A stretch of DNA of 38,162 bases. Origin: an uncultured Spirochaetales bacterium. Its GTDB lineage: Bacteria; Spirochaetota; Spirochaetia; Sphaerochaetales; Sphaerochaetaceae. The position numbers and the translations under genes were made by a program. Shown in pieces: positions 1 to 38,162 of the stretch; position 1 is the stretch's first letter; each line of letters starts with the position of its first letter. The notes under the pieces were generated by a model, which was given only the letters and a program-made list of their open reading frames with translations, was not told the DNA's origin and did not search any database. The stretch spans positions 1 through 38,162 of the forward strand of contig CASFDA010000006.1 of assembly GCA_949293335.1 (NCBI GenBank), read 5' to 3'.

Positions 1-159
1 GCGCCTCAGCCTGGTATTCAGCAAATCCCACCTGAGTACTATTTTCCCTGCAAGTTCGTTCGCTATATATGATGTTTTTCCTGTTGAGCGTGGACCAAAC
101 AGGAATTGGCTTTTGCTATCCAGTTTTGATGAAATGTTTGCTACTCGCTTTATATACAT
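1..159 (-). CDS. AAA-family ATPase (AAA_14/DUF4143 type), 5' end only
   Basis: This reading frame starts at an ATG on the minus strand and runs off the left edge, so only the first 53 residues are present. They contain a Walker A loop in the context FLFGPRSTGKTSYI, which matches the N-terminus of the AAA_14/DUF4143 ATPases common in gut anaerobes and spirochaetes. An AGGAG box lies 11 bases upstream of the ATG, and a near-palindrome lies just beyond it. The frame is open throughout the visible part. The cellular role of this family is poorly known. The C-terminal half is outside the window, so completeness cannot be judged. Confidence 0.6.
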   Translation of the reverse strand, partial: MYIKRVANISSKLDSKSQFLFGPRSTGKTSYIANELAGKIVLRWDLLNTRLRR

Positions 160-175
160 GATAATCGGAACTCCT

Positions 176-203
176 ACTTACAATCATTATGATAATCGTA
201 AGT
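176..203. promoter_or_regulatory. 28-bp near-palindrome upstream of the ATPase gene
   Basis: The arms ACTTAC and GTAAGT frame an imperfect palindrome in which 11 of 14 base pairs match. It sits about 17 bases before the ATPase ATG, so it could be an operator or part of an mRNA hairpin. The decamer ATGATAATCG also occurs twice nearby, at 158-167 and 190-199. Confidence 0.35.
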
Positions 204-549
204 ATCACTTCCGGCAATCATGAAAAAAAATGCAATGAACTGAAAATATATAGAGAAGAATGTCAATCAGAAGTCAGCTGAGAAAGAGGACGAGACAAAT
301 CTTTCTTTCAGGAGAAAACAGACTCCCAGATGACCTTCAGTCAGATCTTTGACACTCAAGAAAACGCAAAATTTAAACTGACAAGAAAACAATCCCTCGT
401 GATTGTTAATCATCCCCTTTTACATTTGCATCCCTGGATTCCTGAGAAGAACAAATTTTAAATATTTATTACGTTGGCCGTTTTCAGCTCTTTCTTTTTT
501 GTCAAGTTGACAGTATATTCCGAAACAGGCAAAGGGAAAGGAGGATCTC
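204..549. other. Intergenic region, no gene seen
   Basis: No convincing coding frame or structural RNA is seen here. The only clear element is the 13-bp palindrome TGTCAAGTTGACA at 500-512, just before the ribosome-binding site of the next ORF. It could be an operator. I could not find a convincing -35/-10 pair. Confidence 0.4.
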
Positions 550-1011
550 GTGAAGAAGATCTGTCGCATGACCTTGCCAGAAGAGAGCAGAAAGCATCTA
601 GTACAAGATGTGGCCTTTTCCGATGAAAAAGAGAGTCTTGCAATGCGTCGCGGAGGTCTTTCTCGCTCTCTGGAAATGAGGATAGCTGAAAATAAAATAT
701 TTAAAGCTAGATTTTCCAACTTTTTTGCATCACAAACTTCACAAAAACATTACATTTCTACTTTAAATAATTATTATCTTAAGTCAGAGAGCCATAAAAT
801 GAAATCTCTGAAGAAGTTTGCCATCTTTCTGATGCTTCTTCTATTTGTACTCTCTTCTATATGGTGCGGGGAGACGCTGGCAACAGCACAACTCAAAGTA
901 GTGCTGACAATCCCCGACAAACCAATAACAGAAGAAACGGAGGATGGAGCATATGGGAACTACGAGATTTCCCACGATGGCAACGTGATGTATATTACTG
1001 CTTCGACTTAA
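550..1011 (+). CDS. Hypothetical membrane or secreted protein, two possible starts
   Basis: The frame begins at GTG 550 behind a strong GGAGG box with a 5-base spacer and gives 153 residues. The first 83 are charged and match nothing I recognise. Residues 84-110 (from MKSLKKFAIFLMLLL) look like a classic N-terminal signal peptide. An internal start at ATG 799 would therefore give a 70-residue secreted protein, though with a weak ribosome-binding site. The stop overlaps the stop of the convergent last fimbrial gene. Either the strong-SD start makes a single-pass membrane protein, or the signal peptide now sits inside a frame extended upstream. Function unknown; it might also not be expressed. 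Confidence 0.3.
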   Translation: MKKICRMTLPEESRKHLVQDVAFSDEKESLAMRRGGLSRSLEMRIAENKIFKARFSNFFASQTSQKHYISTLNNYYLKSESHKMKSLKKFAIFLMLLLFVLSSIWCGETLATAQLKVVLTIPDKPITEETEDGAYGNYEISHDGNVMYITAST

Positions 1012-1637
1012 GAAGTCTTGAGTTCAAGGACGACATAGCCAGAATACCGCCCTCCGAGGATCTGCGCATCATTGTTTGGTGGTTTGATAGTGAACGTAAG
1101 GTCTCCTTTACCTGTAAAAGACTCAGAAGTTCCAGCATGGAGAATCGGCTTTTCGCCAGTTACTAGCTTTATTGTCCTTTCTTCAAGAGATACTTCTGCA
1201 TCAAGGTCATCAGCCAAGAATGAAAGATTATTTTGTCCACCTGAAAAAGTGACATTTGCGTTCAGTCCACCTGAATATACCCTGTTTCCATTATTATCCT
1301 CATAATCCCGGGAGAACATATAACCAGGCTCAGTCCAGTTTGCAGCAGTCGCAGTGTGCTCTACGAAATAGATATTAAGACTGTCGATCGTGAGGTCAGT
1401 ATCATATGGATAGACTGCATAATACACCCCGATTGTTTCTGTATTCTCCTCTCTTGCCTTGATGATACCGAAATCAAATTCTGAAACAGGGACCGAGGAA
1501 TCTGTATCATAAAAATACAACGCTGTCTCTCCCTGCTTCTTCAGCTTGAGATTGAACGAGATCTTGTCAAGCTCTGCCGCAAAAGAGGAAAAAACGAAAA
1601 GAGCAATCAGGAAAAGAGAGAGGATAATGCGCTTCAT
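1008..1637 (-). CDS. Secreted pilin-like subunit, last gene of the fimbrial operon
   Basis: This is a 209-residue protein with a Sec signal peptide (MKRIILSLFLIALFVFSSFA, cleavage after AFA/A). It is the ninth and last subunit-type gene after the chaperone and usher. Like its neighbours it is rich in beta-forming and small polar residues, lacks cysteine after the signal peptide, and ends with a Tyr-containing strand, GRYSGYVVLELKTS. That ending resembles the last beta-strand of chaperone-usher pilins, which the chaperone and next subunit bind. Its ATG overlaps the preceding stop codon by 4 bases, so translation is probably coupled. The pilin role is inferred from context and pattern, not from a named family match. 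Confidence 0.6.
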   Translation of the reverse strand: MKRIILSLFLIALFVFSSFAAELDKISFNLKLKKQGETALYFYDTDSSVPVSEFDFGIIKAREENTETIGVYYAVYPYDTDLTIDSLNIYFVEHTATAANWTEPGYMFSRDYEDNNGNRVYSGGLNANVTFSGGQNNLSFLADDLDAEVSLEERTIKLVTGEKPILHAGTSESFTGKGDLTFTIKPPNNDAQILGGRYSGYVVLELKTS

Positions 1638-2230
1638 ACCGCTTTCACCTCCATTTTAAGTACAGTCCTGTACGAAAGCTCTATATCAATACCATCTACA
1701 TCAACAGGAACTTCGAGATGCACACTTCCCGAATAGTGGCGGCCGGTACTGAATGATCCCCCTGCACTTTCTCCTACGAGAGTGACAGAAGAACCACTTT
1801 CAGACGACGAGTATGAGCCATCTGCAGAGATGTTATCGCTTGAATTCGAAGTGACTTCAGATATTACAAGGTCAAATGGAAGATACGTAGTCGTGGCAGT
1901 CCCATCTGAAGACACCCCGTTCAGGCTATAGAACGAAAGGTTCACCTCAATCGCACTTGATGTGAATGCCTGGACATAATAGTAGAAAGTAGGAGTCATG
2001 AAGCTTCTCGATGTGACATCATAGGTGAAATTGAGTTCAGCCCCTTCCTGATAGATATTATCTGAAGCAACCGGGAAAAGATCCCCTACTGCTCTGCTAG
2101 AAAAGCCTATAAGCACATTGTCCTCAGCATAGAACGTGACTGTCCCCACTGCCTCCGGAACATTACTCTCTGCAGAAGAGAGGATGCAAAGGGGCATGAA
2201 CAACAAGATAAGAAGCAAGACCTTTTTCAT
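1634..2230 (-). CDS. Secreted pilin-like subunit
   Basis: A 198-residue protein with an N-terminal signal peptide (MKKVLLLILLFMPLCILSSA). The mature part has no cysteine. It shares the family pattern of its neighbours: an early strand ending in IGF (VLIGFSSRAV), a central aromatic strand (TFYYYVQAF), an LPFDL motif where sisters have [IL]-[PD]-W, and a C-terminal strand YRTVLKMEVKAV. It starts 3 bases after the upstream gene's stop and overlaps the next gene by 4 bases. It probably forms part of the fibre made by the chaperone-usher pathway; whether it is major or minor cannot be told. Confidence 0.6.
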   Translation of the reverse strand: MKKVLLLILLFMPLCILSSAESNVPEAVGTVTFYAEDNVLIGFSSRAVGDLFPVASDNIYQEGAELNFTYDVTSRSFMTPTFYYYVQAFTSSAIEVNLSFYSLNGVSSDGTATTTYLPFDLVISEVTSNSSDNISADGSYSSSESGSSVTLVGESAGGSFSTGRHYSGSVHLEVPVDVDGIDIELSYRTVLKMEVKAV

Positions 2231-2233
2231 GAT

Positions 2234-2839
2234 TCACCCATTATCTTTAATACTCAGTTTCACTGTCGCAATATATTCAACAGGATAGATACTCGATCTA
2301 GGAAAATTTCCGCTCACCTTGATCTGGACACTGTCGATTTCCTCTACGCTGTATCCAGTACCAGATGCAAGCGACACTTCAGATACGGGTGCACTTACCT
2401 CGCTATTTTCTTTTTCTGCTGTTATTGTCGTATTAGTGTTATCCACATTCCAACTCAGAGTCCAAGGAAGGTACACCGTCTTATTTCCATCTGTCGAAGG
2501 CACGCTTGCAGTCAGAGGAGTTGCCGAGAGATTCAGCGTGACACTGTTTCCTGTCATCCCTATTATGTCCCAGTAGACATAGAATCTTTCTTCTTCAATC
2601 GTTATCTGATCTCCATTCTCTATACCTGTAAGCACGAAATAACCGTCATCAAGGAATGACGAGGGCGTCGGAGAGTTAGCATTGACCGGGCCTCCGCTGA
2701 ATCCGAATTCGTAATGGGAGGCCTTCTCAAAGTCCAGTACCGGCACTATCGTGCTCGTCTTCCCTTCCCAAGCGGCAGCAGGAAGGAAAGATGAAAATGA
2801 AATCAGAACAATCAAGAAAAGAAGAACGATCTTTCTCAT
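2234..2839 (-). CDS. Secreted pilin-like subunit
   Basis: A 201-residue protein with a signal peptide ending near SSFLPAAA. It carries the shared subunit marks: an early strand with an F-G-F motif (YEFGFSGGPV), the central strand FYVYWDI, the motif LPWTLSW, and a C-terminal strand YIATVKLSIKDNG. It is cysteine-free after the signal. The gene follows the previous one by 12 bases and belongs to the same transcript. The likely role is a fimbrial subunit folded by the PapD-like chaperone in the periplasm. This rests on paralogy and gene order. Confidence 0.6.
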   Translation of the reverse strand: MRKIVLLFLIVLISFSSFLPAAAWEGKTSTIVPVLDFEKASHYEFGFSGGPVNANSPTPSSFLDDGYFVLTGIENGDQITIEEERFYVYWDIIGMTGNSVTLNLSATPLTASVPSTDGNKTVYLPWTLSWNVDNTNTTITAEKENSEVSAPVSEVSLASGTGYSVEEIDSVQIKVSGNFPRSSIYPVEYIATVKLSIKDNG

Positions 2840-2851
2840 CTCTTCTCCAGA

Positions 2852-3415
2852 TCAAACTGTATCAACTGGCTCAAGCACAAGGGTCATAACTGCAGAATAA
2901 CTGCCAGGAGCTGCATCTGCTGCATTACCGACGGTATTAACTGTCAGAAGATACTTATCTGTCCTCAATGCTGTGGCCGGTGGAGTTCCGTTCTCGCTCT
3001 CATCAAGAATCGTTATGGCGTTCGCAGCTTCATAATTATTCGCTCCTCCAATTACAGTTTCATCCAAATTACCAACGTTAGTTCCTGAAAGTGTTCCAGT
3101 CCAGTCGATCGGTGTGCCATTGTCTCCTGCAGTAAGCGCTGAATTTGCATAGAGCTTGATTGTCACAGCAGGACCGATGATCTTATAGCCGACATAAGTT
3201 GTACCAGAACCTGTGACAGTAGAACCATCTACATTGGTTGTAAGAGCAACCTCTTCATCCGCTGTAGAAAGAGTGTCATCTGTATAGAACCCCCATTCCC
3301 TACTAGCAGCATCTTCGGTCGACAAGTCCCACGTGACTTTGGTCGTCTTCTCTTCCGCATAAACACCTGCCATGAAAACAAGTGCAATTAGCGCGATCAA
3401 AAATACTTTTTTCAT
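2852..3415 (-). CDS. Secreted pilin-like subunit
   Basis: A 187-residue protein with the signal peptide MKKVFLIALIALVFMAGVYA. The mature domain contains VTWDLS, REWGF, TYVGYKI and IDWTGTL, which line up with the same blocks in the neighbouring subunits. It ends in APGSYSAVMTLVLEP, the clearest pilin-like terminal strand in the set: a Gly and Tyr followed by alternating hydrophobic residues, as in chaperone-usher pilins. High Thr, Ala, Gly and Asn content and absence of Lys-rich or Cys motifs would fit a main shaft protein, but dosage cannot be read from sequence. The gene is 12 bases downstream of its neighbour. Confidence 0.65.
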   Translation of the reverse strand: MKKVFLIALIALVFMAGVYAEEKTTKVTWDLSTEDAASREWGFYTDDTLSTADEEVALTTNVDGSTVTGSGTTYVGYKIIGPAVTIKLYANSALTAGDNGTPIDWTGTLSGTNVGNLDETVIGGANNYEAANAITILDESENGTPPATALRTDKYLLTVNTVGNAADAAPGSYSAVMTLVLEPVDTV

Positions 3416-3427
3416 TGTTCCTTCTCC

Positions 3428-3991
3428 TTATTCGTTATCTATTTGTTTGATTTCAATTACCAGACTCGAAGAGTATATGTCAGGGCTCTTTTCCGAAGCA
3501 TTAGAAGTTTCCGGTACAGAGAGAGTGATCTCCATGCTATCTGAGGAAATAACATTTCCTCCCTGATAGCTTAAAAGATCAGCAGATACAGGATCTGTCG
3601 GGGAAGATGCAAGACTTTTCCCATCCCATGATGCTTCCCAGGGAATAAGCTCTCTATTAGCCTCCCCTACCAGATCCCCATCTACCCTGATATCCAGATC
3701 TATGCTCTCCGGATACTGGAGATTCCATCTGACATAAAGTGTTCCTGATGCTGTCACAGTCTCTCCTTCGACATTAGTCTCAAGGTTGATGTTTGTTATC
3801 TCATTCCTTGTCCCCTCGCTCTGAGAGGAGAACCAGACATCAAAAGCTCCAAAACTAGAGAGGTCCAGAGATGCTTCAAACGAAGCACTCTGTGCCTTTG
3901 CACTTTCGATATCCGACTCTATTACCTGAGTCGCAGAAAAGAGCGGCAAGGATGTTAAAGCTATCGCGAAAAAGAGCAGCACCCTGATCAT
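3428..3991 (-). CDS. Secreted pilin-like subunit
   Basis: A 187-residue protein with a signal peptide (MIRVLLFFAIALTSLPLFSA). It has the same length as the next subunit and the same ordered blocks: LDLSSFGAFDVWF, LYVRWNL, IPWEASW and a C-terminal strand IYSSSLVIEIKQ. No cysteine is seen in the mature domain. It follows the preceding subunit gene by 11 bases. The similarity in block order suggests tandem duplication followed by divergence. Its role as a fibre subunit is inferred from the chaperone-usher context. Confidence 0.6.
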   Translation of the reverse strand: MIRVLLFFAIALTSLPLFSATQVIESDIESAKAQSASFEASLDLSSFGAFDVWFSSQSEGTRNEITNINLETNVEGETVTASGTLYVRWNLQYPESIDLDIRVDGDLVGEANRELIPWEASWDGKSLASSPTDPVSADLLSYQGGNVISSDSMEITLSVPETSNASEKSPDIYSSSLVIEIKQIDNE

Positions 3992-4002
3992 CAGAAATCC
4001 TC

Positions 4003-4623
4003 TTATACTCCGCCACTTGTCACTTTCAGTGTCAGTGTTCCTGTGTATGTGCCAGGGGCTTTTTCCATGATGTCGTCTGTCACGATAGTAAGTTCTGCAT
4101 ATCCGGCATCGCCATATGTCAGTGCTTTATCCCTATCGTAAACGGACGCATCTACATTATATTCACCACTATCTGTTGTCGAGCTCTTTCCAGTTGAAGT
4201 TTTTACACCTGAGTCTGTGCTCTCGACTTTGCTTGTCCATGTTGTCTTCCAATCAAGATTGCCATTCGAGCCATTACTCATAGGTGCGCCAGCGGAAAGC
4301 GTGATATCAAGAGGAGAGCCTGATGCAATCTGCCAGAAGACAAAAAGCTGATCACTCATCTCTACCTTCCCATCCTCTGTGAGAGTCATTGGAAAAGCAC
4401 GAGCAGCATTTGGCATATCTGAATCAATGTCAAAAGAATTTGTCAGGACATCTGTAGTAAAACCAATGATTACATTGGAATCACCTGTTGACGGAGAAAG
4501 ATCGAGTGTAACTTCTGTTGTTGCATTTCCACTCGTTCCATCAATGTCCGCACTTCCTGTGCCATCTGCAAAAGCGAATGTGCCTATGATAAGCACACAT
4601 AATAAAGTGACTAGCCTATTCAT
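4003..4623 (-). CDS. Secreted pilin-like subunit
   Basis: From ATG 4623 the product has 206 residues; a GGAGG box sits 4 bases upstream. A longer frame from a TTG at 4635 is less likely because it would translate through the ribosome-binding site. The signal peptide ends near TFAFA. Family blocks are present: VTLDLSPS, VIIGFTTD, LFVFWQI, LDWKTTW and the terminal strand APGTYTGTLTLKV. It follows a 107-base gap after the large subunit gene, the biggest gap among the subunit genes. A second promoter or RNA processing there is possible, but no clear promoter is visible. Confidence 0.6.
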   Translation of the reverse strand: MNRLVTLLCVLIIGTFAFADGTGSADIDGTSGNATTEVTLDLSPSTGDSNVIIGFTTDVLTNSFDIDSDMPNAARAFPMTLTEDGKVEMSDQLFVFWQIASGSPLDITLSAGAPMSNGSNGNLDWKTTWTSKVESTDSGVKTSTGKSSTTDSGEYNVDASVYDRDKALTYGDAGYAELTIVTDDIMEKAPGTYTGTLTLKVTSGGV

Positions 4624-4730
4624 AAATCCTCCCAATTCGTCACGTTCCTATATCGTTTCAGCTTACACTCAAAGGCCATTTTCTTGAGAAATCAGCAGCT
4701 GTCACTGACTTTTCTGCCCCCTTTATTTCT

Positions 4731-6209
4731 TTACATTTCTCCGATCACATGTATATACATGTTTCCCTTGTAAACTCCCTCATACATGATGTTGTCCCCC
4801 GGATCGAGCATCACATCGATTTCACCCGAATAGGAATAATAATTGAGCGATGCATTCTGATGACCTCCTGTGATGTTATTGATATTACCTGCATCCGAGT
4901 AACTCGCTATCTGGGAGACAGATATTCCACCGCCACCCGTACCTGTGATTGAACTTATAGTATCCTCTCCCCTGAACGTCGCCACAGCTGTGTTTCCTCC
5001 AGAAGTGAGAGATCTTGCTCTGACTGTAAAACCTATGCTGTTTGAATCGGTAAGAGGAGTATCGTATCGCACGTTCGTATGCACAAGTTTGAACTCGCCC
5101 GTACTATTTACAGTCGGATCACTCGATGAAGAGATGAATATCTTCGGATTGCTCCACTGAAGCATCGTGCTCTGATTTGCTGTTGTTCCTTTGAAAGCCA
5201 TGAAATCCATCTTTCCAACCGGGACCCAAACTCCTCTGTCACTCTCAATCGAGAGATTACCTGCAGATGCGTATGTATCGACTATAAGTGATGCTGTGGA
5301 CTCAAGTTCAACGGAACCTCTATCGTAATAACCAGAGAATGGAATGGTTATGGATTTACTTCTTCCCTCATAGGAGATGGTTATCGTGACGATAGCAGTA
5401 TAGTCATTTGCCTCGATAAGAGGATATGTCACATTGTCGACCGTGATCGTATCGCGAATCGCGTCGTAGTTATCCATAGGAAGGTTGATGATAAGGTCAA
5501 ACCAAAAGCCACAATATACTCTTACCTCTGTATCTCCATTGTTATATGATCCTTTGATAGCATCCTGCTTTGTAAAATTAAAGAAACTGCTATTTTCGGC
5601 AGCAGCAAGAGCATAGTCAAATTTAAGATCTTCGGATATTGGCTCTGAAAAGAGCTGTGCAGCGGAACGGCCACCATTAATATCATAACTTGTTGAAGAA
5701 TCATCATTCCAAATTAAGTCACGATGTTCAGATTTAATTCCACCCATTGCATTCGACTGCCTCAAGATGATCTCAAAAGGCCTCTTGTATGCAGGATTGC
5801 TCTGGCTGACAAGATAAAAATCGTTCGGGCATGTGATCGTAACAGTCAAAGGCTCATCAAATGAACCATGTCCATCAAATGGAGTAATGTCATACACTCC
5901 TCCCATAGCTATCATCTCAGCATCTGAATACGCACCAGGAAAGGGATCTGTATAGCGATCAAGAGTGCCACTTGAATCGCTCCAGTCATACACATTGTTG
6001 TTTGAATCTACATTGTTGTAGTTTGAATCTACAATGTTTATCCCACCGCGTGCTCCATAGTACGGAGTGAGGAGCAAATACTCTTCTCTGTTCTGCCGTG
6101 CTAAGTAATCACTGTAACTGCTATGATCCTCAATATTCTCCCATGGGTAAGTAAAAGCAGACAGCGAGCAGAATGAAAATATTATCAGGAAAAGCAATAT
6201 CCTCTTCAT
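4731..6209 (-). CDS. Large secreted subunit, candidate tip adhesin
   Basis: The ATG at 6209 has a GGAGG box 9 bases upstream and gives 492 residues with signal peptide MKRILLFLIIFSFCSLSA. It is more than twice the size of the other subunits and rich in Asn, Asp, Ser and Tyr (for example INIVDSNYNNVDSNNN). In chaperone-usher systems the oversized subunit with an extra N-terminal domain is usually the adhesin at the fibre tip. The C-terminus ends in VYKGNMYIHVIGEM, like a pilin donor-accepting strand. Only two cysteines are visible in the mature chain (in ITCPND and VYCGFW), which could form a disulphide. The start is separated from the preceding stop by a single base. The adhesin role is inferred; ligand unknown. 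Confidence 0.55.
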   Translation of the reverse strand: MKRILLFLIIFSFCSLSAFTYPWENIEDHSSYSDYLARQNREEYLLLTPYYGARGGINIVDSNYNNVDSNNNVYDWSDSSGTLDRYTDPFPGAYSDAEMIAMGGVYDITPFDGHGSFDEPLTVTITCPNDFYLVSQSNPAYKRPFEIILRQSNAMGGIKSEHRDLIWNDDSSTSYDINGGRSAAQLFSEPISEDLKFDYALAAAENSSFFNFTKQDAIKGSYNNGDTEVRVYCGFWFDLIINLPMDNYDAIRDTITVDNVTYPLIEANDYTAIVTITISYEGRSKSITIPFSGYYDRGSVELESTASLIVDTYASAGNLSIESDRGVWVPVGKMDFMAFKGTTANQSTMLQWSNPKIFISSSSDPTVNSTGEFKLVHTNVRYDTPLTDSNSIGFTVRARSLTSGGNTAVATFRGEDTISSITGTGGGGISVSQIASYSDAGNINNITGGHQNASLNYYSYSGEIDVMLDPGDNIMYEGVYKGNMYIHVIGEM

Positions 6210-6210
6210 C

Positions 6211-6855
6211 TCACTGATCCTCCGCAACGACAGCTATCGTGACTGTCGCAAAATAATTTCCGACAGGCAGATTTGATGTATCATCTCTTATGACTTCAGT
6301 GCTCTCTTCTGCAAACTCGAAGTAAATGCTTCCCTCTGCACTTCCCACATAGCCACTACCGATCGTCTCAGGAAGGAGGAAGAATGAAAAACTATCTCCG
6401 TCTATCGCTCCGTTATCCGAGACAGCTTTTTTATTTCCAGTCGTGAACCAGAAATCACTTTCAGCACTTCCCTTTTCACCATTGCTGTCGTAGTAACCGA
6501 GGTTATAAGTGAACTTCAGCGTATAATAAAGCGGTTCGCTGCCGCCGTTCTCATGCATGAGGGGAGTAGCTGAAATCCTGAGACTGAACTTCGTATTGGC
6601 AATTACAGACCAGTATGCGATCTCCCTGCCGTCTTCCGTGACACCATACTGCACATAGTTGTCCTCGATATCGAAAGGCATTCCATTCCTGTACTGCTCT
6701 GTCTGTGCAGGGATACGGTCAACAGCAAGTTCTGCAACAGCTCCGTATCCTGCCTGAAGCTCAATTGACTTCGGATCAAGCATTTTCTGATAAACCGCAT
6801 AGAGCTGGGAGAATGTGATCAGAAGTACTGAAACTGTAAGTAGCAATCTCTTCAT
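6211..6855 (-). CDS. Secreted pilin-like subunit
   Basis: A 214-residue protein with a Sec signal peptide (MKRLLLTVSVLLITFSQLYA). The mature chain has a beta-rich, cysteine-free composition and ends PVGNYFATVTIAVVAEDQ, a pilin-like C-terminal strand. It begins 10 bases after the first subunit gene and abuts the large subunit gene. Internal blocks such as ISATPLMHENG resemble the LSATPL block of a sister subunit. As a gene next to the adhesin candidate it could encode an adaptor or initiating subunit, but this is only suggested by gene order. Confidence 0.55.
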   Translation of the reverse strand: MKRLLLTVSVLLITFSQLYAVYQKMLDPKSIELQAGYGAVAELAVDRIPAQTEQYRNGMPFDIEDNYVQYGVTEDGREIAYWSVIANTKFSLRISATPLMHENGGSEPLYYTLKFTYNLGYYDSNGEKGSAESDFWFTTGNKKAVSDNGAIDGDSFSFFLLPETIGSGYVGSAEGSIYFEFAEESTEVIRDDTSNLPVGNYFATVTIAVVAEDQ

Positions 6856-6865
6856 CTCTTTCTCC

Positions 6866-7510
6866 TCATGGTGTTGTGAGCGTAACAGTCACAAGCGAAG
6901 TATATGTACCAAGTGGTGCTGCTTTGTAACTCTGCTGATTGATTTCCATTGCAACCGCACCGCGTGCAATCCAGACAGGAATGGTCACGCCATCAGCTGC
7001 AGATGGCGTTATTTCCCAAGAATAAGAAAGACTCGAACTTGAATCACCGCTGGGTGAACCTGGCGTGATCGTATAGGTTGTTGAACCTGACGCTGCCGTA
7101 TTTGACGATGTTGACTGGAATATCTCCGTATAGTTCCTGAGTCCATAGTTTGCAGCGATCGTATTAGTTCCATCTGTAAGCGAGCCAAACGTCATGCCAA
7201 TGCTATACTTGCCTGAGAGATTACCTACTACACGGTACGAGAATATGATCTTTGACTCTGAGATCAGCTCCTCTACATGCTCTGTGAGGTTTATCTCATC
7301 ATAGTTTCCCGTATCTATACCTTCTTCTGTATACGGATTATCAAGTACATCCAGATCCTCGTTTATCGCATCGGTTATCGTAACTTGGAAATAAGGTGCT
7401 CCAACTTTATATGCCGCTATTTCAAATGTAGTTGATGACAAGTCAACGGCATATGATGCACTCATCACCAAAAGAAGGATGAATATGATAGTTTTTCCAA
7501 TTTTCCTCAT
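6866..7510 (-). CDS. Secreted pilin-like subunit, first after the usher
   Basis: A 214-residue protein with a signal peptide (MRKIGKTIIFILLLVMSASYA). Its ATG overlaps the usher's TGA as ATGA, so the two are translationally coupled. The mature domain is Thr/Ser-rich, has no cysteine, and ends APLGTYTSLVTVTLTTP, the same Gly-x-Tyr plus alternating hydrophobics seen in chaperone-usher pilins. In many such operons the gene next to the usher encodes the main or an early subunit. That is context, not proof. It does not closely resemble a named pilin family that I can place. Confidence 0.6.
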   Translation of the reverse strand: MRKIGKTIIFILLLVMSASYAVDLSSTTFEIAAYKVGAPYFQVTITDAINEDLDVLDNPYTEEGIDTGNYDEINLTEHVEELISESKIIFSYRVVGNLSGKYSIGMTFGSLTDGTNTIAANYGLRNYTEIFQSTSSNTAASGSTTYTITPGSPSGDSSSSLSYSWEITPSAADGVTIPVWIARGAVAMEINQQSYKAAPLGTYTSLVTVTLTTP

Positions 7511-10500
7511 ACAGCAGCCTCCGGATACATCAGATTCCAGAACTCATCCTGTGTGATTGACTCTCCTCCTCCGAATACGAATGCGTCTCTATAGATGGAA
7601 GGAAGCGAGAGCTCACTGTCTGTCCTGTAATCATCGAGGAGGAGAAGATCTCCACCTTCTTCATAACCATCTGCGTCTATCGTGAATATAACGAGATGCC
7701 ACTCGCCGTTCTCGTCATCTGCGTCGAATGCATAGACACCTGGAAGGAGGTCATTCAAGACGAACCTTCCATCGCGATCAGTAAAGACGTAGGACTCTGT
7801 CGTGTCGAGATTCACAGTGCCATCCTCCACAGAGACTTCGTAAAGCGGGGATGAGCCGTTATACCAAGGCACTCCATCAAAATGCACAATTCCCGAAACC
7901 GAATACCGCTCTTCTGCAGAAAGGCGGAGGACATATCCCTTTATGTTCGATGCAGGGATTGCTATATCAAACGACTCTGCGCTTCCGAATCCCCCATCCG
8001 GGATACTGAAGAGCGAGAGATATGTGGATCCACTGGAAGGAATTCCAGTGTAGAGCGAGGAACCAAAGACCTCAGGAAGTATGGAAGTGGAAGAATTCCC
8101 TGCCCTTCCAACCGAGAGGTCATTGTCTTTCAGCGCACCGCCCTGATTTATAAGCACATAATTGGAAGGTATTGTCGAGCGTACCGTGAAAAGGCCATCG
8201 GCAAAGAGGGTGGATGTCGAGAGAGACATGTTCATCCTCGTGTAATTGAAGAGATCGGATGCATCAAGTCCGACAGAAGCCTTCGCGTATGTGCCTGTGT
8301 AAGTGTAATCACCGGAGATGCCGTAGCTGTTGATGTCAGCAAACGCATTCGGATTGTCAATTCTTGCAGAGAAGCTGTTGTGCGAATCGTTGTAGCTTCC
8401 TTCAAGATAAGAATATCCGTAAGACGAATAGCTGGCACCGACACTGCCACCGCCGAAGCGGAACGTTGCAGTGACACGACCTTCGACTATCGGTGGAGCG
8501 TCCACATCGTTTCCATTCACATCAAGGGAAGCGGAAAGCCAGAGATATCGGCCGAGGGAGAAGCTGAATGAGCCTGATACGCTGTAGTTCAGACTGCTCC
8601 AGTCTGTAAGCGGAGTTGACAGATAGCCGTTGACGCTCCATCCGAATATGCCGATGCTTCCGGAGAGGCCTGTGGAAAGCGAGAGTGTGTGAGTATCCAG
8701 ATCACCGTTATAGGTCGCTGAAAGGTTGAATGAGGAAATAGGTGTCCAGTCTGTATAGACCTGATGCCCGATTCGGGCGTAGATATCAGGATATACCCAC
8801 TCATTTCGGTCAGCGTGTTCTGTAACACGGAAATTGTATCTGGTTGTGCCAAGGACGTTGGCATGCGTAAGTTCCAAGGCAAGCACCGCGCTTGGATTGA
8901 AGAGGGCCGACGAATCGACGCTATTGCCGAACGCGGCTGAGAAATCCATCGTCAGGCTCTCGGAAAGACCGGATGTGACAAATCCGGAGAAAACGAGATT
9001 CCTGAAATCATACTCAAGGCTCCTCCCGTCCCAGAGAGGAATACGGAAGGCACCATCAATCATGGAAGAAGAGGAGGAGACTGTTCTTCTTCCCGTGGTG
9101 AGAGATGCTCCATAATAGGTCTCGCCAGGCGCAAGGAGTGAGCTTGAGTAATTAACATCAAATTCAATCACTTCAGGCATTGTTCCATCAAGTGGAGATA
9201 TTACAATCCTGATTCTGTTGGCTCCTGTATACAGGATGAAATCAGAGAGCCGGTAATTGCCGGGATCGAGCGTCCTGTTGAAGATCTCCCTTCCCTCGTT
9301 GTAGACGGTGACCTCTGATTGCTTTTCAAGGGTGATGACCCTCTCCAGATGGCTTCTGGACCTGACTCCGGGAGCTGCATAATCGATCGCCTTCTCAAAA
9401 CGGATGCCGAAAGGAGTTCCGCTCGGCGAAAGGAGATCTGTGTCCACATTACCCCAGCTGAGACGGATCATCTCGTCCTCGAAGTCTGTGTAGAACTCAT
9501 AGGAGCCCATGCGGAAGTCGAATGAATCAAGATCCCAGTCCATGTACCAGTTGAAGTTTCCAAGGACTTTTCCGATCCTCACGCTGTTTGAAGATGAGAG
9601 CGTGAAGTCCAGAGTATTCTTGAATGTATCGAAATCGCTCACATAAAAGTCCGTAGAGAGCGTGAATCGGCTGGCAAGAGTGAACACAGCAGGTTCAAGC
9701 TCGGTCGCACCGAGTATCGGACGTCGCTGTATTCCGCCAGTTCCCCTCAGCGACAGCATCCTGACAGGCATATCCTCGCTCGAGAATGTGAGATAGACCT
9801 CATAGAGAGAACTGTCATACGAACTATCGATTCCAATACTGTTGAGATCAGAAAGGGTTATGCTGCTGCCACTGCCGAGGAATATTCTGTCAAATGCCTC
9901 GTCTGTAATATTCCCGTCAAGGTATTCCCTCAGTTCAGATGTGTTCAGGCCAAGTTCACCATTTGCAAGTTCAACGCTGATCTGCCCTACTGCATCACCA
10001 TTGATGACAAGGAGCATGAAATATGTGCCGTCTGCAAGCGAGAGACTATCTTCTCCCTGGATGAAGAAATCAGCAAAGAAGTCCTCGTCATATATCGCAT
10101 CATGATAATAGAGCGGCTCTTCTTCAGAAGAGACATCCTCACTCCCGCTTTCTGCTTCTGCTGAATCAGGCAAGGAAGCAAGAACTTCTTCATTTCCATC
10201 GGCAATCACGCCGTCGCTATTTTCCACTGAGACTAGAGGACTCTCCTCTTTTTGAACACTCTCAAAACTTTCTTCTTCAATTACTTCCTCTATGGGAAAG
10301 GCCACATCCTCTTCAACATGTTCTTCCGCTAAGGAAATGTTCTCTTCCAGAGGATGGTCTTCAGGATTGACTTGTTCTTCTTGAATATCTGTGCCTTCTG
10401 CCACTATATTCTCAGAACTGGCCTCTTCTGGAATATCTATGCCCTCTTCAACTATGTCTGCAGAACTAGTCTCTGCTGGAATCTGGACTGTCTCCATATC

Positions 10501-11250
10501 AGCTTCTTCATAAAAGAGTGCCCCAACATCACCAGAAGGTTCCTCATCAGGCACTATGACAGTATTCACGAGGTAATCTCTATCTTTCTGACTCTGCATC
10601 TCGGTCTTCTTCACGCTCTTTGCTGGAAGAAGGAGTATGGCAGAGAGGATAAGTGAGAAGGCAAGGACGATGGCCAGCATCCTCATCGGCGAACAGATTC
10701 CTTCTTCGAGGATGAAGAAGAACATCATCACGTTAAAAAGGGATGAGTACACAGCCCCTCCGACGAAAAGGCCCGTTATGTATGTAAGTATGCCAGGCTC
10801 GGGAGAGAGCATCCCTGATAGCACTATCGCTGGATAGAATACCAGTATGAGGCTGGATGTCAGAGAAACGAGGAAAAGACGGCCATATCGTTTCCTTCTT
10901 TTCAGGACAGCCAGTTCCCGGAATAAGAGGATAGCAGTCAGTACAGAAATGAGGGAAAGCTCCGAATCAATACCTTCATGTTCTGAAAAGAGCGCGACAG
11001 GGAAGAAGATCATCGATGTGAAGAACAGGTAGCAGACTCTGAGCGAATGCTTCTTCAGTCTCTTTTCATCCAAGGCCCCGGAACGGGACAACAGGAGAAG
11101 GAGGAGGGATGAAAAGGCTGAAACAGCCAGTACCGCGATAAAGGCAAAAAGAATGACAGAGCTTCTCTCATGACCAAATGACGCCACAAAAGCGATGCAA
11201 AAAGTCAGAAGAGATACTTTCACTATCTCTGACAAACCCTTTCCTTTCAT
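7507..11250 (-). CDS. Outer-membrane usher fused to a seven-helix membrane domain
   Basis: This 1247-residue protein has three parts. Residues 11-210 hold seven predicted transmembrane helices; positive loops at 55-71 and 116-124 place the N-terminus inside and the following chain in the periplasm. Residues 211-380 are a Glu/Asp-rich linker with a 16-residue tandem repeat. Residues 385-1247 resemble a FimD/PapC-type usher: an N-terminal domain (YEVYLTF), barrel strands, a plug-like segment at 640-690 (VTVYNEGREIFNRTLDPGNY, LYTGANRIRIVI), a FDVNYSSSLLAPGETYYG block, and a C-terminal beta domain with TDRDGRFVLNDLLPGVY. Ordinary ushers have only a cleavable signal peptide and about 800 residues. 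An AGGAAAGG box precedes ATG 11250. It lies 30 bases after the chaperone gene. The usher call is from recognised patterns; the fused topology is a prediction. Confidence 0.75.
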   Translation of the reverse strand: MKGKGLSEIVKVSLLTFCIAFVASFGHERSSVILFAFIAVLAVSAFSSLLLLLLSRSGALDEKRLKKHSLRVCYLFFTSMIFFPVALFSEHEGIDSELSLISVLTAILLFRELAVLKRRKRYGRLFLVSLTSSLILVFYPAIVLSGMLSPEPGILTYITGLFVGGAVYSSLFNVMMFFFILEEGICSPMRMLAIVLAFSLILSAILLLPAKSVKKTEMQSQKDRDYLVNTVIVPDEEPSGDVGALFYEEADMETVQIPAETSSADIVEEGIDIPEEASSENIVAEGTDIQEEQVNPEDHPLEENISLAEEHVEEDVAFPIEEVIEEESFESVQKEESPLVSVENSDGVIADGNEEVLASLPDSAEAESGSEDVSSEEEPLYYHDAIYDEDFFADFFIQGEDSLSLADGTYFMLLVINGDAVGQISVELANGELGLNTSELREYLDGNITDEAFDRIFLGSGSSITLSDLNSIGIDSSYDSSLYEVYLTFSSEDMPVRMLSLRGTGGIQRRPILGATELEPAVFTLASRFTLSTDFYVSDFDTFKNTLDFTLSSSNSVRIGKVLGNFNWYMDWDLDSFDFRMGSYEFYTDFEDEMIRLSWGNVDTDLLSPSGTPFGIRFEKAIDYAAPGVRSRSHLERVITLEKQSEVTVYNEGREIFNRTLDPGNYRLSDFILYTGANRIRIVISPLDGTMPEVIEFDVNYSSSLLAPGETYYGASLTTGRRTVSSSSSMIDGAFRIPLWDGRSLEYDFRNLVFSGFVTSGLSESLTMDFSAAFGNSVDSSALFNPSAVLALELTHANVLGTTRYNFRVTEHADRNEWVYPDIYARIGHQVYTDWTPISSFNLSATYNGDLDTHTLSLSTGLSGSIGIFGWSVNGYLSTPLTDWSSLNYSVSGSFSFSLGRYLWLSASLDVNGNDVDAPPIVEGRVTATFRFGGGSVGASYSSYGYSYLEGSYNDSHNSFSARIDNPNAFADINSYGISGDYTYTGTYAKASVGLDASDLFNYTRMNMSLSTSTLFADGLFTVRSTIPSNYVLINQGGALKDNDLSVGRAGNSSTSILPEVFGSSLYTGIPSSGSTYLSLFSIPDGGFGSAESFDIAIPASNIKGYVLRLSAEERYSVSGIVHFDGVPWYNGSSPLYEVSVEDGTVNLDTTESYVFTDRDGRFVLNDLLPGVYAFDADDENGEWHLVIFTIDADGYEEGGDLLLLDDYRTDSELSLPSIYRDAFVFGGGESITQDEFWNLMYPEAAV
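10372..10467 (-). repeat. 48-bp tandem repeat in the usher's acidic linker
   Basis: Two adjacent copies encode SSADIVEEGIDIPEEA and SSENIVAEGTDIQEEQ (residues 262-277 and 278-293). The copies are diverged, so this is an older duplication. Repeat-number change would alter the length of the linker thought to span the periplasm. Confidence 0.7.
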
Positions 11251-11280
11251 TTTCCTTTCCTAAAAAACTGGTACTATCGC

Positions 11281-12018
11281 TCAGGAAGAATATCTGTAGT
11301 TGTAGCTGATAGCCACATCGAATGCAGTTGCCCCCGAAAGGGCTTCAGGGACATCAAGTACAATCCTCAAGGTAGAATCTGTAAGGAGATTCTGTCCCTT
11401 GATCACCCCCATATCATCATCGGTCAGGGTATATTCCCCACCGTTATCACCTTTTACAGTCACAGAGAGATCATTGAGAAGCTGATGAACAGTTCCCGTG
11501 TTCGTTATCAGGATCTCAAGTTTTCCTTCCTCGTTGATCTCCGCTGAAGTCTCTGTGCTCTCAATCACCCTCTCCGGCTTCACGTATGCGCTTGTCGAGT
11601 ATACGAAGAGAAAGGAGATCATCTGGCCAGACTGCGCTTCCTGAGCACCGAGGGAATACGGGATCTGCTCGCTCACGATCCTGAACGCAAGCTCCTTTGG
11701 CAGCGTTGAAGGCCCTCTGTACTGCACGCGCACAAGCTGAGTGGAATTTGGTCTGATGATCATCTTGTTAGGCTGTATTGAGAAATACTCGGGCGCTTCC
11801 TCTGTATATTCGTTTCCATCAAGATCCACATTCCTCTTCTGGGACACCAGCTGCAGAGCAATCGGCGAATCCGAGTCATTAACGATTGTATACACTTTTG
11901 CAGAGTCAGCTCCGCGGGAATCATAGGTGACATTCAACGGCGACAACTGATAAGCGCTCAAAGAGAAAACCGTCAAAAGAGAAATGAGCAATATCAGCAA
12001 AAGCCTCTTCACACGCAT
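11281..12018 (-). CDS. PapD-like periplasmic fimbrial chaperone
   Basis: From ATG 12018 the product has 245 residues; an AAAGGGG box lies just upstream, while the longer frame from 12051 adds residues ahead of the signal peptide MRVKRLLLILLISLLTVFSLSA. The mature protein has the chaperone layout: a first strand YQLSPLNVTYDSRGADS, VYTIVNDSDSPIALQL, FSIQPNKMIIRPNSTQLVRV and FRIVSEQIPYSL. The FRIVSEQ stretch recalls the archaic (Csu-type) chaperones. In this family a conserved Arg and Lys anchor the subunit C-terminus; I cannot assign them surely here. It is the first gene of the fimbrial operon, 30 bases before the usher, and should fold and deliver the nine subunits. Confidence 0.8.
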   Translation of the reverse strand: MRVKRLLLILLISLLTVFSLSAYQLSPLNVTYDSRGADSAKVYTIVNDSDSPIALQLVSQKRNVDLDGNEYTEEAPEYFSIQPNKMIIRPNSTQLVRVQYRGPSTLPKELAFRIVSEQIPYSLGAQEAQSGQMISFLFVYSTSAYVKPERVIESTETSAEINEEGKLEILITNTGTVHQLLNDLSVTVKGDNGGEYTLTDDDMGVIKGQNLLTDSTLRIVLDVPEALSGATAFDVAISYNYRYSS

Positions 12019-12094
12019 ATAAACCCCTTTGCTATTTTTCTGACGCAACATATACCAAAAGTATGACTAACTGTCTTTTCCGTCAGCGTAGATA

Positions 12095-12123
12095 TATATA
12101 TTTGATGACTCACCAATTGTCAA
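12095..12123 (-). promoter_or_regulatory. Near-consensus promoter of the fimbrial operon
   Basis: On the minus strand TTGACA (12123-12118), a 17-base spacer and TATATA (12100-12095) form an almost ideal housekeeping promoter. The predicted transcript would start near 12088, about 70 bases before the chaperone ATG. Its leader contains CTGACG and CGTCAG arms that could pair. Such a strong core promoter suggests control by repression, phase of growth or RNA-level signals. Confidence 0.7.
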
Positions 12124-12404
12124 CCCTCGAATTCAAATAATTTCTTTCAATTAAATATTTAACGTCCATTTTTTTTTATCTCGTTTTTTGCTTTGTTTTT
12201 CCGCTGTTTTTGCCTCCTTTTTTGCATTTTCCGAAAATAGCAAACCTTACCTATCAGTTACATTCCAGTCATCGAAGAAAATTTAAACGTACACGTTTTT
12301 ATTTCAAAAGAAGAAACTAGCACCAGAGTACGATCTGATGAAGAGCGAATTGATAAATCATCATTTTTGTACGATGAAAAGGACGTTTAACGGCGTATGC
12401 TCCT
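12124..12404. promoter_or_regulatory. Intergenic region between kinase and chaperone genes, with repeats
   Basis: This gene-free stretch lies upstream of the fimbrial promoter. It holds the perfect inverted repeat AAACGT-AC-ACGTTT (12285-12298), two direct CAGTTA/CAGTCA elements 11 bases apart (12255-12271), two GTACGAT repeats (12328 and 12369), and a near-inverted pair TTTAACGTCC (12158) and GGACGTTTAA (12381). LytTR regulators bind paired short direct repeats, so the CAGTTA/CAGTCA pair is a candidate site. No clear terminator for the kinase gene is seen, so read-through into the fimbrial genes is possible. Confidence 0.4.
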
Positions 12405-13676
12405 TCAAAGAGGAAGGGAGATTTGGACAATGAAATCGTCTGCTTTTGTCATGATGTTCATCATTCCGCCGTACTTGTCGAGCGTTCTCTGTACATTCCT
12501 CAGCCCTATTCCCCCTGCCTTCTTCGTGGAGACCGGAAAACCGGAGTTGAACACGAGATTGCCGTCATATGTATTCCTGACTTCAAAGAGGAAGACATTT
12601 TTCTCAGTCATCGAGCGCACAGTGATCTTTTTCCTGATGCTCTTTTCTGCGGCTGTAATGGCGTTCTCGAGGATATTGCCGAATATTATCCCCTCTTCCG
12701 GAGATGACAGCGGCAGTTTCTCTGGAACAGATAAAGACAAATTGAAAGCGACTCCGCTTTTCTCCGCACGTCTTGAAGTGATATTCAGAAGAGCGTTCAG
12801 GACCCTGTTACGGCATAGGAAGAAGTGGGAAAAGTCATCACTAGAAGCCTCATATTCTGCAAGATATCGTTCTGCATCCTCCGCTTTTCCCTCCTTCAGA
12901 TACTCCATCAGGATACCAAGATGATGCCTCTGATCGTGCCTGAATGCCCTTGCCTGCTCCACGAAAGCCCTTTCCATATCAAGTTCGTACATCAATATCA
13001 CCTGCTGGTTCTCAACATGCTTGAGCCTGTTCTGCTCTTTCAGCAGTCCTATCATGTAAAGAACTACTGCATAGGACGAAGAGATCAGCATGAGCTCCAT
13101 AACGAGAATGAAAAGCAGGCGGCGAGCGCTTCCAATGTTGTTGTAGGCATAGAGAGCTGTGACGGAAATGATGAAAAACGCAATGAAGGAAAAACTTGCA
13201 AGCACGGTCCAGCCTTTCGTGATCTCTTCTGTACTTTCCCGGATCAGACGGTTCAACTTGTACTTGAGGAGGATGATGAAAACGAGAGAAAGAAGTGATC
13301 TTGAAATAACAATGGCCACATCTGAAGATGAGAAGAACGCAATGGCAATGAACGTACCAATGAGTACTGTGAGCATGAAATATGACGAATATGTCGAAAT
13401 GAGGAATATTTTCTTCGCAAGATTATCTGAGGAACAGTAAATGAACAGAGACAACGCTGTCAGGAAGGAAACGATGAAAAGAAATTTGCTCACACTTTCC
13501 GAAAAACCGAAGAAATAGAGAGGAATGAGACTGAAAAGGCTCAAGATTATCCAGACTGATGACCAAAGCAGGAGAGGATGCTTCAGAGATGGGCGCAGGG
13601 AGCTCAGAAGATATAGAGAATAGGCATGTGTCAGATATATGCTTATGACCCTTACTGCATCAAAGAGAAACTGCAT
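12405..13676 (-). CDS. AgrC-like GHKL sensor histidine kinase
   Basis: The 423-residue protein has six to seven hydrophobic helices up to about residue 212, a coiled-coil stretch at 213-240, then a GHKL kinase domain. The phospho-accepting His is in FRHDQRHH (245-252, His247), the N box is NILENA (334-339) and the glycine loop is AGGIGL (387-392). This is the class of kinase paired with LytTR regulators, often sensing peptides or cell-envelope signals. It starts one base after the response regulator gene, so the two form one unit. It ends 353 bases before the chaperone-usher operon frame, in the same orientation. The signal is unknown. Confidence 0.85.
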   Translation of the reverse strand: MQFLFDAVRVISIYLTHAYSLYLLSSLRPSLKHPLLLWSSVWIILSLFSLIPLYFFGFSESVSKFLFIVSFLTALSLFIYCSSDNLAKKIFLISTYSSYFMLTVLIGTFIAIAFFSSSDVAIVISRSLLSLVFIILLKYKLNRLIRESTEEITKGWTVLASFSFIAFFIISVTALYAYNNIGSARRLLFILVMELMLISSSYAVVLYMIGLLKEQNRLKHVENQQVILMYELDMERAFVEQARAFRHDQRHHLGILMEYLKEGKAEDAERYLAEYEASSDDFSHFFLCRNRVLNALLNITSRRAEKSGVAFNLSLSVPEKLPLSSPEEGIIFGNILENAITAAEKSIRKKITVRSMTEKNVFLFEVRNTYDGNLVFNSGFPVSTKKAGGIGLRNVQRTLDKYGGMMNIMTKADDFIVQISLPL

Positions 13677-13677
13677 T

Positions 13678-14415
13678 TCATTTCTTTTCCCTGAAAGACC
13701 ACTGGAAATAAAGATCCCTTATCTTACGGAAATCTCCTCTCTTTATCATGATAGATGTTCCATCACGGAGCACAAGGCAATTCGAAGTAATTGTCCTTAT
13801 CTCCGCTAGATTGACTATATACCCTCTGTATGGCTGGAAAAAAGAACCTGGGGAAAGCAATTCAAGCTCTTCGGCGAATTTTGCGAGCGTGGTCTTCGTC
13901 TCTTCGTAGGTTGTACCATTTACATGTACGATCCTCCTGTAATTCACGCTCTCAATGTAGCTGATATCTTCTACGCCCACAGACTGCACAACCCCGTTCT
14001 CAAGGTGGAGCAGGATCTTCTTGATGCTCTTTTCAGTGAAGTTCTTCATCGCCCTGTCAAGCGCTTCAGCCAGATCGTCATCAGAAAATGGCTTGAGGAT
14101 GTAGTGCACTGCATTATATGAAAATGCATCAAGCGCGTAATCTCGCGATGATGAGATGAATATTATTTCGCTTTTTTCACTTCTTTTACGTATCTCGCCC
14201 GCTATCTCTGTTCCCAGGGCCTTTGGCATCATCACATCAAGGATGATGATATCGAACGCACCTTCATGCTGTATCTTCTCGAGGAGCTTGAGGGAATCAG
14301 AAAAGTCAGAGATTTCATAATACATGGAATGATGAGAAGAAAAATACTTCTCAACAGAACGATGTATCATGCTCAGCTGGCTCACCTGATCATCGCAGAT
14401 TGCTATATGCAACAT
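13678..14415 (-). CDS. LytTR-family response regulator
   Basis: The 245-residue protein has an N-terminal receiver domain: acidic pocket CDD at 7-9, phospho-acceptor Asp60 in IIILDVMMP, and Lys108 in YILKPF. A LytTR DNA-binding domain follows from about 133 to 240 (FFQPYRGYIVNLAEI). LytTR proteins bind paired direct repeats and often control virulence, surface or competence genes. It is cotranscribed with the adjacent kinase and lies 18 bases after the oxidoreductase gene. The nearest downstream operon is the chaperone-usher locus, which makes it the most likely target, though that is inferred. Confidence 0.9.
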   Translation of the reverse strand: MLHIAICDDQVSQLSMIHRSVEKYFSSHHSMYYEISDFSDSLKLLEKIQHEGAFDIIILDVMMPKALGTEIAGEIRKRSEKSEIIFISSSRDYALDAFSYNAVHYILKPFSDDDLAEALDRAMKNFTEKSIKKILLHLENGVVQSVGVEDISYIESVNYRRIVHVNGTTYEETKTTLAKFAEELELLSPGSFFQPYRGYIVNLAEIRTITSNCLVLRDGTSIMIKRGDFRKIRDLYFQWSFREKK

Positions 14416-14433
14416 GCCACCGCCCTCAAAACA

Positions 14434-15603
14434 TCAATCCCATGACAAAATAGAATCACTGAACTTCTTCCCGATCATCGCAAGAGCTTTTGTCATATTG
14501 CTCTCGCTTCCGATCCCTATCGTGCCTAGAAGGATATCTCCTTCTGAGAGAAAATAACGCTCATATCTCTTTCCGTCTTTCTTCTCGACGCATCTGGAAT
14601 ATCCATTTCTGGCGCCGAGGCTGTAGAAAGAGATATCATCAACTTTCATGAACGCGGAAGAGGAAGGAAGTACGAGACGCGCATCTCCTCCCGCTGCATT
14701 TATACCGGCAACCCGAGCGGTCATGTTCGCAAACGACACAAGACCTGGGCATTTTCCATCGAACTCGGCGACATCGCCTGCCGCATATATGTCCTTGACA
14801 GAGGTTTCAGCCCTGTCGTCAATGACTATGCCCCTGTTTATACTGATCCCACTTGATTTGAACGGGGAAGTATCTGGACGGACACCTATTGCCTCGAGGG
14901 AGAGCGTACAATTCACTTCGCTTCCATCAGAGAAAACTGCAGAAGAAAGGTTCTCTCCGTCACCGGAACGATATTCGATGAGGGAAACACCTTTCTTGAA
15001 CGTAAGGCCCTTCTCCACCAGAAGAGACTCAAGGAAAAGGGAAGCTTCCTGATCCAGCTGCACAGGAAGAATGTATTCCCTTCCTTCCACAACCGTCACA
15101 TCGATATTCTTCCTCTTCTTTATTGCAAGAGCTGCCTCCAGGCCGAGGACCCCAGCACCAATGATAAGTACAGAGGTGCAGTTCTCGTCCACATTGGAAA
15201 TTATTCTCTCTGCATCAGCAACTGTCCTGAAGTGCATTATCCCAGATAGTCCGGAAAGGGGAACATCAAGAGCATTAGGCACACTCCCATTTGCGATGAT
15301 GAGGGTATCATAATGGATTGTTCTGCCACTTTTGAGCAGGAGCTCCTTCTTTTCAGCATCAAGTGAGATTACAGGATCCCTATAATAGGCATGCTCCCCT
15401 GATGCAATGGAATTCGTCTTGAAGAATGAAGAAGAAAGAGAACCCGAAACGAGTTCAGGAAGTTTTGGTCGCGGATATGGCCCGAACTCCTCTTTCCCTA
15501 TTACAGAAAGGGCCACATCAGAACCACCTGTTTTCTTTGCCTCCGCAAGTGCTATTGCCGCGGCAATGCCGTTCCCTATTATTACTACATTCCTCTTATC
15601 CAT
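14434..15603 (-). CDS. FAD/NAD-dependent pyridine nucleotide-disulphide oxidoreductase family protein
   Basis: From ATG 15603 it has 389 residues and starts right at the FAD-binding fold (VVIIGNGIAAAIALAEA). A second nucleotide-binding fold carries VLIIGAGVLGLEAALAI, and the late FAD motif is DIYAAGDVAEF. No CxxC redox pair is visible. Size and layout match NADH:rubredoxin or NirB-like ferredoxin reductases, which pass electrons from NAD(P)H to a small iron protein. No rubredoxin gene is seen nearby. A longer frame from TTG 15642 adds 13 hydrophobic residues and is less likely; neither start has a clear ribosome-binding site. It precedes the two-component genes by 18 bases, so cotranscription is likely. 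Confidence 0.75.
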   Translation of the reverse strand: MDKRNVVIIGNGIAAAIALAEAKKTGGSDVALSVIGKEEFGPYPRPKLPELVSGSLSSSFFKTNSIASGEHAYYRDPVISLDAEKKELLLKSGRTIHYDTLIIANGSVPNALDVPLSGLSGIMHFRTVADAERIISNVDENCTSVLIIGAGVLGLEAALAIKKRKNIDVTVVEGREYILPVQLDQEASLFLESLLVEKGLTFKKGVSLIEYRSGDGENLSSAVFSDGSEVNCTLSLEAIGVRPDTSPFKSSGISINRGIVIDDRAETSVKDIYAAGDVAEFDGKCPGLVSFANMTARVAGINAAGGDARLVLPSSSAFMKVDDISFYSLGARNGYSRCVEKKDGKRYERYFLSEGDILLGTIGIGSESNMTKALAMIGKKFSDSILSWD

Positions 15604-15654
15604 AGCAAAGAGAATAGCACATGATGAAAAGATTATCCTCAAAGGATACTTCTA

Positions 15655-16394
15655 ATTAAGGTGAAATCTGCAGTCTCGGAGTGGATAATGACTTTGCAAA
15701 GCTAAGAATCCGAAGCCCTCAGTATCAAGATACTTGTGACACCAAATCTAGTTAGGTTTTCCATATCCTTCATCGTTGCCTTGATACATAAGGCAGTTAT
15801 TATCATTCATAGGCTCAGGCCTACATCCAATTCCTTTCCTTATAATCTAGGAATTCCTTCAAAAACATCAATAAGCGCCAACTAGGTCTAATTTTAAACA
15901 AAATGCAAGATCTTTTGGCATTCATCCTCTTTTCATTCTCATTAAAAATTCAAATCTATTATTTATAATTAAATTACTTATACAAATAAATTTTATGTTA
16001 CTCTTATTTTTCATATAGTTAGATCATCGTTCTATTTGCGTTAAATTTAAAGATGATATTTTATCATATCAACATATATTAATCTGAAAACAGAACTATA
16101 GTTAGCATTATATATCTAATTTTTTTTTGAGAAACAGATTCAGTTTTGAAAAAAAACATCTCCTCCAAAGGCAATTGACTGATGAAGAAATGGAACAGCC
16201 TTCGTATGTGCAAGGTTGAGCATTGCACCAGAGATGGATATATTCTTTTTTTAAATCAGGATCATCTTCACTTGAACTTGACCTCTTTTTCGCATTCCAT
16301 AATGAGGCTTATTGCAACATCTGCCTTAAGTCCCGCTTTGTGCGATTGTAGTTCCGTACCAACAGATCTTCATCAGTATTTGGAAAAGCAGATA
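15655..16394. other. AT-rich intergenic region upstream of trpB
   Basis: This roughly 740-base stretch is very AT-rich, especially at 15890-16140, and I see no convincing gene. A 78-codon frame at 16182-16418 starts MKKWNSL but runs into the trpB promoter and has no good ribosome-binding site, so I do not call it. No T-box specifier or tryptophan leader peptide with clustered Trp codons was recognised. Confidence 0.5.
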
Positions 16395-16424
16395 TTGACA
16401 CGGAAGCTGTATGGTTGATATTAT
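16395..16424 (+). promoter_or_regulatory. trpB promoter
   Basis: TTGACA (16395-16400) is followed after 18 bases by TATTAT (16419-16424). The predicted transcript would start near 16431, only about 26 bases before the trpB ATG. This leaves no room for an attenuator or riboswitch between promoter and gene. Confidence 0.65.
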
Positions 16425-16456
16425 GTTTCTATCAAAAGAAACAAAGGAGCTATGAA

Positions 16457-17713
16457 ATGGACATAAAGAATGCAGATGCAAACGGATATTTCGGGGAATA
16501 TGGCGGTTCATACGTGCCTGAGGCACTGAAGAAGGAACTTGACTATGTCGCAAGTGAATATGAGAAGCTCAGAAAGGATCCTACATACATAAAGGAACTG
16601 GATGAGCTGAACAGGACATATACAGGAAGACCAAGCCCTGTGTATCATGCAAAGAGGCTCTCTGCAGCTGCTGGAGGTGCTGAGATCTACCTAAAGAGGG
16701 AAGATCTGAATCACACAGGAGCGCACAAGATAAATCACTGTCTCGGTGAGGTTCTTCTTGCAAAGCATCTCGGGAAGAAAAAGGTTATTGCGGAAACAGG
16801 TGCAGGCCAGCATGGTGTCGCGTTGGCAACAGCAGCAGCTCTACTTGGCCTCAAATGTGATATCTATATGGGCGAAGTTGACGTCAAAAAGGAAGCGCCT
16901 AATGTATTGAGGATGAAGATCCTCGGAGCCCGTGTGATTTCGGTCACTGAAGGAACAAGGACACTCAAGGATGCAGTAGATGCCGCATTCAGGGCATACC
17001 TCAATGATACGGAAAACCAGATCTACTGCATAGGTTCTGTGGTAGGTCCTCATCCGTTCCCATCGATGGTCAGGGACTTTCAGTCAATCGTAGGGAGGGA
17101 AGCGCGCGAACAGTTCCTCGAAAGTGAGAATACACTTCCTGATGCAGTAGTTGCCTGTGTGGGTGGAGGATCAAACGCTATCGGAATATTCTCAGGCTTC
17201 CTCGATGATGAGAGTGTCGCGCTCTATGGGGTTGAGCCTGCAGGACGAGGACTGAATACACCGTACAACGCAGCCTCAATGACAAAAGGAAAGAAAGGAA
17301 TACTTCATGGGTTCAAGTGCTATTACATACAGGATGAGAAAGGCGAACCACTCCCTGTATATTCGATAGCATCCGGACTTGACTATCCTGGGGTAGGACC
17401 ACAGCATTGCCTCCTGCACGATACAGGAAGGGTAACTTATGATAGCGCGACAGACAGGGAGGCAATCGAGGCATTCTATGCGCTTTCACGTCTGGAAGGC
17501 ATAATCCCTGCACTCGAAAGTTCCCACGCTGTTGCATACGCAGTCAAACTTGCCGAGAAACTTGGCAAGGGAAAGAGAATACTTGTGAACCTCTCCGGAC
17601 GGGGAGACAAGGATATCGACTTCGTGACAACGAACTATCCGATCTCTGAATATGAAGGCACATTCGGGAAGACCGGATATAAAGAATTCCTCTCACAGAT
17701 CAGCGGAAGCTGA
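16457..17713 (+). CDS. trpB: Tryptophan synthase beta chain, orphan copy
   Basis: The ATG at 16457 has AGGAG seven bases upstream and gives 418 residues, normal for the family. TrpB joins indole and serine to make tryptophan using pyridoxal phosphate. The PLP lysine is Lys91 in HTGAHKINH; the phosphate-binding loop GGGSNAIG, the [10 protein letters not shown] block and the ESSHAV and LSGRGDKD motifs are all present, so it should be active. This fits the TrpB1 type that normally works with TrpA. No trpA or other trp gene is in the window, and the gene has its own promoter and terminator. It may use free indole from the surroundings. Confidence 0.95.
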
Positions 17714-17753
17714 AAAGTAGATCTGTATCATCTGGATAAATTCACTCAAAAGA

Positions 17754-17783
17754 TCAGGGCCTGTTCTCTTCACAAGGCCCTGA
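17754..17783 (+). terminator. Hairpin after trpB, copy 1
   Basis: The arms TCAGGGCCT and AGGCCCTGA form a 9-bp stem 40 bases after the trpB stop. The U tract is weak. The same hairpin with its flanks recurs at 18082-18111. Confidence 0.6.
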
Positions 17784-17898
17784 CTGTTCCTAAATATGTT
17801 TTATCAACACGAAGACGTCCATATATCGCAACAAACTTGGCTTCTTTGCTTTCATACAACCTGATTAGCTCTTTTCTTTCTTGTCCTCTTCCTATCCT
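17770..17898 (-). pseudogene. Relic of an AAA ATPase gene, P-loop region only
   Basis: Read on the minus strand from 17898, the open frame contains RGQERKELIRLYESKE and then KFVAIYGRLRVDKTYL. This closely follows the N-terminus of COG1672-type archaeal/bacterial AAA ATPases, where the Walker A region usually reads YGRRRVGKT. Here the P-loop glycine is replaced (RVDKT), there is a stop just upstream of the matching segment, and the frame ends inside hairpin copy 1. About 40 residues remain of a protein normally over 400 long. The fragment lies between the two hairpin copies, so it may be the scar of an insertion and deletion. Confidence 0.55.
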
Positions 17899-18081
17899 TC
17901 ATATACGTTTTAATTCGAGATATCAAACATAAAACATGAACATATCTCAAGATTAAGTAGCAATTTTCATCTTTATTTAGAGATATTCAATCAAAAATGG
18001 GTTTTAACAAAAAAGTTAAGAAATTAAAAAGATAGAACAGGAAAAGATGTCTGTACCATCTGGCAAAAACCAATCAAAACA

Positions 18082-18111
18082 TCAGGGCCTGTTCTCTTCA
18101 CAAGGCCCTGA
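18082..18111. terminator. Hairpin copy 2, between convergent genes
   Basis: The same TCAGGGCCT/AGGCCCTGA stem lies 26 bases beyond the end of the nitroreductase gene. The hairpin is symmetrical, so it could stop transcription from either side. No strong U tract follows on either strand. Confidence 0.5.
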
Positions 18112-18136
18112 CTTCTTCTCAAAGCAGCTATTCACA

Positions 18137-18634
18137 CTACTCGATAATCGTCACAAGATTTTCCTTCATCACTCTGGCTTTTGGTTCATCAAGAGGATAG
18201 CCAAGAGCAAGAGAACCATATACCTTGTACCCTTCCGGAACACCATAGGCACTGAATGACGGGGCATTCTCCATCAGATTGATGTAATTGATCCATACAG
18301 AACCAAGGCCAAGCATATGTGCAGCATTCATCATCTGCATGAGGGCAACAGATGTATCGAACGGAGCGAACTTCGAGCTCTGATCGTAAGAGACCATGAT
18401 GAAGACAGGTGCACCATAGCAAAGTGCCTGGGCATCAGCTTTGCCTACATAAGATGCAAGCTCATCTATCTTCTTCCTGCCCTTCACGACAGAAAAGTGC
18501 CAGCCCTGCGTATTCATTCCGCTCGGAGCGTGCAATCCTGCATCAAGTACCTTTCCGATCAGGTCATCGGAAACCATTCTCTCTTCATACTTCCGCCTCG
18601 ATCTGCGGGATAAAAGATCTGAATATGAACTCAT
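18137..18634 (-). CDS. Nitroreductase-family FMN enzyme
   Basis: A 165-residue protein of the short nitroreductase family, which binds FMN and reduces nitro compounds, quinones or flavins with NAD(P)H. The N-terminal RRSRRKYEER motif and the block APSGMNTQGWHFSVV are typical FMN contacts, and ALMQMMNAAHMLGLGSVWI matches the core helix region. The substrate cannot be told. It lies 11 bases after the YitT-family gene in the same direction, so both are probably on one transcript. Nothing looks broken; the length fits the small two-domain group. Confidence 0.85.
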   Translation of the reverse strand: MSSYSDLLSRRSRRKYEERMVSDDLIGKVLDAGLHAPSGMNTQGWHFSVVKGRKKIDELASYVGKADAQALCYGAPVFIMVSYDQSSKFAPFDTSVALMQMMNAAHMLGLGSVWINYINLMENAPSFSAYGVPEGYKVYGSLALGYPLDEPKARVMKENLVTIIE

Positions 18635-18645
18635 TTTCTTCCTCC

Positions 18646-19560
18646 TCAGCTTTTCTTATCTGCGACCTTCTTCAACTGTGCAAAGCCCTTTCCCATCACC
18701 TCATATGCAGGAGTGACTATGACAAAGGCCTTGGGGTCTTCTGTGTTTATTATCTTCGTCAGGGGCTGGAGCTGATTGTTTGGCACAACGACAAGCATGA
18801 AGCTCCTGGTCTTTGCTGTATATATTCCTGTTCCATGAAGAACGGTACCACTGCGATGCAGTTCAGTCATTACCCGTTCAGATATTTCAGGAAGATGGTA
18901 ATCGGAGAATATGAAACACGCCTTTGCGAGATTCGTATTGAATCCAGTGATGACGAAGTTGACCACCTGACTTGAACAGAACATTGCTATGATTGAAAAG
19001 AACATCTGCTCAATGCCTGTTACTATACCTCCAGTAACGACGATGACAGCATTGCACACGAACTGTACAGTTCCGAATGCAAAAGGAGTGAACGCAGCTA
19101 CAACCTGCGCTATGATGTCCGTTCCTCCCGTATTGCATCCACTTTTGAGCACGAGACCAATACCTGTTCCCATGAGGACACCACCAAAAATCGCACTCAG
19201 GAGGATATTCACATCGCTCGAGTAATCCAGCACCCCACGATAACCAGTATAGGCACCGATTATTGAGACGCAGAATGAAAGGAGCGTTGATCCAACGAGG
19301 GCCCTCAGGCCATACTTCAGACCGAAGAACTTGATGCCAATGAGGAACAGGAAGAAGTTCGTGATGAGCATCACGACACCCTGATCAAAGCCGAAGAGGA
19401 AATAGAAGATGGCTCCCACACCGATTGCCCCGCCTCCTGTGATGCGGGCGGGAGTATAGAAAGTGGCAGTGGCGACTGCCGCTATTATAACGCCAGAAAA
19501 CAAGTATAAATAATCACTGAAGCTCGTGAAGAGCCCGAGATGGACAGTTTTGTTTTTCAT
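18646..19560 (-). CDS. YitT-family (DUF2179) membrane protein
   Basis: A 304-residue protein with six or so hydrophobic helices in the first two thirds and a C-terminal DUF2179 domain. Signature stretches are ITGGGAIGVGAI, GCNTGGTDIIAQ and a cytoplasmic end with GTGIYTAKTRSFMLVVV. Members are predicted inner-membrane proteins of unsettled function, suspected to be small-molecule transporters. The following gene encodes a nitroreductase 11 bases downstream. The sequence looks intact. I chose the first ATG because it directly precedes the first membrane segment. Confidence 0.85.
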   Translation of the reverse strand: MKNKTVHLGLFTSFSDYLYLFSGVIIAAVATATFYTPARITGGGAIGVGAIFYFLFGFDQGVVMLITNFFLFLIGIKFFGLKYGLRALVGSTLLSFCVSIIGAYTGYRGVLDYSSDVNILLSAIFGGVLMGTGIGLVLKSGCNTGGTDIIAQVVAAFTPFAFGTVQFVCNAVIVVTGGIVTGIEQMFFSIIAMFCSSQVVNFVITGFNTNLAKACFIFSDYHLPEISERVMTELHRSGTVLHGTGIYTAKTRSFMLVVVPNNQLQPLTKIINTEDPKAFVIVTPAYEVMGKGFAQLKKVADKKS

Positions 19561-19738
19561 ACGATGGACACCATTACTCTACACCAAGTTGCCTTATGTT
19601 TGTATAAGCTTTTTTCGGATTACGAAAAGCTCATTACTACATTCCGTCAAATGACAATACCACATAAGCAAGCATGATGGGGTCTTTTCTCTTTAATTCG
19701 ATAGCGTATCGCAGATGCCAGGAATTTGCGATGAGAAA

Positions 19739-19966
19739 TCACATCTTCCGTTTCAGTTCATTGAGAAGCTTCTTGTCAAAGGATACGATCTCTGCTCCAG
19801 AAGAAAGAGCTTCTGCGACAAGAAGGCTATCAACATAATCGAGATTTGTCTCACTGTATATGGATAATGCTTGCCGGATTGCATCCTTGGCATTTTCATA
19901 CGGGATGCAAAGCTCCGAGGCTCTTGAGATGGAATATTTACTTTTTTTCATTAACATCCTGTTCAT
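19739..19966 (-). pseudogene. PIN-domain (VapC-like) toxin, C-terminal fragment
   Basis: The 75-codon frame ends with ETNLDYVDSLLVAEALSSGAEIVSFDKKLL, which is the second half of a PIN ribonuclease domain with two of its acidic residues (DSLL, FDKKL). The first half, with the opening Asp of the active site, is missing: the frame has a stop six codons upstream of its ATG, and no N-terminal motif is seen. It is therefore probably inactive. No antitoxin gene lies beside it. A possible in-frame start is also ATG 19948 (MKKSKYS). Best read as a decayed toxin gene. Confidence 0.6.
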
Positions 19967-20092
19967 TTCCTGACGAAATCATGTGAAGCAGAGGAAAAGA
20001 GCCATTGGTTATGGCATTTTCACGAAGTTAAACAGCAACAATTTCCCTTTTCCTTATTTTTCTCTATTATTGACGTTAGGAGAGATAGGATA

Positions 20093-20851
20093 ATGATCGT
20101 TTCAATCTCAGACAACAAGATCACATTAGGTCATGAAGCATCTATTTCAGGCGGACATCATATAAGGAAAGCCATCAGGGAACAGGGATATGCCAACGTT
20201 GCATTCGTCACTGGCACAAGTCAGATACAGACGCTCTCATATCTTGCGAAGAGTGACAGGATCGACTGGAGCAAAGTCAATGTATTCCTGCTTGATGAGT
20301 TCATCGGCCTTGAAAAAGGGCACAAAGCATCATCGACGACATTTCTGGAAGATCATTTTCTCTCGCTGATCAAGCCTGTGGGATCATTCCACAGCATCTC
20401 TTCCGATGCGGACAAGGTAGAAGAGACAGTGAGAACGCTCAACGAGACACTAAAGAGTCATCCTCTGGATGTTGCTTTCATCTGTATTGGCGAAAACGGG
20501 CATCTGGCGTTCAATGATCCTCCTGCGAACTTCGATACAAAAGACCCTTACATCGTCGTGGAACTCGAGACAAGATCAAGGCGACAACAAGCAAGCGAGG
20601 GATGGTTCGATTCCATCAACGATGTCCCAAAGAAAGCAATCACGATGTCGGTGCACGAAATTCTCTCCGCAAAGCATATCATTTGTTCATGCCCGGACCA
20701 GAGGAAGGCCAAGGCAGTCGCATCCTGCATATTCGATGACATCACTCCGCTTTCCCCTTGCGCGGCACTGCGCATCAGCCCGGATGCGAGGCTATATCTT
20801 GACAGGCAGAGCAGCAAGCTCGTCTTCGCGGACGGAAGGAAAAGTCTCTGA
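20093..20851 (+). CDS. NagB-family sugar-phosphate isomerase/deaminase
   Basis: A 252-residue protein of the glucosamine-6-phosphate deaminase family. It has the family's VFLLDEF block (Asp68-Glu69) and the loop GENGHLAFNDPPA (134-146). In E. coli NagB that loop reads NDGHIAFNEP, with a catalytic Asp that here is Asn. Related NagB-like proteins share the ENGH form, so the substrate may not be glucosamine-6-phosphate. TAGGA lies just before the ATG. The last 60 bases overlap the end of the opposite-strand recombinase gene. No other amino-sugar genes are nearby. Confidence 0.75.
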   Translation: MIVSISDNKITLGHEASISGGHHIRKAIREQGYANVAFVTGTSQIQTLSYLAKSDRIDWSKVNVFLLDEFIGLEKGHKASSTTFLEDHFLSLIKPVGSFHSISSDADKVEETVRTLNETLKSHPLDVAFICIGENGHLAFNDPPANFDTKDPYIVVELETRSRRQQASEGWFDSINDVPKKAITMSVHEILSAKHIICSCPDQRKAKAVASCIFDDITPLSPCAALRISPDARLYLDRQSSKLVFADGRKSL

Positions 20852-22030
20852 TACGAACAGAAGGGTAAGAGGATAAATGCCCATAAGCGACTCGTCGCTT
20901 ACATGAGTATAGTTCTCGTTTACCCTTTCGCTCCTGTGCCCGAGCGCGAGCATCCTGTCTTCACGAGATATGTGCTCTTCCTTTCCTATCGTCGAGAATG
21001 AATGCCTTATCGAATGGAAAGTGAGTTTTCTCCTCTTCTGCTCCTCGACATCTATTCCGCAAGCTACCAGGATGCGTGAAAAGAAATTGCGCAGCGTCGG
21101 GGACGATATGTAGCCTCCGCTTTTGGAAGGCAGGCAGAGCCCCTTCTCATTTGAATTCGAGAGAAGGAGTGAAAAAAGTAATTTGGGAACAAGTATCGCC
21201 CGCTCATACTTTCCCTTTGTCCCTTTGACTCCTGAATACGGAGCTATTGACTCAGTTATGTTAAGCCTCATGACAGATGGGTATTTCGTATTCTCGAAAG
21301 CAGAGATCCTGAGTGCCCTTATCTCCCCGCTTCTCATCCCGCTGTAGAAGGCAAGGCGGAGGGCAAGCACGTATGAAGGGAAATACTGATTTCCCGAACT
21401 ATCAAGATAACGAAGGACCTTCAGGCATTCATCAAGGGTGAGATATCCCCTTTTCCCGTTTTCCTTCTCTATCTTCATCAGTCTCTCCGCCGGATTCTCA
21501 TCTATAAGCCCGGAACGATAGGCTTCCTTGAGCGGCACAGAGACAGAAAGGAGAATCAGTTGCATAGTACCAGAGGACAATGTACCTCTCCTCAGCGATT
21601 CAGAAAGGGTTTCGAGGTCTTCAAGCGTGACATCTGAAAGCTCCTTTTCCCTGTCAAAGAAAGGAAGGACGTGCTTGTTGAAGAATAGAAGCATGTTCTT
21701 CGCATACTCCCTGCCGATACTTCCTTTCTTTATGCTGTTGCGCATCCGTATGTAATCGCTTTCATCGAAAGACCAGAACTTCTGGCAATAGTCAGACAAA
21801 AGTATGTGATTGTCATTTCCCTTCTTCTCAAGGGCCATCAGAGCGACCTTGAAGGCCTCAGCCCTATTCCTGACCGAATACCCGTAGCCAAGCCCTAGTT
21901 CCTCTTTCAGAACGTCTATGCTCTTTGCATTCCCCTGTCTCCCGCTCTTTCTGTCAATGAAACAGACATACCAGTAACTTCTTTTCTTCTTCTGTCTCTT
22001 GTAGAGATAGAATTCTGAACGTTTAGGCAC
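20792..22030 (-). CDS. Tyrosine recombinase (phage-type integrase)
   Basis: A 412-residue site-specific recombinase. The catalytic set is complete: Arg233 (GMRSGEIRAL), His339-x-x-Arg342 (FHSIRHSF), His365 (ALGHRS) and the nucleophile Tyr374 (NENYTHVS). An N-terminal SAM-like DNA-binding region covers about 75-180. The enzyme cuts and rejoins DNA through a Tyr-DNA link. It stands alone: no excisionase, phage or conjugation genes are nearby. About 38 residues extend past the nucleophile, and their coding end overlaps the nagB-like gene by 60 bases in convergent orientation. That layout suggests an integrated element reduced to its integrase, or a domesticated recombinase acting elsewhere. Confidence 0.9.
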   Translation of the reverse strand: MPKRSEFYLYKRQKKKRSYWYVCFIDRKSGRQGNAKSIDVLKEELGLGYGYSVRNRAEAFKVALMALEKKGNDNHILLSDYCQKFWSFDESDYIRMRNSIKKGSIGREYAKNMLLFFNKHVLPFFDREKELSDVTLEDLETLSESLRRGTLSSGTMQLILLSVSVPLKEAYRSGLIDENPAERLMKIEKENGKRGYLTLDECLKVLRYLDSSGNQYFPSYVLALRLAFYSGMRSGEIRALRISAFENTKYPSVMRLNITESIAPYSGVKGTKGKYERAILVPKLLFSLLLSNSNEKGLCLPSKSGGYISSPTLRNFFSRILVACGIDVEEQKRRKLTFHSIRHSFSTIGKEEHISREDRMLALGHRSERVNENYTHVSDESLMGIYPLTLLFVSETFPSVREDELAALPVKI

Positions 22031-22086
22031 AATACACCTCCATCAGTCAGTTCAAAATCCTTTGCAATGAGGGTATCATCCGAAAC

Positions 22087-23118
22087 ATGATAATGTTCCA
22101 AAGTGATTACCTCGAGGGAGCACATCCCTCAATTCTGAAACGCCTTGTAGAGACAAACGACGTTCAGAGAGTCGGCTATGGTCTGGATGAGTATTCAGAA
22201 AGCGCAAAGAAGAAGATCAGAATGGCCATAAGGGATGAAAGCGCAGATATACACTTCATATCCGGAGGAACCCTCACGAACCTCCTGGTAATTTCTTCTG
22301 CACTGAGACAGTATCAGGGCGTGATCGCCCCAAAGACCGGGCACATCAATGTCCATGAGACAGGGGCAGTCGAGGGAACAGGGCACAAAGTCATCGCTCT
22401 CGAGGAAGAGGATGGCAAGATAAATGCACAGCAAGTTGAAGAGGTAATGGAAAAACATCTTGCAGATCCATCAATGGAACATACAGTCCAGCCCAAGATG
22501 GTATATATCTCATTTCCGACAGAGACAGGAACACTCTACTCAAAGAAAGAACTGGAAGATCTCCGCTCTGTCACCAAAAAATATGGCCTCTACCTGTTTA
22601 TGGACGGGGCACGTCTCGGCTATGGCCTTGGCGCAGAGAACAACGATCTGACTATATCAGATATAACAAAGCTTACAGATGTGTACTACATCGGAGGGAC
22701 AAAATGCGGAGCACTTCTCGGGGAAGCCGTTGTAATTACAAATGAGGAACTCAAGAAGGACTTCAGATACAACATCAAGAACAGAGGGGCAATGATAGCG
22801 AAAGGAAGTCTCATTGGAATCCAGTTTGATGTCCTCTTCTCTGATGATCTGTACTTCAAAATAACAAAAGATGCAGTTCATAAGGCATCAAGAATACAAA
22901 AGGCATTTGAAGACAAGGGAATCAGGATGTTCGGATCCTCAAAGACAAACCAGATCTTCCCGATTCTTTCTGACGAAGAGATTGCAAAACTTGAGAAGAA
23001 GTACATTTTCGAAGAATGGGGAAAGCTGGAAGGAAAGACAATAGTAAGATTCTGCACGAGCTGGGACACGAAGGAGGAGAACGTTGAAATGCTCCTGAAT
23101 GATATTTCATCCCTCTGA
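22087..23118 (+). CDS. L-threonine aldolase family PLP enzyme
   Basis: A 343-residue enzyme of the beta-eliminating lyase/threonine aldolase family, which splits threonine or allo-threonine into glycine and acetaldehyde. It starts near MFQSDYLEGAHPSILKRL. The PLP aspartate is in LFMDGARLGYGL and the PLP lysine in YIGGTKCGALLGE. The HINVHETGA and RFCTSWDT segments also fit. The first ATG (22087) is used; ATG 22093 is also possible, and neither has a strong ribosome-binding site. It stands alone between a recombinase gene on the other strand and an outer-membrane protein gene. Confidence 0.85.
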   Translation: MIMFQSDYLEGAHPSILKRLVETNDVQRVGYGLDEYSESAKKKIRMAIRDESADIHFISGGTLTNLLVISSALRQYQGVIAPKTGHINVHETGAVEGTGHKVIALEEEDGKINAQQVEEVMEKHLADPSMEHTVQPKMVYISFPTETGTLYSKKELEDLRSVTKKYGLYLFMDGARLGYGLGAENNDLTISDITKLTDVYYIGGTKCGALLGEAVVITNEELKKDFRYNIKNRGAMIAKGSLIGIQFDVLFSDDLYFKITKDAVHKASRIQKAFEDKGIRMFGSSKTNQIFPILSDEEIAKLEKKYIFEEWGKLEGKTIVRFCTSWDTKEENVEMLLNDISSL

Positions 23119-23217
23119 TTCTGCACTTTTTACTGCACCCTATTTATCCAAGTTTTTATTACAATAGATTTACTTAGCAGAAAGGAAGGAAAATCCTTTC
23201 TGCACTTCTTACTGCAC
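23119..23217. repeat. Direct 20-mer repeats and a hairpin before the outer-membrane protein gene
   Basis: TTCTGCACTTTTTACTGCAC (23119-23138) recurs with one change at 23198-23217. Between them is a perfect 10-bp stem, GCAGAAAGGA (23177-23186) with TCCTTTCTGC (23194-23203) around a 7-base loop. The second direct repeat overlaps the right arm. They could be protein-binding sites or a terminator of the aldolase gene; no U tract follows the stem. Confidence 0.6.
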
Positions 23218-23276
23218 TAATGAATAAAAACAGCTGAAAACAAGGTCAAAATAAGCACTTTTCTCATAGAGGAAGT

Positions 23277-24443
23277 ATGAAAAAAGTACTTGCACTATTG
23301 CTTGTTTGCTTGCTCGCAACTTCTGTAGCATTTGCAGCTGTACAGTTCAGTGGATCTCTTACAGCTGGTGTAGCAGTAAACTATGATGACACAAGAGCAG
23401 ACAATAACGGTTGGCGCTTCTACACATACGGTGACGATGGCGACGATTCAAACGAGATGTCTCTCACATTCAGGCTTGCAGATGATCAGGGCCTCTGGTC
23501 AGCTGAAGTAAAGGGCCTTCTTGATACCGCAGATATCCAGCAGCTTTTCAGTGGTGAAAATGGCAAGATTGAAGCTATCTTCAAGACAAATATCGCTAAG
23601 GCAATTGCAATGGCAGTTGGTGGCGAGAGCCCGGTTGATGTAACACTCGAGATCGGTGGTGACAGACGTGTAACTGGTTTCAGAGCATACAACAATGCAT
23701 CTGGCGCTAACCTCGACAGAGTTAGAACGCTCAATAACATCAGCCCGTTTGGTGTAACAATTGGTTACAAGGATTACGTACAGGCTCAGGTAATGTATTC
23801 ACCTCTTTGGTATTCAGGTGATATGAAGGCCGATCCTGATGATAATGGTCCACTTGAACCTGTAGAAGTTCCTATCTATGGAGAAGACCTCTCTGCATCT
23901 GCATTGATCAAGCCATACAGCGGAATCGCAGTATCTGTTGACTATGCAATGAATGGTGAATCAAAAGATTTCCTTTCTGATGCAGATGTTGCTGGCGGAC
24001 TTCTTGGTGGTGCAGTTGATATCAACGTCGGTGAGCTTATTGGTGCAGACTTCAATGTTGGCGTATCTGTATCTGACCGCTACGAGTTCGGAACAAAGTA
24101 CAACCAGCTTGCAGCAGTTGTTTACGGTGGCGTAGACATGGTATCTGGCTATATTGAATATGCTCTCAGAACTTTTGATAAGGCTGTAAGTGAGGATCCA
24201 TGGAACTACCTCAACGTCGGCGTTGATCTTGCTCTCGTAGAAAACATGAACCTCAACGTATACTTCGGTGCAGATGATCTTGGTGATTTCGTTAATCAGT
24301 ACTTCGTTGGTGGCAACATCGGTTATACACTCTATGGTGTAAAATACAACCTTGGCATTGAGTACAATGCAAGCAACATTGGCGCATACAACTACGATCA
24401 CAAGGGTCTCATGATTGTCCCAAGCGTATCTGTATCCTTCTAA
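23277..24443 (+). CDS. Major outer-membrane beta-barrel protein, paralogue 1
   Basis: A 388-residue protein with a signal peptide ending LLATSVAFA/AVQFSGS and a C-terminal aromatic ending VPSVSVSF, the usual signal for outer-membrane barrel assembly. Alternating hydrophobic strands run through the mature part. It is a paralogue of the minus-strand gene at 34209-35354; ends are nearly identical while regions around residues 40-65 and 180-215 differ. These are the likely surface loops. GAGGAAGT precedes the ATG. It has no recognised named family from sequence alone, but the layout fits spirochaete major outer-membrane proteins, perhaps a porin. Confidence 0.75.
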   Translation: MKKVLALLLVCLLATSVAFAAVQFSGSLTAGVAVNYDDTRADNNGWRFYTYGDDGDDSNEMSLTFRLADDQGLWSAEVKGLLDTADIQQLFSGENGKIEAIFKTNIAKAIAMAVGGESPVDVTLEIGGDRRVTGFRAYNNASGANLDRVRTLNNISPFGVTIGYKDYVQAQVMYSPLWYSGDMKADPDDNGPLEPVEVPIYGEDLSASALIKPYSGIAVSVDYAMNGESKDFLSDADVAGGLLGGAVDINVGELIGADFNVGVSVSDRYEFGTKYNQLAAVVYGGVDMVSGYIEYALRTFDKAVSEDPWNYLNVGVDLALVENMNLNVYFGADDLGDFVNQYFVGGNIGYTLYGVKYNLGIEYNASNIGAYNYDHKGLMIVPSVSVSF

Positions 24444-24474
24444 TAAGTAATAGAAGTTAGAGCAATTATTATAG

Positions 24475-24504
24475 AAATCCCTTGGTTTTCGAACTGAGGG
24501 ATTT
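24475..24504 (+). terminator. Terminator of outer-membrane protein gene 1
   Basis: The stem AAATCCCT/AGGGATTT lies 31 bases after the stop codon, and is followed by a T-rich tail. The same 59-base stretch around it follows paralogue 2 on the other strand. Confidence 0.7.
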
Positions 24505-24544
24505 CTTATTTACACTTTTGACAAAACAATCATAATTAGTTTTC

Positions 24545-25417
24545 ATGGACAGAAAATACAAGGGAATAATCTGCATAATACTTTCATCCTTCTTTTTCGC
24601 GATGATGAACGTGTTTGTACGCCTTTCTGGTGATCTGCCATCAATTGAGAAGAGTTTCTTCCGAAATTTTGTCGCAATGTTCTTTGCCTTGATTCTCCTC
24701 ATTCGAAGCGGTAGTTCATTCAAATGGAAGAAAGGTAACTTCCCATTGCTGTTCATGAGATCATTCGCAGGTACAGTTGGAATAATCTGCAACTACTATG
24801 CAATCGATCATCTGGTTCTGGCCGATGCTTCTATGTTGAATAAGATGTCACCATTTTTCGTGATAATCTTCTCGGCCCTCTTCCTTTCTGAAAAGATAAA
24901 GCCAGTCCAGGCTCTTTCTGTGCTTGGGGCATTCATAGGAAGCCTTTTTATAATCAAGCCAACATTCGCTAATGTAGATATGGCAGCAGCGTCAATAGGA
25001 CTTCTCGGAGGTCTTGGAGCAGGGGCGGCATATACATTTGTGCGTGCTCTTGGAACAAGAGGGGAAAACAAGGCATTGATAGTCTTCTTCTTTTCCTCTT
25101 TCTCCTGCCTTGTCACTCTGCCTTATCTCATCTTCAATTTCCATCCGATGAGCACAATGCAGTTTGTCTACCTCATTCTTGCAGGTCTTGCAGCAAGCGG
25201 TGGGCAGTTCTCTATTACAGCGGCCTATTCGTACGCTCCGGGAAGAGAAATATCCGTATATGACTATTCGCAGATAATCTTCTCCGCATTCCTCGGTTAT
25301 TTCATCTTCAATCAGATTCCAGATGGGCTGAGCATACTCGGATACTTCATCATTGTATTTTTCGCGATCCTCATGTTCCTCTATAACAAAAAGGAAGAAA
25401 AGCACCAGACAATCTGA
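24545..25417 (+). CDS. DMT-superfamily (EamA) transporter
   Basis: A 290-residue inner-membrane protein with ten predicted helices arranged as two five-helix EamA repeats. The signature end of repeat 1 is ALFLSEKIKPVQALSVLGAFIGSLFI, and repeat 2 ends in FIFNQIPDGLSILGYFIIVFFAILMFL. These carriers export or import small metabolites such as amino acids or nucleosides; the substrate cannot be told. It starts 41 bases after the terminator of the preceding gene and stands alone. There is nothing unusual in length or composition. Confidence 0.85.
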   Translation: MDRKYKGIICIILSSFFFAMMNVFVRLSGDLPSIEKSFFRNFVAMFFALILLIRSGSSFKWKKGNFPLLFMRSFAGTVGIICNYYAIDHLVLADASMLNKMSPFFVIIFSALFLSEKIKPVQALSVLGAFIGSLFIIKPTFANVDMAAASIGLLGGLGAGAAYTFVRALGTRGENKALIVFFFSSFSCLVTLPYLIFNFHPMSTMQFVYLILAGLAASGGQFSITAAYSYAPGREISVYDYSQIIFSAFLGYFIFNQIPDGLSILGYFIIVFFAILMFLYNKKEEKHQTI

Positions 25418-25499
25418 AATCTTTTCTCTCTGATCGGCGATATTTCTGACATTTTTATCAACAAATTCTTATCAGGAAAGAAGATTTTCATATAATTTC

Positions 25500-25529
25500 T
25501 TGACAGTGAGGGATGCGGAAGAATATAAA
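25500..25529 (+). promoter_or_regulatory. Promoter for the barrel plus S41 lipoprotein pair
   Basis: TTGACA (25500-25505) and TATAAA (25524-25529) are 18 bases apart. The predicted transcript would start about 15-20 bases before the coding region. Confidence 0.55.
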
Positions 25530-25550
25530 CGGAGCATAGGGAGATGAAAA

Positions 25551-26237
25551 TTGGTGCGGAAAATATCTCTTGCTGTCATTCTGCTGTTATTCCCCTTTAT
25601 GCTTTTCGCTTCCTCTGGATGGTATTTGGGCATCGAATCAGGATACAGTTACAGCATAGTTGATTCGGATACAGGCTGGCCTAACACTTATATACTCAAC
25701 AGCCATGGCTTTGATGTCTCTGTTCCTGTTGAGTACAAAGTCAACGATTGGTTTTCAATCAATACTGGTGTGCGATGGATCATGAAAAGTTCTGGTTATC
25801 AGAAGCTGCAAGCAAATGGTTCATATGTCGATAATCTTACGAAGATGCATCATTTCCTTGAATTCCCTCTCTCCCTGCGTTTCTCTGCCGGAAACGACTT
25901 TGCCAGATGTTTCATAGGATTCGGTGGATATATCGGGGTTAGGACAATGGATTTCACCGGAGGAATTACTGAAAGTGAGAGCGTCAGGAACAATTACATT
26001 GCATATGCTTACCAGCAGATTCCATTCACAGCTTCAGACAACCTTTTTGACGCAGGTATCATCGCAGAGACTGGTTTGACAATATCTGTTGAAAGGACTG
26101 GATATTTCTATACCCTCATACGTTATCAGTATGGACTGACAAGTCTGGAGAAGAATCACATGGGTGCAGTACATACATACTTCAGCAATCTAAGCGCTGA
26201 TATAGGCTTCATGTTCTCACTCGGAGGTCAGAGATGA
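25551..26237 (+). CDS. Small outer-membrane beta-barrel protein
   Basis: A 228-residue protein with a signal peptide (VRKISLAVILLLFPFMLFA) followed by alternating strands typical of an eight-strand OmpX/PorT-like barrel (GWYLGIESGYSYSI, FSINTGVRW, LEFPLSLRF, YFYTLIRYQYGL). The start is TTG 25551 with AGGGAG 7 bases upstream; GTG 25554 is nearly as good. An ATG at 25544 is out of frame. It overlaps the S41 lipoprotein gene by 4 bases (ATGA), so the two are translationally coupled and probably act together at the outer membrane. The exact role is unknown. Confidence 0.65.
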   Translation: MVRKISLAVILLLFPFMLFASSGWYLGIESGYSYSIVDSDTGWPNTYILNSHGFDVSVPVEYKVNDWFSINTGVRWIMKSSGYQKLQANGSYVDNLTKMHHFLEFPLSLRFSAGNDFARCFIGFGGYIGVRTMDFTGGITESESVRNNYIAYAYQQIPFTASDNLFDAGIIAETGLTISVERTGYFYTLIRYQYGLTSLEKNHMGAVHTYFSNLSADIGFMFSLGGQR

Positions 26238-27634
26238 AGAAAGCAAAGTTCCTTATTATTCTGCTACTTATTCCAATAGTTTTCTTCTCCTGCAGGATGA
26301 CTTCTGATCTGGACTATACGCAAGCGTATGAAGTGCCAACGACATGGGCCTCCCTTTTCGATATCTTCTGGAAGAAGATGAATACTAACTACGTATTCTG
26401 GAGCCTTGATTACAACGAAGGTACAGAATGGGATGATGTTTATAGCACGTATATGCCTCAGTTTGAAGTACTTGGAGACATAGAAAGCGACGCAAGGACA
26501 GCTGATGAACAAAGGAGCAACTCACTTGAGGCGTTCCAGTTATTCCTTGATATTACGAAGGTCCTTCATGATGGCCATTTGGCAATACGTATGAGTGATA
26601 GTGCGAATGGGGATGGAAACAAAATGGGCCTTTCTCCGAGCGGGTACAGACAACTGAAGGAGATGGGTTACACAGAGGACGAGATCTTCAGATTCTTCTC
26701 TGCAAGTACAATTGAGGAGCGACAAAAAATCTGTCCGAAGTATTTCGAAGCGGATGAAGAAAATACAAAAGGGGTGATAGAACATGTATTTGGTATCAGC
26801 TCGCCAGAAACAAATACCGGAGAAAAAAATATCTCAGGCAATAGATATGGTTTCATAAGTGCAACAGTCGGATATGCTGCAACAACTATGCTCGGCAGTC
26901 CTCTTTATGCTATCTGTGCAACAACTGAAGATGGAATTGTGTATCTCAGCTTCAATGAGTTTGCAATTACTTCATTTCTGGAAGGAGAAACCTCAATCAA
27001 GAATGTCATCAACACTTATTTTGATGAAATATTCAACAACAATCCTAAAGGAGTAATAATTGATCTGAGAGGAAATGGAGGTGGTGCTGTTATTGATCTC
27101 ACTACTCTCTGGAGTGCGTTCCTTGCAGGAAATGAGGACAGCATACACCCTGCTGATACAAGACGCAAGGACGGGGATAACAGGACAGATTATGGTCCTT
27201 GGGTACCGTTTGAAATCGGTGCACAGCCAGAGATGTTCGGCTCGGCTACTTTCAACAAAAACATTCCAATTGCTGTTCTTCATAACAGGAACAGCGTCTC
27301 TTGTGCGGAAATGTCCACAATGATAATGCACTGTCTAAGAGATTATCATGGATACACGGTGAGGACTTTCGGCTCATATACTGCGGGAGGGAATGGGATG
27401 CTGAACGGGACAAGTGAAGGTTCTGAATATGAGTATAATGCAGGCACGACACGAATTGATCCATATGTTTCCTTGATCTATACGCCTTACCTGCAGCTGA
27501 GATACTGTAATGGAACAATATATGAAGGCGTAGGAATAGCACCTGATGAGGAAATTCCATTTAATTACAACAACTTCTGTAGTGGCAATGATGAAAGACT
27601 TGATGCGGCAATAAGTTGGATCAGGGGAAACTGA
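26234..27634 (+). CDS. S41-family peptidase lipoprotein
   Basis: A 466-residue protein with a lipobox VFFSC (Cys20), so it should be anchored in a membrane by lipid. The C-terminal half is an S41 (C-terminal processing protease) domain: GVIIDLRGNGGGAVIDLT and the nucleophile region NRNSVSCAEMSTMI. The usual catalytic Lys seen in CtpA is replaced by the AGG context FGSYTAGGNG, a form seen in other S41 members, so the active site may use different residues. No PDZ domain is obvious. It is coupled to the upstream barrel gene by ATGA overlap. Substrate unknown. Confidence 0.75.
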   Translation: MKKAKFLIILLLIPIVFFSCRMTSDLDYTQAYEVPTTWASLFDIFWKKMNTNYVFWSLDYNEGTEWDDVYSTYMPQFEVLGDIESDARTADEQRSNSLEAFQLFLDITKVLHDGHLAIRMSDSANGDGNKMGLSPSGYRQLKEMGYTEDEIFRFFSASTIEERQKICPKYFEADEENTKGVIEHVFGISSPETNTGEKNISGNRYGFISATVGYAATTMLGSPLYAICATTEDGIVYLSFNEFAITSFLEGETSIKNVINTYFDEIFNNNPKGVIIDLRGNGGGAVIDLTTLWSAFLAGNEDSIHPADTRRKDGDNRTDYGPWVPFEIGAQPEMFGSATFNKNIPIAVLHNRNSVSCAEMSTMIMHCLRDYHGYTVRTFGSYTAGGNGMLNGTSEGSEYEYNAGTTRIDPYVSLIYTPYLQLRYCNGTIYEGVGIAPDEEIPFNYNNFCSGNDERLDAAISWIRGN

Positions 27635-27708
27635 AATCTCATACTCTTCATCCAGCCATTTCTTCATATTGCAATTTTTTCACATCTGCTGATCTTTCCT
27701 CCATTCCT

Positions 27709-27739
27709 CTCCACCTTTCGCTCTGCTTTGAAGGTGGAG
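27709..27739. repeat. Strong hairpin between S41 gene and mini-ATPase gene
   Basis: The arms CTCCACCTT and AAGGTGGAG form a perfect 9-bp stem around a 13-base loop, 75 bases after the S41 stop. No U tract follows, so it may be a weak terminator or an RNA-stabilising hairpin. Confidence 0.45.
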
Positions 27740-27778
27740 ACTCCTGGAGATTAAGGTTGAAATATATTTGTATGATAA

Positions 27779-27822
27779 TTTACTCAGTTAATTGAGTTAA
27801 TTATCTCAGTCCTTTGAGTAAA
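27779..27822. promoter_or_regulatory. Multi-half-site palindrome before the mini-ATPase gene
   Basis: TTTACTCA (27779-27786) and TGAGTAAA (27815-27822) frame a second pair TTGAG and CTCAG, giving four ordered TGAG/CTCA half-sites within 44 bases. Inside it ACTCAGTTAATTGAGT is also an inverted repeat. It sits 14 bases before the ATG, where an autorepressor or other regulator could bind. Confidence 0.5.
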
Positions 27823-27836
27823 ATAAGGAAGGACAT

Positions 27837-28262
27837 ATGGAAAGATCTCGATACACGGGCATTGTAAGGGGACGTCTCAATGAGAAGAGACGGTTAATTC
27901 AGGTCATCGCAGGACCACGTCAGGTTGGCAAGAGTACCATAATAAAAGATGTCCTGTCATCGACGAACATCCCATATGTCAGCATGAGCGCTGATGACAT
28001 CCCTGTTTCGGGAGAGGACGTCAGTCTCAGCTACTGGTGGGAGAAGCAGGATGAGGTCGATTTCGTACTCTGCAATGGCCACTCCGCTGCTGTCTTCGAG
28101 GTGAAAAGCGGAGGGAGGACATATGGGAAAGGAGTGGATGCTTTCCTGAAAAGATATCCGGGGAGCAGAGTCTTCACAATATCAGCGAGAAGGGATCCGG
28201 ATTCTGTGACCATTCCGTTGGAGGAGTTCCTGCTTGAAAATCCCCTGGCATATCTGGATTAG
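27837..28262 (+). pseudogene. Miniature AAA_14/DUF4143 ATPase with an internal deletion
   Basis: The 141-codon frame joins two ends of a protein normally about 380-400 residues long. Residues 1-50 are the AAA_14 start with a good Walker A, GPRQVGKS (26-33). From about residue 66 it is the C-terminal end of DUF4143 (YWWEKQDEVDFVLCNG, VFEVKSG), with a PD-(D/E)xK-like pair of motifs. Walker B and the rest of the ATPase core are missing, but the junction keeps the frame and the start has a GGAAGGA box. It may be a decaying gene or a short protein that is still made. Classified as pseudogene because the enzyme core is lost. Confidence 0.7.
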
Positions 28263-28303
28263 GATACTTCGGGGAAAGAAATAGCGCCAAAAGGAACGAA
28301 AAA

Positions 28304-28327
28304 GAGGGCCACACGAATGTAGCCCTC
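28304..28327 (-). terminator. Terminator of the RND efflux operon
   Basis: On the minus strand GAGGGC, 12 bases, GCCCTC and then TTTTT form a standard rho-independent terminator 20 bases after the end of the transporter gene. Confidence 0.8.
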
Positions 28328-28347
28328 GAGAGAGAAAACAAGAGAGA

Positions 28348-31300
28348 TTACAGATATGCATCTATGTTCTGCATCTTGTTCATGTCGTATTCCCTCAGCT
28401 GGTTGATGAGAGAATCCGGATTGTCGAAGTTCTTTTCCTTCCTCTTGTTGAGGAGCAGGTAGAGCGTCGGGGAAAGGAAGAGAGTCAGCATAGCACCAGT
28501 CATCATGCCTCCGAAGAAGGTAAGTGCAATCGGCTGGATCATCTCTGAACCATTTCCAGGGAAGAACGCCATCGGGATAAGTCCTACGATTGTCGTGATT
28601 GTCGACATCAGGATAGGACGAAGCCTTCCGTGCGCTGCCTGAAGACAGGCCTGCTCAACTGGTATCTTGTGCTCAACAAGTCGGTTGATACAGTCGATGA
28701 GGACAATACCGTTGTTGACGACAACTCCTATGAGCGCAACGACACCGATTATCGAGAAGAGGCTGAAGCTCTGATTCATGAAGATATGCACCCAGATAAC
28801 TCCGATGAGAAGCAGAGGAATCGTCGCAAAGATGATGAACGGATCCATCAAGCTTTCAAACTGGGCTGCCATGACAGCATATACCAGGAAGAGAGCGAGG
28901 GCCACGATCATAACAAGCGTAGTCACATACTTTGAGAACTCAGAAAGCTCACCGCTCTGGATGATCTCTACTCCTTCAGGAAGCATCAGGTACTCGTTAA
29001 GTGCCTGATCGACCAGAGGCTGTACATCACTTGTGGAATAACCACTTGCAAGATCTGCCGTTACATGGTTGACCCTTATCTTGTCCTCCCTGACGATCTG
29101 GATAGGAGATGTATCAAAGATGAAGTCAGCCACGCTGTCTACACGGACAAATCCACTTGTCGTGCTTGGAACTAGGATCGAACCAATATCGTTGATGGAT
29201 GTGATGTCATTGTCTGCAAGCTGCACATACACGTCATATGTGGTATTTGCATCGAATGTTGTGATCTGCGTTGCTACCGTACCATTGATCGCTGTAGTGA
29301 GTGCACCTGTGATATCACTTACAGATACGCCAAGGTCATGCGCTCTTTCATGATCGATCTGGACAGAAAGCTTAGGAGCACCATTGTTGATATCGCTGAC
29401 GATGTTCGTAACCTGAGGTACATGTGTCGAAAGGATGTCAACGACCTGATTGGCGACAGCAAGTGCCTGATTTGTGTCCGTGCTGTGGATCTCGACGTCG
29501 ATCGGACTGATTCCAACGCCACGAGAATCAGAGAATGACCATGTGGCAGAAGGATCGTCTCCAAAGAGAGGACGTACAATATCCTTTATCTCCTCAACTC
29601 CCATTGTCTGTTCCGTGATATCCGGAAGCTCGATGGTAAGCGTTCCTTCGTTGTTGCCGCTGACAGATATCATCATGTCAATCCAAGCATCCCTCGGAAG
29701 CGCATCCATGACCTTTGTCTGGAGATCGAAGAGGTATCTGGTTGTGATCGCATCATTTGTTCCAGGCTCAAGCTCAAGATTGATCTCGACCTGGTCGTCA
29801 GTCGTCTGACGTGGAACGAAATCGATTCCGATGCGGCCGAACTGAACAAAGCTGAACAACAGAAGAAGGACGAGGAACATGATGAGCAGGAACTTGTGGT
29901 GCAAGAAGTACCTGAGAACCTTTACGTATCCGCTTCTGAGTTTCTCTTCAGCATTTGCAAATGCATCATCGATCTTCTTGAGCACTCTGTTCTTCAGCGG
30001 CTTCTGTGTCCTTGTATTGATCTTCAGGATGCTTCCGCAGAGAGCTGGAACAAGGGTGACAGAAACGAAGAGGGAACAGGCAAGCGATACACAGATCGTT
30101 ATGACAAGGTCCTGAATCATGACACCGATCATCTCAAGGTCATACTTGAAGATGATGAATGGGACAAATACACAGAGCGTTGTCATCGTCGATGCGAAGA
30201 TTGCATTAAACATGTTCTTGCTTCCGAGAATTGCTGCTATTGCAGCCTTCTGACCCATCTGACGATATGTGAACGTGTTCTCAAGGATAACGATCGACGC
30301 GTCAACGATCATACCGATACCGAGAATGAGTCCGCTCATACTCATGAAGTTGATTGATACACCGGCAATAGCCATGACCATCAACGTGAAGAGGATTGAG
30401 ATCGGCATTGAGAGCGAGATGATCAATGTGGTCTTGATACCTCTGAGGAAGATATAGATGACCAATGCGGCCAGCAATACTCCCTGATATGCAGAGTTGT
30501 ATACCTCACTCATCGTGTCCCTGATCATCTGTGTATTGTCGTTCTGGAGTGTGAGTGTGACCCCTTCTGGAAGGCCATCATTTATTCCAGGGATGGCTGC
30601 GATAACATCATCTGCAACTCTTGTTGCACTGCTGTCAGAATCGTTCGTGACGCGCATTGAGACAACTTCAACACCATTGAGGTAAGATTTGTTTCCACCT
30701 GTCTCTTCGTCCTGAGAGATTTCTGCAACATCCTGGATACGCACAGGAACTCCATCGATGGTTGTGATGACTGTCTGCCTCATCTCCTCAAGGTTCATGT
30801 ACCTTTCGTCAGATGCGACCTGGAAGTCAACGCCATTCCACGTTACAGTACCTTCTGTTACCTGGAGGTTTCTGGAAGAGAGTGCCGCGATTACCTGGGC
30901 AAAAGAAATGTTATATGCCTCAAGCCTGTTCGGATCGACGTTTACGTTGTAGATAGTGTCACCACCACCATAGGATGTTACCTGGGCAACACCTGGGATT
31001 CTCTCGATAATCGGTGCGATCGTATCATCTGCAAGTGAGAGAAGTTCGTCACGAGGTCTTTCGCCCTGTACGACGAGTGTGGCAACACGTGAACCACCGA
31101 CAGCATCAAAACGGAAGATCTGAGGAGCTTCTGCCCAGTCCGGAAGTACTCTTGTGACACGAGAGACAAGAGTTGTCAGGTCTGTCTGGGCATCATCGAG
31201 ATCCGTACCGTAATCAAACTCAAGAATCGCAAAACACATCCCTTCTTGGGATACAGTTGTGAATGTATCGAGATTCTCGATGCTTCCGAGGTAGTCTTCC

Positions 31301-31500
31301 AGCTCTTTTGCGACCTGCTGCTCAATTTCTTCAGGACCTGCATCGTTACAGTCAACTATGACAGATATGACAGGCAGATCGACCTGTGGATATAGTGCTA
31401 TGTCGAGACGTGGCAGGAATACTAATGCGATGACACATATCAGAAGATAGACCATCGTCATGAGTATTGGACGTCTGACAGATAATTCTGATAACGTCAT
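28348..31500 (-). CDS. RND-family multidrug efflux transporter (HAE-1/AcrB type)
   Basis: A 1050-residue inner-membrane pump with the RND layout: an N-terminal helix, large periplasmic loops and two groups of membrane helices. Typical blocks are RRPILMTMVYLL at the start, SMPISILFTLMVMAIAG, GLILGIGMIVDASIVILEN in helix 4, and VNNGIVLIDCINRL in helix 10. AcrB has two Asp in helix 4; only one is kept here (VDAS), and the helix 10 Lys is Asn, as in several other RND groups. The pump drives export with the proton gradient. It is the third gene of a TolC-adaptor-pump operon, 11 bases after the adaptor gene. Confidence 0.95.
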   Translation of the reverse strand: MTLSELSVRRPILMTMVYLLICVIALVFLPRLDIALYPQVDLPVISVIVDCNDAGPEEIEQQVAKELEDYLGSIENLDTFTTVSQEGMCFAILEFDYGTDLDDAQTDLTTLVSRVTRVLPDWAEAPQIFRFDAVGGSRVATLVVQGERPRDELLSLADDTIAPIIERIPGVAQVTSYGGGDTIYNVNVDPNRLEAYNISFAQVIAALSSRNLQVTEGTVTWNGVDFQVASDERYMNLEEMRQTVITTIDGVPVRIQDVAEISQDEETGGNKSYLNGVEVVSMRVTNDSDSSATRVADDVIAAIPGINDGLPEGVTLTLQNDNTQMIRDTMSEVYNSAYQGVLLAALVIYIFLRGIKTTLIISLSMPISILFTLMVMAIAGVSINFMSMSGLILGIGMIVDASIVILENTFTYRQMGQKAAIAAILGSKNMFNAIFASTMTTLCVFVPFIIFKYDLEMIGVMIQDLVITICVSLACSLFVSVTLVPALCGSILKINTRTQKPLKNRVLKKIDDAFANAEEKLRSGYVKVLRYFLHHKFLLIMFLVLLLLFSFVQFGRIGIDFVPRQTTDDQVEINLELEPGTNDAITTRYLFDLQTKVMDALPRDAWIDMMISVSGNNEGTLTIELPDITEQTMGVEEIKDIVRPLFGDDPSATWSFSDSRGVGISPIDVEIHSTDTNQALAVANQVVDILSTHVPQVTNIVSDINNGAPKLSVQIDHERAHDLGVSVSDITGALTTAINGTVATQITTFDANTTYDVYVQLADNDITSINDIGSILVPSTTSGFVRVDSVADFIFDTSPIQIVREDKIRVNHVTADLASGYSTSDVQPLVDQALNEYLMLPEGVEIIQSGELSEFSKYVTTLVMIVALALFLVYAVMAAQFESLMDPFIIFATIPLLLIGVIWVHIFMNQSFSLFSIIGVVALIGVVVNNGIVLIDCINRLVEHKIPVEQACLQAAHGRLRPILMSTITTIVGLIPMAFFPGNGSEMIQPIALTFFGGMMTGAMLTLFLSPTLYLLLNKRKEKNFDNPDSLINQLREYDMNKMQNIDAYL

Positions 31501-31511
31501 ATGCCTGTCTC

Positions 31512-32426
31512 CTAGTAAACGATATTGACGGCTGTTCCGTCAGCTACAGTTCCTTCGACAACGACTACATCTCCAAGTTCAAGACCGGATGTGATTACCG
31601 TGTCCGTATCGTTGTTGCTTCCTGTGGTGACCACACGGCGTGTAGCGATGTTGTTGTTAACGACATAAACGATGCTTGAATCGATGTAGGATACGATAGC
31701 AGTAGTAGGAACTGTAATTGCCGATTCTACCTGCTCTGTCACGAGATTGATCGAGACATACATGCCTTCCTTCAAGTCCGTGATATCTCCATCGAGTTCA
31801 AGCTCGATAGCGACACTCCTGTTTGTCGGAGAGACTGTGGGAGAGATGTACCTGACAACACCTGTATATGTCCTGTCCGGATAAGCTACAGAAGTGAAGG
31901 TTGCTGTCATCCCGTTCTTGAGTGTGCCCATGTATTTTTCCGGGATATTGGCCTCTACATACAGTGTTTTATCAGAAACGATCGTTGCAATTACTGTGCT
32001 TGTTGAGATCTTCTGTCCGACAGTGACACTCACATCGCTGATCTCTCCACCGACTTTCGCGGTCACAGGGCTTGCCATATATCTCGATCCTGGAACAGAT
32101 GCGTCTATCATCGCAACCACATCGCCAGGTTCAACTATATCACCGCGTCGTACATAGACTGCAGTCACTGTTCCTGCGGTGTCAGGCAGGATAGTGATGT
32201 CGCTTCCGTCTGCTGTGACTTCACCGTTGATATGAGTTACTCTCTCGAACGGCTCATAGGCAACAACCTTTGTTCCTACGTTGACAGCCGATGAAGATTC
32301 ACCTTCTGTCACCTGAAGGGTTTCCGCAGGCGCCTTCATCTCGGTTATCACCGCCACTGCAAGGGCCACACAGATGGCGAGAAGTACCAAAGTTACTAAA
32401 TTCTCAATAGGTTTACTGTTTTTCAT
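31512..32426 (-). CDS. Periplasmic adaptor (membrane fusion protein) of the RND pump
   Basis: A 304-residue protein of the HlyD/AcrA-type adaptor family. A single N-terminal membrane helix (LVTLVLLAICVALAVAVI) anchors it, with no lipobox. Biotinyl-lipoyl half-motifs are seen at VTAVYVRRGDIVEPGDVVAMID and GEISDVSVTVGQKI, followed by a barrel domain (YVEANIPEKYMGTLKNGM) and membrane-proximal domain with VTTGSNNDTDTVITSGLELGD. The hairpin is very short or absent, as in small adaptors. It should connect the pump to the TolC channel. It lies 11 bases after the TolC-like gene and 11 bases before the pump gene. Confidence 0.9.
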   Translation of the reverse strand: MKNSKPIENLVTLVLLAICVALAVAVITEMKAPAETLQVTEGESSSAVNVGTKVVAYEPFERVTHINGEVTADGSDITILPDTAGTVTAVYVRRGDIVEPGDVVAMIDASVPGSRYMASPVTAKVGGEISDVSVTVGQKISTSTVIATIVSDKTLYVEANIPEKYMGTLKNGMTATFTSVAYPDRTYTGVVRYISPTVSPTNRSVAIELELDGDITDLKEGMYVSINLVTEQVESAITVPTTAIVSYIDSSIVYVVNNNIATRRVVTTGSNNDTDTVITSGLELGDVVVVEGTVADGTAVNIVY

Positions 32427-32437
32427 ATTTCACTCAT

Positions 32438-33832
32438 TCAATTCGTTTCTGTATTTGGAGCAGGTTCTACAGCTCTGTAGACTTCCTGCAATGTAGATAA
32501 GTCGACACCCAGGAGATATGCGAGATCGTAACAACTTGAAAGATGCTCAAGTTGTGTTGAAATCATATTCAGCTGAGTAGTGAACAGATTGATACGGCTA
32601 CTGTTGAGGTCCGTAATTGTTATGAGACCTGCATTGTAGGCTTCCTCGGAAAGGTCATATGCATACTGGGCCTGCTGGAGATTCTCTTCCAGAAGATCAA
32701 GACTCTCCTGATTATGTATGATTGTCTGCGTATCTGTGTTGATGTCGTTTATGAGCGTATCCTGCGCATCTTTGAGTCTCAGGCGGTACTCTGTGATGCT
32801 ATCCTCTGACGCCTGAATGTCCAGGTATGTGGAAGATCCGGGTATATAGGCAGAGATAGGAACGGTCAGAGTTGCAGTGAGCGAAAGGCCATCTGAAAGA
32901 TCTGTGGTGCTCTCTGGAGAATGAGGATTTGAAAGAATCGGAGTCTGGTTTATTCCATATGAAGCATTGACGCGAAGAGAAGGAGCCCAGGAAGACCATT
33001 TGAGAGTATCGCTGGTATTCTCAGCTACCTGCAGGTTATTCTGGCTCCGACGGATCGAGAGGCTGTTGTTGCCATATTTCGCATATACTTCCACAGGAGA
33101 CGGGAACTGAAGGTAAATGGTTTCTGGAAGATCCTCAAGTTCGTAGATCGAGGCGTCTTCAATTCCTGTAAGGATTTCAAAAGCATCAAGTGCAAGCTGC
33201 TTTGTATCTTGCAGGTTCTTCACATTCAAAGAATCTCTTGATACCTGATACTGTGCCTGTACATATGCAAGTTCGTCTACAAGTCCTGCTTCATAGCTTT
33301 CTTTTGTGGAAAGCAATGTATTCTGTGAACTTTCAAGGGTCTGCATGGCAACTTGCACAGAATTGTCACAAGTAACAAGATTCCAGTATGAATCAACTAC
33401 ACTTTTTTCAAGTGTCTCCCAATTTGATTCATATGTAAGGTTTGCACTTATTCTCTCAAGATTTCTCCTCGTGCCGTCTGTGATCATATTGCCTGCAAAT
33501 GTCATGGAAGCATCAAGGCCGACACTATATGTCAGGCCAGATTGGAGATTACTGTTGATAAACCCCCAACCACCTGTAGTTGTGCCTATACTTCCTGTTA
33601 AATTAATCGTTGGCATGTAAGTACTTGAGACGGCATTTGCCTCTCTGATTGCTGTATTTAGCTGTACTTGCGCAATCTGAAGGCTGACATTGTTTTTCCT
33701 TGTCTCCGCAATTGCATCGCTGACAGTAAGAAGCGGTTTATTCTGACTATCATCAGAACTTACATCTGCTGCCATCAGCGGCAATGCTAGCAGGAGAACC
33801 ATGAAAAATGTCAGTGTTCTCATTCTTGACAT
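32438..33832 (-). CDS. TolC-family outer-membrane efflux protein
   Basis: A 464-residue protein with a signal peptide (MRTLTFFMVLLLALPLMA) and two repeats of the TolC coiled-coil/strand unit. Typical stretches are LTVSDAIAETRKNNVSLQIAQVQL near the start and LSEEAYNAGLITITDLNSSRINLF near the end. It forms the outer-membrane exit duct for the pump. ATG 33832 has AGGAGG 10 bases upstream; ATG 33823 is closer to the signal peptide but further from it. First gene of the three-gene efflux operon. No regulatory gene is adjacent, though a palindrome lies upstream. Confidence 0.9.
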   Translation of the reverse strand: MSRMRTLTFFMVLLLALPLMAADVSSDDSQNKPLLTVSDAIAETRKNNVSLQIAQVQLNTAIREANAVSSTYMPTINLTGSIGTTTGGWGFINSNLQSGLTYSVGLDASMTFAGNMITDGTRRNLERISANLTYESNWETLEKSVVDSYWNLVTCDNSVQVAMQTLESSQNTLLSTKESYEAGLVDELAYVQAQYQVSRDSLNVKNLQDTKQLALDAFEILTGIEDASIYELEDLPETIYLQFPSPVEVYAKYGNNSLSIRRSQNNLQVAENTSDTLKWSSWAPSLRVNASYGINQTPILSNPHSPESTTDLSDGLSLTATLTVPISAYIPGSSTYLDIQASEDSITEYRLRLKDAQDTLINDINTDTQTIIHNQESLDLLEENLQQAQYAYDLSEEAYNAGLITITDLNSSRINLFTTQLNMISTQLEHLSSCYDLAYLLGVDLSTLQEVYRAVEPAPNTETN

Positions 33833-33951
33833 ATGGAATATTCCTCCTAATGGAATTACTTTTCCTCTATATATGCTTTTCTGTACACGTGAATTAGGTA
33901 AAACACGAAAAGCTCTGCATGTTATGCACTATATCCAAAGAAAACCATTTT

Positions 33952-33967
33952 TGTTAGTCGTCTAACA
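33952..33967. promoter_or_regulatory. 16-bp perfect palindrome upstream of the efflux operon
   Basis: TGTTAG-TCGT-CTAACA is a perfect 6-bp inverted repeat 120 bases before the TolC-like ATG. It is the size and position of a TetR- or MarR-type operator. A weak -10 candidate (TATAGT on the minus strand) lies between it and the gene. Confidence 0.45.
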
Positions 33968-34147
33968 GTATTTATCTGTGAAACTTTTGTGTAGATTTTT
34001 ATAAGGAAAATGATGATAGAAAAGTCGAAATAATCGATAAAAAAAGATGTACTAATAAAAAGGATTCGTCCTTAAAGGGCTAAACCTGTTTAGATATATA
34101 GAAATCCAACGCAGAAGGAATAAGAGGTTTTTCGTATAGAAAGCAAG
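33968..34147. other. AT-rich intergenic stretch
   Basis: No gene is visible. It holds a small inverted repeat CTAAACctGTTTAG (34080-34093) and the AAGGA-TTCG-TCCTT hairpin near 34060-34073. The 315-base gap from 33833 to 34147 separates the efflux operon from the terminator of outer-membrane protein paralogue 2. Confidence 0.4.
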
Positions 34148-34177
34148 AAATCCCTCAGTTCGAAAACCAAGGGATTT
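34148..34177 (-). terminator. Terminator of outer-membrane protein gene 2
   Basis: The stem AAATCCCT/AGGGATTT is the same as that of paralogue 1, with 59 flanking bases identical. It lies 31 bases after the gene's stop on the minus strand. Confidence 0.7.
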
Positions 34178-34208
34178 CTATAATAATTGCTCTAACTTCT
34201 ATTATTTA

Positions 34209-35354
34209 TTAGAAGGATACAGATACGCTAGGAACAATCATGAGTCCTGCATAGTCGTAGTAGTATGCACCCATGTTGCCTTCACTGTACTGGATTCCAA
34301 GGTTGTACTTTACACCAGAGAGTGTATAGCCGATGTTGCCACCTACGAAGTAGGACAGATCAAAATGTCCAAGGTCATCAGCACCGAAGTATACGTTGAA
34401 GTTCATGTTCTCTACGAGAGCAAGATCAACACCAACGTTGAGATAGTTCCATGGATCTGCACCTGTAGCTTCATCAAAAGTTCTGAGAGCATATTCAACA
34501 TAGCCAGATACCATGTCTACGCCACCGTAAACAACTGCTGCAAACTGGTTGTACTTTGTTCCAAACTCGTAGCGGTCAGATACAGAGAGGCCAAGAGCGA
34601 AATCTGTGCCGAGAAGTTCACCAAGGTTGACATCTACTGCACCACCAAGAAGTCCGCCAGCTTCAGAGTCTGATGTATAAAAATCTTTTGTTTCACCATT
34701 CATTGCGTAGTCAACAGATACTGCGATTCCGCTGTATGGTTTTACCAATACAGATGCTGTGAGATCATCATTATTTGCATATAGCGAATTATATGTTTCA
34801 CCGGTGCCATCAGTATAAGCTGAATCATCCCAAAGCTTTGGTGCATATGTCACCTGTGCCTGCACGAAGTCCTGATAACCAACTGTGAGGCCAAATGGTG
34901 TTGTGTTATTGAGTGTTCTTACTCTGTCAAGGTTAGCGCCAGATACGTTGTTGTATGCTCTGAATGTTGTTACACGTCTGTTGCCACCAATCTCGAGTGT
35001 TACGTCAACTGGGCTCTCGCCGCCAACTGCTGCTGCAATTGCCTTTGCGATATTTGTCTTGAAGATAGCTTCAATCTTTCCAGACTCACCAAAGAGCTGT
35101 TCTGTGTTTGTAAGTGAGCCACCCCAAAGTCCCTTCACGGCAGCTGACCAGAAGCCCTGATCATCACCGATTGTGAAATTGAGACTCATCTCATCAGTTC
35201 CATCGCCATCATCGCCATATGTGTAGGCTGTCCACTGATCCTGATAGTAATTTGCTGCTACACCAGCTGTAAGAGATCCACTGAACTGTACAGCTGCAAA
35301 TGCTACAGAAGTTGCGAGCAAGCAAACAAGCAATAGTGCAAGTACTTTTTTCAT
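34209..35354 (-). CDS. Major outer-membrane beta-barrel protein, paralogue 2
   Basis: From ATG 35354 the product has 381 residues; a GGAGG box precedes it, and the longer frame from 35381 would add nine residues with no support. It starts with the same signal peptide as paralogue 1 (ending LLATSVAFA) and ends VPSVSVSF. The central segments conserve KPYSGIAVSVDYAMNGE and SVSDRYEFGTKYNQ. Differences cluster at residues 35-65 and 175-205, as expected for surface loops. It has a good promoter, unlike paralogue 1 for which none is clear. The orientation is opposite to paralogue 1, 10 kb away. Confidence 0.75.
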   Translation of the reverse strand: MKKVLALLLVCLLATSVAFAAVQFSGSLTAGVAANYYQDQWTAYTYGDDGDGTDEMSLNFTIGDDQGFWSAAVKGLWGGSLTNTEQLFGESGKIEAIFKTNIAKAIAAAVGGESPVDVTLEIGGNRRVTTFRAYNNVSGANLDRVRTLNNTTPFGLTVGYQDFVQAQVTYAPKLWDDSAYTDGTGETYNSLYANNDDLTASVLVKPYSGIAVSVDYAMNGETKDFYTSDSEAGGLLGGAVDVNLGELLGTDFALGLSVSDRYEFGTKYNQFAAVVYGGVDMVSGYVEYALRTFDEATGADPWNYLNVGVDLALVENMNFNVYFGADDLGHFDLSYFVGGNIGYTLSGVKYNLGIQYSEGNMGAYYYDYAGLMIVPSVSVSF

Positions 35355-35425
35355 ACTTCCTCCAAATAAAACTAGGGACACACCACAAGGTGCATTTTTC
35401 CCCCTTATTCCGTTATACGTCTCAT

Positions 35426-35455
35426 ATTCTAGTTATGTGATTTGTTTGATGTCAA
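35426..35455 (-). promoter_or_regulatory. Promoter of outer-membrane protein gene 2
   Basis: TTGACA (35455-35450) and TAGAAT (35431-35426) on the minus strand are 18 bases apart, about 70 bases before the ATG. No such pair is found before paralogue 1, so expression of the two may differ. Confidence 0.6.
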
Positions 35456-35620
35456 GATGAAATCACACACAACCAACACAAAAGGGTATCAAACATGAAT
35501 AATAATACATAAAATTTGCATAATTTCTGTACTAAGTACTATTAATTTATGGCTTATGATTTTTTACTTGGTTAATTGGTGATTCCCACATAAATTCTTT
35601 TAATACTTGGAATAAGTGAA

Positions 35621-36037
35621 CTAGTTCAAACAGGTGTTTATATCCTTAAGAGAAAACCCCTTTCGCTCAAAGAACAAAATACTCTTCTCTTTGCCACGAA
35701 TTCTTATGGACTTGTCTAGAGCTTTTGAAAGATATGGAATATGCTCTCCGTTCTCAAAAAATGAGTGCGTGATCAAACGAGCAAGGTCGTTTTCTACTCC
35801 TCTTTCTCTTAATCTTATATATATAATATACTCCCCTTCTGGAGTTTTTCTCATGCGGGAGTTTATGTAGCTGAGTGCATAACGTTCATCCGAGAGAAAG
35901 TTATTTTTCTTCAGTGTTGCTATGCTGTTTTCAACTTCTTTCTTTCCAAAGCCCTTGTCGATGAGTTTTCTTTCAAGTTCCTTTGATGAATATTCCCGGA
36001 TGGCAAGCAGAGACAATGCCTTATCATATGCATTCAT
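35621..36037 (-). CDS. recX: RecX-family regulatory protein
   Basis: A 138-residue protein matching RecX, the small inhibitor of the RecA recombinase filament. It has the usual helical repeats: ALSLLAIREYSSKELERKLIDKGF, LKKNNFLSDERYALSYINSR, LRERGV and FFERKGFSLKDI. Length is typical. RecX is often next to recA; here no recA is in the window. It stands alone on the minus strand. The call rests on the recognisable repeat pattern and length. Confidence 0.8.
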   Translation of the reverse strand: MNAYDKALSLLAIREYSSKELERKLIDKGFGKKEVENSIATLKKNNFLSDERYALSYINSRMRKTPEGEYIIYIRLRERGVENDLARLITHSFFENGEHIPYLSKALDKSIRIRGKEKSILFFERKGFSLKDINTCLN

Positions 36038-36112
36038 GACAACATTCTAGCAGATAATGATAAAATTTGCGCTCATGATTACTAGCTGACATTGATAATA
36101 CCAAATTAAAAC

Positions 36113-36304
36113 TCACAAAGATAAAACATCTGCTATGATGCGATTGTTGTTAAGAATAGATTTCTGAGATTTTCTCCTCCTGTCGCTTCGACAGGGCAAG
36201 GTTCCATATCCTACTTTTATCTCTGCCTCCGCTTCTTTGAAGCCCGGCTTTCCAGACCAAAGCAGGAAACGGATGATGAGATTCGTATCAATGAGACTTA
36301 TCAT
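36113..36304 (-). pseudogene. Broken PIN-domain (VapC-like) toxin, N-terminal part
   Basis: The frame starts MISLIDTNLIIRFLL, the classic opening of a PIN-domain ribonuclease with its first catalytic Asp. After about residue 33 it loses similarity. A shift of frame uncovers IWNLALSKRQEEKISEIYS, which resembles the middle of a PIN domain, so a frameshift and a deletion are likely. The frame ends after 63 residues, about half of a normal toxin. Its ATG overlaps the antitoxin stop by 4 bases, the usual layout for such pairs. It is probably inactive. Confidence 0.6.
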
Positions 36305-36552
36305 ATCGCCTCACCACCGATCTTCTGTATGCGCCTTTTTCCTTCTCTCAGTTCAGGGTTTGCATATTCGGAAAGAATCCCGGCCGCTTTGAGTGATTTC
36401 TGCTTTGATTCCTTTTTCCTGATTATGATTGAACCTGACACTTGCGATATTTCCACAGGATCGCCATCTCTTATTCCTGTTTTTTTCAGGATCTGCTCGG
36501 GAATTCTTGCCGCGAATGAGTTGCCCCAGCGTGCTATTTTTGTCTTGTACAT
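36301..36552 (-). CDS. AbrB/MazE-type antitoxin
   Basis: An 83-residue protein with an N-terminal swapped-hairpin AbrB domain: KIARWGNSFAARIPEQILKKTGIRDGDPVEI. Its C-terminal tail is charged and would normally wrap the partner toxin. It overlaps the PIN toxin gene by ATGA, so the two once formed a VapBC-type pair. The antitoxin looks intact although the toxin is broken. It may still bind its own promoter or act on related toxins. Confidence 0.75.
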   Translation of the reverse strand: MYKTKIARWGNSFAARIPEQILKKTGIRDGDPVEISQVSGSIIIRKKESKQKSLKAAGILSEYANPELREGKRRIQKIGGEAI

Positions 36553-36795
36553 AAGTTTCTCCCGTATCTACAGTATATATGTCAGATCCGAAAAGATTAT
36601 CTGGATGAAACAGATCCAATTCATTTTGCATCTTGTTTTTGATTTAACGCAAAATGATAGTTTTAACACTCATTTTGTGCATTTCAAAAAATTTTAATGC
36701 AATCTTGCCGTAGAAGAACACAAATCCCATTGGAGATGTCATCATTGAAAGATGGGACTCTGCTCTCGCGATTGATCTGCTTGTACAAAAAAATT

Positions 36796-36823
36796 ACCCC
36801 TCCTTCGGTTCAACGAAAAAGGG
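36796..36823 (-). terminator. Terminator of the rplM-rpsI operon
   Basis: On the minus strand CCCCTTTTTC and GAAGGAGGGG pair (with two G-U pairs) around an 8-base loop, followed by a run of T. It lies about 45 bases after the rpsI stop. Confidence 0.7.
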
Positions 36824-36869
36824 GCATACATCATTACTGATGATTTTGCTAAATACGAGATAGAAATAA

Positions 36870-37283
36870 TTATCTCTTTGAGAACTGGAAGTGCCTTCTT
36901 GCCTTCCTCTGTCCATACTTCTTTCTTTCGACCATTCTCGGGTCTCTGGTCATAAGACCTGCTGTATGGAGTGCGCTCTTGAAGCTTTCATCAGAATTTA
37001 CAAGTGCTCTTGCAACGCCATGCCTGCATGCTGCAGCCTGACCGTTGATTCCGCCACCTGTTACAGTGATCACGAGATCATACTTTCCTTCTGTCTCTGT
37101 TACCTTGAAAGGCTGAGATACGAGGGATGCGTTGAGGACGTCTACAAAGTACTCATTTACATCCTTTCCATTGACTGTGATCTTGCCATTACCCTCTCTG
37201 AGGTAAACTCTAGCCACAGCAGTCTTGCGCCTTCCAACTCCGACTCCGAGATTGACGACTTTGCTATCTTTCTTGTTGGCCAT
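36870..37283 (-). CDS. rpsI: 30S ribosomal protein S9
   Basis: From ATG 37283 it has 137 residues. The upstream ATG 37289 is only 3 bases from the GGAGG box, while 37283 is 9 bases away, so I choose the latter. The core GVGRRKTAVARVYLR, the central TVTGGGINGQAAACRHGVARAL and the basic C-terminus YGQRKARRHFQFSKR are diagnostic of S9, whose tail reaches the ribosomal P site. It follows rplM by 14 bases, the standard bacterial pair. Confidence 0.97.
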   Translation of the reverse strand: MANKKDSKVVNLGVGVGRRKTAVARVYLREGNGKITVNGKDVNEYFVDVLNASLVSQPFKVTETEGKYDLVITVTGGGINGQAAACRHGVARALVNSDESFKSALHTAGLMTRDPRMVERKKYGQRKARRHFQFSKR

Positions 37284-37297
37284 CTTCATCTACCTCC

Positions 37298-37726
37298 TCA
37301 AAACTCTACCTTTTCAGGTGTCTGTGCCATATGTGGATGCTCTGCACCAGCATATACCTTGAGATGTGTGAAGAGAGTCCTTCCCAGCTTGCCTCTTGGA
37401 AGCATGCCCTTGATTGCGTGCTCCATCGGATATGTCGGCTTGCGAACGATCATGTCCCTGTAATTCTCAGCCTTGAGTCCGCCTGGGAATGTTGAATGAC
37501 GATAGTAGAACTTGTCGTCAAGCTTGTTTCCAGTCACATTGGCCTTAGCGGCATTGATGATGATTACATAATCCCCCATGTCCTGATGAGGGACATACTC
37601 ACTCTTGTTCTTTCCCCTGAGGATCCTTGCAGCCTCTACAGCTACGCGTCCGAGGGTCTTTCCTTCAGCATCGATGAGATACCATTTCTTATTCATCGTT
37701 GCAGGTTTGACGAAAATAGTCTTCAT
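37298..37726 (-). CDS. rplM: 50S ribosomal protein L13
   Basis: A 142-residue L13 protein, an early 50S assembly protein. It starts MKTIFVKPATMNKKWYLIDA and has the L13 blocks LGRVAVEAARILRGKN, YRHSTFPGGLK and MLPRGKLGRTLFTHLKVYAG. GAAGG lies 8 bases before the ATG. It is the first gene of the rplM-rpsI operon and has a long leader. Nothing unusual in the coding region. Confidence 0.97.
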   Translation of the reverse strand: MKTIFVKPATMNKKWYLIDAEGKTLGRVAVEAARILRGKNKSEYVPHQDMGDYVIIINAAKANVTGNKLDDKFYYRHSTFPGGLKAENYRDMIVRKPTYPMEHAIKGMLPRGKLGRTLFTHLKVYAGAEHPHMAQTPEKVEF

Positions 37727-37958
37727 TTAATAACCTTCATTCTTTTTCTGCAGGAAAGCCAGGTTCACCAGCCAGGGAATGTTTCTGGAAGTTCTTCTAT
37801 CTCCGGGGAAAGGGGGATGAAGAAGAATAGCTCTTCCATATCTCATTCCAAGGACACAAGGCCTAAAAGAAATTCTGATCAGACTCGGGTTGTGGAGGCC
37901 TTTCTCATGATCGATGTTCTTTTACCTGCCGCTAGGCTGCCAAGACAGCCAAGTTGGT
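37727..37958 (-). promoter_or_regulatory. Leader of about 225 nt before rplM
   Basis: Transcription from the promoter upstream gives a leader of about 225 nt on the minus strand. It contains a small hairpin GGCTG/CAGCC near 37934-37950 and longer arms AAGGCCT and AGGCCTT that could pair across about 32 bases (37844-37895). Ribosomal operons are often controlled by such leaders, and the gene product L13 itself could bind. No known leader motif was recognised. Confidence 0.45.
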
Positions 37959-37987
37959 ATTATATTGATAATGAAAATTGATGTAAA
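37959..37987 (-). promoter_or_regulatory. Promoter of rplM-rpsI
   Basis: TTTACA (37987-37982), a 17-base spacer and the consensus TATAAT (37964-37959) on the minus strand form a strong promoter of the kind expected for ribosomal protein genes. Confidence 0.75.
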
Positions 37988-38029
37988 TACTTAAAGTGTA
38001 AAAACAACGGTGATCATAGGATTGGTTAA

Positions 38030-38121
38030 TTGAAAAAGTAAATGCAGGACAAAAGGGGTAATGACCTGCGCTAACTTTTTCAAACCTGAAGTATCACCAC
38101 AAACAGCATTTACTTTTTCAA
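38030..38121. repeat. 92-bp element with 16-bp perfect inverted ends
   Basis: TTGAAAAAGTAAATGC (38030-38045) and GCATTTACTTTTTCAA (38106-38121) are perfect inverted copies. Inside, GCAGG and CCTGC can pair around a short loop, and a third TTTTTCAA occurs. The element is gene-free and could be a structured RNA, a terminator pair or a small mobile-element remnant. Confidence 0.6.
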
Positions 38122-38162
38122 AAAATGAAGGTGTTCCTAACGCTCATTCTTTTCTTCAGTAC

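Follow-up and report, generated by a model that had tools for sequence, protein, structure and literature searches.

Usher-like proteins with an N-terminal hydrophobic anchor and an acidic linker in the spirochete family Sphaerochaetaceae

Ushers are, by textbook account, proteins of the outer membrane only. Can one also carry an anchor in the inner membrane, and if so, what would that anchor do? The question is raised by P0001, a predicted protein encoded in a 38,162-nucleotide stretch of DNA from an uncultured Spirochaetales bacterium (here called the window). A first-pass annotation described a seven-helix membrane part, an acidic chain, and an usher-like region in a single polypeptide, knew of no usher with this layout, and suggested that the protein might couple inner-membrane events to fiber secretion.

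Layout and fold of the tethered usher

The gene and its parts are as follows.

7507..11250, minus strand: tethered usher gene P0001, an ORF of 1247 aa
10621..11250, minus strand: inner-membrane anchor (residues 1-210), seven predicted helices, N terminus predicted inside
10102..10620, minus strand: acidic linker (residues 211-383), predicted to be periplasmic and presumably disordered
9751..10101, minus strand: usher N-terminal domain preceded by a conserved DDFWADF-type tail (residues 384-500), putative site of chaperone docking
8200..9684, minus strand: beta-barrel (residues 523-1017), about 24 strands in the model, with the plug domain inside
9148..9342, minus strand: plug-domain region (residues 637-701), the most conserved part (60% mean identity), with a PF00577 match at 644-724 and strands in the model
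7621..8196, minus strand: C-terminal periplasmic domains (residues 1019-1210), placed from the model, with a PF13620-like match at 1145-1177

The frame runs from 11250 down to 7507, and an AGGA sequence resembling a Shine-Dalgarno site lies 5′ of its ATG. A chance hydrophobic ORF or a reading of the wrong strand was rejected, because stops are abundant in the plus strand throughout 7507-11250 and the minus-strand frame is conserved. Hydropathy analysis places seven helices within residues 5-209; a second scan over 19 residues, under another charge rule, recovers six of them, and seven are likewise seen in the sister sequence L053. Topology was read from hydropathy and charge, and the N-in/C-out orientation proposed in the first-pass annotation fits, because the helix number is odd and the N terminus is positive. 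The linker is 31% Asp/Glu, with 53 Asp/Glu and 6 Lys/Arg in a stretch of 172 residues, and leads straight into the DDFWADF-like tail, followed by the N-terminal domain. Hydropathy, composition, and L053 agree with the description of a seven-helix membrane part and an acidic chain in one polypeptide.

The Pfam usher profile PF00577 matches P0001 weakly (E of 0.002 to 0.004; 16.6 to 17.5 bits against a curated cut-off of 27.1, which helps detection but does not define an usher), and 12 of 44 relatives match it at E 0.01 or better (best 5.5e-9). NCBIfam gave nothing for P0001, and PDB sequences searched with a profile yielded no usher; ushers were found by fold comparison alone. An AlphaFold2 model of residues 376-1247, built on a 44-sequence alignment, has a mean pLDDT of 83.7, and its strand list gives a barrel of about 24 strands interrupted by a plug region. 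All 18 top PDB matches of this model in Foldseek are FimD/PapC ushers (best 3rfz_B, E 5.8e-29), the alignment to 3rfz_E covers model residues 28-836, and VIA-align scores ushers at Z up to 22 versus at most 16.5 for non-usher barrels. By its modeled fold, P0001 is an usher, in keeping with the earlier description of the C-terminal part, and the barrel would be inserted in the outer membrane.

FimD and PapC, the ushers of type 1 and P pili, consist of an N-terminal domain that recruits chaperone-subunit complexes, a barrel of about 24 strands, a plug, and C-terminal domains (PMC8410936). In the model, P0001 shares all of these modules, and its gene adjoins one for a PapD-like chaperone. It differs in showing no evident cleavable signal peptide (a usual but not a defining trait of ushers), in having an inner-membrane anchor and a linker (92-400 residues in the family), and in sequence, with about 12% identity.

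Operon context and distribution

Nine genes for secreted, pilin-like proteins lie 3′ of the usher gene and a chaperone gene lies 5′ of it.

11281..12051, minus strand: PapD-like periplasmic chaperone with an ordinary Sec signal peptide; PF00345 above cut-off; homologue in 47 of 50 loci
6866..7510, minus strand: subunit-like secreted protein, cluster 2; 34 of 50 loci
6211..6855, minus strand: subunit-like secreted protein, cluster 3; 34 of 50 loci
4731..6227, minus strand: large secreted protein, cluster 4, candidate tip adhesin; 492 aa from an internal ATG; 33 of 50 loci
4003..4623, minus strand: pilin-like subunit, cluster 5; AlphaFold2 pLDDT 85.6
3428..3991, minus strand: pilin-like subunit, cluster 5
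2852..3415, minus strand: pilin-like subunit, cluster 5
2234..2839, minus strand: pilin-like subunit, cluster 5
1634..2230, minus strand: pilin-like subunit, cluster 5
1008..1637, minus strand: final subunit-like gene of the operon, cluster 7; 24 of 50 loci

The order chaperone, usher, clusters 2, 3, and 4, several copies of cluster 5, and cluster 7 recurs among relatives with enough flanking sequence. NCBIfam returned weak fimbrial-chaperone matches at most for the chaperone. The model of a cluster 5 subunit (4003..4623) is a beta sandwich whose fold matches are weak (Z of about 7, E >0.001), with chaperone-usher subunits prominent among them. Because these scores are weak, the case for pilins depends mostly on the operon context and on a GxYxxxLxL C-terminal strand in the secreted subunits.

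Further genes in the window were noted in passing. A GHKL histidine kinase and a LytTR response regulator (12405-14415) adjoin the pilus operon upstream, an arrangement found in a minority of related loci. Two paralogues at 23277-24443 and 34209-35381 encode closely similar predicted outer-membrane proteins with near-identical signal peptides, and an ORF at 20792-22030, judged by eye to be tyrosine recombinase (integrase)-like, overlaps the end of a glucosamine-6-phosphate-deaminase-like gene.

A search of genome contigs with P0001 as the single query gave no match, while an alignment query did match. With a single-protein query, homologues were found in 25 sampled relatives of the same genus, labeled Candidatus Ornithospirochaeta. 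A profile of the usher part, run against 395 Spirochaetia genomes, has strong matches in the window's family Sphaerochaetaceae alone (73 genomes, including single-contig ones) and weak matches in 38 genomes of other spirochete families. Open frames are about 1050-1340 aa long in the family and mostly 780-910 aa in other families. In each of the 67 non-redundant family members whose start is intact, one frame encodes a hydrophobic anchor, a net-acidic linker, and an usher; the layout is conserved in many genomes. Eighteen ushers sampled from other spirochete families have instead an ordinary Sec signal peptide and no comparable tether. These ordinary ushers (e.g., L052 and L159), whose open frames are generally 782-956 aa long, are the nearest relatives outside the family by profile, and their genes lie in subunit-chaperone-usher-tip operons. 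One usher from another family, L162, has a long stretch N-terminal to the usher part; this stretch differs in composition and follows a signal peptide.

Most of the records are metagenome-assembled, which raises the possibility that two genes were joined by an assembly or annotation error. The same open frame is found across all 67 sequences, closed single-contig genomes among them, which indicates that there is no such error, and no relative in Sphaerochaetaceae has the membrane part and the usher as separate genes. We consider the probability of an artefact negligible. Neither outcome that would have spoken against the first-pass description was seen, as the usher model, too, did not fail.

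Several loci within this set have features of their own. L060, from a record labeled Candidatus Phocaeicola faecipullorum, carries the spirochete operon, probably because a foreign contig contaminates that genome. Many genera of the family (L089-L101, L135-L140, and L170) have an orphan pair of chaperone and one-helix usher genes immediately upstream of a V-type ATPase operon; the pair has no subunit genes, and its synteny is conserved. Searches with the pilin profile A3 gave no subunits in genomes of the Sphaerochaeta type. In G229, a weak SCPU match led to candidate subunit genes some 40 kb away from the usher gene; they encode three secreted proteins, each about 360 aa long and ending in a YSDTITV-like sequence. 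The cluster at L183 3158-8847, in a Sphaerochaeta-type genome and about 40 kb from the usher, encodes secreted proteins of this size with YSDTITV-like terminal strands, which are candidate pilus subunits or adhesins.

Helix number, origin, and nature of the anchor

Seven helices are not the defining trait of the family, as most relatives have one or three. An algorithm counts one helix in 29 of the 67 sequences, three in 25, five in 8, seven in 2, and an even number in 3. By eye, two of the even-numbered cases, L071 and L095, have three and five helices; L069, with two, is the one true exception. The tree contains at least eight changes of helix number, one alone leading to an even number, and helices are thus gained and lost in pairs. 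Keeping the number odd leaves the usher on the periplasmic side.

In a tree of 79 ushers, the split between 18 ordinary and 61 tethered forms is fully supported, and the multi-helix forms are one clade inside the one-helix forms. The tree requires a single origin, in which a cleaved signal became a one-helix anchor and later acquired 3, 5, or 7 helices. In the simplest history, cleavage was lost once and the linker grew; a later duplication gave a copy that had additional helices and a subunit operon of its own.

The anchor and linker diverge freely in sequence; the usher is conserved. Its domains average 40-60% identity, compared with 22% for the membrane part (over 55% of columns) and 18% for the linker. 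Further, the membrane parts have no Pfam match above cut-off. A known domain in this region was rejected, as the sub-cut-off matches are unrelated, differ between relatives, and are typical of any helices. This pattern suggests an anchor and a spacer, and a passive role accounts for the membrane part better than a sensory one. The proposed coupling of inner-membrane events to secretion, by which a polytopic domain would sense the state of the inner membrane or cytoplasm and gate fiber secretion through the chain, does not fare well in light of these results. It could draw on the presence of as many as seven helices and on the two-component pair just upstream in the window, but neither the sequence nor the helix number (1, 3, 5, or 7) is conserved, two-component genes lie near a minority of loci only, and a disordered linker would transmit little. 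We regard a sensor as very improbable.

A passive anchor presupposes that the membrane part stays attached. It might be removed by signal peptidase I or another protease, leaving an acidic-tailed mature usher in the outer membrane alone, and the poor conservation of the anchor sequence would suit such a fate. Indeed, 40 of the 67 sequences satisfy a loose -3/-1 cleavage rule close to where the last helix ends (LPA↓K in P0001), but the rule is a permissive one and the site has no conserved position. The anchors are long hydrophobic segments that have aromatic residues at their ends and often reach 2.4-3.8 on the 19-residue scale, whereas signal peptides of the same operons have medians of 1.9-2.3. 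Simple signal peptides are used by ushers of other spirochetes and by chaperones and subunits of the same operons, and both a linker of 92-400 residues and the repeated gain of helix pairs would be purposeless if the membrane part were discarded. Cleavage is therefore unlikely in our view, and the anchor probably stays uncleaved.

A second form of processing concerns the one-helix ushers, 19 of 29 of which have a cysteine at or near the periplasmic helix end (e.g., L134-L143). These proteins could be cut before that cysteine and held by lipid. The residues preceding the cysteine are, however, often T or lie beside K/R, and a lipobox pattern is found in 1 of the 67 family sequences. P0001 has neither the pattern nor such a cysteine, so the model does not apply to it; for the family, it is extremely improbable.

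The linkers range from 92 to about 400 residues, are net acidic, and average 12% proline; a value of 23 residues for L071 was excluded because the algorithm had miscounted a weak linker segment as a helix. A motif, [VIL]Px[APS]Pxx[FLIM], is present in 28 of the 67 linkers versus 1.7 expected from shuffles, an excess inflated by the kinship of the sequences. In the form VPxAPxxF or VPxPPxxF it recurs in linkers that are otherwise unconserved (e.g., L058, L067, and L135), often shortly before the N-terminal domain, and it may be a docking site.

The position of this motif, and the fact that the linker stops where the conserved docking tail and the N-terminal domain begin, are what would be expected if the tether served delivery, keeping the usher near the Sec exit for early capture of chaperone-subunit complexes or for better handover to BAM, with load bearing secondary. 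Charge would not contribute, as linkers, chaperones, and subunits are all acidic and the linker would not attract cargo; electrostatic capture was rejected as its main role, and the charge may simply keep the linker extended. Delivery alone also leaves the growth to 3-7 helices unexplained, and as the primary role of the tether it seems decidedly unlikely.

Envelope context and a possible role for the tether

OmpA/Pal domains are the usual link between the outer membrane and peptidoglycan. The OmpA/Pal peptidoglycan-binding domain is absent from 138 of 139 family genomes, whereas nine of ten outgroup genomes with ordinary ushers have 5-9 copies. Similarly, the PBP transpeptidase domain (PF00905) is not found in the window's genus and is present as one copy in 59 other family genomes, compared with 3-5 copies in nine of ten outgroup genomes. 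Judged by the loss of these two domains alone, the window's genus appears to be wall-poor. Flagellin is absent from all 48 genomes of the genus and, in the class survey, from the whole family; it is present in 37 of 38 genomes with ordinary ushers. Individual genomes depart from this pattern: G097, of another family, has neither OmpA nor flagellin and a single PBP, yet its usher is ordinary, and G138 and G297 have a multi-helix usher yet retain one PBP. The loss of OmpA/Pal domains and PBPs in the family makes an inner-membrane tether attractive, but the correlation between tether and wall-link loss is statistically light, because it represents one event in one family.

The reading that we consider probable is that P0001 is the platform of a chaperone-usher pilus, with the usher permanently tied to the inner membrane and a tether whose role is most likely mechanical and positional. 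An ancestral cleavable signal peptide would have become an uncleaved signal anchor with a cytoplasmic N terminus, first of one helix and, in this lineage, of three to seven. From the last helix, the linker, a long disordered chain that is acidic or rich in proline, would extend into the periplasm; its 167-172 residues, at 0.36 nm each, give a contour length of about 60 nm, enough to cross this space. The chaperone-docking tail and N-terminal domain would follow directly, and the barrel would sit in the outer membrane. Subunits would leave the cytoplasm through Sec, travel with the PapD-like chaperone, and polymerize as in known pili. The tether would then tie the outer-membrane platform, and hence the base of the fiber, to the inner membrane where OmpA/Pal-type links have been lost and, in the window's genus, the PBPs that cross-link peptidoglycan as well.

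The "P-usher" CupB3 of Pseudomonas aeruginosa has an extra N-terminal part, as P0001 does, and in CupB3 this is a POTRA domain serving secretion of CupB5 (PMC3031594). No POTRA match was found in P0001 with Pfam at E up to 1, and anchor and linker take its place. The nearest precedent for a two-membrane chain is PelB of P. aeruginosa, which forms a barrel in the outer membrane and has an N-terminal helix predicted to stay uncleaved in the inner membrane, so that the chain has been proposed to connect the two (PMC12141448). PelB is unrelated in fold and cargo: it is a 16-strand porin with a folded TPR scaffold for polysaccharide and has no disordered linker, whereas the barrel of P0001 is of the usher type and Pfam finds no TPR in it. 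A different parallel comes from TonB, in which an inner-membrane helix and an extended, proline- and charge-rich linker span the periplasm and a small soluble end domain touches receptors. The helix and extended linker resemble those of P0001, but TonB itself has no barrel. We found no described usher with the layout of P0001 in the open-access literature, and open-access searches on Sphaerochaeta and ushers, on ushers with inner-membrane anchors, and on Sphaerochaeta and PBPs gave nothing relevant.

We tentatively suggest, as a possibility somewhat short of probable, that these proteins are a class of usher that bridges both membranes as one chain, anchoring the fiber into the inner membrane and replacing peptidoglycan-based links in wall-poor, flagellum-less spirochetes, with helix pairs added repeatedly during wall reduction. 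To our knowledge, known fibers are held by the outer membrane alone; if the suggestion is true, a family-wide usher tied to the inner membrane would be another way to build and anchor a surface fiber. A single chain with inner-membrane helices and an outer-membrane barrel would likewise be a rarity. The gene is present in closed genomes of the family, so that the idea could be tested, provided that the sequenced strains are available in culture. Such ushers are carried by a flagellum-less spirochete family of gut and environmental habitats, which would then offer a natural experiment on how two membranes are held together after the loss of peptidoglycan links.
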